NCBI RefSeq assembly: GCF_036711975.1
Contig: NC_091969.1
Location: forward strand, 1,612,001 to 1,676,000
Length of the DNA: 64,000 bases
Direction: 5' to 3'
Source of the DNA: Onthophagus taurus
Lineage: Eukaryota; Arthropoda; Insecta; Coleoptera; Scarabaeidae
Positions 1 to 64,000 of this stretch are shown one piece after another (within the stretch, counting starts at the first letter, position 1; each line of letters starts with the position of its first letter). The notes under the pieces are model-generated. The model was not told the DNA's origin, made no database searches, and worked only from the letters and a program-made list of their open reading frames with translations. Made by a program: the position numbers and the translations under genes.

Positions 1-13
1 TTTGACTAACGTT

Positions 14-205
14 ATGACAGTGTTATATCAAAACAAAAGAAAGCGGTGGTCAAGAAGAGACAGAGCGAGAAAATTGTTTAATGGAGAAAACTATAAAGCG
101 CGCGTCATCAGTCAACGTAGCGGCAGTAGAAGACGATCCATTCATCGATTATCACCAGTCAATCGAAGGTATTTAGTTCAGTTAGGATACGAAGTGTTAA
201 AGTAA
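14..205 (+). CDS. Small basic protein upstream of the capsid gene (63 aa)
   Basis: This short protein is very rich in Arg and Lys (starts MTVLYQNKRKRWSRRDR), with Ser/Arg runs in the middle and a C-terminus ending LGYEVLK. The ATG at 14 is the first in the frame; upstream codons exist only as non-ATG. Its TAA overlaps the capsid ATG by one base (TAATG at 203-207), so the two are probably translated from one message by termination-reinitiation. A basic peptide in this position could be a DNA-condensing core protein, comparable in role to small basic adenovirus core peptides. That role is inference from charge and position only; I recognise no domain. Confidence 0.65.
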   Translation: MTVLYQNKRKRWSRRDRARKLFNGENYKARVISQRSGSRRRSIHRLSPVNRRYLVQLGYEVLK

Positions 206-1464
206 TGGACATTTTAAAAGTAACGGATAAGATAAAAACAGATCACTCTATCGTAAGTTATGAATTCCATTCGCATCAACCGTTTGGATCGACCACGTTC
301 GATAACAATGACGAAATTAGAATTTCAATTCCGGAAATAGATAATTATACTTTACCGAGCGAGAGTTATCTATACGTCGAGGGTAGCGTTCGTAAGTTAG
401 CCGCGGACGGAAGTATAACAAAAGATGACAGCGCAACGGGGCAATTGGTTAACAATCCCGTTGCATTTATGTTTAGCGATATTCGATATCTTATTAACGG
501 AGTACATGTTGATGGTGTGCGGAACATCGGTATAAGCTCATGCATGAAGGGTTATTTCTCATCTACGCAGAACGAGGTGGTGAAATTAGAGAACGCCGGT
601 TGGCACATAAAACCTTGGAAAGATGATATAGCGGGTGTTTCAAAGGCTTTAGATAAAAATGGAAATTTCGGTCTTAGCGTTCCGCTAAAAACGTTGCTAG
701 GATTCGCAGAAGATTTCAGAAAGATCATGATGAACGTTCGACAGGAACTTGTGCTAATTCGCGGACACGATGATACGGACGTCATCTTTCAACCAGCAGC
801 CGCTCCGAACGACGAAAAATTGAAATTGATCATTAATAAAATTATATGGAGAGTTCCTCACGTGGCGGTGGGATTACGCGAACAGTTGGCATTAACAAAA
901 CTATCAGAAAGAAACGTAGACATTCACGTTCCTTTTCGATCGTGGGAAATACACGAGTACCCTCAATTACCTCAAACTACGAAGCAATCTTGGGCCGTCA
1001 AAACTGCTCCACAATTGGAAACGCCTAGATTTATAATCATCGGATTTCAAACAAATCGAAAGGGTATATTTAAAGGAAACATGGCATTATTTGATAATAT
1101 AAACTTAACGAACGTAACCGTTTTCTTGAATGGAGAACGTTTTCCGTACGATAATTTGAATGTGGATTTTGATAACAATCACTATGCGATTTTGTATGAT
1201 ATGTATTCAAGATTTCAGCAAGCATACTACTATCAAGAAAGCGAACCTTTGTTTTCACCGGAAGAATTTAAAACTTACGCGCCGTTAATTGGAATCGATT
1301 GCACGTATCAACAGGAAGCAATACATAAAAGCGGAGTAGAAATAAAAATCGAGTATTCAACGAAAAATCCAATTCCGGAAGGTACGACAGCTTACGCATT
1401 AATTCTGCATGACAGAGCATTTGTGTATTCGCCTCTTACGAAAATGGTTAAGCAATTAATATAG
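205..1464 (+). CDS. Putative major capsid protein, hexon-like (419 aa)
   Basis: This protein belongs to a family that recurs in arthropod genomic Polintons, recognised by the start MDILKVTDKIKTDHSIVSYE, the central WRVPHV and FRSWEIHEYP segments, and the C-terminal LILHDRAFVYSPLTK. It is long, mostly beta-like in pattern, has no signal peptide or membrane segment, and lies between the penton-like gene and two small proteins. This fits the double-jelly-roll major capsid protein that forms the icosahedral shell. Its start overlaps the preceding stop codon. The frame is fully open. The family assignment is from memory; the capsid role is inference from family and position, and a structure prediction should show two jelly rolls. 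Confidence 0.7.
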   Translation: MDILKVTDKIKTDHSIVSYEFHSHQPFGSTTFDNNDEIRISIPEIDNYTLPSESYLYVEGSVRKLAADGSITKDDSATGQLVNNPVAFMFSDIRYLINGVHVDGVRNIGISSCMKGYFSSTQNEVVKLENAGWHIKPWKDDIAGVSKALDKNGNFGLSVPLKTLLGFAEDFRKIMMNVRQELVLIRGHDDTDVIFQPAAAPNDEKLKLIINKIIWRVPHVAVGLREQLALTKLSERNVDIHVPFRSWEIHEYPQLPQTTKQSWAVKTAPQLETPRFIIIGFQTNRKGIFKGNMALFDNINLTNVTVFLNGERFPYDNLNVDFDNNHYAILYDMYSRFQQAYYYQESEPLFSPEEFKTYAPLIGIDCTYQQEAIHKSGVEIKIEYSTKNPIPEGTTAYALILHDRAFVYSPLTKMVKQLI

Positions 1465-1537
1465 TGGTACTGTTGAAGCAACGTCATTTAGTGTATCTCT
1501 AAACATCGAAGGAAACGTTTGCATATAGTGGTATATT

Positions 1538-2017
1538 ATGGATATTATGGTTTTTCAAAGGGATTTTATTATTTTGGACATTCAAGGTTTCACGATAAAC
1601 GATGAAGAATTTATCCCAAAGGAACTGGCTTCTTACGACAGTAATCATTGTATAAGTCATTACGTGTTTCAACCTAGTCGAAGCTTTTCTTCACTATCTA
1701 CCAAATTTCGCAATACGGCGAATTGGTTAATGAGTCATCATCATTGTATTGATTGGAACGACGGGTTTGTTCCTGCGTCTCGTTTCGATGAGATCGTTTA
1801 TTATTTGTGTCGTTCGACAAAAGTAGCGTACGTAAAAGGACGTGAGAAAGCTACATTTTTAAGAAGAATTTTAACAATACCGGTAAAAGAATTGCCGGAA
1901 AATGAATGCAAATTGGAGGTTGGTGCGCCGATGTGTCCCTATCATAAAAAGAGACCAAGTATGTGCTCCTTATCGAATGTTTTTTATTTATTTTCATACG
2001 TATTCAGACATCTATAA
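1538..2017 (+). CDS. Conserved arthropod Polinton protein with RNase H-like look (159 aa)
   Basis: The protein starts MDIMVFQRDFIILDIQGFTI and has the pattern ILDIQGF, then FIPKELA, HHHCIDWNDG and VKGREKATFL, ending in a Cys/His-bearing tail (CPYHKKRPSMCSLSNV). I recognise the family as widespread in insect mobile elements but not its function. The D-x-Q-G-F plus KEL arrangement resembles the first motif of DEDD exonucleases with the acidic residue replaced, so a degenerate RNase H fold is possible; this is speculative. It follows the capsid gene by 73 bp, in the same direction. A second ATG at 1547 is an alternative start. Confidence 0.65.
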   Translation: MDIMVFQRDFIILDIQGFTINDEEFIPKELASYDSNHCISHYVFQPSRSFSSLSTKFRNTANWLMSHHHCIDWNDGFVPASRFDEIVYYLCRSTKVAYVKGREKATFLRRILTIPVKELPENECKLEVGAPMCPYHKKRPSMCSLSNVFYLFSYVFRHL

Positions 2018-2073
2018 CTATATGTAAACGAATTGAGAAAGGCAGACGGGTAGTAGCGGTAGAGCAGTTCAAG

Positions 2074-2406
2074 ATGGAACGTCTTTGGCGGTTAGTTACC
2101 AGATTGGGACTTTCAACTTTTATAATTAATAAAGTGTGGGATATTATGGAAAGATACGAATCTGATTTATCTTTTGCGAATATTAAAAACTACGAATTAT
2201 GTTATTTACCAATCGATTATTATATCAATAAAGTAAAGCCATTAGATTTGGCGGCGGTTTGGTTTAAATTACCGTTGAAGTATAGAAACGATGAGCGATT
2301 ACAAAGCAAGCTGCCCTGTTTTGAACATTATAATTTGCCTCATTGGGAAACGCATATTGATGGTCCACCATCGGCAAGAAAGGATTGTTCTTTATGTATG
2401 GTTTAG
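2074..2406 (+). CDS. Small protein of unknown function (110 aa)
   Basis: The open frame begins further upstream at a non-consensus codon, but the first well-placed ATG is at 2074 (MERLWRLVTRLGLSTFIINK). The protein is mixed, with a central aromatic stretch (YELCYLPIDYYINK) and a terminal CSLC pair two residues from the end, which could bind metal or be lipid-modified. No known domain is recognised. It is the last gene of the rightward capsid block and is followed 40 bp later by an AATAAA signal. Confidence 0.5.
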   Translation: MERLWRLVTRLGLSTFIINKVWDIMERYESDLSFANIKNYELCYLPIDYYINKVKPLDLAAVWFKLPLKYRNDERLQSKLPCFEHYNLPHWETHIDGPPSARKDCSLCMV

Positions 2407-2445
2407 TATATAAACATTGTCAGTTATAGATTGTAAATTAATAAT

Positions 2446-2451
2446 AATAAA
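2446..2451 (+). terminator. Poly(A) signal for the capsid block
   Basis: AATAAA lies 40 bp after the stop of the 110-aa gene, in an A/T-rich stretch with no further reading frame. It is the first canonical signal after the capsid genes and marks a plausible 3' end for their message. The same signal is at 49540-49545 in copy 2. Confidence 0.5.
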
Positions 2452-2874
2452 AGATTGTAAAAAGTGTAAAAAGTTGTTTTAATTTAAAAGAAAAAATAGT
2501 TAATCTAAATGAATACATGGTATGTATACATTGGGTTGGGTTGGTATGACTTGGATTGTACATTGAAAAAGTATTAAATTGGAAGAAAAAAAGGAAGAGA
2601 AAAGGAAGAAAAAAAAAAAAAAAAAAAAAAAAGAAAAGAAAAAGGGAAAAGGATTGTTTATTGAAGCTCCTCCTATGCTCCTCCCATGCTCCTCCTCAGG
2701 CTCCTCCCAAAGTGGAGATGGAAGAGTGGGGATGGGAGTGGGGGAAATCTAAAATTCCCCCCCCGGTTGCCAGGAAAGTAGAGCCAGAAAAAAAGTACCC
2801 CCACTCTAACTCCGCCCATTCCCCACTCCTCCCCCTTGTCACGCCCCACCCCACGCCCCCCTTCATTACTCTAG
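2452..2874. other. Non-coding spacer: A-rich tract then C/T-rich upstream region
   Basis: I see no convincing gene. Positions 2576-2660 are almost pure A/G with a run of about 24 A. Positions 2664-2710 are imperfect repeats of a CTCCTCC(C/T)ATG type. Positions 2750-2870 are C-rich with CACGCCCC and CCACCCC boxes of the Sp1/KLF type. Base composition shifts abruptly from the A/T-rich capsid block, which suggests a promoter-proximal region of an acquired cassette. Short frames on both strands here are low-complexity. Confidence 0.6.
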
Positions 2875-2910
2875 TATAAGAAGGCACCTCCCAGCCTTTG
2901 AAAGTCACTT
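2875..2910 (+). promoter_or_regulatory. TATA/initiator promoter of the leader cassette
   Basis: TATAAG at 2875-2880 is followed by an initiator-like TCACTT at 2905-2910, whose A at 2907 is 32 bp from the first T of the TATA box. GC-rich boxes lie just upstream. It would start the multi-exon leader that ends at the ATG at 3625. Confidence 0.6.
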
Positions 2911-3624
2911 AAGTGTTTGTGTTCTTCAGTTTTTTGGTAAGTACAACCTTCTTTATTATCATGTTTATATAACGTTCATTTTCTCTCCATCACTACAGCT
3001 CTTTCTACAACTTTCTCTTTTTTGGTGAGTAAAACTATATTTGTTTTGCATGTTTATATAATATTTAAAATTGTTTTTTCCACTCCTAGACATCCTTGCT
3101 CATTCAGCTTTCTCTTTTTTTGCTGTGTTTTATTTGGTAAGTAACCTTTTCTACTTCCATGTTTATATAATATATTCTTGCTTTATTTCATCATGACAGC
3201 TCGTTCTACTTTGTTTTTGTGAGTACAACTTGTTTATTTGTTTGTTATGTTAAATTGATATTTTTTTCCCAATTCCTACAGGAGCTTACTGCTGATCAGT
3301 TCGATTAGACCGATCAGTTTTTAACATCGTAATTTCAGCAACTTTTTTCTGGTAAGTATAGTCTCCTTTCTTGACATATATTGTTTTTAATCTTGTGTTT
3401 TTCATTCCTATAGCTCCTTCTATTTTTTCAAGTTAACTTTTATTGGTAAGCATAACTTTATTTTTTCGAACGTTTTATCATTCATATCCTATCATTCAGC
3501 ACTTTGTTGACAAGCACCCTCTGCAGTTAGATTTTAACGTGCAACTGTATTTTTCATCAAGCGATGTAAGTATACATGTTTTTTTTATTAAAATAAAATT
3601 AATTAATTTTCTTTTCTTATCAAG
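2907..3624 (+). other. 5' leader with seven predicted micro-introns
   Basis: Seven GT-AG introns can be read: 2937-2998, 3025-3089, 3137-3199, 3219-3281, 3352-3413, 3446-3499 and 3566-3624. All are 54-65 bp, with strong donors (GTAAGT, GTGAGT, GTAAGC) and pyrimidine-rich acceptors. Internal exons are only 19-70 nt. Every ATG between the predicted start site and 3625 lies inside an intron, so the spliced leader has no upstream start codon. The last intron ends immediately before the ATG. Exons at 2999, 3200 and 3414 all begin CTC-N-TTCTA, and introns 1-3 share an internal TGTTTATATAA, so the leader looks built by duplication of an exon-intron unit. Splicing is inferred from sequence only. Confidence 0.7.
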
Positions 3625-4617
3625 ATGTCTCAAGACGGTTTTAGTCAAATTGATTTAACTGCTCCGGGTTTCGCCAGCCAGGAATCCTTTCTGTTAAACA
3701 GTTTTGACATAAACCTGTTGAACATGTCGACTGTTGAGAAGGCTCTGGATCCAAACGTGCAGCCTAATGAGCAGCCGATGGATCCAAACGTTGAATCTAA
3801 TGTGCAGCAAGCTACGGCGCTTCCAAACATCGCAGGTTCCTCGAAAGTCGACGATAAGAATGTGAAACACCTTTCACTTTCACTTCGTCGAAAGTCGGGG
3901 AACCGTGAACACCGGAAGAAGGGTGCAGGTGTGTGGTTACCGCCAGATAAGTATAGAGAGCTTCGACGGGAGACCCGTGCTCGTTCGCGAAGTACCAAAC
4001 ACAAGCGTGTGTCAGTTGAACCTGCGACTCTGTCAAAGGTTGAAGTGACACACTCGGAAGTGGCTAGCGGCGATGAGTCCAACGACTCTCTTTCTTTAAT
4101 GGCGGTATCCCAACACTGCACCGAAAACCGGACATACCTTAAAGCTATTAATGCAGCTTTTGTTTCTAAGGCTTCTTCTTCTAAGGCTTCTTCTTCTAAA
4201 GCTTCGTCGATTCCCACTCCCCCTACTAACATAAACATTCCTACCATAGAAGTTCCCTCATTAAGCCCGAAAGTACAAATCTTAAGGGTGGACACAATTC
4301 CCGCTACTTCAGTCATTTCCGATGTACCTGCCAGCCTTTTTTCAAATGCAATGTGTGCAGCAGTAGAAACAACCAAAGAGGAGATTTTGACCGAAATTAA
4401 TATTTTGTATCAAAATTTTTATAAAGACCTTCATGCAAAGGTAGTTCAATTGCAGACCTCTTTGAGAGAACTTGCACAGTTTAGGGAAGGGCTGGCGTCG
4501 AGTTCTAACCACTCTTTAACAACGTCACTCGACATCACCGTTGCAACATTAACCGTTGAAATGAAAAAAGCAGAATTCATTTTGTCTTCTTTACATACTA
4601 ATAACTTCCCTTCCTAG
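3625..4617 (+). CDS. 330-aa Ser/Lys-rich, largely disordered protein
   Basis: I do not recognise this protein. Residues 1-75 are acidic and polar with two DPNV-type repeats. Residues 80-135 are strongly basic (LRRKSGNREHRKKGAG, RRETRARSRS), suitable for nucleic-acid binding. Around 180-195 is a repeated SSSKA. Residues 250-310 look helical and coiled-coil forming. The ATG follows a predicted acceptor directly (TTATCAAG/ATG). The gene is GC-richer than its neighbours and sits behind its own GC-rich promoter and leader. It is followed after 8 bp by the start of the 85-aa protein. Possible roles include a scaffold, nucleocapsid-like or regulatory protein; none is shown. Confidence 0.7.
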   Translation: MSQDGFSQIDLTAPGFASQESFLLNSFDINLLNMSTVEKALDPNVQPNEQPMDPNVESNVQQATALPNIAGSSKVDDKNVKHLSLSLRRKSGNREHRKKGAGVWLPPDKYRELRRETRARSRSTKHKRVSVEPATLSKVEVTHSEVASGDESNDSLSLMAVSQHCTENRTYLKAINAAFVSKASSSKASSSKASSIPTPPTNINIPTIEVPSLSPKVQILRVDTIPATSVISDVPASLFSNAMCAAVETTKEEILTEINILYQNFYKDLHAKVVQLQTSLRELAQFREGLASSSNHSLTTSLDITVATLTVEMKKAEFILSSLHTNNFPS

Positions 4618-4625
4618 CTAAAAAG

Positions 4626-4937
4626 ATGTCCGGTAGCAACAACTTCGGGAGGGTGCTCACGTTGGAGCGAAGAGTTGCGTCATTGGAGGTCAAAGTAGAT
4701 ACCCTGTTTCAGCTGGTAGGCTATATCTATAATCTTTTTTGCACGTTTTTAATTTCATAATCTTCTTAGGTAAACAGTATTGTCTCAGAGTCGGCAGTGG
4801 TGAGAGGGCAGGTGCATGTTCAAAACATGCACATACACCATTGTTCGACTGGGATAGAACCTCCGACACCGACACCTGCAGCGCCTCCGCCCCCGTATGA
4901 AGTGCGGGATGAGCAGGAAGAGGAGGAGGAGTGGTAA
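4626..4937 (+). CDS. Spliced 85-aa protein with coiled coil and PPPPY late-domain motif
   Basis: Exon 1 is 4626-4715 (30 codons) and exon 2 is 4770-4937. A 54-bp intron (GTAGGC...CTTCTTAG) in phase 0 joins them in one open frame. Exon 1 starts MSGSNNFGRVLTLERRVASL and has leucine/valine heptads typical of a coiled coil. Exon 2 ends with a proline-rich part (PPTPTPAAPPPPYEV) and a tail of glutamates ending in Trp. PPxY motifs bind WW domains of Nedd4-family ubiquitin ligases and serve as late domains in many viruses. The upstream TAGCTAAAAAG/ATG could be an alternative acceptor for the same leader used by the 330-aa gene. Without splicing the frame would stop after 44 codons. Confidence 0.65.
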
Positions 4938-4956
4938 CCATTTTTCCTCCTCTTCC

Positions 4957-4990
4957 TTAGGTTAGGTTAGGTTAGGTTATGTTAGGTTAA
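4957..4990. repeat. Short (TTAGG)n telomere-like tract
   Basis: Four perfect TTAGG units are followed by TTATG and another TTAGG, just after the PPPPY gene and before an (ATT)n/(CTT)n microsatellite at 5011-5033. TTAGG is the insect telomere repeat. The tract is internal to the element and present in both copies. Confidence 0.85.
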
Positions 4991-5043
4991 ATGGTTAAGG
5001 TATTATACTTATTATTATTATTATTCTTCTTCTTAAATATATG

Positions 5044-5079
5044 TATATATAGTTTCTTTTGCTATATTTTCATTCAGTC
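5044..5079 (+). promoter_or_regulatory. TATA plus arthropod initiator of the ATPase gene
   Basis: TATATATAG at 5044-5052 is followed by TCAGTC at 5074-5079, the arthropod initiator consensus. Its A (5076) lies 32 bp from the first T of the TATA box. The ATPase ATG follows 31 bp downstream at 5107. No upstream ATG intervenes. Confidence 0.65.
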
Positions 5080-5106
5080 TTATCCAATTCATTTAGTACG
5101 AGAATC

Positions 5107-5811
5107 ATGATCGACGAGAAATTAAAATGTTTACCGCAACTTCTAACACTGCCTATAGTAAATTTTAGTAATGGTTCGGTCGAAGAACACTTTACAAGAC
5201 ACAGCAATTTATTTGGTGGAAAATGTAAGCGAGGTTTAATTGTAGGACCCTCAGGTGTCGGAAAAACAAATGCTATGTTATCGCTTTTAGTTGCACGTAA
5301 TGGGTTGCGCTTCCTAAACTTGTACTTATGCTCTAATTCGTTATACCAAAATAAGTACGATTTTTTAAGACGTTTAATTGAACCTATAAAAGATTGCGGT
5401 TACTATGAATTTTCTAATATAGACGAGTTCATTCGACCGGAAGATGCGAAAGAATATTCGGTAGTCGTATTTGACGATGTTTCCTGTACAGGTCAAAATG
5501 TCATTAGGGAATTTTTTTCGTATGGTCGACATAAAAACATTGATTGTTTTCTAATTTGTCAAAGTTATAGTGCAATTCCAAAACAATTAGTTCGCGATAA
5601 TTGTAACTTTTTGGTGTTATTTAAACAAGACTTAACAAATTTAAAACACGTATTTGAAGATCACATAATGAGCGATATGGAGTTTCATCGGCTAAAGGAA
5701 ATTAGCGATGCTTGTTGGGAGAATAGACACGGCATCCTAGTTATTGATTTAGATTGTAGTGTATCTAAGGGACGTTACCGTAAGGGTTTTGATAAATTCA
5801 TTGAAGTTTAA
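5107..5811 (+). CDS. Packaging ATPase, FtsK/HerA (A32-like) family (234 aa)
   Basis: This is the ATPase that pumps DNA into preformed capsids in Polintons and related viruses. The sequence shows a Walker A loop GPSGVGKT about 50 residues in, a Walker B strand VVVFDDV, and a following Q-bearing strand (FLICQSY) in the sensor position. The length is normal for the family. I chose the ATG at 5107 because it follows a TATA/initiator promoter; the open frame upstream has only a non-ATG codon. It heads a rightward set with the 389-aa and 141-aa genes and the integrase. The reading frame is intact. Confidence 0.92.
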   Translation: MIDEKLKCLPQLLTLPIVNFSNGSVEEHFTRHSNLFGGKCKRGLIVGPSGVGKTNAMLSLLVARNGLRFLNLYLCSNSLYQNKYDFLRRLIEPIKDCGYYEFSNIDEFIRPEDAKEYSVVVFDDVSCTGQNVIREFFSYGRHKNIDCFLICQSYSAIPKQLVRDNCNFLVLFKQDLTNLKHVFEDHIMSDMEFHRLKEISDACWENRHGILVIDLDCSVSKGRYRKGFDKFIEV

Positions 5812-5862
5812 AACTAACGACTTCAGCTGTACAGTTCGTAGTAACTTCACATACATCATACA

Positions 5863-7032
5863 ATGAACAAGACGATAGCTGCAGAACTTATCGCGGCACG
5901 AGAAGTCGTGAGAGACAAAATTCGTTCTTTAAAAGAAGACTTAGAGGAGTCAAGGATTCGGTCGGAAACCGCATATGCACCCATCGCAAGGCCCTTACAG
6001 GATATTGTCGCAAAACTTGACACTGTGCCTTTACTATCCATTCCAAAACGAAGTTTATCTCCAAAAGAAGAAAAATTGATATCTAAGATACAACGCTACT
6101 CGCCGGATATTTCTGACGTACCAGCTAAAACCGAGACCGAATATTTTATTCGAAAACCGAAAGTTCCATTAAAAGAACAACGACGAAAATTTGCTACATC
6201 GACTCCTGAAAAAAGGTTGGTATCTTCTCCCACGTCTTCTCCTCTTGGTCCATTAGCTCATGCAGAAGAAGAAGTATATGAAGTTCCGCCGGGCGAAGAA
6301 GAAGAACTCCTCGATTCTAGCGAGGATACCGGAGCTCTTATTTCGGACGCACATAATCGAATAGAACGACTTAAAGATGAAATAGAAGAAAGATTGGAGT
6401 CTCCAGAGGTACAAGCCGCTTTGAGTCAGTTTCATCCTTTGCCCAGAACGTATATTGTTGGTTTAACAACTGATTTAAAAGATGATTATGATCGTTTATA
6501 CGGTGTTCGCGAAACTCCCGAAGGTTTCTACATTGGAGTCAGTCCTGTTCACTTTGAGGATCAGGATATTCACGTTGGAAACTTCAAATATACGGGAACC
6601 GTTGGTTTATATGATTTACTATTTAAAAACGAACCGGGCAAATTTACAATTCAGGACATGCGCAACTACAAAGATATCTTACTACGTTCAAATGCTCCGT
6701 ACATTAATTACATTCCAGAGGCAGGTATGACTACTGAGGACGACAGTGGGAAATTTCAGAATATTATCAAGCCTATCGTTGAAGGTAACAAACCCAAGGT
6801 GCATTGGGCTAAATACTGGCCGAATCCGAAGAAAAAAGTCGGTGGTGCATTACAAAAACAAGTCGTTCCTGGGGCTCTTATCGAATATTGGGACGAGTAT
6901 TGGGACGATCCCAACGAACTTGTCGACAGACTGCGTTTGTTGATGGCCTCGCAAACTGCAGGTCATTCTGCACATGTCAATGAAATATCATCAATAATAT
7001 CGGAGCTAACAGAGGCCGAGATTATACGTTAA
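5863..7032 (+). CDS. Conserved Polinton protein of unknown function (389 aa)
   Basis: The N-terminus (MNKTIAAELIAAREVVRDKI) is helical and charged, probably a coiled coil to about residue 60. A Pro/Ser/Lys-rich linker and a glutamate-rich run follow (about 128-150). A globular domain spans about 194-300 (RTYIVGLTTD, YGVRETPEGFYIG, TGTVGLYDLLF). I know this domain as a recurring one in arthropod and cnidarian Polintons, without an assigned function. Near the end is KKKVGGALQ, which resembles the Gly-Gly-x sites cut by adenain-type proteases. It lies 51 bp after the ATPase in the same direction. A structural or minor capsid role is likely from context but not shown. Confidence 0.75.
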   Translation: MNKTIAAELIAAREVVRDKIRSLKEDLEESRIRSETAYAPIARPLQDIVAKLDTVPLLSIPKRSLSPKEEKLISKIQRYSPDISDVPAKTETEYFIRKPKVPLKEQRRKFATSTPEKRLVSSPTSSPLGPLAHAEEEVYEVPPGEEEELLDSSEDTGALISDAHNRIERLKDEIEERLESPEVQAALSQFHPLPRTYIVGLTTDLKDDYDRLYGVRETPEGFYIGVSPVHFEDQDIHVGNFKYTGTVGLYDLLFKNEPGKFTIQDMRNYKDILLRSNAPYINYIPEAGMTTEDDSGKFQNIIKPIVEGNKPKVHWAKYWPNPKKKVGGALQKQVVPGALIEYWDEYWDDPNELVDRLRLLMASQTAGHSAHVNEISSIISELTEAEIIR

Positions 7033-7101
7033 AATATTATCATAAATATACGACTCTCACATTTTTTGTTTTAAAACACCGACGTTTGTGAACTAGAGCA
7101 G

Positions 7102-7527
7102 ATGAGTTTAAGCAAGTTCGGAAAACATTCGTCTAATATGACGATCGATAAGTTTGGTAAACACGTACACGGACACAACATTGCTGCTCATTTTAATAAA
7201 CGTGAAAACTTACAACGATATTTCAAACAACCAACTATACTTACGTTTAGCGGAGATGGAACTACGGATACAACGGATAATTATTACATTATTCAAAATT
7301 TAGGTTACGTAAGTAAATATATAAACTTTTTATATATTGGTGAAATAGTGAAATACCGATTTGAAGGAGACGTTGAAATGATTATTAACGGGAGTATCTT
7401 CGATCCAAATAAAAAGTTAAATGTTCTCTTCTTTGGAGATAAAATAGTTTGCAAACCCACAACGAAGACCACTTTACTCAAGAAACCATTTATGGTAGAA
7501 CTGCTCATTGAAATATCCAGAAAATGA
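7102..7527 (+). CDS. Conserved Polinton small protein upstream of integrase (141 aa)
   Basis: The protein begins MSLSKFGKHSSNMTIDKFGK, with an internal SKFGKH/DKFGKH repeat, and continues with a beta-rich body (LTFSGDGTT, YYIIQNLGY, FEGDVEMIINGS). I recall N-terminal FG-H-type sequences in small arthropod Polinton proteins but know no function. Candidates are a minor capsid or spike protein. Its stop codon overlaps the integrase ATG by four bases (ATGA at 7524-7527), which suggests coupled translation. The gene is intact in both copies. Confidence 0.65.
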   Translation: MSLSKFGKHSSNMTIDKFGKHVHGHNIAAHFNKRENLQRYFKQPTILTFSGDGTTDTTDNYYIIQNLGYVSKYINFLYIGEIVKYRFEGDVEMIINGSIFDPNKKLNVLFFGDKIVCKPTTKTTLLKKPFMVELLIEISRK

Positions 7528-8395
7528 GCGATATTAAAAGGTCCGTCGTAAACGAGTTGCACGCGTCCGCGAGGAAAAAGTATAAACGCAGACGTGTTAT
7601 TATAAAAGGTTTAACGGACTTATTTCAAGCTGATTTAGTGGAGATGATACCTTATTCAAAAGCAAATGGTAATTTTAAATATATTCTAACAGTTATTAAT
7701 GCTTTCTCAAAGTATGGATGGGCTGTACAAAAAACATACCGAAGAATCTGCAAACGGATAACGGAAAAGAATTTTACAATGAGGATTTTAAAAAGCTCAT
7801 GTCACGATATCACATCAATCACTACAGTTCATTTTCCAATTTAAAGAGTTCTATTGTTGAACGGTTTAATAGAACAATAAAAGAAAAAATGTGGAAAGAA
7901 TTTAGTATGCAAGGTAACTATCGTTGGTTGGAATTGCTTCCCAAATTAATTCTGGATTATAACAACCAAGTTCACAGGACGATAGGAATGAAACCTAGCG
8001 AGGTAAATAACAGAAACGCATCGACACTGTTAAAAACTGTATATAATTACATAAAAATTGTCGATCCTTATACCAAAAAATTTAATGTCGGTGATCACGT
8101 CAGAGTGAGCAAGCATCGACACGCCTTCACCAAAAACTATACTCCCAATTGGTCTAACGAAGTGTTTACAATACATTCTGTTCGTAATACTTTCCCAACA
8201 ACATATCTGCTCAAAGATGCATCCAATGAAAAAATTATGGGTGGTTTTTATCGAGAGGAATTACAAAAAGTTAAATATCCTGACGTCTACTTGGTGGAAA
8301 AAGTGCTACGGCGAAAAGGAAATCAAGTGTTTGTGAAATGGTTAGGATTAGGTCCGTCTCATAATTCTTGGATCTCAAAAACTAACGTTCTTTAA
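7524..8395 (+). pseudogene. INT: Retrovirus-type integrase with chromodomain, broken by internal deletion
   Basis: Two frames together make a Polinton integrase. The first (7524-about 7727) has the basic N-terminus and QADLVEM with the first catalytic Asp (codon 7632). The second (about 7742-8395) has LQTDNGKEF with the second Asp (codon 7757) and SSIVERFNRT with the Glu (codon 7859), 33 residues apart. It ends in a chromodomain (DVYLVEKVLRRKG to SWISKTNVL). Between GWAV and PKNLQTD about 25 codons usual in the family are missing and the frame changes. No GT-AG intron explains this. A deletion inside the catalytic core should abolish activity. The same lesion is in copy 2. Confidence 0.88.
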
Positions 8396-8498
8396 AACGT
8401 ATTTAAGCCCTATTTAAAAGTTTACAAGACTGTATTAACAATCGAACATTACAAATACATTATTATTATTATTCTTTACAATTTTTTTTAAATTAAAT

Positions 8499-11400
8499 TC
8501 ATTTATTCGCATTCAATCTTTTTATCAACCAATGACCCCACGCCAAAGTATTACATCCGTTCGGTAATATGTATCGTTTATCATCGCACGATGAAAGAGC
8601 AATTTTATTCTTTAATTCGGTATACATAGTATGAAATTCTGACTTAAAAATGTACATTTTTTTATGAACCGATCCGCCACATTCAACCACACGTTTATAA
8701 TCGGTCACGCTTAAATGTTTATCTATAACATATTTCTTTACTCCTTTAGCCTTCTTTACATTATCATTCAACAAGGTGATGCAGTACGCCTTAGCTCCTG
8801 TTCCAACAAATGACGTTATGCACCTGTTTGGATATTCATCTTTCATTCTTCCCAACACAGATCGACCGCGAGGTATATTGTGTATATTCTCTAACGGATA
8901 ATTGGACGTGTCAAAAGATTCAATATTTTCTTTTATATCCTCATATACATTGGGAGTAGTAATTTCTAGGATTAGGGAATCAGTATCGGTGTATAAAAGT
9001 GTTATGTTATTTCCATATTTAACTTTTAAGTAATCATAGAAGAAGCTGTACATTACGGTTTTCGAAAGCTCTAATATACTGAAACCCACATACAGCGGTT
9101 TGCAATAACGAACTTCCGCGACGTTCAATTGAACGGCTATCAAATTATCGCAAAATATTTTCGAAGATTTAAAATTTGGTTTAGCTATTAGGGCTTCCAC
9201 GCCCGGTTTCTTATGACGACATTCCCAGTGGGTAACTAGTCTTATATCCACTCGCTTTTCCACATTTTCCATTGTCTTACCGTATACGATGTTATTCATT
9301 GCTTTGTAATGATTTTTTTCAAATTCATTCTTAGCTTTCGCACGTTTATCGGAATTGAAATCGATGTAGCTCCGCATCCAGTTGGATTGTTTAAATTCTA
9401 ATACTCTGTAAATCTTCGTTAGTTTCAATCCGAACTTGATACACTGCTTTAGATTCACGTAATGAATGATGTATTTTGTTTTATTTTCCAAATTTGCTAT
9501 TAACTTTGCATTTTTTGAACCTGGGGGTACAATCCGTTCTGGACAAAATGGCAAATCGTTGTGTTCATCATGTATTGCTTCCGGATACTCTAAATCTACC
9601 TCGAACACGTAACCCTTTTCGGAATCGTCTTCCGTATTGTAAATATCTAACTTTTGAATCTCTTCATCTGATAGCCATCGAAATCCACCCGTCGGTAATT
9701 TTCGTCTCATTGCGTGTCCATACAAATTCGTAGCGTCGAGATACAAAATATAAGATGGGTCTCTGGTTTCATCAAATTCCATCATTAATTTATTGTTAGC
9801 CTTCGCACTGCGTTTAGTGCACATACTTAATCCACCGCGAATACCATTTTTAAAGAAGTGTAACATGTCTATGTCCGTTAATAATTCTAATTTTACCCCT
9901 GTCATTCGTAATAATGCATCCCAACCGAAGCCCGGCGCTGTGAAGTAATGACATGGATCTAAAGAGTAGTACTTCATCGAGATGGTTCGGAAATTCTCAA
10001 ATACGTCCGCCAAAAGTAAAACGTCAGACGTTAAATAAATGTCGCTATATTCGCCTAAAGTGCGACAGTTAAATAAGTTCCACACCGTTTGTGCACGACA
10101 ATAATTTTCTTCGGTTATACTATCGTCGCATAAAGTATTGTAAAAACTACTTCGATCTGGCAGAGCGGTAAGATTCAGCTTTTCGAATGAATCCACAAAG
10201 GAATACGGAAAAACTCCTTTCTGACGTATAAGTCGAAACTGTTCTTCGTTCCTAAAATATTTTCTGATTTGAACGCATTGGTTGTCTTCCAAAAATGAAC
10301 CCAACTTCTCTAGCGATAAAGCCATAAACCTAAATGAATCCACAAATCTCAATTTCATATGAACCCGCCTTAGCTTTCCCTTGCTGTCAATGTTTTCTCC
10401 TACGATAATTTTTTTCGAAAATGATATATACTTTTCTTTATTCTGTGCTATAACGTCCACGTCTTCTTCTTTTAATGCCATATCTTTCACAAACATATGA
10501 CAATCGTAGTTCGAAAGATTGTGAAAGAATATCGGTATGAACTTTGGTAATTGATAATTGATGTTACATACAGCATGTGCGGGTCCTCTATACAACCCAG
10601 TTAGGTGATCATGATCGCACACTTTATTACCTTCTTTTATTTTGTGCGAACAAATGTGACAGATATCCTGCATCTCATGTATTAATCTATCAATAGGTGG
10701 TAATGGGAGCATTTCTTTTGGTTGGCTTAAATAATTTTTGTATATATTCAGAACGTCATGTTCCAACTTGCTCATGAAAATTTGAGCAGCATTACATCCG
10801 CGATATATTTCAAACTTCGACAATGATTCGTCATATGAACATTTTATATAATATGCAAATGCATAAGGTTCGTGTTTGAAACATTTGACGGAGTATGAAT
10901 TATCATCGTTAAGTTCTGTTGCTTCCGCATCGGCGATCGGTTTCTGTAATGCTTCAAAATCTACATACACCACGAACGGTATTTTTAATTGTCGTTCAAA
11001 ATTTTCGAACTGTAGTATATTTTCCTTTTCTTCATTTCCATATTTATTTATTTTCAAATTTGTTGTTGGTAAAATTGCCCTTACCTTGCTGCAATCGTCA
11101 CTTTGATGACGGATAAGTTTATTTTCTGACGTAAAGAATACCAAGCATCCGTCGCAAATATACTTTTCATGACCATTCTGCGATGCTTGCGATGATAGTA
11201 ATCGAGACAGATTTTTTATCCAACAATAGTGACTATTCCCGGAATCATTTGTAACCAATAATAAATTTATATGTCTTTTTTCTTTTTGTCGACATATATA
11301 CATTGTAATTATGTCATAATTCATAACACCGTCTTTAAAATACTCATTTATTCCATATACATTAATAGATAGTTTGTTCTGCTTTTCAAATACAGGTATA

Positions 11401-11671
11401 TCTCGTAATTTAACTGGAAAAACAATATTTGAATAGTCTAAGCCGCAGTCTAGGTAATTCGGATACGAAGATGTCCTCTGTGGTAAACCGTTCGGTTCAT
11501 GTAGTGCGGATGTTACAGCCCATGCAAAACATGCATCATCCGCGTTTTGTATATTTATCACAGCACGCTTTGCTTTTATTTGCGATGGTAGATCGATGTA
11601 ATTAGATGCTCTGATAGGATTATATTTGTTTAAATTTAACTCCATATAGAGAATTTGCATTAAAGTCCATC
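8499..11671 (-). CDS. POLB: Protein-primed DNA polymerase B, main exon
   Basis: Polymerase B replicates the element by protein priming at the TIR ends. Numbered from the ATG at 11660: a Cys/His finger at 169-190, exonuclease motifs DFEAL (234), HNLSNYD (380) and YLTSDVLLLADVF (542). Polymerase motifs are A (LDATNLYGHAM, 641), B (NNIVYGKTMENV, 789) and C (YTDTDSL, 890). At 334-365 a CxxC...DHDHLTG...CN block resembles recombination endonuclease VII. All catalytic motifs are intact. The exon begins after an acceptor at 11672, and joining it to the upstream exon rebuilds the conserved family sequence across the junction. The stop overlaps AATAAA. It converges with the integrase. Copy 2 differs at Y167F, H263P and M651I. 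Confidence 0.93.
8502..8507 (-). terminator. Poly(A) signal overlapping the polymerase stop
   Basis: On the minus strand AATAAA is directly followed by the TGA stop (AATAAATGA), so the last two sense codons are part of the signal. The downstream 100 bp to the integrase stop is A/T-rich with an (ATT)n run and no gene. Confidence 0.5.
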
Positions 11672-11735
11672 CTAAATAAAATATTGAAACATTTATTTGT
11701 TAATATATAGGTATATTATGTCACATTACGCTTAC

Positions 11736-12290
11736 CTGAATCTCGTTCCTGGAATTCTGACATTTTTGATGAAATTTCATCAATAAATTCCTTATATATT
11801 TTATACAGATCCGACCTTATGATACTACCTTATTTTTCGTATTGAATGATTTTATTTCACAGTCTTCCTTTGATTGTAAAAAATACAAACCAAAACATTC
11901 CATATTTAATTTTACATTTCGGTGAATATCGATTGCGCTTTGTATTAGATTTAGTATTTTTTCTCGAATTCTATGAGAAAATTCATCCAAATCCACAAAA
12001 AAACCTTCTTCACTTATTCGATAACTGACAATTTTGTCACCGAATGCTCCAGCTATTCTCTCCACTCCGTCATCGATTATAACAAAAGCGTTACGCTTGT
12101 GTGCGTTGCTTCGTAAATGTGCAGAGTAACATTGTCTATTTACATAATCATCGCAAGCCTCACATTTTACTGCTTTTGGAATTTGCGGTGCGTCAAGCTT
12201 GATTCTCTTGCCAATACAAGATAATCGTTGATGTCTTTTTAAATTGTCAACTCGAGTAAAACTTTTTCCACAATCCTCACACACGACCAT
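11736..12290 (-). pseudogene. POLB: Polymerase B first exon: zinc fingers, with frameshift
   Basis: The open frame 12290-11817 gives 157 aa with a first zinc finger (C4, C7, H20, C25; MVVCEDCGKSFTRVDNLKRH) and a second CEACDDYVN...H...H finger. It ends at KSFNTKN, a sequence that precedes the polymerase body in relatives. The continuation (LYKIYKEFIDE to QERDS) lies in the -1 frame down to 11736, where a strong donor (CAG/GTAAGC) begins a 64-bp intron, 11735-11672. One base appears lost near 11817-11825. Both copies share it. Either the full polymerase is inactive, or the main exon is translated from its own ATG at 11660. Confidence 0.8.
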
Positions 12291-12333
12291 TTTACAATTT
12301 AATGTTGTACACTTCTACTTGTTATGAAAGAAC

Positions 12334-12365
12334 TACGTCAATACCACATTTCGCAGGCGTTTATA
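12334..12365 (-). promoter_or_regulatory. TATA box of the polymerase gene
   Basis: On the minus strand TATAAA (12365-12360) lies about 70 bp before the zinc-finger exon ATG at 12290. This places a start site near 12334 and leaves a leader of about 45 nt without an upstream ATG. The box lies just inside the right TIR. Confidence 0.55.
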
Positions 12366-12468
12366 AACCCTCACCGCTCCTGAAACTTATTGGGGAGGAG
12401 GAGGATGCATCGAGTGCGTTTGTATACATGTATATTTATAACTCCGTATACCTCTGCATAATAAATTA

Positions 12469-13068
12469 AAAAAATATCTCGCAGGTAGATCATGACTCAC
12501 TTACTAGTATTAAGTTAATTGACCTCCTCCTCGAACGTATCCCCCCAAAAAATTTGCCGATTCAAGAACCTCCTCGCATATTTTAAAGCTCCGTATACCT
12601 TTACACAATAAATTTTAAAAAATATCCCGCAGGTAGATCATGACTCACTTATTTGTATACCTACATGTCCCAAAATCGTATACCTTTGTGTACAATAAGT
12701 TAAGAGATATATCGAAAACATTACCAGTTCATTGAGAAGCGTCGAAGGATAAACATAGTAATTGTTTTCATCTAGGTAAACAGGTTACATATAAAGATAA
12801 ATTTTTAATAACATAACCTAAATAAAGATACATTTTTAATAAAGATAAATTTTTAATAATTTCGTCAAAATAACACGACCTTCTCAAGTTAATTGACCTC
12901 CTCCTCTCTTCATCAAATCTCCTCCGACCCTCAAAAGAATCGCCGATTCAAGAACCTCCTCTCCTCATCGAACCTCCTCTGACCCCCAAAAAATTTGCCG
13001 ATTCAAGAACCTCCTCCTAGAACGCAGGTTCGAGGAGGAGGTTCTTGAATCGGCGAATCTATACTACT
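12469..13068. repeat. Right terminal inverted repeat, copy 1
   Basis: This is the inverted counterpart of 42806-43383, ending CTATACTACT-3'. The motif GATTCAAGAACCTCCTC occurs at about 12560, 12945 and 12992 and inverted at about 13037. The last direct and inverted pair forms a near-terminal hairpin (about 12990-13055). Compared with the left TIR it has an extra block of about 21 bp near 12895-12920 and scattered substitutions. No gene is seen between 12291 and 13068. Confidence 0.92.
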
Positions 13069-16000
13069 CCTGAATATCACAAATATGATCAACAGAATTA
13101 CCGGAGCCAAAAGTGATAGAAAGTTCAAACATGGCTCAGAACGGCGTATAACGTCATAATATCACGTTTTGGGCACATTTTGTTTTTTATCTCCAACATG
13201 CTCCAAGATGTCATTTGGCGCCTGAATATCACAAATATGATCAACAGAATTACCGGAACCAAAAGTGATAGAAAGTTCAAACATGGCTTAGAACGGCGTA
13301 TAACGTCATAATATCACGTTTTGGGCACATTTTGTTTTTTATCTCCAACATGCGCCAAGATGTCATTTGGTGCCTGAATATCACAAATATGATCAACAGA
13401 ATTACCGGAACCAAAAGTGATAGAAAGTTCAAACATGGCTCAGAACGGCGTATAACGTCATAATATCACGTTTTGGGCACATTTTGTTTTTTATCTCCAA
13501 CATGCTCCAAGATATCATTTGACGCCTGAATATCACAAATATGGTCAACAGAATTATCGGAACCGAAAGTGATAGAAAGGTCAAACATGGCTCAGAACGG
13601 CGTATAACGTCATAATATCAAGTTTTGGGCACATTTTGTTTTTTATCTCAAACATGCTCCAAGATGTCATTTGGCGCCTGAATATCACATATCTGGTCAA
13701 CAGAATTACCGGAACCGAAAGTGATAGAAAGTTCAAACATGGTTCAGAACGGCGTATAACGTCATAATATCACGTTTTGGGCACATTTTGTTTTTTATCT
13801 CCAACATGCTCCAAGATGTCATTTGGCGCCTGAATATCACAAATATGATCAACAGAATTACCGGAGCCAAAAGTGATAGAAAGTTCAAACATGGCTCAGA
13901 ACGGCGTATAACGTCATAATATCACGTTTTGGGCACATTTTGTTTTTTATCTCCAACATGCTCCAAGATGTCATTTGGCGCCTGAATATCACAAATATGA
14001 TCAACAGAATTACCGGAGCCAAAAGTGATAGAAAGTTCAAACATGGCTCAGAACGGCGTATAACGTCATAATATCACGTTTTGGGCACATTTTGTTTTTT
14101 ATCTCCAACATGCTCCAAGATGTCATTTGGCGCCTGAATATCACAAATATGATCAACAGAATTACCGGAACCAAAAGTGATAGAAAGTTCAAACATGGCT
14201 CAGAACGGCGCATAACGTCATAATATCACGTTTTGGGCACATTTTGTTTTTTATCTCCAACATGCTCCAAGATGTCATTTGGCGCCTGAATATCACAAAT
14301 ATGGTCAACAGAATTATCGGAACCGAAAGTGATAGAAAGTTCAAGCATGGCTCAAAACGGCGTATAACGTCATAATATCACGTTTTGGGCACATTTTGTT
14401 TTTTATCTCCAACATGCTCCAAGATGTCATTTGCGCCTGAATATCACATATATGGTCAACAGAATTACCGGAACCGAAAGTGATAGAAAGTTCAAACATG
14501 GTTCAGAACGGCGTATAACGTCATAATATCACGTTTTGGGCACATTTTGTTTTTTATCTCCAACATGCTCCAAGATGTCATTTGGCGCCTGAATTTCACA
14601 AATATGATCAACAGAATTACCGGAACCAAAAGTGATAGAAAGTTCAAACATGGCTCAGAACGGCGTATAACGTCATAATATCACGTTTTGGGCACATTTT
14701 GTTTTTTATCTCCAACATGCTCCAAGATGTCATTTGGTGCCTGAATATCACAAATATGATCAACAGAATTACCGGAACCAAAAGTGATAGAAAGTTCAAA
14801 CATGGCTCAGAACGGCGTATAACGTCATAATATCACGTTTTGGGCACATTTTGTTTTTTATCTCCAACATGCTCCAAGATGTCATTTGACGCCTGAATAT
14901 CAAATATATGGTCAACAGAATTATCGGAACCGAAAGTGATAGAAAGTTCAAGCATGGCTCAAAACGGCGTATAACGGCAAAATATCACGTTTTGGGCACA
15001 TTTTGTTTTTTATCTCCAACATGCTCCAAGATGTCATTTGGCGCCTGAATTTCACAAATATGATCAACAGAATTACCGGAACCAAAAGTGATAGAAAGGT
15101 CAAACATGGCTCAGAACGGCGTATAACGTCATAATATCACGTTTTGGGCACATTTTGTTTTTTATCTCCAACATGTTCCAAGATGTCATTTGGCGCCTGA
15201 ATATCACAAATATGGTCAACAGAATTATCGGAACCGAAAGTGATAGAAAGTTCAAGCATGGCTCAAAACGGCGTATAACGGCAAAATATCACGTTTTGGG
15301 CACATTTTGTTTTTTACCTCCAACATGCTCCAAGATGTCATTTGGCGCCTGAATTTCACAAATATGATAAACAGAATTACCGGAACCAAAAGTGATAGAA
15401 AGGTCAAACATGGCTCAGAACGGCGTATAACGTCATAATATCACGTTTTGGGCACATTTTGTTTTTTATCTCCAACATGCTCCAAGATGTCATTTGGCGC
15501 CTGAATTTCACAAATATGATCAACAGAATTACCGGAACCAAAAGTGATAGAAAGGTCAAACATGGCTCAGAACGCCGTATAACGTTATAATATCACGTTT
15601 TGGGCACATTTTGTTTTTTATCTCCAACTTGCTCCAAGATGTCATTTGGCGCCTGAATATCAAATACATGGTCAACAGAATTACCGGAACCAAAAGTGAT
15701 AGAAAGGTCAAACATGGCTCAGAACGGCGTATAACGTCATAATATCACGTTTTGGGCACATTTTGTTTTTTATCTCCAACATGCTCCAAGATATCATTTT
15801 ACGCCTGAATATCACAAATATGGTCAACAGAATTACCGGAACCAAAAGTGATAGAAAGTTCAAACATGGCTCAAAACGGCGTATAACGTCATAATATCAC
15901 GTTTTGGGCACATTTTGTTTTTTATCTCCAACATGTTCCAAGATGTCATTTGGTGCCTGAATATCACAAATATGATCAACAGAATTACCGGAACCAAAAG

Positions 16001-19000
16001 TGATAGAAGGTTCAAACATGGCTCAGAACGGCGTATAACGTCATAATATCACGTTTTGGGCACATTTTGTTTTTTATCTCCAACATGTTCCAAGATGTCA
16101 TTTGGCGCCTGAATATCACAAATATGGTCAACAGAATTATCGGAACCGAAAGTGATAGAAAGTTCAAGCGTGGCTCAAAACGGCGTATAACGGCAAAATA
16201 TCACGTTTTGGGCACATTTTGTTTTTTATCTCCAACATGCTCCAAGATGTCATTTGGCGCCTGAATATCACATATATGGTCAACAGAATTACCGGAACCG
16301 AAAGTGATAGAAAGTTCAAACATGGTTCAGAACGGCGTATAACGTCATAATATCACGTTTTGGGCACATTTTGTTTTTTATCTCCAACATGCTCCAAGAT
16401 GTCATTTGGCGCCTGAATATCACAAAAATGATCAACAGAATTACCGGAACCAAAAGTGATAGAAAGGTCAAACATGGCTCAGAACGGCGTATAACGTCAT
16501 AATATCACGTTTTGGGCACATTTTGTTTTTTATCTCCAACATGCTCCAAGATGTCATTTGACGCCTGAATATCACAAATATGGTCAACAGAATTATCGGA
16601 ACCGAAAGTGATAGAAAGTTCAAACATGGCTCAAAACGGCGTATAACGTCATAATATCACGTTTTGGGCACATTTTGTTTTTTATCTCCAACATGCTCCA
16701 AGATGTCATTTGGCGCCTGAATATCACAAATATGATCAACAGAATTACCGGAACCAAAAGTGATAGAAAGTTCAAACATGGCTCAAAACGGCGTATAACG
16801 TCATAATATCACGTTTTGGGCACATTTTGTTTTTTATCTCCAACTTGCTCCAAGATGTCATTTGGCGCCTGAATATCAAATACATGGTCAACAGAATTAC
16901 CGGAACCGAAAGTGATAGAAAGTTCAAACATGGCTCAAAACGGCGTATAACGTCATAATATCACGTTTTGGGCACATTTTGTTTTCTATCTCCAACATGC
17001 TCCAAGATGTCATTTGAGGCCTGAATATCACAAATATGGTCAACAGAATTATCGGAACCGAAAGTGATAGAAAGTTCAAACATGGCTCAAAACGGCGTAT
17101 AACGTCATAATATCACGTTTTGGGCACATTTTGTTTTTTATCTCCAACATGCTCCAAGATGTCATTTGGCGCCTGAATATCACAAATATGGTCAACAGAA
17201 TTATCGGAACCGAAAGTGATAGAAAGTTCAAACATGGCTCAAAACGGCGTATAACGTCATAATATCACGTTTTGGGCACATTTTGTTTTTTATCTCCAAC
17301 ATGCTCCAAGATGTCATTTGACGCCTGAATATCAAATATATGGTCAACAGAATTACCGGAACCAAAAGTGATAGAAAGTTCAAACATGGCTCAGAACGGC
17401 GTATAACGTCATAATATCACGTTTTGGGCACATTTTGTTTTTTATCTCCAACATGCTCCAAGATGTCATTTGGCGCCTGAATATCACAAATATGATCAAC
17501 AGAATTACCGGAGCCAAAAGTGATAGAAAGTTCAAACATGGCTCAGAACGGCGTATAACGTCATAATATCACGTTTTGGGCACATTTTGTTTTTTATCTC
17601 CAACATGTTCCAAGATGTCATTTGGCGCCTGAATATCACAAATATGGTCAACAGAATTATCGGAACCGAAAGTGATAGAAAGTTCAAACATGGCTCAGAA
17701 CGGCGTATAACGTCATAATATCACGTTTTGGGCACATTTTGTTTTTTATCTCCAACATGCTCCAAGATGTCATTTGGCGCCTGAATATCACAAATATGGT
17801 CAACAGAATTACCGGAACCGAAAGTGATAGAAAGTTCAAACATGGCTCAAAACGGTGTATAACGTCATAATATCACGTTTTGGGCACATTTTGTTTTTTA
17901 TCTCCAACATGCTCCAAGATGTCATTTGGCGCCTGAATATCAAATATATGGTCAACAGAATTACCGGAACCAAAAGTGATAGAAAGTTCAAACATGGCTC
18001 AGAACGGCGTATAACGTCATAATATCACGTTTTGGGCACATTTTGTTTTTTATCTCCAACATGCTCCAAGATGTCATTTGGCGCCTGAATATCACAAATA
18101 TGGTCAGCAGAATTATCGGAACCAAAAGTGATAGAAAGTTCAAACATGGCTCAGAACGGCGTATAACGTCATAATATCACGTTTTGGGCATATTTTGTTT
18201 TTCATCTCCAACATGCTCCAAGATGTCATTTGACGCCTGAATATCACAAATATGGTCAACAGAATTATCGGAACCGAAAGTGATAGAAAGTTCAAACATG
18301 GCTTAAAACGGCATCTAACGTCATAATATCACGTTTTGGGCACATTTTGTTTTTTATCTCCAACATGCTCCAAGATGTCATTTGGCGCCTGAATATCACA
18401 AATATGATCAACAGAATTACCGGAGCCAAAAGTGGTAGAAAGTTCAAACATGGCTCAGAACGGCGTATAACGTCATAATATCACGTTTTGGGCACATTTT
18501 GTTTTTTATCTCCAACATGCTCCAACATGTCATTTGACGCCTGAATATCACAAATATGGTCAACAGAATTACCGGAACCCAAAGTGATAGAAAGTTCAAA
18601 CATGGCTCAGAACGGCGTATAACGTCATAATATCACGTTTTGGGCACATTTTGTTTTTTATCTCCAACTTGCTTCAAGATGTCATTTGGCGCCTGAATAT
18701 CAAATATATGGTCAACAGAATTACCGGAACCAAAAGTGATAGAAAGTTCAAACATGGCTCAAAACGGCGTATAACGTCATAATATCACGTTTTGGGCACA
18801 TTTTGTTTTTTATCTCCAACATGCTCCAAGATGTCATTTGGCGCCTGAATATCACAAATATGATCAACAGAATTACCGGAGCCAAAAGTGATAGAAAGGT
18901 CAAACATGGCTCAGAACGGCGTATAACGTCATAATATCACGTTTTGGGCACATTTTGTTTTTTATCTCCAACATGCTCCAAGATGTCATTTGGCGCCTAA

Positions 19001-22000
19001 ATATCACATATATGGTCAACAGAATGACCGGAACCGAAAGTGATAGAAAGTTCAAACATGGCTCAGAACGGCGTATAACGTCATAATATCACGTTTTGGG
19101 GACATTTTGTTTTTTATCTCCAACATGCTCCAAGATGTCATTTGGCGCCTGAATATCACAAATATGATCAACAGAATTACCGGAGCCAAAAGTGATAGAA
19201 AGTTCAAACATGGCTCAGAACGGCGTATAACGTCATAATATCACGTTTTGGGCACATTTTGTTTTTTATCTCCAACTTGCTCCAAGATGTCATTTGGCGC
19301 CTGAATATCAAATATATGGTCAACAGAATTACCGGAACCAAAAGTGATAGAAAGTTCAAACATAGCTCAAAACGGCGTATAACGTCATAATATCACGTTT
19401 TGGGCACATATTGTTTTTTATCTCCAACATGCTCCAAGATGTCATTTAAGGCCTGAATATCACAAATATTGTCAACAGAATTATCGGAACCGAAAGTGAT
19501 AGAAAGTTCAAACATGGCTCAAAACGGCGTATAACGTCATAATATTACGTTTTGGGCACATTTTGTTTTTTATCTCCAACATGCTCCAAGATGTCATTTG
19601 GCGCCTGAATATCACAAATATGATCAACAGAATTACCGGAGCCAAAAGTGGTAGAAAGTTCAAACATGGCTCAGAACGGCGTATAACGTCATAATATCAC
19701 GTTTTGGGCACATTTTGTTTTTTATCTCCAACTTGCTCCAAGATGTCATTTGGCGCCTGAATATCAAATATATGGTCAACAAAATTACCGGAACCAAAAG
19801 TGATAGAAAGTTCAAACATGCCTCAAAAGGGCGTATAACGTCATAATATCACGTTTTGGGCACATTTTGTTTTTTATCTCCAACATGCTCCAAGATGTCA
19901 TTTGAGGCCTGAATATCACAAATATGGTCAACAAAATTACCGGAACCAAAAGTGATAGAAAGTTCAAACATGCCTCAAAAGGGCGTATAACGTCATAATA
20001 TCACGTTTTGGGCACATTTTGTTTTTTATCTCCAACATGCTCCAAGATGTCATTTGGCGCCTGAATATCACAAATATGGTCAACAGAATTACCGGAACCG
20101 AAAGTGATAGAAAGTTCAAACATGGCTCAGAACGGCGTATAACGTCATAATATCACGTTTTGGGCACATTTTGTTTTTTATCTCCAACATGCTCCAAGAT
20201 GTCATTTGGCGCCTGAATATCACAAATATGATCAACAGAATTACCGGAGCCAAAAGTGATAGAAAGTTCAAACATGGCTCAGAACAGCGTATAACGTCAT
20301 AATGTCACGTTTTGGGTGCATTTTGTTTTTTATCTCCAACATGCTCCAAGATGTCATTTGGCGCCTGAATATCACAAATATGGTCAACAGAATTACCGGA
20401 GCCAAAAGTGGTAGAAAGTTCAAACATGTCTCAGAACGGCGTATAACGTCATAATATCACGTTTTGGGCACATTTTGTTTTTTATCTCCAACTTGCTCCA
20501 AGATGTCATTTGGCGCCTGAATATCAAATATATGGTCAACAAAATTACCGGAACCAAAAGTGATAGAAAGTTCAAACATGCCTCAAAAGGGCGTATAACG
20601 TCATAATATCACGTTTTGGGCACATTTTGTTTTTTATCTCCAACATGCTCCAAGATGTCATTTGAGGCCTGAATATCACAAATATGGTCAACAAAATTAC
20701 CGGAACCAAAAGTGATAGAAAGTTCAAACATGCCTCAAAAGGGCGTATAACGTCATAATATCACGTTTTGGGCACATTTTGTTTTTTATCTCCAACATGC
20801 TCCAAGATGTCATTTGGCGCCTGAATATCACAAATTTGGTCAACAGAATTACCGGAACCGAAAGTGATAGAAAGTTCAAACATGGCTCAGAACGGCGTAT
20901 AACGTCATAATATCACGTTTTGGGCACATTTTGTTTTTTATCTCCAACATGCTCCAAGATGTCATTTGGCGCCTGAATATCACAAATATGATCAACAGAA
21001 TTACCGGAGCCAAAAGTGATAGAAAGTTCAAACATGGCTCAGAACAGCGTATAACGTCATAATGTCACGTTTTGGGTGCATTTTGTTTTTTATCTCCAAC
21101 ATGCTCCAAGATGTCATTTGGCGCCTGAATATCACAAATATGGTCAACAGAATTATCGGAACCGAAAGTGATAGAAAGTTCAAACATGCCTCAGAACGGC
21201 GTATAACGTCATAATATCACGTTTTGGGCACATTTTGTTTTTTATCTCCAACATGCTCCAAGATGTCATTTGGCGCCTGAATATCACAAATATGGTCAGC
21301 AGAATTATCGGAACCAAAAGTGATAGAAAGTTCAAACATGGCTCAGAACGGCGTATAACGTCATAATATCACGTTTTGGGCACATTTTGTTTTTTATCTC
21401 CAACATGCTCCAAGATGTCATTTGGCGCCTGAATATCACAAATATGATCAACAGAATTACCGGAGCCAAAAGTGATAGAAAGTTCAAACATGCCTCAAAA
21501 GGGCGTATAACGTCATAATATCACGTTTTGGGCACATTTTGTTTTTTATCTCCAACATGCTCCAAGATGTCATTTGGCGCCAGAATATCACATATATTGT
21601 CAACAGAATTACCCGAACCAAAAGTGATAGAAAGTTTAAACATGGCTTAAAACGGCATCTAACGTCATAATATCACGTTTTGGGCACATTTTGCTTTTTA
21701 TCTCCAACATGCTCCAAGATGTCATTTGAGGCCTGAATATCACAAATATGGTCAACAGAATTACCGGAACCAAAAGTGATAGAAAGTTCAAACATGCCTC
21801 AAAAGGGCGTATAACGTCATAATATCACGTTTTGGGCACATTTTGTTTTTTATCTCCAACATGCTCCAAGATGTCATTTGGCGCCAGAATATCACATATA
21901 TTGTCAACAGAATTACCCGAACCAAAAGTGATAGAAAGTTTAAACATGGCTTAAAACGGCATCTAACGTCATAATATCACGTTTTGGGCACATTTTGCTT

Positions 22001-25000
22001 TTTATCTCCAACATGCTCCAAGATGTCATTTGGCGCCTGAATATCACAAATATGATCAACAGAATTACCGGAGCCAAAAGTGATAGAAAGTTCAAACATA
22101 GCTCAAAACGGCGTATAACGTCATAATATCACGTTTTGGGCACATATTGTTTTTTATCTCCAACATGCTCCAAGATGTCATTTAAGGCCTGAATATCACA
22201 AATATTGTCAACAGAATTATCGGAACCGAAAGTGATAGAAAGTTCAAACATGGCTCAAAACGGCGTATAACGTCATAATATTACGTTTTGGGCACATTTT
22301 GTTTTTTATCTCCAACATGCTCCAAGATGTCATTTGGCGCCTGAATATCACAAATATGATCAACAGAATTACCGGAGCCAAAAGTGGTAGAAAGTTCAAA
22401 CATGGCTCAGAACGGCGTATAACGTCATAATATCACGTTTTGGGCACATTTTGTTTTTTATCTCCAACTTGCTCCAAGATGTCATTTGGCGCCTGAATAT
22501 CAAATATATGGTCAACAGAATTACCGGAACCAAAAGTGATAGAAAGTTTATACATGGCTCAAAACGGCGTGTAACGTCATAATATCACGTTTTGGGCACA
22601 TTTTGTTTTTTATCTCCAACATGCTCCAAGATGTCATTTGAGGCCTGAATATCACAAATATGGTCAACAGAATTACCGGAACCGAAAGTGATAGAAAGTT
22701 CAAACATGGCTCAGAACGGCGTATAACGTCATAATATCACGTTTTGGGCACATTTTGTTTTTTATCTCCAACATGCTCCAAGATGTCATTTGGCGCCTGA
22801 ATATCACAAATATGATCAACAGAATTACCGGAGCCAAAAGTGATAGAAAGTTCAAACATGGCTCAGAACAGCGTATAACGTCATAATGTCACGTTTTGGG
22901 TGCATTTTGTTTTTTATCTCCAACATGCTCCAAGATGTCATTTGGCGCCTGAATATCACAAATATGGTCAACAGAATTATCGGAACCGAAAGTGATAGAA
23001 AGTTCAAACATGCCTCAGAACGGCGTATAACGTCATAATATCACGTTTTGGGCACATTTTGTTTTTTATCTCCAACATGCTCCAAGATGTCATTTGGCGC
23101 CTGAATATCACAAATATGGTCAGCAGAATTATCGGAACCAAAAGTGATAGAAAGTTCAAACATGGCTCAGAACGGCGTATAACGTCATATTATCACGTTT
23201 TGGGTGCATTTTGTTTTTTATCTCCAACATGCTCCAAGATGTCATTTGGCGCCTGAATATCACAAATATGGTCAACAGAATTATCGGAACCGAAAGTGAT
23301 AGAAAGTTCAAACATGGCTCAGAACGGCGTATAACGTCATAATATCACGTTTTGGGCACATTTTGTTTTTTATCTCCAACATGCTCCAAGATGTCATTTG
23401 GCGCCTGAATATCACAAATATGGTCAGCAGAATTATCGGAACCAAAAGTGATAGAAAGTTCAAACATGGCTCAGAACGGCGTATAACGTCATATTATCAC
23501 GTTTTGGGTGCATTTTGTTTTTTATCTCCAACATGCTCCAAGATGTCATTTGGCGCCTGAATATCACAAATATGGTCAACAGAATTATCGGAACCGAAAG
23601 TGATAGAAAGTTCAAACATGGCTCAGAACGGCGTATAACGTCATAATATCACGTTTTGGGCATATTTTGTTTTTCATCTCCAACATGCTCCAAGATGTCA
23701 TTTGACGCCTGAATATCACAAATATGGTCAACAGAATTATCGGAACCGAAAGTGATAGAAAGTTCAAACATGGCTTAAAACGGCATCTAACGTCATAATA
23801 TCACGTTTTGGGCACATTTTGTTTTTTATCTCCAACATGCTCCAAGATGTCATTTGGCGCCTGAATATCACAAATATGATCAACAGAATTACCGGAGCCA
23901 AAAGTGGTAGAAAGTTCAAACATGGCTCAGAACGGCGTATAACGTCATAATATCACGTTTTGGGCACATTTTGTTTTTTATCTCCAACATGCTCCAACAT
24001 GTCATTTGACGCCTGAATATCACAAATATGGTCAACAGAATTACCGGAACCCAAAGTGATAGAAAGTTCAAACATGGCTCAGAACGGCGTATAACGTCAT
24101 AATATCACGTTTTGGGCACATTTTGTTTTTTATCTCCAACATGCTCCAAGATGTCATTTGGCGCCTGAATATCACAAATATGATCAACAGAATTACCGGA
24201 GCCAAAAGTGATAGAAAGTTCAAACATGGCTCAGAACAGCGTATAACGTCATAATGTCACGTTTTGGGTGCATTTTGTTTTTTATCTCCAACATGCTTCA
24301 AGATGTCATTTGGCGCCTGAATATCACAAATATGGTCAACAGAATTATCGGAACCGAAAGTGATAGAAAGTTCAAACATGCCTCAGAACGGCGTATAACG
24401 TCATAATATCACGTTTTGGGCACATTTTGTTTTTTATCTCCAACATGCTCCAAGATGTCATTTGGCGCCTGAATATCACAAATATGGTCAGCAGAATTAT
24501 CGGAACCAAAAGTGATAGAAAGTTCAAACATGGCTCAGAACGGCGTATAACGTCATATTATCACGTTTTGGGTGCATTTTGTTTTTTATCTCCAACATGC
24601 TCCAAGATGTCATTTGGCGCCTGAATATCACAAATATGGTCAACAGAATTATCGGAACCGAAAGTGATAGAAAGTTCAAACATGGCTCAGAACGGCGTAT
24701 AACGTCATAATATCACGTTTTGGGCACATTTTGTTTTTTATCTCCAACATGCTCCAAGATGTCATTTGGCGCCTGAATATCACAAATATGGTCAGCAGAA
24801 TTATCGGAACCAAAAGTGATAGAAAGTTCAAACATGGCTCAGAACGGCGTATAACGTCATATTATCACGTTTTGGGTGCATTTTGTTTTTTATCTCCAAC
24901 ATGCTCCAAGATGTCATTTGGCGCCTGAATATCACAAATATGGTCAACAGAATTATCGGAACCGAAAGTGATAGAAAGTTCAAACATGGCTCAGAACGGC

Positions 25001-28000
25001 GTATAACGTCATAATATCACGTTTTGGGCATATTTTGTTTTTCATCTCCAACATGCTCCAAGATGTCATTTGACGCCTGAATATCACAAATATGGTCAAC
25101 AGAATTATCGGAACCGAAAGTGATAGAAAGTTCAAACATGGCTTAAAACGGCATCTAACGTCATAATATCACGTTTTGGGCACATTTTGTTTTTTATCTC
25201 CAACATGCTCCAAGATGTCATTTGGCGCCTGAATATCACAAATATGATCAACAGAATTACCGGAGCCAAAAGTGGTAGAAAGTTCAAACATGGCTCAGAA
25301 CGGCGTATAACGTCATAATATCACGTTTTGGGCACATTTTGTTTTTTATCTCCAACATGCTCCAACATGTCATTTGACGCCTGAATATCACAAATATGGT
25401 CAACAGAATTACCGGAACCCAAAGTGATAGAAAGTTCAAACATGGCTCAGAACGGCGTATAACGTCATAATATCACGTTTTGGGCACATTTTGTTTTTTA
25501 TCTCCAACTTGCTCCAAGATGTCATTTGGCGCCTGAATATCAAATATATGGTCAACAGAATTACCGGAACCAAAAGTGATAGAAAGTTCAAACATGGCTC
25601 AAAACGGCGTATAACGTCATAATATCACGTTTTGGGCACATTTTGTTTTTTATCTCCAACATGCTCCAAGATGTCATTTGGCGCCTGAATATCACAAATA
25701 TGGTCAGCAGAATTATCGGAACCAAAAGTGATAGAAAGTTCAAACATGGCTCAGAACGGCGTATAACGTCATATTATCACGTTTTGGGTGCATTTTGTTT
25801 TTTATCTCCAACATGCTCCAAGATGTCATTTGGCGCCTGAATATCACAAATATGGTCAACAGAATTATCGGAACCGAAAGTGATAGAAAGTTCAAACATG
25901 GCTCAGAACGGCGTATAACGTCATAATATCACGTTTTGGGCATATTTTGTTTTTCATCTCCAACATGCTCCAAGATGTCATTTGACGCCTGAATATCACA
26001 AATATGGTCAACAGAATTATCGGAACCGAAAGTGATAGAAAGTTCAAACATGGCTTAAAACGGCATCTAACGTCATAATATCACGTTTTGGGCACATTTT
26101 GTTTTTTATCTCCAACATGCTCCAAGATGTCATTTGGCGCCTGAATATCACAAATATGATCAACAGAATTACCGGAGCCAAAAGTGGTAGAAAGTTCAAA
26201 CATGGCTCAGAACGGCGTATAACGTCATAATATCACGTTTTGGGCACATTTTGTTTTTTATCTCCAACATGCTCCAACATGTCATTTGACGCCTGAATAT
26301 CACAAATATGATCAACAGAATTACCGGAGCCAAAAGTGGTAGAAAGTTCAAACATGGCTCAGAACGGCGTATAACGTCATAATATCACGTTTTGGGCACA
26401 TTTTGTTTTTTATCTCCAACTTGCTCCAAGATGTCATTTGGCGCCTGAATATCAAATATATGGTCAACAGAATTACCGGAACCAAAAGTGATAGAAAGTT
26501 CAAACATGGCTCAAAACGGCGTATAACGTCATAATATCACGTTTTGGGCACATTTTGTTTTTTATCTCCAACATGCTCCAAGATGTCATTTGGCGCCAGA
26601 ATATCACATATATGGTCAACAGAATTACCCGAACCAAAAGTGATAGAAAGTTCAAACATGGCTTAAAACGGCATCTAACGTCATAATATAACGTTTTGGG
26701 CACATTTTGTTTTTTATCTCCAACATGCTAAAAGATGTCATTTGGCGCCTGAATATCACAAATATGATCAACAGAATTACCGGAGCCAAAAGTGATAGAA
26801 AGTTCAAACATGGCTCAGAACAGCGTATAACGTCATAATGTCACGTTTTGGGTGCATTTTGTTTTTTATCTCCAACATGCTCCAAGATGTCATTTGAAGC
26901 CTGAATATCACAAATATGGTCAGCAGAATTATCGGAACCAAATGTGATAGAAAGTTCAAACATGGCTCAGAACGGCGTATAACGTCATATTATCACGTTT
27001 TGGGTGCATTTTGTTTTTTATCTCCAACATGCTCCAAGATGTCATTTGGCGCCTGAATATCACAAATATGGTCAACAGAATTATCGGAACCGAAAGTGAT
27101 AGAAAGTTCAAACATGGCTCAGAACGGCGTATAACGTCATAATATCACGTTTTGGGCACATTTTGTTTTTTATCTCCAACATGCTCCAAGATGTCATTTG
27201 GCGCCTGAATATCACAAACATGGTCAGCAGAATTATCGGAACCAAAAGTGATAGAAAGTTCAAACATGGCTCAGAACGGCGTATAACGTCATAATATCAC
27301 GTTTTGGGCATATTTTGTTTTTCATCTCCAACATGCTCCAAGATGTCATTTGACGCCTGAATATCACAAATATGGTCAACAGAATTATCGGAACCGAAAG
27401 TGATAGAAAGTTCAAACATGGCTTAAAACGGCATCTAACGTCATAATATCACGTTTTGGGCACATTTTGTTTTTTATCTCCAACATGCTCCAAGATGTCA
27501 TTTGGCGCCTGAATATCACAAATATGATCAACAGAATTACCGGAGCCAAAAGTGGTAGAAAGTTCAAACATGGCTCAGAACGGCGTATAACGTCATAATA
27601 TCACGTTTTGGGCACATTTTGTTTTTTATCTCCAACATGCTCCAACATGTCATTTGACGCCTGAATATCACAAATATGGTCAACAGAATTACCGGAACCC
27701 AAAGTGATAGAAAGTTCAAACATGGCTCAGAACGGCGTATAACGTCATAATATCACGTTTTGGGCACATTTTGTTTTTTATCTCCAACTTGCTCCAAGAT
27801 GTCATTTGGCGCCTGAATATCAAATATATGGTCAACAGAATTACCGGAACCAAAAGTGATAGAAAGTTCAAACATGGCTCAAAACGGCGTATAACGTCAT
27901 AATATCACGTTTTGGGCACATTTTGTTTTTTATCTCCAACTTGCTCCAAGATGTCATTTGGCGCCTGAATATCAAATATATGATCAACAGAATTACCGGA

Positions 28001-31000
28001 GCCAAAAGTGATAGAAAGTTCAAACATGGCTCAGAACAGCGTATAACGTCATAATGTCACGTTTTGGGTGCATTTTGTTTTTTATCTCCAACATGCTCCA
28101 AGATGTTATTTGGCGCCTGAATATCACAAATATGGTCAACAGAATTATCGGAACCGAAAGTGATAGAAAGATCAAATATGGCTCAGAACGGCGTATAACG
28201 TCATAATATCACGTTTTGGGCACATTTTGTTTTTTATCTCCAATATGCTCCAAGATGTCATTTGACGCCTGAATATCACAAATATGGTCAACAGAATTAC
28301 CGGAACCGAAAGAGATAGAAAGTTCAAACATGGCTCAGAACGGCGTATAACGTCATAAAAGCACGTTTGGGCACATTTTGCTTTTTATCTCTAACATGCT
28401 CCAAGATGTCATTTGACGCCTGAATATCACAAATATGATCAACAGAATTACCGGAGCCAAAAGTGATAGAAAGTTCAAACATGCCTCAAAAGGGCGTATA
28501 ACGTCATAATATCACGTTTTGGGCACATTTTGTTTTTTATCTCCAACATGCTCCAAGATGTCATTTGGCGCCAGAATATCACATATATTGTCAACAGAAT
28601 TACCCGAACCAAAAGTGATAGAAAGTTTAAACATGGCTTAAAACGGCATCTAACGTCATAATATCACGTTTTGGGCACATTTTGCTTTTTATCTCCAACA
28701 TGCTCCAAGATGTCATTTGAGGCCTGAATATCACAAATATGGTCAACAGAATTACCGGAACCAAAAGTGATAGAAAGTTCAAACATGCCTCAAAAGGGCG
28801 TATAACGTCATAATATCACGTTTTGGGCACATTTTGTTTTTTATCTCCAACATGCTCCAAGATGTCATTTGAGGCCTGAATATCACAAATATGGTCAACA
28901 AAATTACCGGAACCAAAAGTGATAGAAAGTTCAAACATGCCTCAAAAGGGCGTATAACGTCATAATAGCACGTTTTGGGCACATTTTGCTTTTTATCTCC
29001 AACATGCTCCAAGATGTCATTTGAAGCCTGAATATCACAAATATGATCAACAGAATTACCGGAGCCAAAAGTGATAGAAAGTTCAAACATGGCTCAGAAC
29101 GGCGTATAACGTCATAATATCACGTTTTGGGCATATTTTGTTTTTTATCTCCAACATGCTCCAAGATGTCATTTGAGGCCTGAATATCACAAATATGGTC
29201 AACAGAATTACCGGAACCAAAAGTGATAGAAAGTTCAAACATGCCTCAAAAGGGCGTATAACGTCATAATATCACGTTTTGGGCACATTTTGTTTTTTAT
29301 CTCCAACATGCTCCAAGATGTCATTTGGCGCCAGAATATCACATATGGTCAACAGAATTACCCGAACCAAAAGTGATAGAAAGTTCAAACATGGCTTAAA
29401 ACGGCATCTAACGTCATAATATCACGTTTTGGGCACATTTTGTTTTTTATCTCCAACATGCTCCAAGATGTCATTTGGCGCCTGAATATCACAAATATGA
29501 TCAACAGAATTACCGGAGCCAAAAGTGATAGAAAGTTCAAACATGGCTCAGAACAGCGTATAACGTCATAATGTCACGTTTTGGGTGCATTTTGTTTTTT
29601 ATCTCCAACATGCTCCAAGATGTCATTTGGCGCCTGAATATCACAAATATGGTCAACAGAATTATCGGAACCGAAAGTGATAGAAAGATCAAATATGGCT
29701 CAGAACGGCGTATAACGTCATAATATCACGTTTTGGGCACATTTTGTTTTTTATCTCCAATATGCTCCAAGATGTCATTTGACGCCTGAATATCACAAAT
29801 ATGGTCAACAGAATTACCGGAACCGAAAGAGATAGAAAGTTCAAACATGGCTCAGAACGGCGTATAACGTCATAAAAGCACGTTTGGGCACATTTTGCTT
29901 TTTATCTCCAACATGCTCCAAGATGTCATTTGACGCCTGAATATCACAAATATGATCAACAGAATTACCGGAGCCAAAAGTGATAGAAAGTTCAAACATG
30001 CCTCAAAAGGGCGTATAACGTCATAATATCACGTTTTGGGCACATTTTGTTTTTTATCTCCAACATGCTCCAAGATGTCATTTGGCGCCAGAATATCACA
30101 TATATTGTCAACAGAATTACCCGAACTAAAAGTGATAGAAAGTTTAAACATGGCTTAAAACGGCATCTAACGTCATAATATCACGTTTTGGGCACATTTT
30201 GCTTTTTATCTCCAACATGCTCCAAGATGTCATTTGAGGCCTGAATATCACAAATATGGTCAACAGAATTATCGGAACCGAAAGTGATAGAAAGTTCAAA
30301 CATGGCTCAGAACGGCGTATAACGTCATAATATCACGTTTTGGGCACATTTTGTTTTTTATCTCCAACATGCTCCAAGATGTCATTTGGCGCCAGAATAT
30401 CACATATATTGTCAACAGAATTACCCGAACCAAAAGTGATAGAAAGTTTAAACATGGCTTAAAACGGCATCTAACGTCATAATATCACGTTTTGGGCACA
30501 TTTTGCTTTTTATCTCCAACATGCTCCAAGATGTCATTTGGCGCCTGAATATCACAAATATGATCAACAGAATTATCGGAACCAAAAGTGATAGAAAGTT
30601 CAAACATGGCTCAGAACGGCGTATAACGTCATAATATCACGTTTTGGGTGCATTTTGTTTTTTATCTCCAACATGCTCCAAGATGTCATTTGGCGCCTGA
30701 ATATCACAAATATGGTCAACAGAATTATCGGAACCGAAAGTGATAGAAAGTTCAAACATGGCTTAAAACGGCATCTAACGTCATAATATCACGTTTTGGG
30801 CACATTTTGTTTTTTATCTCCAACATGCTCCAAGATGTCATTTGGCGCCTGAATATCACAAATATGATCAACAGAATTACCGGAGCCAAAAGTGATAGAA
30901 AGTTCAAACATGGCTCAGAACGGCATATAACGTCATAATATCACGTTTTGGGCACATTTTGTTTTTTATCTCCAACTTGCTCCAAGATGTCATTTGGCGC

Positions 31001-34000
31001 CTGAATATCAAATATATGGTCAACAGAATTACCGGAACCAAAAGTGATAGAAAGTTCAAACATGGCTCAAAACGGCGTATAACGTCATAATATCACGTTT
31101 TGGGCACATTTTGTTTTTTATCTCCAACATGCTCCAAGATGTCATTTGAGGCCTGAACATGGCTCAAAACGGCGTATAACGTCATAATATCACGTTTTGG
31201 GCACATTTTGTTTTTTATCTCCAACATGCTCCAAGATGTCATTTGAGGCCTGAATATCAACAAATATGGTCAACAGAATTACCGGAACCAAAAGTGATAG
31301 AAAGTTCAAACATGGCTCAGAACAGCGTATAACGTCATAATGTCACGTTTTGGGTGCATTTTGTTTTTTATCTCCAACATGCTCCAAGATGTCATTTGGC
31401 GCCTGAATATCACAAATATGGTCAACAGAATTATCGGAACCGAAAGTGATAGAAAGATCAAATATGGCTCAGAACGGCGTATAACGTCATAATATCACGT
31501 TTTGGGCACATTTTGTTTTTTATCTCCAATATGCTCCAAGATGTCATTTGACGCCTGAATATCACAAATATGGTCAACAGAATTACCGGAACCGAAAGAG
31601 ATAGAAAGTTCAAACATGGCTCAGAACGGCGTATAACGTCATAAAAGCACGTTTGGGCACATTTTGCTTTTTATCTCCAACATGCTCCAAGATGTCATTT
31701 GACGCCTGAATATCACAAATATGATCAACAGAATTACCGGAGCCAAAAGTGATAGAAAGTTCAAACATGCCTCAAAAGGGCGTATAACGTCATAATATCA
31801 CGTTTTGGGCACATTTTGTTTTTTATCTCCAACATGCTCCAAGATGTCATTTGGCGCCAGAATATCACATATATTGTCAACAGAATTACCCGAACCAAAA
31901 GTGATAGAAAGTTTAAACATGGCTTAAAACGGCATCTAACGTCATAATATCACGTTTTGGGCACATTTTGCTTTTTATCTCCAACATGCTCCAAGATGTC
32001 ATTTGAGGCCTGAATATCACAAATATGGTCAACAGAATTACCGGAACCAAAAGTGATAGAAAGTTCAAACATGCCTCAAAAGGGCGTATAACGTCATAAT
32101 ATCACGTTTTGGGCACATTTTGTTTTTTATCTCCAACATGCTCCAAGATGTCATTTGGCGCCAGAATATCACATATATTGTCAACAGAATTACCCGAACC
32201 AAAAGTGATAGAAAGTTTAAACATGGCTTAAAACGGCATCTAACGTCATAATATCACGTTTTGGGCACATTTTGCTTTTTATCTCCAACATGCTCCAAGA
32301 TGTCATTTGGCGCCTGAATATCACAAATATGATCAACAGAATTACCGGAGCCAAAAGTGATAGAAAGTTCAAACATGGCTCAGAACAGCGTATAACGTCA
32401 TAATGTCACGTTTTGGGTGCATTTTGTTTTTTATCTCCAACATGCTCCAAGATGTCATTTGGCGCCTGAATATCACAAATATGGTCAACAGAATTATCGG
32501 AACCGAAAGTGATAGAAAGTTCAAACATGGCTCAGAACGGCGTATAACGTCATAATATCACGTTTTGGGCACATTTTGTTTTTTATCTCCAACATGCTCC
32601 AAGATGTCATTTGGCGCCAGAATATCACATATATTGTCAACAGAATTACCCGAACCAAAAGTGATAGAAAGTTTAAACATGGCTTAAAACGGCATCTAAC
32701 GTCATAATATCACGTTTTGGGCACATTTTGCTTTTTATCTCCAACATGCTCCAAGATGTCATTTGGCGCCTGAATATCACAAATATGGTCAGCAGAATTA
32801 TCGGAACCAAAAGTGATAGAAAGTTCAAACATGGCTCAGAACGGCGTATAACGTCATAATATCACGTTTTGGGCACATTTTGTTTTTTATCTCCAACATG
32901 CTCCAAGATGTCATTTGGCGCCTGAATATCACAAATATGATCAACAGAATTACCGGAGCCAAAAGTGATAGAAAGTTCAAACATGCCTCAAAAGGGCGTA
33001 TAACGTCATAATATCACGTTTTGGGCACATTTTGTTTTTTATCTCCAACATGCTCCAAGATGTCATTTGGCGCCAGAATATCACATATATTGTCAACAGA
33101 ATTACCCGAACCAAAAGTGATAGAAAGTTTAAACATGGCTTAAAACGGCATCTAACGTCATAATATCACGTTTTGGGCACATTTTGCTTTTTATCTCCAA
33201 CATGCTCCAAGATGTCATTTGGCGCCTGAATATCACAAATATGGTCAGCAGAATTATCGGAACCAAAAGTGATAGAAAGTTCAAACATGGCTCAGAACGG
33301 CGTATAACGTCATAATATCACGTTTTGGGCACATTTTGTTTTTTATCTCCAACATGCTCCAAGATGTCATTTGGCGCCTGAATATCACAAATATGATCAA
33401 CAGAATTACCGGAGCCAAAAGTGATAGAAAGTTCAAACATGGCTCAGAACGGCATATAACGTCATAATATCACGTTTTGGGCACATTTTGCTTTTTATCT
33501 CCAACATGCTCCAAGATGTCATTTGAGGCCTGAATATCACAAATATGGTCAACAGAATTACCGGAACCAAAAGTGATAGAAAGTTCAAACATGCCTCAAA
33601 AGGGCGTATAACGTCATAATATCACGTTTTGGGCACATTTTGTTTTTTATCTCCAACATGCTCCAAGATGTCATTTGGCGCCAGAATATCACATATATTG
33701 TCAACAGAATTACCCGAACCAAAAGTGATAGAAAGTTTAAACATGGCTTAAAACGGCATCTAACGTCATAATATCACGTTTTGGGCACATTTTGCTTTTT
33801 ATCTCCAACATGCTCCAAGATGTCATTTGAGGCCTGAATATCACAAATATGGTCAACAGAATTACCGGAACCAAAAGTGATAGAAAGTTCAAACATGCCT
33901 CAAAAGGGCGTATAACGTCATAATATCACGTTTTGGGCACATTTTGTTTTTTATCTCCAACATGCTCCAAGATGTCATTTGGCGCCAGAATATCACATAT

Positions 34001-37000
34001 ATTGTCAACAGAATTACCCGAACCAAAAGTGATAGAAAGTTTAAACATGGCTCAGAACGGCGTATAACGTCATAATATCACGTTTTGGGCACATTTTGTT
34101 TTTTATCTCCAACATGCTCCAAGATGTCATTTGGCGCCTGAATATCACAAATATGATCAACAGAATTACCGGAGCCAAAAGTGATAGAAAGTTCAAACAT
34201 GGCTCAGAACAGCGTATAACGTCATAATGTCACGTTTTGGGTGCATTTTGTTTTTTATCTCCAACATGCTCCAAGATGTCATTTGGCGCCTGAATATCAC
34301 AAATATGGTCAACAGAATTATCGGAACCGAAAGTGATAGAAAGTTCAAACATGCCTCAGAACGGCGTATAACGTCATAATATCACGTTTTGGGCACATTT
34401 TGTTTTTTATCTCCAACATGCTCCAAGATGTCATTTGGCGCCTGAATATCACAAATATGGTCAGCAGAATTATCGGAACCAAAAGTGATAGAAAGTTCAA
34501 ACATGGCTCAGAACGGCGTATAACGTCATATTATCACGTTTTGGGTGCATTTTGTTTTTTATCTCCAACATGCTCCAAGATGTCATTTGGCGCCTGAATA
34601 TCACAAATATGGTCAACAGAATTATCGGAACCGAAAGTGATAGAAAGTTCAAACATGGCTCAGAACGGCGTATAACGTCAAAATATCACGTTTTGGGCAC
34701 ATTTTGTTTTTTATCTCTAACATGCTCCAAGATGTCATTTGGCGCCTGAATATCACAAATATGGTCAGCAGAATTATCGGAACCAAAAGTGATAGAAAGT
34801 TCAAACATGGCTCAGAACGGCGTATAACGTCATAATATCACGTTTTGGGCATATTTTGTTTTTCATCTCCAACATGCTCCAAGATGTCATTTGACGCCTG
34901 AATATCACAAATATGGTCAACAGAATTACCGGAACCAAAAGTGATAGAAAGTTCAAACGTGGCTCAGAACGGCGTATAACGTCATAATATCACGTTTTGG
35001 GCACATTTTGTTTTTTATCTCCAACATGCTCCAAGATGTCATTTGACGCCTGAATATCACAAATATGGTCAACAGAATTACCGGAACCAAAAGTGATAGA
35101 AAGTTCAAACATGACTCAGAACGGCGCATAACGTCATAATATCACGTTTTGGGCACATTTTGTTTTTTATCTCCAACATGCTCCAAGATGTCATTTGGCG
35201 CCTGAATATCACAAATATGGTGAACAGAATTATCGGAACCGAAAGTGATAGAAACTTCAAACATGGCTCAGAACGGCGTATAACGTCATAATATCACGTT
35301 TTAGGTGCATTTTGATTTTTATCTCCAACATGCTACAAGATGTCATTTGGCGCCTGAATATCACAAATATGGTCAACAGAATTATCGGAACCGAAAGTGA
35401 TAGAAAGTTCAAACATGGCTCAGAACGGCGTATAACGTCATAATGTCACGTTTTGGGTGCATTTTGTTTTTTATCTCCAACATGCTCCAAGATGTCATTT
35501 GGCGCCCGAATATCACAAATATGGTCAACAGAATTATCGGAACCGAAAGTGATAGAAAGTTCAAACATGGCTCAGAACGGCGTATAACGTCATAATATCA
35601 CGTTTTGGGTGCATTTTGTTTTTTATCTCCAACATGCTCCAAGATGTCATTTGACGCCTGAATATCACAAATATGGTCAACAGAATTATCGGAACCGAAA
35701 GTGATAGAAAGTTCAAACATGGCTTAAAACGGCATCTAACGTCATAATATCACGTTTTGGGCACATTTTGTTTTTTATCTCCAACATGCTCCAAGATGTC
35801 ATTTGGCGCCTGAATATCACAAATATGATCAACAGAATTACCGGAGCCAAAAGTGGTAGAAAGTTCAAACATGGCTCAGAACGGCGTATAACGTCATAAT
35901 ATCACGTTTTGGGCACATTTTGTTTTTTATCTCCAACATGCTCCAAGATGTCATTTGGCGCCAGAATATCACAAATATGGTCAACAGAATTATCGGAACC
36001 GAAAGTGATACAAAGTTCAAACATGGCTCAGAACGGCGTATAACGTCATAATATCACGTTTTGGACACATTTTGTTTTTTATCTCCAATATGCTCCAAGA
36101 TGTCATTTGACGCCTGAATATCACAAATATGGTCAACAGAATTACCGGAACCGAAAGTGATAGAAAGTTCAAACATGGCTCAGAACGGCGTATAACGTCA
36201 TAATATCACGTTTTGGGCACATTTTGTTTTTTATCTCCAACATGCTCCAAGATGTCATTTGGCGCCAGAATATCACATATATGGTCAACAGAATTACCCG
36301 AACCAAAAGTGATAGAAAGTTCAAACATGGCTTAAAACGGCATCTAACGTCATAATATCACGTTTTGGGCACATTTTGTTTTTTATCTCCAACATGCTCC
36401 AAGATGTCATTTGGCGCCTGAATATCACAAATATGATCAACAGAATTACCGGAGCCAAAAGTGATCGAAAGTTCAAACATGGCTCAGAACGGCGTATAAC
36501 GTCATAATATCACGTTTTGGGCACATTTTGTTTTTTATCTCCAACATGCTCCAAGATGTCATTTGGCGCCTGAATATCACAAATATGATCAACAGAATTA
36601 CCGGAGCCAAAAGTGATAGAAAGTTCAAACATGGCTCAAAACGGCGTATAACGTCATAATATTACGTTTTGGGCACATTTTGTTTTTTATCTCCAACATG
36701 CTCCAAGATGTCATTTGAGGCCGAATATCACAAATATGGTTAACAGAATTACCGGAACCAAAAGTGATAGAAAGTTCAAACATGCCTCAAAAGGGCGTAT
36801 AACGTCATAATATCACGTTTTGGGCACATTTTGTTTTTTATCTCCAACATGCTCCAAGATGTCATTTGGCGCCTGAATATTAAATATATGGTCAACAGAA
36901 TTACCGGAACCAAAAGTGATAGAAAGTTCAAACATGGCTCAGAACGGCGTATAACGTCATAATATCACGTTTTGGGCACATTTTGTTTTTTATCTCCAAC

Positions 37001-40000
37001 ATGCTCCAAGATGTTATTTGGCGCCTGAATATCACAAATATGGTCAGCAGAATTATCGGAACCAAAGGTGATAGAAAGTTCAAACATCGCTCAGAACGGC
37101 GTATAACGTCATAATATCACGTTTTGGGCATATTTTGTTTTTTATCTCCAACATGCTCCAAGATGTCATTTGGCGCCAGAATATCACATATATGGTCAAC
37201 AGAATTACCAGAACCAAAAGTGATAGAAAGTTCAAACATGGCTTAAAAGGGCGTATAACGTCATAATATCACGTTTTGGGCACATTTTGTTTTTTATCTC
37301 CAACATGCTCCAAGATGTCATTTGGCGCCTGAATATCAAATATATGGTCAACAGAATTACCGGAACCAAAAGTGATAGAAAGTTCAAACATGGCTCAGAA
37401 CGGCATATAACGTCATAATATCACGTTTTGGGCACATTTTGTTTTTTATCTCCAACATGCTCCAAGATGTCATTTGGCGCCAGAATATCACAAATATGGT
37501 CAACAGAATTATCGGAACCGAAAGTGATACAAAGTTCAAACATGGCTCAGAACGGCGTATAACGTTATAATATCACGTTTTGGGCACATTTTGTTTTTTA
37601 TCTCCAACTTGCTCCAAGATGTCATTTGGCGCCTGAATATCACAAATATGATCAACAGAATTACCGGAGCCAAAAGTGATAGAAAGTTCAAACATGGCTC
37701 AGAACGGCGTATAACGTCATAATAGCACGTTTTGGGCACATCTTGCTTTTTATCTCCAACATGCTCCACGATGTCATTTGACGCCTGAATATCACAAATA
37801 TGATCAACAGAATTACCGGAGCCAAAAGTGATAGAAAGTTCAAACATGGCTCAGAACGGCGTATAACGTCATAATATCACGTTTTGGGCACATTTTGTTT
37901 TTTATCTCCAACATGCTCCAAGATGTCATTTGACGCCTGAATATCACAAATATGGTCAACAGAATTACCGGAACCAAAAGTGATAGAAAGTTCAAACATG
38001 GCTCAGAACGGCGTATAACGTCATAATATCACGTTTTGGGTACATTTTGTTTTTTATCTCCAACATGCTCCAAGATGTCATTTGGCGCCTGAATATCACA
38101 AATATGATCAACAGAATTACCGGAGCCAAAAGTGATAGAAAGTTCAAACATGGCTCAGAACGGCGTATAACGTCATAATAGCACGTTTTGGGCACATTTT
38201 GTTTTTTATCTCCAACATGCTCCAAGATGTCATTTGGCGCCAGAATATCACATATATGGTCAACAGAATTACCGGAACCAAAAGTGATAGAAAGTTCAAA
38301 CATGGCTCAGAACGGCGTATAACGTCATAATATCACGTTTTGGGCACATTTTGTTTTTTATCTCCAACATGCTCCAAGATGTCATTTGGCGCCTGAATAT
38401 CACAAATATGGTCAACAGAATTACCGGAACCAAAAGTGATAGAAAGTTCAAACATGGCTCAGAACGGCGTATAACGTCATAATATCACGTTTTGGGCACA
38501 TTTTGTTTTTTATCTCCAACATGCTCCAAGATGTCATTTGGCGCCAGAATATCACATATATGGTCAACAGAATTACCCGAACCAAAAGTGATAGAAAGTT
38601 CAAACATGGCTTAAAACGGCATCTAACGTCATAATATCACGTTTTGGGCACATTTTGTTTTTTATCTCCAACATGCTCCAAGATGTCATTTGGCGCCTGA
38701 ATATCACAAATATGATCAACAGAATTACCGGAGCCAAAAGTGATAGAAAGTTCAAACATGGCTCAGAAAGGCGTATAACGTCATAATATCACGTTTTGGG
38801 CACATTTTGTTTTTTATCTCCAACATGCTCCAAGATGTCATTTGACGCCTGAATATGACAAATATGGTCAACAGAATTATCGAAACCAAAAGTGATAGAA
38901 AGTTCAAACATGGCTCAAAACGGCGTATAACGTCATAATATCACGTGTTGGGCACATTTTGTTTTTTATCTCCAGCTTGCTCCAAGATGTCATTTGGCGC
39001 CTGAATATCAAATATATGGTCAACAGAATTACCGGAACCAAAAGTGATAGAAACTTCAAACATGGCTCAGAACGGCGTATAACGTCATAATATCACGTTT
39101 TGGGCACATTTTGTTTTTTATCTCCAACATGCTCCAAGATGTCATTTGGCGCCAGAATATCACATATATGGTCAACAGAATTACCAGAACCAAAAGTGAT
39201 AGAAAGTTCAAACATGGCTTAAAACGGCATCTAACGTCATAATATCACGTTTTGGGCACATTTTGTTTTTTATCTCCAACATGCTCCAAGATGTCATTTG
39301 GCGCCTGAATATCACAAATATGATCAACAGAATTACCGGAGCCAAAAGTGATAGAAAGTTCAAACATGGCTCAGAACGGCGTGTAACGTCATAATATAAC
39401 GTTTTGGGCACATTTTGTTTTTTATCTCCAACATGCTCCAAGATGTCATTTGGCGCCAGAATATCACAAATATGGTCAACAGAATTATCGGAACCGAAAG
39501 TGATACAAAGTTCAAACATGGCTCAGAACGGCGTATAACGTCATAATATCACGTTTTGGACACATTTTGTTTTTTATCTCCAATATGCTCCAAGATGTCA
39601 TTTGACGCCTGAATATCACAAATATGGTCAACAGAATTACCGGAACCAAAAGTGATAGAAAGTTCAAACATGGCTCAGAACGGCGTATAACGTCATAATA
39701 TCACGTTTTGGGCACATTTTGTTTTTTATCTCCAACATGCTCCAAGATGTCATTTGGCGCCAGAATATCACATATATGGTCAACAGAATTACCCGAACCA
39801 AAAGTGATAGAAAGTTCAAACATGGCTTAAAACGGCATCTAACGTCATAATATCACGTTTTGGGCACATTTTGTTTTTTATCTCCAACATGCTCCAAGAT
39901 GTCATTTGGCGCCTGAATATCACAAATATGATCAACAGAATTACCGGAGCCAAAAGTGATAGAAAGTTCAAACATGGCTCAGAACGGCGTATAACGTCAT

Positions 40001-42805
40001 AATATCACGTTTTGGGCACATTTTGTTTTTTATCTCCAACATGCTCCAAGATGTCATTTGGCGCCTGAATATCAAATATATGGTCAACAGAATTACCGGA
40101 TCCAAAAGTGATAGAAAGTTCAAACATGGCTCAAAACGGCGTATAACGTCATAATATCACGTTTTGGACACATTTTGTTTTTTATCTCCAATATGCTCCA
40201 AGATGTCATTTGACGCCTGAATATCACAAATATGGTCAACAGAATTACCGGAACCGAAAGTGATAGAAAGTTCAAACATGGCTCAGAACGGCGTATAACG
40301 TCATAATATCACGTTTTGGGCACATTTTGTTTTTTATCTCCAACATGCTCCAAGATGTCATTTGGCGCCAGAATATCACATATATGGTCAACAGAATTAC
40401 CCGAACCAAAAGTGATAGAAAGTTCAAACATGGCTTAAAACGGCATCTAACGTCATAATATCACGTTTTGGGCACATTTTGTTTTTTATCTCCAACATGC
40501 TCCAAGATGTCATTTGGCGCCTGAATATCACAAATATGATCAACAGAATTACCGGAGCCAAAAGTGATAGAAAGTTCAAACATGGCTCAGAACGGCGTAT
40601 AACGTCATAATATCACGTTTTGGGCACATTTTGTTTTTTATCTCCAACATGCTCCAAGATGTCATTTGGCGCCTGAATATCACAAATATGATCAACAGAA
40701 TTACCGGAACCAAAAGTGATAGAAAGTTCAAACATGGTTTAGAACGGCGTATAACGTCATAATATCACGTTTTGGACACATTTTGTTTTTTATCTCCAAC
40801 ATGCTCCAAGATGTCATTTGGTGCCTGAATATCACAAATATGATCAACAGAATTACCGGAACCAAAAGTGATAGAAAGTTCAAACATGGCTCAGAACGGC
40901 GTATAACGTCATAATATCACGTTTTGGGCACATTTTGTTTTTTATCTCCAACATGCTCCAAGATATCATTTGACGCCTGAATATCACAAATATGGTCAAC
41001 AGAATTATCGGAACCGAAGGTGATAGAAAGGTCAAACATGGCTCAGAACGGCGTATAACGTCATAATATCACGTTTTGGGCACATTTTGTTTTTTATCTC
41101 CAACATGTTCTAAGATGTCATTTGGCGCCTGAATATCACAAATATGGTCAACAGAATTATCGGAACCGAAAGTGATAGAAAGTTCAAGCATGGCTCAAAA
41201 CGGCGTATAACGGCAAAATATCACGTTTTGGGCACATTTTGTTTTTTATCTCCAACATGCTCCAAGATGTCATTTGGCGCCTGAATATCACAAATATGAT
41301 CAACAGAATTACCGGAGCCAAAAGTGATAGAAAGTTCAAACATGGCTCAGAACGGCGTATAACGTCATAATATCACGTTTTGGGCACATTTTGTTTTTTA
41401 TCTCCAACATGCTCCAAGATGTCATTTGGCGCCTGAATATCACAAATATGATCAACAGAATTACCGGAGCCAAAAGTGATAGAAAGTTCAAACATGGCTC
41501 AGAACGGCGTATAACGTCATAATATCACGTTTTGGGCACATTTTGTTTTTTATCTCCAACATGCTCCAAGATGTCATTTGGCGCCTGAATATCACAAATA
41601 TGATCAACAGAATTACCGGAACCAAAAGTGATAGAAAGTTCAAACATGGTTTAGAACGGCGTATAACGTCATAATATCACGTTTTGGGCACATTTTGTTT
41701 TTTATCTCCAACATGCTCCAAGATGTCATTTGGTGCCTGAATATCACAAATATGATCAACAGAATTACCGGAACCAAAAGTGATAGAAAGTTCAAACATG
41801 GCTCAGAACGGCGTATAACGTCATAATATCACGTTTTGGGCACATTTTGTTTTTTATCTCCAACATGCTCCAAGATATCATTTGACGCCTGAATATCACA
41901 AATATGGTCAACAGAATTATCGGAACCGAAAGTGATAGAAAGGTCAAACATGGCTCAGAACGGCGTATAACGTCATAATATCACGTTTTGGGCACATTTT
42001 GTTTTTTATCTCCAACATGTTCCAAGATGTCATTTGGCGCCTGAATATCACAAATATGGTCAACAGAATTATCGGAACCGAAAGTGATAGAAAGTTCAAG
42101 CATGGCTCAAAACGGCGTATAACGGCAAAATATCACGTTTTGGGCACATTTTGTTTTTTATCTCCAACATGCTCCAAGATGTCATTTGGCGCCTGAATAT
42201 CCCATATATGGTCAACAGAATTACCGAAACCGAAAGTGATAGAAAGTTCAAACATGGTTCAGAACGGCGTATAATGTCATAATATCACGTTTTGGGATCA
42301 TTTTGTTTTTTATCTCCAACATGCTCCAAGATGTCATTTGGCGCCTGAATATCACAAATATGATCAACAGAATTACCGGAGCCAAAAGTGATAGAAAGTT
42401 CAAACATGGCTCAGAACGGCGTATAACGTCATAATATCACGTTTTGGGCACATTTTGTTTTTTATCTCCAACATGCTCCAAGATGTCATTTAGCGCCTGA
42501 ATATCACAAATATGATCAACAGAATTACCGGAGCCAAAAGTGATAGAAAGTTCAAACATGGCTCAGAACGGCGTATAACGTCATAATATCACGTTTTGGG
42601 CACATTTTGTTTTTTATCTCCAACATGTTCCAAGATGTCATTTGGCGCCTGAATATCACAAATATGGTCAACAGAATTATCGGAACCGAAAGTGATAGAA
42701 AGTTCAAACATGGTTCAGAACGGCGTATAACGTCATAATATCACGTTTTGAGCACATTTTGTTTTTTATCTCCAACATGCTCCAAGATGTCATTTGGCGC
42801 CTGAA
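13069..42805. repeat. 152-bp satellite array, about 196 units
   Basis: Head-to-tail units begin at CCTGAA (13069, 13221, and so on; last at 42648 and 42800). Unit variants are shared over multiples of 152 bp, such as GGGTGCATT in place of GGGCACATT, GCTTAAAACGGCATCTAACG, CCTCAAAAGGGCG and TATCAAATATATGG. They form local higher-order repeats: a 5-unit block (760 bp) repeated at about 19731 and 20491, and a 9-unit block (1,368 bp) repeated at about 23059 and 24427. One unit near 31155 lacks about 55 bp. Frames of 65-103 codons arise only because the unit length is not a multiple of three; I see no gene. The unit is moderately A/T-rich, with a GGCGCC palindrome next to the insertion site. Confidence 0.98.
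42800..42805. repeat. Target-site duplication CCTGAA, left side of copy 2
   Basis: The satellite reads ...GGCGCCTGAA and then the element begins AGTAGTATAG. The same CCTGAA follows the right end at 60164-60169 (and at 13069-13074 for copy 1) and continues into TATCAC as in an uninterrupted unit. Removing the element and one CCTGAA restores the 152-bp phase. Six-base duplications are the Polinton hallmark. Confidence 0.95.
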
Positions 42806-43383
42806 AGTAGTATAGATTCGCTGATTCAAGAACCTCCTCCTCGAACCTGCGTTCTAGGAGGAGGTTCTTGAATCGGCAAATTTTTTGGGGGTCAGAGGAG
42901 GTTCGATGAGGAGAGGAGGTTCTTGAATCGGCGATTCTTTTGAGGGTCGGAGGAGGTCAATTTACTTGAGAAGGTCATGTTATTTTGACGAAATTATTAA
43001 AAATTTATCTTTATTAAAAATGTATCTTTATTTAGGTTATGTTATTAAAAATTTATCTTTATATGTAACCTGTTTACCTAGATGAAAACAATTACTATGT
43101 TTATCCTTCGACGCTTCTCAATGAACTGTTAATGTTTTCGATATATCTCTTAATTTATTATTATACACAAAGGTATACGGTTTTGAGATATGTAGGTATA
43201 CAAATAAGTGAGTCATAACTTACCTGCGAGATATTTTTTATTTTATTATGTAAAGGTGTACGGGTATTTAAGAATATGCGAGGAGGTTCTTGAATCGGCA
43301 AATTTTTTGGGAGGACAGGTTTGAGGAGGAGGTCAACTAACTTGTTAGTAGATGAGTCATGATCCACCTGCGAGATATTTTTT
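42806..43383. repeat. Left terminal inverted repeat, copy 2
   Basis: It begins AGTAGTATAGATTCG and mirrors 59564-60163, with scattered mismatches and a gap of about 21 bp near 42957. A hairpin formed by GATTCAAGAACCTCCTCCT and its inverted copy spans 42818-42873. Further single copies of the 17-bp motif lie near 42920 and 43280. There is no gene; a short minus-strand frame here is not supported. Confidence 0.93.
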
Positions 43384-43654
43384 AAGAGCTTCTTAATAAA
43401 TTTGTCATGCGTTTTGTCTGACGTCTCACGATATAATGACGTGTTAGAACATGTATAATAGATATATTCGGTAATGATGTGAAATATTACTCCCCCCCGC
43501 CAGCAACCTTATGTATTGCTATAAATACAAACGTTGGTCGAAGTTGTACCGCAGAGTGTTGTGCTTCAGAGTAAGGTTTTTGTGTATTTAGTACATATTA
43601 AAAATATCGTGTAGATTTTTGGTGCATTTAGTACAGAGGATTTTTAACGTAACG
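43384..43654 (+). promoter_or_regulatory. Left-end promoter region with TATA box at 43520
   Basis: TATAAATA at 43520-43527 precedes a likely start site near 43553. The leader then runs to a donor GAGTAAGT at 43654-43661 (intron GT at 43656). A second possible intron (GTAAGG near 43571 to TTTAG near 43630) would shorten the leader further. No gene is seen between the TIR and 43655. Confidence 0.55.
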
Positions 43655-43950
43655 AGTAAGTAATTCAAATGTAATACAAGTAGATAATGTACTAATGTAA
43701 ACAATAATATTGATGTTTAGTGGCAACCAGACCGAACCCCAAATGTCCAACTAAGAGAGCTGCTGTAAATTCATTTGAAAAGGGTGAAAATAAAAAACCT
43801 GCCCGAAACATCAAAATGGAGGGTAATTGTAATGAGACAACTGCAACAAATGTGTCGCTAGGAAGTGATAATCAAAGAAAAAAGGATGTGGTCAACAACA
43901 AATCAACAACATTATGTAGAAAATTGTGGAAAGTTACCTTTCACAAGTAA
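43655..43950 (+). CDS. 76-aa basic ORF with start codon split by an intron
   Basis: A 65-bp intron 43656-43720 (GTAAGT...GTTTAG) joins A43655 to TG at 43721-43722, creating the ATG only in the spliced message. The product starts MATRPNPKCPTKRAAVNSFE and is hydrophilic, rich in Lys and Asn, with no recognised domain. Its 3' part overlaps the next frame (228 aa) in another phase. Either this is a separate small protein or it is the N-terminus of the 228-aa protein cut off by a frameshift. The split start is directly visible; translation is inferred. Confidence 0.45.
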
Positions 43951-44572
43951 CGTAGTATTAAATGAGGCAGTGAAAAATAATCTCCAAAAAGGTAATCAAG
44001 CGCCATTATTCTCCGAGAGTACATATTATTTAAATAAAAGTCGAACGAAATGGATATCGGTTGGCATGTCTGCCAATCTACATTTTGATCCGGTTATAAG
44101 ATTAATGGGAAAAGGACAATGCATAACTTTTACCGAAGACGAATGGAAAAATGTGATTAATAGCAGACAATTGATTATGAATAGTTTTGTTGGTGATTTA
44201 TCGGCACCACCACATTTCGTTGTAAGCGGCGTGACCTGCAGCAGCCAATGGATAGAAAATGTACGAAAAGTGTTGAAAATGGAAAGGGGGTCAGAAATAT
44301 TTTACCTGGCTTACGACTCGTTACACGAATTGTGGAAACTTAGCGACTTAGTTTCGAGTAGGGTAGAAGTATTAAAGTGTATGGAATATAAAAATTATTA
44401 CGATAGCGTGATCGATGTGGTATCAACAATGCAAGGTGATATAAAATCGAATATATTGGTTGCTTCAAACGGTGCACCACGTGAACATTTGTGCGTAACT
44501 AAAGAACTGCTCGTATACGGTATGGATAAGGTATTACTGGATTTAGATTTGCACGCATTAATGAAGATGTGA
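43886..44572 (+). CDS. 228-aa protein, arthropod Polinton left-end family
   Basis: The first ATG of the frame is at 43886; a non-ATG extension begins at 43862. The middle (TKWISVGMSANLHFDPVIRL, ITFTEDEWKNVI) weakly resembles the PC4/p15 single-strand DNA-binding fold, in which a beta-sheet is followed by an LT-x-EEW helix. The C-terminal half (YLAYDSLHELWKLSDLV, VLKCMEYKNYYDSVI) is helical. I recall similar left-end proteins in insect elements but no function. A DNA-binding or transcription role is a weak inference. It ends 10 bp before the PPP1R15-like ATG, so the two may share a message. Confidence 0.65.
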   Translation: MWSTTNQQHYVENCGKLPFTSNVVLNEAVKNNLQKGNQAPLFSESTYYLNKSRTKWISVGMSANLHFDPVIRLMGKGQCITFTEDEWKNVINSRQLIMNSFVGDLSAPPHFVVSGVTCSSQWIENVRKVLKMERGSEIFYLAYDSLHELWKLSDLVSSRVEVLKCMEYKNYYDSVIDVVSTMQGDIKSNILVASNGAPREHLCVTKELLVYGMDKVLLDLDLHALMKM

Positions 44573-44582
44573 AGTGAATAAA

Positions 44583-44807
44583 ATGGAAAAAAAAGTGACG
44601 TTTTGCGAATCGAAAAATAGAGTGTACCGAATGCACACTTGGACGTTTGCTTACAGACAATCAAGGATAAGTGACTGGGAAGAAAAGATGTTGGACGGAA
44701 TTAGATTTAAGACTAGGATAAGAAACGTAAATAAGTTATTAGAAAAATATTTAGATGTAGATTATAGATTAAATATATATCAAGAACGTTTTAGCATTGT
44801 AGAGTAA
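44583..44807 (+). CDS. PPP1R15 (GADD34)-like PP1/eIF2-alpha phosphatase adaptor (74 aa)
   Basis: The protein is essentially only the conserved core of PPP1R15. KVTF at residues 4-7 is an RVxF docking site for protein phosphatase 1. W20, A23-Y24-R25, R28, W32-E33, R41-F42 and R45-I46 match the eIF2-alpha recruiting helix of cellular PPP1R15. From W20 on, the spacings W-8-R-4-W-10-F-4-I equal those I recall for the human protein. Known viral relatives of this domain reverse eIF2-alpha phosphorylation and so keep translation going under stress or host shut-off; by analogy this one should act in the cytoplasm on PP1. The ATG at 44583 is 10 bp after the previous stop. The frame is intact. Confidence 0.85.
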   Translation: MEKKVTFCESKNRVYRMHTWTFAYRQSRISDWEEKMLDGIRFKTRIRNVNKLLEKYLDVDYRLNIYQERFSIVE

Positions 44808-45028
44808 TCGAAATGTTTTTAACTGAGTAACAATTAATTTTTAGGATATTAGTAGATTTAAGTGTAGCTGAATAATAATAATAATAATATTAATAGATTT
44901 AAGTATAAATTAAGAGCAAAACTGTTTTTGTAAAATATTTAAAAGGAATAAAAGCTTAAAGCACAACAGCAGAGCTTCATTTCTAGTTTTTAACTGTGAA
45001 GAAAAGGAAGAAGGAGTGAAATTATAAA
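44808..45028 (+). promoter_or_regulatory. Intergenic region with possible promoter of the virion block
   Basis: AATAAAAG at 44946-44953 is followed by an initiator-like TCATTT at 44977-44982, about 32 bp apart, and then the phospholipase-like ATG at 45029. The same AATAAA could instead be the poly(A) signal of the left-end genes. An (ATA)n run lies at about 44871-44890. There is no gene in the stretch. Confidence 0.4.
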
Positions 45029-45946
45029 ATGAATTTGTTAGAACCTAATCGTAACAGTTATCGTTTGACAGGCAAACGAATTGGTCGAGGATTTTTTAAC
45101 AAGTTGATAGATAAACTTCCGATAGAACTTCATTTGCCAGGATATAATTTTTGTGGACCGGGTACCAAGTTGGAAAAGAGATTATCGAGAGGAGATCGAG
45201 GCGTGAATCCATTAGACGAAGCGTGTAAGAAACACGATATAGCATATACGGTCAGTTCAAATTTAAAATTTAGACACGACGCAGACAGAGCATTATATAA
45301 AGCAGCGAAAGAACGAATACGAAATAAAGAGTCTACTCTTGGAGAAAAAGTGGCATCGTCCGCAGTTGCCGCCTTAATGAAAGCAAAAGTAGCGGTCGGT
45401 ATGGGCGTAGGTAGAAAAAGAAATCGTACGGGTCGACGACCTTTAAAAAAAGTCCGAACGCGTGTAAAGCGTGGTGGAGCTATATCTTTTGTAGATGCAC
45501 TTCGATTCGCTCGCAACGCAATATCGAGATCAGGTGCTAAGAATTTGTTGACAAACGTTAAAGCGGCGTACGGAGCTTTGAAAAAGATAAGAAAAAGAAT
45601 TTCCGAACCTAGAGGTCGAGTTATTCGAATTCCGAAAACGGGAGGATTTTTACCTTTAATTCCCCTGTTCGCAGCTTTAGGTGCCCTAGGTAGTATCGGC
45701 GGTGGTGCTGCCGCTATTGCAAGAACTATAAACAACGCGAAAACAGCTAGAGAGCAATTAGATGAAGAACGAAGACATAACAAGGCTATGGAAGCAAAGG
45801 CCGTAGGTAGCGGATTTTATATAAAACCATATAAGAAAGGTTGCGGTTTGTTTATTGAAGGAAAGGGGAATAATGTTGGCAGCACAGGTTACTTCAATAA
45901 GCCCTATAAGAAAGGTTGCGGTATAACCACTAGTTCAAAAAACTAG
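45029..45946 (+). CDS. Phospholipase A2-like minor capsid protein (305 aa)
   Basis: Residues 36-75 form a virion-type phospholipase A2 domain: calcium loop GYNFCGPGT (38-46) and the catalytic helix DEACKKHDIAY with His69-Asp70. Such domains let parvovirus particles leave endosomes. After a basic stretch (about 120-150) come two Gly-Gly sites (149-150 before AISF, 205-206 before FLPL). Then follow a hydrophobic Gly/Ala-rich segment (207-232), an amphipathic helix (about 233-258) and two KPYKKGCG repeats (266-273 and 291-298). This resembles a membrane-active minor capsid protein processed by the element protease. All catalytic residues are present and the frame is open. It leads the virion block. 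Confidence 0.82.
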   Translation: MNLLEPNRNSYRLTGKRIGRGFFNKLIDKLPIELHLPGYNFCGPGTKLEKRLSRGDRGVNPLDEACKKHDIAYTVSSNLKFRHDADRALYKAAKERIRNKESTLGEKVASSAVAALMKAKVAVGMGVGRKRNRTGRRPLKKVRTRVKRGGAISFVDALRFARNAISRSGAKNLLTNVKAAYGALKKIRKRISEPRGRVIRIPKTGGFLPLIPLFAALGALGSIGGGAAAIARTINNAKTAREQLDEERRHNKAMEAKAVGSGFYIKPYKKGCGLFIEGKGNNVGSTGYFNKPYKKGCGITTSSKN

Positions 45947-46322
45947 TTCGAATACCTCGTCGTGCGTTAACTAACGTCGAGTTGGAAAAGTTTGCGAAAG
46001 TACTAAAAATTCCACATTTTCGGGGTATATTTATGAGAGACAATCTCCCGAGTAAGATTAAAAAGAAGGAAAGAGGTATTGTTAACTTGGATAACGGAAA
46101 GGACGAGGGACTCATTGGGTCGCCTATAAGAAAGACGACAAGGACATATACTATTTCGACAGTTACGGTGATTTAAGACCGCCATTAGAAATTGAACAAT
46201 ATTTGCTGTCAGACGGTAGGGGTGGTCAAGTAAAGTATAATTACTGTCGATATCAAAGAGAAATAGATCAAAATTGCGGACAGTTGTGTCTGAAGTTTCT
46301 AAGTAATAAAAGAACCTATTAG
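45934..46322 (+). pseudogene. PRO: Adenain-type cysteine protease, frameshifted
   Basis: This is the Polinton maturation protease (Ulp1/adenovirus protease clan). The N-terminal part (LTNVELEKFAKVLKIPHFRG, FMRDNLPS) is in one frame to about 46107. The catalytic part (THWVAY with the His, YYFDSYGDLRPP with the acidic residue, and QNCGQLCLKFL with Gln and Cys) is in the -1 frame to the stop at 46320. One base seems lost in the GAGGGACT at 46105-46112. There is also no ATG before the conserved N-terminus; the first in-frame ATG, 46033, would truncate it. Only copy 2 shows this gene. It should be inactive unless frameshifting or splicing rescues it. Confidence 0.85.
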
Positions 46323-46352
46323 AGTCTAGAGACGTTTAGACGTTCAGAAGTA

Positions 46353-47084
46353 ATGGAGAAAGAAGCAATACACACGACATATACATTTACGTTGACTGGA
46401 AAGTCATCTGAATTGACTTGTAATTTTAATCCTCCGATCTATTTGAACGAATTTGGTAGTTACGAGTTGGCTCTTTTGAATTTCGAAACGTTTAATAGTT
46501 TAGCAAACGTTAATAAAAACAACAACGTAATCCAATACGAAGATAAGACAGGACATTTTAAAAACAATATAATAGTACCTGTTGGAACGTACGATATTGA
46601 TGATATTGCCGAGTTCGTGAATGAACAGCTAGACAAAAGACACGCTAAAAGTGTCGTAATAAGGATTAAGGGGAATAATAACACACAACATTCTTTAATA
46701 AAAAGTACCCGTCGAATTAATTTTGCATGCGATAATTCTATAGGGCCGTTACTTGGCTTCAAGCCTCAAATATTACCTAGAGATACGGAAGTGGAATCCG
46801 ATTTCGTAGTAAACATAAATAAAACGAACGCCTTACAAATTTATTGTAATTTAGTGACGGGATCGTATAATAACGGAGTTCCCGTGCACGTTTTATATCA
46901 TTTTTTCCCAAACGTTCCGGCAGGTTTTAAAATAATCGAATCACCACAACTACCTATTTATTTACCGGTTTTAACGAACGTGATTAGTAGCTTAACAGTA
47001 CGTATACTTGATCAGGACGGAAACTTGGTAGACTTCAGAGAAGAAGAAATAACAGTGAGAGTTCACCTGAGATCGATAAATTGA
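46353..47084 (+). CDS. Penton-like minor capsid protein (243 aa)
   Basis: The protein starts MEKEAIHTTYTFTLTGKSSE and is beta-strand rich throughout, as a single jelly-roll vertex protein would be. Family signatures I recognise from arthropod Polintons are FNPPIYL near residue 26, LALLNFETFNS, the SIGPLLGF segment, NLVTGSYNNG and the ending ILDQDGNLVDFREEEITVRV. No signal peptide or membrane segment is present. It lies between the protease and the small basic protein, 30 bp after the former. The role as penton is inferred from family, size and neighbourhood. The frame is intact. Confidence 0.75.
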   Translation: MEKEAIHTTYTFTLTGKSSELTCNFNPPIYLNEFGSYELALLNFETFNSLANVNKNNNVIQYEDKTGHFKNNIIVPVGTYDIDDIAEFVNEQLDKRHAKSVVIRIKGNNNTQHSLIKSTRRINFACDNSIGPLLGFKPQILPRDTEVESDFVVNINKTNALQIYCNLVTGSYNNGVPVHVLYHFFPNVPAGFKIIESPQLPIYLPVLTNVISSLTVRILDQDGNLVDFREEEITVRVHLRSIN

Positions 47085-47107
47085 ATTATTTAAATTTGAC
47101 TAACGTT

Positions 47108-47299
47108 ATGACAGTGTTATATCAAAACAAAAGAAAGCGGTGGTCAAGAAGAGACAGAGCGAGAAAATTGTTTAATGGAGAAAACTATAAAGCGCGCGTC
47201 ATCAGTCAACGTAGCGGCAGTAGAAGACGATCCATTCATCGATTATCACCAGTCAATCGAAGGTATTTAGTTCAGTTAGGATACGAAGTGTTAAAGTAA
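47108..47299 (+). CDS. Small basic protein, copy 2 (63 aa)
   Basis: Same protein as at 14-205. Here the upstream context is visible: the frame opens at a non-ATG codon overlapping the penton-like stop, and the first ATG is at 47108, 24 bp after that stop. The TAATG overlap with the capsid gene is kept. Arg/Lys make up about a third of the protein. A DNA-binding core role is inferred only. Confidence 0.65.
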   Translation: MTVLYQNKRKRWSRRDRARKLFNGENYKARVISQRSGSRRRSIHRLSPVNRRYLVQLGYEVLK

Positions 47300-48558
47300 T
47301 GGACATTTTAAAAGTAACGGATAAGATAAAAACAGATCACTCTATCGTAAGTTATGAATTCCATTCGCATCAACCGTTTGGATCGACCACGTTCGATAAC
47401 AATGACGAAATTAGAATTTCAATTCCGGAAATAGATAATTATACTTTACCGAGCGAGAGTTATCTATACGTCGAGGGTAGCGTTCGTAAGTTAGCCGCGG
47501 ACGGAAGTATAACAAAAGATGACAGCGCAACGGGGCAATTGGTTAACAATCCCGTTGCATTTATGTTTAGCGATATTCGATATCTTATTAACGGAGTACA
47601 TGTTGATGGTGTGCGGAACATCGGTATAAGCTCATGCATGAAGGGTTATTTCTCATCTACGCAGAACGAGGTGGTGAAATTAGAGAACGCCGGTTGGCAC
47701 ATAAAACCTTGGAAAGATGATATAGCGGGTGTTTCAAAGGCTTTAGACAAAAATGGAAATTTCGGTCTTAGCGTTCCGCTAAAAACGTTGCTAGGATTCG
47801 CAGAAGATTTCAGAAAGATCATGATGAACGTTCGACAGGAACTTGTGCTAATTCGCGGACACGATGATACGGACGTCATCTTTCAACCAGCAGCCGCTCC
47901 GAACGACGAAAAATTGAAATTGATCATTAATAAAATTATATGGAGAGTTCCTCACGTGGCGGTGGGATTACGCGAACAGTTGGCATTAACAAAACTATCA
48001 GAAAGAAACGTAGACATTCACGTTCCTTTTCGATCGTGGGAAATACACGAGTACCCTCAATTACCTCAAACTACGAAGCAATCTTGGGCCGTCAAAACTG
48101 CTCCACAATTGGAAACGCCTAGATTTATAATCATCGGATTTCAAACAAATCGAAAGGGTATATTTAAAGGAAACATGGCATTATTTGATAATATAAACTT
48201 AACGAACGTAACCGTTTTCTTGAATGGAGAACGTTTTCCGTACGATAATTTGAATGTGGATTTTGATAACAATCACTATGCGATTTTGTATGATATGTAT
48301 TCAAGATTTCAGCAAGCATACTACTATCAAGAAAGCGAACCTTTGTTTTCACCGGAAGAATTTAAAACTTACGCGCCGTTAATTGGAATCGATTGCACGT
48401 ATCAACAGGAAGCAATACATAAAAGCGGAGTAGAAATAAAAATCGAGTATTCAACGAAAAATCCAATTCCGGAAGGTACGACAGCTTACGCATTAATTCT
48501 GCATGACAGAGCATTTGTGTATTCGCCTCTTACGAAAATGGTTAAGCAATTAATATAG
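47299..48558 (+). CDS. Putative major capsid protein, copy 2 (419 aa)
   Basis: Protein identical to the copy 1 capsid at 205-1464. The only nucleotide difference noticed is a silent T to C in an Asp codon (654 against 47748). In this copy the full virion order is visible: phospholipase-like, protease, penton-like, basic protein, capsid. This order supports the structural assignment. Confidence 0.72.
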   Translation: MDILKVTDKIKTDHSIVSYEFHSHQPFGSTTFDNNDEIRISIPEIDNYTLPSESYLYVEGSVRKLAADGSITKDDSATGQLVNNPVAFMFSDIRYLINGVHVDGVRNIGISSCMKGYFSSTQNEVVKLENAGWHIKPWKDDIAGVSKALDKNGNFGLSVPLKTLLGFAEDFRKIMMNVRQELVLIRGHDDTDVIFQPAAAPNDEKLKLIINKIIWRVPHVAVGLREQLALTKLSERNVDIHVPFRSWEIHEYPQLPQTTKQSWAVKTAPQLETPRFIIIGFQTNRKGIFKGNMALFDNINLTNVTVFLNGERFPYDNLNVDFDNNHYAILYDMYSRFQQAYYYQESEPLFSPEEFKTYAPLIGIDCTYQQEAIHKSGVEIKIEYSTKNPIPEGTTAYALILHDRAFVYSPLTKMVKQLI

Positions 48559-48631
48559 TGGTACTGTTGAAGCAACGTCATTTAGTGTATCTCTAAACAT
48601 CGAAGGAAACGTTTGCATATAGTGGTATATT

Positions 48632-49111
48632 ATGGATATTATGGTTTTTCAAAGGGATTTTATTATTTTGGACATTCAAGGTTTCACGATAAACGATGAA
48701 GAATTTATCCCAAAGGAACTGGCTTCTTACGACAGTAATCATTGTATAAGTCATTACGTGTTTCAACCTAGTCGAAGCTTTTCTTCACTATCTACCAAAT
48801 TTCGCAATACGGCGAATTGGTTAATGAGTCATCATCATTGTATTGATTGGAACGACGGGTTTGTTCCTGCGTCTCGTTTCGATGAGATCGTTTATTATTT
48901 GTGTCGTTCGACAAAAGTAGCGTACGTAAAAGGACGTGAGAAAGCTACATTTTTAAGAAGAATTTTAACAATACCGGTAAAAGAATTGCCGGAAAATGAA
49001 TGCAAATTGGAGGTTGGTGCGCCGATGTGTCCCTATCATAAAAAGAGACCAAGTATGTGCTCCTTATCGAATGTTTTTTATTTATTTTCATACGTATTCA
49101 GACATCTATAA
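48632..49111 (+). CDS. 159-aa conserved protein with RNase H-like look, copy 2
   Basis: Identical to the protein at 1538-2017 (LDIQGF, KELA, VKGREKATFL, Cys/His tail). A donor-like GTATGT and an acceptor 49 bp later lie at its 3' end, but removing that stretch shortens the conserved tail and runs into a stop, so I keep it unspliced. Function unknown. Confidence 0.65.
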   Translation: MDIMVFQRDFIILDIQGFTINDEEFIPKELASYDSNHCISHYVFQPSRSFSSLSTKFRNTANWLMSHHHCIDWNDGFVPASRFDEIVYYLCRSTKVAYVKGREKATFLRRILTIPVKELPENECKLEVGAPMCPYHKKRPSMCSLSNVFYLFSYVFRHL

Positions 49112-49167
49112 CTATATGTAAACGAATTGAGAAAGGCAGACGGGTAGTAGCGGTAGAGCAGTTCAAG

Positions 49168-49500
49168 ATGGAACGTCTTTGGCGGTTAGTTACCAGATTG
49201 GGACTTTCAACTTTTATAATTAATAAAGTGTGGGATATTATGGAAAGATACGAATCTGATTTATCTTTTGCGAATATTAAAAACTACGAATTATGTTATT
49301 TACCAATCGATTATTATATCAATAAAGTAAAGCCATTAGATTTGGCGGCGGTTTGGTTTAAATTACCGTTGAAGTATAGAAACGATGAGCGATTACAAAG
49401 CAAGCTGCCCTGTTTTGAACATTATAATTTGCCTCATTGGGAAACGCATATTGATGGTCCACCATCGGCAAGAAAGGATTGTTCTTTATGTATGGTTTAG
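49168..49500 (+). CDS. 110-aa protein of unknown function, copy 2
   Basis: Identical to the product at 2074-2406, with the terminal CSLC pair. Last gene of the virion block; AATAAA follows at 49540-49545. Confidence 0.5.
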   Translation: MERLWRLVTRLGLSTFIINKVWDIMERYESDLSFANIKNYELCYLPIDYYINKVKPLDLAAVWFKLPLKYRNDERLQSKLPCFEHYNLPHWETHIDGPPSARKDCSLCMV

Positions 49501-49545
49501 TATATAAACATTGTCAGTTATAGATTGTAAATTAATAATAATAAA

Positions 49546-49968
49546 AGATTGTAAAAAGTGTAAAAAGTTGTTTTAATTTAAAAGAAAAAATAGTTAATCT
49601 AAATGAATACATGGTATGTATACATTGGGTTGGGTTGGTATGACTTGGATTGTACATTGAAAAAGTATTAAATTGGAAGAAAAAAAGGAAGAGAAAAGGA
49701 AGAAAAAAAAAAAAAAAAAAAAAAAAGAAAAGAAAAAGGGAAAAGGATTGTTTATTGAAGCTCCTCCTATGCTCCTCCCATGCTCCTCCTCAGGCTCCTC
49801 CCAAAGTGGAGATGGAAGAGTGGGGATGGGAGTGGGGGAAATCTAAAATTCCCCCCCCGGTTGCCAGGAAAGTAGAGCCAGAAAAAAAGTACCCCCACTC
49901 TAACTCCGCCCATTCCCCACTCCTCCCCCTTGTCACGCCCCACCCCACGCCCCCCTTCATTACTCTAG
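49546..49968. other. Non-coding A-rich and C/T-rich spacer, copy 2
   Basis: Matches 2452-2874, including the long A run, which has the same length in both copies. No gene seen. GC boxes (CACGCCCC, CCACCCC) lie just upstream of the TATA box. Confidence 0.6.
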
Positions 49969-50004
49969 TATAAGAAGGCACCTCCCAGCCTTTGAAAGTC
50001 ACTT
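49969..50004 (+). promoter_or_regulatory. TATA/initiator promoter of the leader cassette, copy 2
   Basis: TATAAG at 49969-49974 and TCACTT with its A at 50001 have the same 32-bp spacing as in copy 1. Confidence 0.6.
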
Positions 50005-50719
50005 AAGTGTTTGTGTTCTTCAGTTTTTTGGTAAGTACAACCTTCTTTATTATCATGTTTATATAACGTTCATTTTCTCTCCATCACTACAGCTCTTTCT
50101 ACAACTTTCTCTTTTTTGGTGAGTAAAACTATATTTGTTTTGCATGTTTATATAATATTTAAAATTGTTTTTTCCACTCCTAGACATCCTTGCTCATTCA
50201 GCTTTCTCTTTTTTTGCTGTGTTTTATTTGGTAAGTAACCTTTTCTACTTCCATGTTTATATAATATATTCTTGCTTTATTTCATCATGACAGCTCGTTC
50301 TACTTTGTTTTTGTGAGTACAACTTGTTTATTTGTTTGTTATGTTAAATTGATATTTTTTTTCCCAATTCCTACAGGAGCTTACTGCTGATCAGTTCGAT
50401 TAGACCGATCAGTTTTTAACATCGTAATTTCAGCAACTTTTTTCTGGTAAGTATAGTCTCCTTTCTTGACATATATTGTTTTTAATCTTGTGTTTTTCAT
50501 TCCTATAGCTCCTTCTATTTTTTCAAGTTAACTTTTATTGGTAAGCATAACTTTATTTTTTCGAACGTTTTATCATTCATATCCTATCATTCAGCACTTT
50601 GTTGACAAGCACCCTCTGCAGTTAGATTTTAACGTGCAACTGTATTTTTCATCAAGCGATGTAAGTATACATGTTTTTTTTATTAAAATAAAATTAATTA
50701 ATTTTCTTTTCTTATCAAG
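50001..50719 (+). other. 5' leader with seven predicted micro-introns, copy 2
   Basis: Predicted introns: 50031-50092, 50119-50183, 50231-50293, 50313-50376, 50447-50508, 50541-50594 and 50661-50719. Intron 4 is 64 bp here because its poly-T run has eight T instead of seven. All donors and acceptors are the same as in copy 1, and no ATG lies in any predicted exon. Confidence 0.7.
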
Positions 50720-51712
50720 ATGTCTCAAGACGGTTTTAGTCAAATTGATTTAACTGCTCCGGGTTTCGCCAGCCAGGAATCCTTTCTGTTAAACAGTTTT
50801 GACATAAACCTGTTGAACATGTCGACTGTTGAGAAGGCTCTGGATCCAAACGTGCAGCCTAATGAGCAGCCGATGGATCCAAACGTTGAATCTAATGTGC
50901 AGCAAGCTACGGCGCTTCCAAACATCGCAGGTTCCTCGAAAGTCGACGATAAGAATGTGAAACACCTTTCACTTTCACTTCGTCGAAAGTCGGGGAACCG
51001 TGAACACCGGAAGAAGGGTGCAGGTGTGTGGTTACCGCCAGATAAGTATAGAGAGCTTCGACGGGAGACCCGTGCTCGTTCGCGAAGTACCAAACACAAG
51101 CGTGTGTCAGTTGAACCTGCGACTCTGTCAAAGGTTGAAGTGACACACTCGGAAGTGGCTAGCGGCGATGAGTCCAACGACTCTCTTTCTTTAATGGCGG
51201 TATCCCAACACTGCACCGAAAACCGGACATACCTTAAAGCTATTAATGCAGCTTTTGTTTCTAAGGCTTCTTCTTCTAAGGCTTCTTCTTCTAAAGCTTC
51301 GTCGATTCCCACTCCCCCTACTAACATAAACATTCCTACCATAGAAGTTCCCTCATTAAGCCCGAAAGTACAAATCTTAAGGGTGGACACAATTCCCGCT
51401 ACTTCAGTCATTTCCGATGTACCTGCCAGCCTTTTTTCAAATGCAATGTGTGCAGCAGTAGAAACAACCAAAGAGGAGATTTTGACCGAAATTAATATTT
51501 TGTATCAAAATTTTTATAAAGACCTTCATGCAAAGGTAGTTCAATTGCAGACCTCTTTGAGAGAACTTGCACAGTTTAGGGAAGGGCTGGCGTCGAGTTC
51601 TAACCACTCTTTAACAACGTCACTCGACATCACCGTTGCAACATTAACCGTTGAAATGAAAAAAGCAGAATTCATTTTGTCTTCTTTACATACTAATAAC
51701 TTCCCTTCCTAG
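50720..51712 (+). CDS. 330-aa Ser/Lys-rich disordered protein, copy 2
   Basis: Identical in protein sequence to 3625-4617: an acidic N-terminus, a basic central region, SSSKA repeats and a helical C-terminus. A long antisense frame (51471-50740) runs opposite it, but it reflects codon bias and has no homology I can recognise. Confidence 0.7.
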   Translation: MSQDGFSQIDLTAPGFASQESFLLNSFDINLLNMSTVEKALDPNVQPNEQPMDPNVESNVQQATALPNIAGSSKVDDKNVKHLSLSLRRKSGNREHRKKGAGVWLPPDKYRELRRETRARSRSTKHKRVSVEPATLSKVEVTHSEVASGDESNDSLSLMAVSQHCTENRTYLKAINAAFVSKASSSKASSSKASSIPTPPTNINIPTIEVPSLSPKVQILRVDTIPATSVISDVPASLFSNAMCAAVETTKEEILTEINILYQNFYKDLHAKVVQLQTSLRELAQFREGLASSSNHSLTTSLDITVATLTVEMKKAEFILSSLHTNNFPS

Positions 51713-51720
51713 CTAAAAAG

Positions 51721-52032
51721 ATGTCCGGTAGCAACAACTTCGGGAGGGTGCTCACGTTGGAGCGAAGAGTTGCGTCATTGGAGGTCAAAGTAGATACCCT
51801 GTTTCAGCTGGTAGGCTATATCTATAATCTTTTTTGCACGTTTTTAATTTCATAATCTTCTTAGGTAAACAGTATTGTCTCAGAGTCGGCAGTGGTGAGA
51901 GGGCAGGTGCATGTTCAAAACATGCACATACACCATTGTTCGACTGGGATAGAACCTCCGACACCGACACCTGCAGCGCCTCCGCCCCCGTATGAAGTGC
52001 GGGATGAGCAGGAAGAGGAGGAGGAGTGGTAA
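51721..52032 (+). CDS. Spliced 85-aa PPPPY protein, copy 2
   Basis: Exons 51721-51810 and 51865-52032 with the same phase-0 54-bp intron (51811-51864). It has the coiled-coil N-terminus, PPPPYEV late-domain motif and acidic tail of copy 1, unchanged. Confidence 0.65.
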
Positions 52033-52051
52033 CCATTTTTCCTCCTCTTCC

Positions 52052-52085
52052 TTAGGTTAGGTTAGGTTAGGTTATGTTAGGTTAA
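52052..52085. repeat. (TTAGG)n tract, copy 2
   Basis: Same four TTAGG units plus TTATG and TTAGG as at 4957-4990. The microsatellite that follows differs by one base (C5026 to G52121). Confidence 0.85.
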
Positions 52086-52138
52086 ATGGTTAAGGTATTA
52101 TACTTATTATTATTATTATTGTTCTTCTTAAATATATG

Positions 52139-52174
52139 TATATATAGTTTCTTTTGCTATATTTTCATTCAGTC
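52139..52174 (+). promoter_or_regulatory. TATA plus TCAGTC initiator of the ATPase gene, copy 2
   Basis: TATATATAG at 52139-52147 and TCAGTC at 52169-52174, spaced as in copy 1, 31 bp before the ATPase ATG. Confidence 0.65.
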
Positions 52175-52201
52175 TTATCCAATTCATTTAGTACGAGAAT
52201 C

Positions 52202-52906
52202 ATGATCGACGAGAAATTAAAATGTTTACCGCAACTTCTAACACTGCCTATAGTAAATTTTAGTAATGGTTCGGTCGAAGAACACTTTACAAGACACAGC
52301 AATTTATTTGGTGGAAAATGTAAGCGAGGTTTAATTGTAGGACCCTCAGGTGTCGGAAAAACAAATGCTATGTTATCGCTTTTAGTTGCACGTAATGGGT
52401 TGCGCTTCCTAAACTTGTACTTATGCTCTAATTCGTTATACCAAAATAAGTACGATTTTTTAAGACGTTTAATTGAACCTATAAAAGATTGCGGTTACTA
52501 TGAATTTTCTAATATAGACGAGTTCATTCGACCGGAAGATGCGAAAGAATATTCGGTAGTCGTATTTGACGATGTTTCCTGTACAGGTCAAAATGTCATT
52601 AGGGAATTTTTTTCGTATGGTCGACATAAAAACATTGATTGTTTTCTAATTTGTCAAAGTTATAGTGCAATTCCAAAACAATTAGTTCGCGATAATTGTA
52701 ACTTTTTGGTGTTATTTAAACAAGACTTAACAAATTTAAAACACGTATTTGAAGATCACATAATGAGCGATATGGAGTTTCATCGGCTAAAGGAAATTAG
52801 CGATGCTTGTTGGGAGAATAGACACGGCATCCTAGTTATTGATTTAGATTGTAGTGTATCTAAGGGACGTTACCGTAAGGGTTTTGATAAATTCATTGAA
52901 GTTTAA
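52202..52906 (+). CDS. Packaging ATPase, copy 2 (234 aa)
   Basis: Identical to the copy 1 ATPase: Walker A GPSGVGKT, Walker B VVVFDDV, intact frame. The ATG is set by the TATA/initiator promoter just upstream. Confidence 0.92.
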   Translation: MIDEKLKCLPQLLTLPIVNFSNGSVEEHFTRHSNLFGGKCKRGLIVGPSGVGKTNAMLSLLVARNGLRFLNLYLCSNSLYQNKYDFLRRLIEPIKDCGYYEFSNIDEFIRPEDAKEYSVVVFDDVSCTGQNVIREFFSYGRHKNIDCFLICQSYSAIPKQLVRDNCNFLVLFKQDLTNLKHVFEDHIMSDMEFHRLKEISDACWENRHGILVIDLDCSVSKGRYRKGFDKFIEV

Positions 52907-52957
52907 AACTAACGACTTCAGCTGTACAGTTCGTAGTAACTTCACATACATCATACA

Positions 52958-54127
52958 ATGAACAAGACGATAGCTGCAGAACTTATCGCGGCACGAGAAG
53001 TCGTGAGAGACAAAATTCGTTCTTTAAAAGAAGACTTAGAGGAGTCAAGGATTCGGTCGGAAACCGCATATGCACCCATCGCAAGGCCCTTACAGGATAT
53101 TGTCGCAAAACTTGACACTGTGCCTTTACTATCCATTCCAAAACGAAGTTTATCTCCAAAAGAAGAAAAATTGATATCTAAGATACAACGCTACTCGCCG
53201 GATATTTCTGACGTACCAGCTAAAACCGAGACCGAATATTTTATTCGAAAACCGAAAGTTCCATTAAAAGAACAACGACGAAAATTTGCTACATCGACTC
53301 CTGAAAAAAGGTTGGTATCTTCTCCCACGTCTTCTCCTCTTGGTCCATTAGCTCATGCAGAAGAAGAAGTATATGAAGTTCCGCCGGGCGAAGAAGAAGA
53401 ACTCCTCGATTCTAGCGAGGATACCGGAGCTCTTATTTCGGACGCACATAATCGAATAGAACGACTTAAAGATGAAATAGAAGAAAGATTGGAGTCTCCA
53501 GAGGTACAAGCCGCTTTGAGTCAGTTTCATCCTTTGCCCAGAACGTATATTGTTGGTTTAACAACTGATTTAAAAGATGATTATGATCGTTTATACGGTG
53601 TTCGCGAAACTCCCGAAGGTTTCTACATTGGAGTCAGTCCTGTTCACTTTGAGGATCAGGATATTCACGTTGGAAACTTCAAATATACGGGAACCGTTGG
53701 TTTATATGATTTACTATTTAAAAACGAACCGGGCAAATTTACAATTCAGGACATGCGCAACTACAAAGATATCTTACTACGTTCAAATGCTCCGTACATT
53801 AATTACATTCCAGAGGCAGGTATGACTACTGAGGACGACAGTGGGAAATTTCAGAATATTATCAAGCCTATCGTTGAAGGTAACAAACCCAAGGTGCATT
53901 GGGCTAAATACTGGCCGAATCCGAAGAAAAAAGTCGGTGGTGCATTACAAAAACAAGTCGTTCCTGGGGCTCTTATCGAATATTGGGACGAGTATTGGGA
54001 CGATCCCAACGAACTTGTCGACAGACTGCGTTTGTTGATGGCCTCGCAAACTGCAGGTCATTCTGCACATGTCAATGAAATATCATCAATAATATCGGAG
54101 CTAACAGAGGCCGAGATTATACGTTAA
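52958..54127 (+). CDS. 389-aa conserved Polinton protein, copy 2
   Basis: Identical to the product at 5863-7032: coiled-coil N-terminus, acidic linker, conserved central domain with GTVGLYDLLF, and a Gly-Gly-Ala site near the C-terminus. Function unknown; probably structural by context. Confidence 0.75.
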   Translation: MNKTIAAELIAAREVVRDKIRSLKEDLEESRIRSETAYAPIARPLQDIVAKLDTVPLLSIPKRSLSPKEEKLISKIQRYSPDISDVPAKTETEYFIRKPKVPLKEQRRKFATSTPEKRLVSSPTSSPLGPLAHAEEEVYEVPPGEEEELLDSSEDTGALISDAHNRIERLKDEIEERLESPEVQAALSQFHPLPRTYIVGLTTDLKDDYDRLYGVRETPEGFYIGVSPVHFEDQDIHVGNFKYTGTVGLYDLLFKNEPGKFTIQDMRNYKDILLRSNAPYINYIPEAGMTTEDDSGKFQNIIKPIVEGNKPKVHWAKYWPNPKKKVGGALQKQVVPGALIEYWDEYWDDPNELVDRLRLLMASQTAGHSAHVNEISSIISELTEAEIIR

Positions 54128-54196
54128 AATATTATCATAAATATACGACTCTCACATTTTTTGTTTTAAAACACCGACGTTTGTGAACTAGAGCAG

Positions 54197-54622
54197 ATGA
54201 GTTTAAGCAAGTTCGGAAAACATTCGTCTAATATGACGATCGATAAGTTTGGTAAACACGTACACGGACACAACATTGCTGCTCATTTTAATAAACGTGA
54301 AAACTTACAACGATATTTCAAACAACCAACTATACTTACGTTTAGCGGAGATGGAACTACGGATACAACGGATAATTATTACATTATTCAAAATTTAGGT
54401 TACGTAAGTAAATATATAAACTTTTTATATATTGGTGAAATAGTGAAATACCGATTTGAAGGAGACGTTGAAATGATTATTAACGGGAGTATCTTCGATC
54501 CAAATAAAAAGTTAAATGTTCTCTTCTTTGGAGATAAAATAGTTTGCAAACCCACAACGAAGACCACTTTACTCAAGAAACCATTTATGGTAGAACTGCT
54601 CATTGAAATATCCAGAAAATGA
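54197..54622 (+). CDS. 141-aa Polinton protein, copy 2
   Basis: Identical to 7102-7527, including the FGKH repeat at the N-terminus and the ATGA overlap (54619-54622) with the integrase frame. Confidence 0.65.
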   Translation: MSLSKFGKHSSNMTIDKFGKHVHGHNIAAHFNKRENLQRYFKQPTILTFSGDGTTDTTDNYYIIQNLGYVSKYINFLYIGEIVKYRFEGDVEMIINGSIFDPNKKLNVLFFGDKIVCKPTTKTTLLKKPFMVELLIEISRK

Positions 54623-55490
54623 GCGATATTAAAAGGTCCGTCGTAAACGAGTTGCACGCGTCCGCGAGGAAAAAGTATAAACGCAGACGTGTTATTATAA
54701 AAGGTTTAACGGACTTATTTCAAGCTGATTTAGTGGAGATGATACCTTATTCAAAAGCAAATGGTAATTTTAAATATATTCTAACAGTTATTAATGCTTT
54801 CTCAAAGTATGGATGGGCTGTACAAAAAACATACCGAAGAATCTGCAAACGGATAACGGAAAAGAATTTTACAATGAGGATTTTAAAAAGCTCATGTCAC
54901 GATATCACATCAATCACTACAGTTCATTTTCCAATTTAAAGAGTTCTATTGTTGAACGGTTTAATAGAACAATAAAAGAAAAAATGTGGAAAGAATTTAG
55001 TATGCAAGGTAACTATCGTTGGTTGGAATTGCTTCCCAAATTAATTCTGGATTATAACAACCAAGTTCACAGGACGATAGGAATGAAACCTAGCGAGGTA
55101 AATAACAGAAACGCATCGACACTGTTAAAAACTGTATATAATTACATAAAAATTGTCGATCCTTATACCAAAAAATTTAATGTCGGTGATCACGTCAGAG
55201 TGAGCAAGCATCGACACGCCTTCACCAAAAACTATACTCCCAATTGGTCTAACGAAGTGTTTACAATACATTCTGTTCGTAATACTTTCCCAACAACATA
55301 TCTGCTCAAAGATGCATCCAATGAAAAAATTATGGGTGGTTTTTATCGAGAGGAATTACAAAAAGTTAAATATCCTGACGTCTACTTGGTGGAAAAAGTG
55401 CTACGGCGAAAAGGAAATCAAGTGTTTGTGAAATGGTTAGGATTAGGTCCGTCTCATAATTCTTGGATCTCAAAAACTAACGTTCTTTAA
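54619..55490 (+). pseudogene. INT: Chromodomain integrase, broken, copy 2
   Basis: It carries the same internal deletion and frame change as copy 1, between GWAV and PKNLQTD. The D, D and E residues and the chromodomain are all still encoded, but in two frames. The identity of the lesion shows that it predates the 47-kb duplication, or that one copy is an assembly echo of the other. Confidence 0.88.
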
Positions 55491-55593
55491 AACGTATTTA
55501 AGCCCTATTTAAAAGTTTACAAGACTGTATTAACAATCGAACATTACAAATACATTATTATTATTATTCTTTACAATTTTTTTTAAATTAAAT

Positions 55594-58500
55594 TCATTTA
55601 TTCGCATTCAATCTTTTTATCAACCAATGACCCCACGCCAAAGTATTACATCCGTTCGGTAATATGTATCGTTTATCATCGCACGATGAAAGAGCAATTT
55701 TATTCTTTAATTCGGTATACATAGTATGAAATTCTGACTTAAAAATGTACATTTTTTTATGAACCGATCCGCCACATTCAACCACACGTTTATAATCGGT
55801 CACGCTTAAATGTTTATCTATAACATATTTCTTTACTCCTTTAGCCTTCTTTACATTATCATTCAACAAGGTGATGCAGTACGCCTTAGCTCCTGTTCCA
55901 ACAAATGACGTTATGCACCTGTTTGGATATTCATCTTTCATTCTTCCCAACACAGATCGACCGCGAGGTATATTGTGTATATTCTCTAACGGATAATTGG
56001 ACGTGTCAAAAGATTCAATATTTTCTTTTATATCCTCATATACATTGGGAGTAGTAATTTCTAGGATTAGGGAATCAGTATCGGTGTATAAAAGTGTTAT
56101 GTTATTTCCATATTTAACTTTTAAGTAATCATAGAAGAAGCTGTACATTACGGTTTTCGAAAGCTCTAATATACTGAAACCCACATACAGCGGTTTGCAA
56201 TAACGAACTTCCGCGACGTTCAATTGAACGGCTATCAAATTATCGCAAAATATTTTCGAAGATTTAAAATTTGGTTTAGCTATTAGGGCTTCCACGCCCG
56301 GTTTCTTATGACGACATTCCCAGTGGGTAACTAGTCTTATATCCACTCGCTTTTCCACATTTTCCATTGTCTTACCGTATACGATGTTATTCATTGCTTT
56401 GTAATGATTTTTTTCAAATTCATTCTTAGCTTTCGCACGTTTATCGGAATTGAAATCGATGTAGCTCCGCATCCAGTTGGATTGTTTAAATTCTAATACT
56501 CTGTAAATCTTCGTTAGTTTCAATCCGAACTTGATACACTGCTTTAGATTCACGTAATGAATGATGTATTTTGTTTTATTTTCCAAATTTGCTATTAACT
56601 TTGCATTTTTTGAACCTGGGGGTACAATCCGTTCTGGACAAAATGGCAAATCGTTGTGTTCATCATGTATTGCTTCCGGATACTCTAAATCTACCTCGAA
56701 CACGTAACCCTTTTCGGAATCGTCTTCCGTATTGTAAATATCTAACTTTTGAATCTCTTCATCTGATAGCCATCGAAATCCACCCGTCGGTAATTTTCGT
56801 CTGATTGCGTGTCCATACAAATTCGTAGCGTCGAGATACAAAATATAAGATGGGTCTCTGGTTTCATCAAATTCCATCATTAATTTATTGTTAGCCTTCG
56901 CACTGCGTTTAGTGCACATACTTAATCCACCGCGAATACCATTTTTAAAGAAGTGTAACATGTCTATGTCCGTTAATAATTCTAATTTTACCCCTGTCAT
57001 TCGTAATAATGCATCCCAACCGAAGCCCGGCGCTGTGAAGTAATGACATGGATCTAAAGAGTAGTACTTCATCGAGATGGTTCGGAAATTCTCAAATACG
57101 TCCGCCAAAAGTAAAACGTCAGACGTTAAATAAATGTCGCTATATTCGCCTAAAGTGCGACAGTTAAATAAGTTCCACACCGTTTGTGCACGACAATAAT
57201 TTTCTTCGGTTATACTATCGTCGCATAAAGTATTGTAAAAACTACTTCGATCTGGCAGAGCGGTAAGATTCAGCTTTTCGAATGAATCCACAAAGGAATA
57301 CGGAAAAACTCCTTTCTGACGTATAAGTCGAAACTGTTCTTCGTTCCTAAAATATTTTCTGATTTGAACGCATTGGTTGTCTTCCAAAAATGAACCCAAC
57401 TTCTCTAGCGATAAAGCCATAAACCTAAATGAATCCACAAATCTCAATTTCATATGAACCCGCCTTAGCTTTCCCTTGCTGTCAATGTTTTCTCCTACGA
57501 TAATTTTTTTCGAAAATGATATATACTTTTCTTTATTCTGTGCTATAACGTCCACGTCTTCTTCTTTTAATGCCATATCTTTCACAAACATATGACAATC
57601 GTAGTTCGAAAGATTGTGAAAGAATATCGGTATGAACTTTGGTAATTGATAATTGATGTTACATACAGCATGTGCGGGTCCTCTATACAACCCAGTTAGG
57701 TGATCATGATCGCACACTTTATTACCTTCTTTTATTTTGTGCGAACAAATGTGACAGATATCCTGCATCTCATGTATTAATCTATCAATAGGTGGTAATG
57801 GGAGCATTTCTTTTGGTTGGCTTAAATAATTTTTGTATATATTCAGAACGTCATGTTCCAACTTGCTCATGAAAATTTGAGCAGCATTACATCCGCGATA
57901 TATTTCAAACTTCGACAATGATTCGTCATATGAACATTTTATATAATATGCAAATGCATAAGGTTCGGGTTTGAAACATTTGACGGAGTATGAATTATCA
58001 TCGTTAAGTTCTGTTGCTTCCGCATCGGCGATCGGTTTCTGTAATGCTTCAAAATCTACATACACCACGAACGGTATTTTTAATTGTCGTTCAAAATTTT
58101 CGAACTGTAGTATATTTTCCTTTTCTTCATTTCCATATTTATTTATTTTCAAATTTGTTGTTGGTAAAATTGCCCTTACCTTGCTGCAATCGTCACTTTG
58201 ATGACGGATAAGTTTATTTTCTGACGTAAAGAATACCAAGCATCCGTCGCAAATAAATTTTTCATGACCATTCTGCGATGCTTGCGATGATAGTAATCGA
58301 GACAGATTTTTTATCCAACAATAGTGACTATTCCCGGAATCATTTGTAACCAATAATAAATTTATATGTCTTTTTTCTTTTTGTCGACATATATACATTG
58401 TAATTATGTCATAATTCATAACACCGTCTTTAAAATACTCATTTATTCCATATACATTAATAGATAGTTTGTTCTGCTTTTCAAATACAGGTATATCTCG

Positions 58501-58766
58501 TAATTTAACTGGAAAAACAATATTTGAATAGTCTAAGCCGCAGTCTAGGTAATTCGGATACGAAGATGTCCTCTGTGGTAAACCGTTCGGTTCATGTAGT
58601 GCGGATGTTACAGCCCATGCAAAACATGCATCATCCGCGTTTTGTATATTTATCACAGCACGCTTTGCTTTTATTTGCGATGGTAGATCGATGTAATTAG
58701 ATGCTCTGATAGGATTATATTTGTTTAAATTTAACTCCATATAGAGAATTTGCATTAAAGTCCATC
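55594..58766 (-). CDS. POLB: Protein-primed DNA polymerase B main exon, copy 2
   Basis: All exonuclease and polymerase motifs match the copy 1 polymerase. Three amino-acid changes are seen against copy 1: Tyr167 to Phe (two base changes in adjacent codons), His263 to Pro, and Met651 to Ile right after motif A. The acceptor is at 58767; the internal ATG is at 58755. The 1,053-codon frame is open. Confidence 0.93.
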
Positions 58767-58830
58767 CTAAATAAAATATTGAAACATTTATTTGTTAATA
58801 TATAGGTATATTATGTCACATTACGCTTAC

Positions 58831-59385
58831 CTGAATCTCGTTCCTGGAATTCTGACATTTTTGATGAAATTTCATCAATAAATTCCTTATATATTTTATA
58901 CAGATCCGACCTTATGATACTACCTTATTTTTCGTATTGAATGATTTTATTTCACAGTCTTCCTTTGATTGTAAAAAATACAAACCAAAACATTCCATAT
59001 TTAATTTTACATTTCGGTGAATATCGATTGCGCTTTGTATTAGATTTAGTATTTTTTCTCGAATTCTATGAGAAAATTCATCCAAATCCACAAAAAAACC
59101 TTCTTCACTTATTCGATAACTGACAATTTTGTCACCGAATGCTCCAGCTATTCTCTCCACTCCGTCATCGATTATAACAAAAGCGTTACGCTTGTGTGCG
59201 TTGCTTCGTAAATGTGCAGAGTAACATTGTCTATTTACATAATCATCGCAAGCCTCACATTTTACTGCTTTTGGAATTTGCGGTGCGTCAAGCTTGATTC
59301 TCTTGCCAATACAAGATAATCGTTGATGTCTTTTTAAATTGTCAACTCGAGTAAAACTTTTTCCACAATCCTCACACACGACCAT
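58831..59385 (-). pseudogene. POLB: Polymerase B zinc-finger exon with frameshift, copy 2
   Basis: Open frame 59385-58912 (157 aa), then the -1 frame down to the donor at 58830. The two zinc fingers, the KSFNTKN end and the missing base are the same as in copy 1. The intron is 58830-58767 (64 bp). Confidence 0.8.
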
Positions 59386-59428
59386 TTTACAATTTAATGT
59401 TGTACACTTCTACTTGTTATGAAAGAAC

Positions 59429-59460
59429 TACGTCAATACCACATTTCGCAGGCGTTTATA
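59429..59460 (-). promoter_or_regulatory. TATA box of the polymerase gene, copy 2
   Basis: Minus-strand TATAAA at 59460-59455, about 70 bp before the ATG at 59385, as in copy 1. Confidence 0.55.
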
Positions 59461-59563
59461 AACCCTCACCGCTCCTGAAACTTATTGGGGAGGAGGAGGA
59501 TGCATCGAGTGCGTTTGTATACATGTATATTTATAACTCCGTATACCTCTGCATAATAAATTA

Positions 59564-60163
59564 AAAAAATATCTCGCAGGTAGATCATGACTCACTTACT
59601 AGTATTAAGTTAATTGACCTCCTCCTCGAACGTATCCCCCCAAAAAATTTGCCGATTCAAGAACCTCCTCGCATATTTTAAAGCTCCGTATACCTTTACA
59701 CAATAAATTTTAAAAAATATCCCGCAGGTAGATCATGACTCACTTATTTGTATACCTACATGTCCCAAAATCGTATACCTTTGTGTACAATAAGTTAAGA
59801 GATATATCGAAAACATTACCAGTTCATTGAGAAGCGTCGAAGGATAAACATAGTAATTGTTTTCATCTAGGTAAACAGGTTACATATAAAGATAAATTTT
59901 TAATAACATAACCTAAATAAAGATACATTTTTAATAAAGATAAATTTTTAATAATTTCGTCAAAATAACACGACCTTCTCAAGTTAATTGACCTCCTCCT
60001 CTCTTCATCAAATCTCCTCCGACCCTCAAAAGAATCGCCGATTCAAGAACCTCCTCTCCTCATCGAACCTCCTCTGACCCCCAAAAAATTTGCCGATTCA
60101 AGAACCTCCTCCTAGAACGCAGGTTCGAGGAGGAGGTTCTTGAATCGGCGAATCTATACTACT
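59564..60163. repeat. Right terminal inverted repeat, copy 2
   Basis: Identical to the copy 1 right TIR as far as I compared, and inverted relative to 42806-43383. It ends CTATACTACT directly before the target duplication CCTGAA (60164-60169). The near-terminal hairpin lies at about 60085-60150. No gene is seen from 59386 to 60163. Confidence 0.93.
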
Positions 60164-63100
60164 CCTGAATATCACAAATATGATCAACAGAATTACCGGA
60201 GCCAAAAGTGATAGAAAGTTCAAACATGGCTCAGAACGGCGTATAACGTCATAATATCACGTTTTGGGCACATTTTGTTTTTTATCTCCAACATGCTCCA
60301 AGATGTCATTTGGCGCCTGAATATCACAAATATGATCAACAGAATTACCGGAACCAAAAGTGATAGAAAGTTCAAACATGGCTTAGAACGGCGTATAACG
60401 TCATAATATCACGTTTTGGGCACATTTTGTTTTTTATCTCCAACATGCGCCAAGATGTCATTTGGTGCCTGAATATCACAAATATGATCAACAGAATTAC
60501 CGGAACCAAAAGTGATAGAAAGTTCAAACATGGCTCAGAACGGCGTATAACGTCATAATATCACGTTTTGGGCACATTTTGTTTTTTATCTCCAACATGC
60601 TCCAAGATATCATTTGACGCCTGAATATCACAAATATGGTCAACAGAATTATCGGAACCGAAAGTGATAGAAAGGTCAAACATGGCTCAGAACGGCGTAT
60701 AACGTCATAATATCAAGTTTTGGGCACATTTTGTTTTTTATCTCAAACATGCTCCAAGATGTCATTTGGCGCCTGAATATCACATATCTGGTCAACAGAA
60801 TTACCGGAACCGAAAGTGATAGAAAGTTCAAACATGGTTCAGAACGGCGTATAACGTCATAATATCACGTTTTGGGCACATTTTGTTTTTTATCTCCAAC
60901 ATGCTCCAAGATGTCATTTGGCGCCTGAATATCACAAATATGATCAACAGAATTACCGGAGCCAAAAGTGATAGAAAGTTCAAACATGGCTCAGAACGGC
61001 GTATAACGTCATAATATCACGTTTTGGGCACATTTTGTTTTTTATCTCCAACATGCTCCAAGATGTCATTTGGCGCCTGAATATCACAAATATGATCAAC
61101 AGAATTACCGGAGCCAAAAGTGATAGAAAGTTCAAACATGGCTCAGAACGGCGTATAACGTCATAATATCACGTTTTGGGCACATTTTGTTTTTTATCTC
61201 CAACATGCTCCAAGATGTCATTTGGCGCCTGAATATCACAAATATGATCAACAGAATTACCGGAACCAAAAGTGATAGAAAGTTCAAACATGGCTCAGAA
61301 CGGCGCATAACGTCATAATATCACGTTTTGGGCACATTTTGTTTTTTATCTCCAACATGCTCCAAGATGTCATTTGGCGCCTGAATATCACAAATATGGT
61401 CAACAGAATTATCGGAACCGAAAGTGATAGAAAGTTCAAGCATGGCTCAAAACGGCGTATAACGTCATAATATCACGTTTTGGGCACATTTTGTTTTTTA
61501 TCTCCAACATGCTCCAAGATGTCATTTGCGCCTGAATATCACATATATGGTCAACAGAATTACCGGAACCGAAAGTGATAGAAAGTTCAAACATGGTTCA
61601 GAACGGCGTATAACGTCATAATATCACGTTTTGGGCACATTTTGTTTTTTATCTCCAACATGCTCCAAGATGTCATTTGGCGCCTGAATTTCACAAATAT
61701 GATCAACAGAATTACCGGAACCAAAAGTGATAGAAAGTTCAAACATGGCTCAGAACGGCGTATAACGTCATAATATCACGTTTTGGGCACATTTTGTTTT
61801 TTATCTCCAACATGCTCCAAGATGTCATTTGGTGCCTGAATATCACAAATATGATCAACAGAATTACCGGAACCAAAAGTGATAGAAAGTTCAAACATGG
61901 CTCAGAACGGCGTATAACGTCATAATATCACGTTTTGGGCACATTTTGTTTTTTATCTCCAACATGCTCCAAGATGTCATTTGACGCCTGAATATCAAAT
62001 ATATGGTCAACAGAATTATCGGAACCGAAAGTGATAGAAAGTTCAAGCATGGCTCAAAACGGCGTATAACGGCAAAATATCACGTTTTGGGCACATTTTG
62101 TTTTTTATCTCCAACATGCTCCAAGATGTCATTTGGCGCCTGAATTTCACAAATATGATCAACAGAATTACCGGAACCAAAAGTGATAGAAAGGTCAAAC
62201 ATGGCTCAGAACGGCGTATAACGTCATAATATCACGTTTTGGGCACATTTTGTTTTTTATCTCCAACATGTTCCAAGATGTCATTTGGCGCCTGAATATC
62301 ACAAATATGGTCAACAGAATTATCGGAACCGAAAGTGATAGAAAGTTCAAGCATGGCTCAAAACGGCGTATAACGGCAAAATATCACGTTTTGGGCACAT
62401 TTTGTTTTTTACCTCCAACATGCTCCAAGATGTCATTTGGCGCCTGAATTTCACAAATATGATAAACAGAATTACCGGAACCAAAAGTGATAGAAAGGTC
62501 AAACATGGCTCAGAACGGCGTATAACGTCATAATATCACGTTTTGGGCACATTTTGTTTTTTATCTCCAACATGCTCCAAGATGTCATTTGGCGCCTGAA
62601 TTTCACAAATATGATCAACAGAATTACCGGAACCAAAAGTGATAGAAAGGTCAAACATGGCTCAGAACGCCGTATAACGTTATAATATCACGTTTTGGGC
62701 ACATTTTGTTTTTTATCTCCAACTTGCTCCAAGATGTCATTTGGCGCCTGAATATCAAATACATGGTCAACAGAATTACCGGAACCAAAAGTGATAGAAA
62801 GGTCAAACATGGCTCAGAACGGCGTATAACGTCATAATATCACGTTTTGGGCACATTTTGTTTTTTATCTCCAACATGCTCCAAGATATCATTTTACGCC
62901 TGAATATCACAAATATGGTCAACAGAATTACCGGAACCAAAAGTGATAGAAAGTTCAAACATGGCTCAAAACGGCGTATAACGTCATAATATCACGTTTT
63001 GGGCACATTTTGTTTTTTATCTCCAACATGTTCCAAGATGTCATTTGGTGCCTGAATATCACAAATATGATCAACAGAATTACCGGAACCAAAAGTGATA

Positions 63101-64000
63101 GAAGGTTCAAACATGGCTCAGAACGGCGTATAACGTCATAATATCACGTTTTGGGCACATTTTGTTTTTTATCTCCAACATGTTCCAAGATGTCATTTGG
63201 CGCCTGAATATCACAAATATGGTCAACAGAATTATCGGAACCGAAAGTGATAGAAAGTTCAAGCGTGGCTCAAAACGGCGTATAACGGCAAAATATCACG
63301 TTTTGGGCACATTTTGTTTTTTATCTCCAACATGCTCCAAGATGTCATTTGGCGCCTGAATATCACATATATGGTCAACAGAATTACCGGAACCGAAAGT
63401 GATAGAAAGTTCAAACATGGTTCAGAACGGCGTATAACGTCATAATATCACGTTTTGGGCACATTTTGTTTTTTATCTCCAACATGCTCCAAGATGTCAT
63501 TTGGCGCCTGAATATCACAAAAATGATCAACAGAATTACCGGAACCAAAAGTGATAGAAAGGTCAAACATGGCTCAGAACGGCGTATAACGTCATAATAT
63601 CACGTTTTGGGCACATTTTGTTTTTTATCTCCAACATGCTCCAAGATGTCATTTGACGCCTGAATATCACAAATATGGTCAACAGAATTATCGGAACCGA
63701 AAGTGATAGAAAGTTCAAACATGGCTCAAAACGGCGTATAACGTCATAATATCACGTTTTGGGCACATTTTGTTTTTTATCTCCAACATGCTCCAAGATG
63801 TCATTTGGCGCCTGAATATCACAAATATGATCAACAGAATTACCGGAACCAAAAGTGATAGAAAGTTCAAACATGGCTCAAAACGGCGTATAACGTCATA
63901 ATATCACGTTTTGGGCACATTTTGTTTTTTATCTCCAACTTGCTCCAAGATGTCATTTGGCGCCTGAATATCAAATACATGGTCAACAGAATTACCGGAA
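60164..64000. repeat. 152-bp satellite array after copy 2, about 25 units to the window end
   Basis: It starts with the target duplication CCTGAA and repeats the same order of unit variants as 13069-16905, including singletons such as CATGCGCCAAG in unit 2 and TCATTTGCGCC in a later unit. The array runs off the window. Confidence 0.97.

Follow-up and report, generated by a model that had tools for sequence, protein, structure and literature searches.

We analyzed a window of 64,000 nucleotides from the genome of the beetle Onthophagus taurus; "the window" means this whole stretch throughout. Its right-hand part holds an element bounded by terminal inverted repeats, which lie in pieces at 42806-43351 and 59599-60163 (88-99% complementary) and whose ends begin AGTAGTATAG. 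Comparison of the flanks revealed a 6-bp target-site duplication, CCTGAA, with its left copy at 42800-42805 and its right copy at 60164-60169. Terminal inverted repeats with a 5'-AG end, together with a 6-bp target duplication, are the hallmark of Polinton/Maverick elements, and the element at 42806-60163 shows this combination. Thus, the gene studied here is carried by a real Polinton, as an earlier note on this DNA had claimed.

The gene lies on the forward strand at 44583-44807 and represents what we call lineage A of several Polinton lineages described below. It is preceded, across a 10-nt gap, by an ORF for a 228-aa protein without a Pfam match up to E 1 (43886-44572, forward strand), and followed by the gene for a 305-aa protein with a phospholipase A2-like domain (45029-45946, forward strand; PF08398, E 1.1e-12), a conserved downstream neighbour that we take to be of the minor-capsid type. 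Further along the same strand are the genes for the major capsid protein, with a double jelly roll (47299-48558; PF21738, E 5.6e-101), for a 159-aa 'ILDIQGF' protein that is unfused here and resembles, by eye, the IDxQGF stretch of the fusion proteins of lineages X and Y (48632-49111), and for an A32-type packaging ATPase (52202-52906; PF04665, E 1e-8). An integrase-like region at 54619-55490, also on the forward strand, consists of two overlapping ORFs and is apparently split. Support for an integrase comes from the lineage F core, which scores above the Pfam cut-off (49.1 bits), from a zinc-binding domain in lineage D, and in the window from likeness by eye to the lineage F integrase. The reverse strand carries a 1053-aa ORF (55594-58755) for a putative DNA polymerase, presumably a protein-primed DNA polymerase B, in which a YTDTDS motif is visible and Endonuclease_7 is the only Pfam family above its cut-off. 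Of the Polinton/Maverick gene set, capsid and ATPase are present in the window by Pfam and the polymerase by its visible motif only.

The element is inserted in a 152-bp satellite, whose array occupies 13069-42805 and 60164-64000 with unit-to-unit matches of 94-95%. A second Polinton with nearly the same ORFs lies at 1-13068, truncated by the left edge of the window. Both elements have an identical right flank, CCTGAATATCAC, in the satellite, that is, they share an insertion phase or belong to a duplicated block. Each also contains a 330-aa ORF with a 223-aa ORF opposite to it (50720-51712 and 3625-4617, forward strand); this pair is unlike other Polinton genes and is perhaps an inserted element.

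The earlier note had read the ORF at 44583-44807 as a complete PPP1R15/GADD34-like core, and its description of the protein proved accurate: the frame is open, encodes exactly 74 aa, and carries every named residue at the position given. These are K4-V5-T6-F7, an RVxF-type PP1-docking motif, followed by W20, A23-Y24-R25, R28, W32-E33, R41-F42 and R45-I46; we add a phi-phi-like pair, V14-Y15, and D38. The same order and spacing of an RVxF-type motif, a Trp and D-x-x-R-F-x-x-R-I characterizes the cellular proteins PPP1R15A/GADD34 and PPP1R15B/CReP. According to PMC4394352, V641 and F643 of the PPP1R15B RVxF motif, as well as R658, contact PP1, while replacing R658, W662, F672 or I676 weakens the response to actin, the R658 change leaving it "markedly enfeebled". 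Mapped onto PPP1R15B, the window protein has the Arg four residues before the Trp (R28, for R658) and the counterparts of W662, F672 and I676 (W32, F42 and I46), and the spacing of these four residues (4, 10, 4) is identical in the two proteins. As to the cellular spacing from the first Trp onward, which the earlier note had described, the distance of 12 between the two Trp residues equals that of human PPP1R15A in the profile alignment.

Next to these motifs, the scores of the window protein by itself are low. PF10488 (PP1c_bdg, the PPP1R15 core) is its best Pfam family, aligning residues 3-67 with profile positions 170-228 of 230, at E 0.0033 and 17.6 bits and thus below the curated cut-off of 26.1 bits. 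Its three PDB matches with E no higher than 1 are two to PPP1R15B (0.099 and 0.3) and one to DP71L (0.4). Such single-sequence scores alone would not be proof. Related lineages scored higher or lower than the window protein: X (27.7 bits) and D (26.4) exceed the cut-off, and B (23.3), C (21.3), A (17.6), F (15.5) and Y (12.5) fall below it. The check by profile search that the earlier note had proposed gave a divided outcome: the window protein alone stays below threshold, while D and X pass PF10488 and the family profile finds PPP1R15B and PPP1R15A. A profile of all seven lineages (A, B, C, D, F, X and Y) searched against the PDB matched PPP1R15B (E 8.5e-12), DP71L (3.5e-10) and PPP1R15A (3.4e-9), the next, unrelated chain following at 0.71. 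With A, C, B and X the values were 4.2e-10, 1.6e-7 and 2.4e-7 in the same order, and with A, C and B without X they were 2.7e-5, 5.9e-5 and 0.0017.

A further test ran a profile built from X, D, F and Y, and hence from none of A, B or C, over the window, in which 886 frames between stops have 40 residues or more. The frame at 44583-44807 was the sole significant one (E 5.2e-9; next 7.7), and the window protein reached 31.6 bits; its residues, shuffled 20,000 times, never gave more than 14.4 bits. Kinship with the PPP1R15 core thus finds support from profile searches run both ways, and by these comparisons the ORF is confirmed as a real PPP1R15-core-like gene, within a pattern wider than the earlier note had claimed.

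This pattern emerged from a search of 290.8 Mb in 33 contigs, in which all copy counts are lower bounds. At least seven diverged Polinton lineages carry a PPP1R15-like core. The window protein gave at least 150 matches; among those listed, 47 are identical over the full length, 63 belong to lineage B at 50-53% identity, and 6 of 150 contain stops. Searching the whole genome with the PF10488 profile gave 88 places, 6 of them above the cut-off, one of those only together with in-frame neighbours. The search that found lineage D gave 78 rows in all, with 12 full-length ones of D at 94-100% and fragments; of the 70 rows from the lineage F search, 41 span at least 50 residues and are 74-100% identical to F. 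For lineage X, 8 of 73 rows are at 86-100% (one being a 30-residue piece); lineage Y has two rows at 50% and a third at 45% with a stop, besides single variants. Lineage C occurs as a single copy on C13 (L021), and C15 has a decayed lineage, E, whose frame contains one stop. The ORF and its kinship, the conserved key residues and the recurrence in diverged Polinton lineages are all computed results.

Seven residues are invariant in all seven lineages aligned (A, C, B, X, D, F, Y): V5, W32, D38, R41, F42, R45 and I46. This set includes the counterparts of PPP1R15B V641, a PP1 contact, and of W662, F672 and I676, which affect the actin response. Conservation of the RVxF motif and of the Trp and Arg residues in related elements, on which the earlier note had staked its reading, therefore held in part. 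V5, W32, R41 and R45 never vary, and the last residue of the motif is Phe in 6/7 lineages, the exception being Ile in B (KVRI). In contrast, R28, four residues before the Trp, is kept in 3/7 lineages (A, B and C); D and F have an Arg five residues before it, and X and Y none there. W20 and the following AY are likewise found in A, B and C (as AYT in C) and in the proteins P0004-P0006 described below, and are missing from D, F, X and Y. A Trp aligned with W20 is present in human PPP1R15A and in DP71L, and not in PPP1R15B. Lineages A-C also differ from the others by one extra residue between F7 and the phi-phi-like pair.

Between A, B and C the adaptor-like protein is 49-53% identical, the upstream 228-aa-type protein 49-52% and the phospholipase A2-like protein 56-63%. 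NG86 estimates gave dN 0.39 and dS 1.36 for B-C and dN 0.47 and dS 4.40 for A-C, with dS undefined, that is, saturated, for A-B; maximum likelihood also gave high dS. YN00 ratios from Biopython (about 1.2 for A-B, 0.78 for A-C and 0.51 for B-C) indicate weaker constraint than NG86 and maximum likelihood. We give dN/dS little weight and regard it as better evidence that frame and residues are conserved between sequences about 50% identical. The identical copies bear little on selection, since DNA comparison of 20 of them showed no difference in the coding sequence.

The PPP1R15-like gene occupies three different positions in the elements. In A, B and C it lies between the 228-aa-type gene and the phospholipase A2 gene, with an upstream gap of 10 nt in A and 4 nt in B and an overlap of a few nucleotides in C. 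The X and Y lineages encode the core and the IDxQGF protein as a single in-frame fusion 3' of the capsid gene, with the core at the N-terminal side and a total length of 222-250 aa (L026:2989-3657; L030-L035; L069:192-944, reverse strand). In D and F the core gene stands beside the integrase. In F, moreover, 258 bp containing the core gene are repeated in inverted orientation at the other side of the element at 98% (L066:950-1207 and L070:1174-1433), the surroundings matching in short stretches only, and several F elements have such inverted core pairs about 8.6 kb apart. Lineage B has the tail of an X-like core in frame ahead of the IDMQGF gene (L022:853-1206) and, 1.7 kb downstream, a second and separate gene for a core of 74 aa, as if one copy had replaced the other.

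How common the gene is among the Polintons of this genome was gauged from the capsid genes. Out of 332 candidate capsid places, 126 were scored and 206 were not; for 118 of the 126 there is an adaptor-like place no farther than 16 kb away, and for the other 8 there is none in that range. Five of the 118 places are more than 10 kb from the capsid gene and may belong to another element. By comparison, 2.0% of uniform random places on 11 contigs were near an adaptor, a control that ignores the clustering of elements. The 210 adaptor places used comprised 140 of the 150 rows found with the window protein, 56 of 78 from the lineage D search, 13 of 73 from the lineage X/Y search and 1 of 88 from PF10488, after removal of weak or repeated rows and of short pieces. 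As the copies are not independent, 118/126 measures prevalence and not the number of independent gains. A further capsid lineage with a 426-aa frame, found at C10:14144116 and C11:12460102, has the highest PF21738 scores in this genome. No core was present in the 3.5 kb 3' of the capsid gene at C10:14144116 (L071), and at C11:12460102 an adaptor-like place lies at a distance of 15.9 kb.

Outside this genome, a search of 5.8 billion proteins with the window protein returned one match, a 58-aa piece of itself, and profile searches of the same collection returned P0003, identical in its letters to lineage B, and then P0004-P0006. P0004 and P0005 show KVHF or RVTF, W..AY and DR.RFKKRIE, as in the Polinton cores. 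P0005, a 100-aa protein from a short contig, passes PF10488 with 26.6 bits; P0004 scores below the cut-off (20.5 bits) and P0006 has no Pfam match. Searched against the beetle genome, P0005 matches lineage B at 3.9e-7 and lineage A at 9.6e-5; it was found via a profile containing A and B, and its Pfam score is independent of both. P0005 thereby adds to the support for the kinship of the window protein with the PPP1R15 core. The contigs of P0004-P0006 measure 1.2-1.7 kb and carry no gene context, so they could derive from other Polintons, viruses or hosts. Among IMG/VR viral contigs no relative was confirmed with the window protein, a four-lineage profile or a capsid profile, in a search from which records near the source genome may be excluded.

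Baculoviruses and entomopoxviruses are large and are not Polintons; their PPP1R15 genes likewise belong to insect DNA viruses, and we liken them to the Polinton gene by description, not by sequence. The same holds for HSV-1 ICP34.5, likewise a viral protein of PPP1R15 type and a larger one with other functions. A table in PMC4411684 gives a PPP1R15A gene as common to baculo- and entomopoxviruses and of lepidopteran origin, and PMC4394352 and PMC10998612 present ICP34.5 as a viral PPP1R15-type protein. PMC4394352 also aligns PPP1R15-type proteins of herpes simplex virus and of a granulovirus (coGV gp036). A further viral comparison is DP71L of ASFV (PDB 9nb9, a chain of 71 residues), which was the second-best PDB match in all three profile searches. 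One Trp of DP71L aligns with W20, no AY follows that Trp, and its carrier is a large DNA virus and not an integrating Polinton. The earlier note's statement that PPP1R15 mimics exist in large DNA viruses is borne out by the DP71L structure and by PMC4394352 and PMC4411684. We found no report of a PPP1R15-type gene in Polintons, in a literature search outside of which most subscription papers and preprints fell. Viral PPP1R15 cores are already known; as far as we searched, the novelty lies in the Polinton as carrier, in the fusion and in the recurrence.

The PPP1R15 gene of the host was not found, which does not show its absence: the 88 PF10488 places resolve into 18 read in context and 70 coinciding with Polinton-lineage places, and the matches listed for A, P0005 and P0006 (at least 150 each) are filled by Polinton lineages. 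Two weak rows, C8:17736120 and C11:2554765, were left out of this reading. One candidate for a host exon, a 305-aa frame at L042, was rejected as lineage X with a different N-terminus. A TTAGG repeat turned up at a single internal place of the genome and was uninformative as to the taxonomic group of the host.

AlphaFold2, given a seven-row alignment, predicted strands at 3-8 and 13-18 and a helix at 31-57 (block means 81, 92 and 84), with a mean pLDDT of 76 and a pTM of 0.39. Foldseek found no significant match for this model in the PDB (best E 2.8) or in a viral library, where the best match was Shearwaterpox SWPV1-205 (E 0.31, 33% identity over 64 columns). The predicted fold fits a protein that would become ordered on its partners and proves nothing; for such a protein the Foldseek result is expected, and it lends the adaptor reading no support either.

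We consider it probable that the gene encodes a stripped-down PPP1R15/GADD34 core that would undo a host translation block via PP1, G-actin and eIF2-alpha. In contrast to the mammalian proteins, the Polinton protein is the core alone (64-74 aa in A, B, C, D and F), without the large N-terminal part. It can nevertheless be complete, since PMC4394352 describes a mammalian core of about 70 residues as sufficient to attenuate the stress response, acting with PP1 and G-actin. Our model suggests that the RVxF-type N-terminus and the segment following it would dock on the catalytic subunit of host PP1, while the helix from W32 onward would bind G-actin and set PP1 on eIF2-alpha phosphorylated at Ser51. 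The resulting PP1-actin holophosphatase would take the Ser51 phosphate off eIF2-alpha, and a translation block induced by stress or infection would be reversed while the element's own proteins are made. By analogy with the cellular proteins we infer PP1 and actin binding, eIF2-alpha dephosphorylation and a benefit to the element. Against this reading we counted the sub-threshold scores of A, B, C, F and Y, the exceptions at R28 and F7, the lack of a significant Foldseek match, the YN00 ratios, and the 8/126 capsid loci without an adaptor-like place within 16 kb.

Some of these features could also be expected of a PPP1R15-derived PP1 adaptor that has been retargeted from eIF2-alpha to another substrate, such as a protein encoded by the element. 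The fusion with the IDxQGF protein would provide such a target in X and Y, and the missing Arg before the Trp in X and Y and the missing Phe in the motif of B point the same way. However, the actin-linked residues W32, F42 and I46 are invariant in 7/7 lineages and lineage A is unfused, and we regard retargeting as unlikely. It is more improbable still that a PPP1R15 gene was once captured and that only its decayed remnant is left, with no present function and amplified merely as a passenger. The integrase of the window element is apparently split, and with 47 of the 150 listed matches identical over their full length the copies say little about selection, which would suit a remnant; yet the frame has stayed open in lineages that share about 50% identity, stops occur in only 6 of the 150 scored matches, dN is below dS by NG86 and maximum likelihood, and the gene sits at three different locations in the elements. 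Chance or convergent likeness of a short basic helix with an RVxF-like tetrapeptide, which the shortness of the protein and its weak single-sequence scores might suggest, is contradicted already by the profile and shuffle results (E 8.5e-12 to PPP1R15B; 31.6 bits against at most 14.4; one significant frame of 886) and is very improbable indeed.

If the gene is an eIF2-alpha phosphatase adaptor, its recurrence in several Polinton lineages suggests that these elements, like viruses, need to get past a shut-off of translation by the host. The capsid genes of animal Polintons suggest that they may live as viruses; an accessory gene that defeats shut-off would be an independent line of evidence for viral life beside them. 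On the adaptor reading one would further expect an eIF2-alpha kinase to restrict these elements in the host. Tentatively, and leaning slightly against it ourselves, we raise the broader possibility that the Polintons of this host carry the PPP1R15 core as a near-standard accessory gene, placed at three sites by repeated capture or relocation, and that these Polintons then are, or recently were, infectious viruses pressed by an antiviral eIF2-alpha-kinase response. If this is true, the number of PPP1R15 gains would measure the pressure of eIF2-alpha kinases on Polintons.
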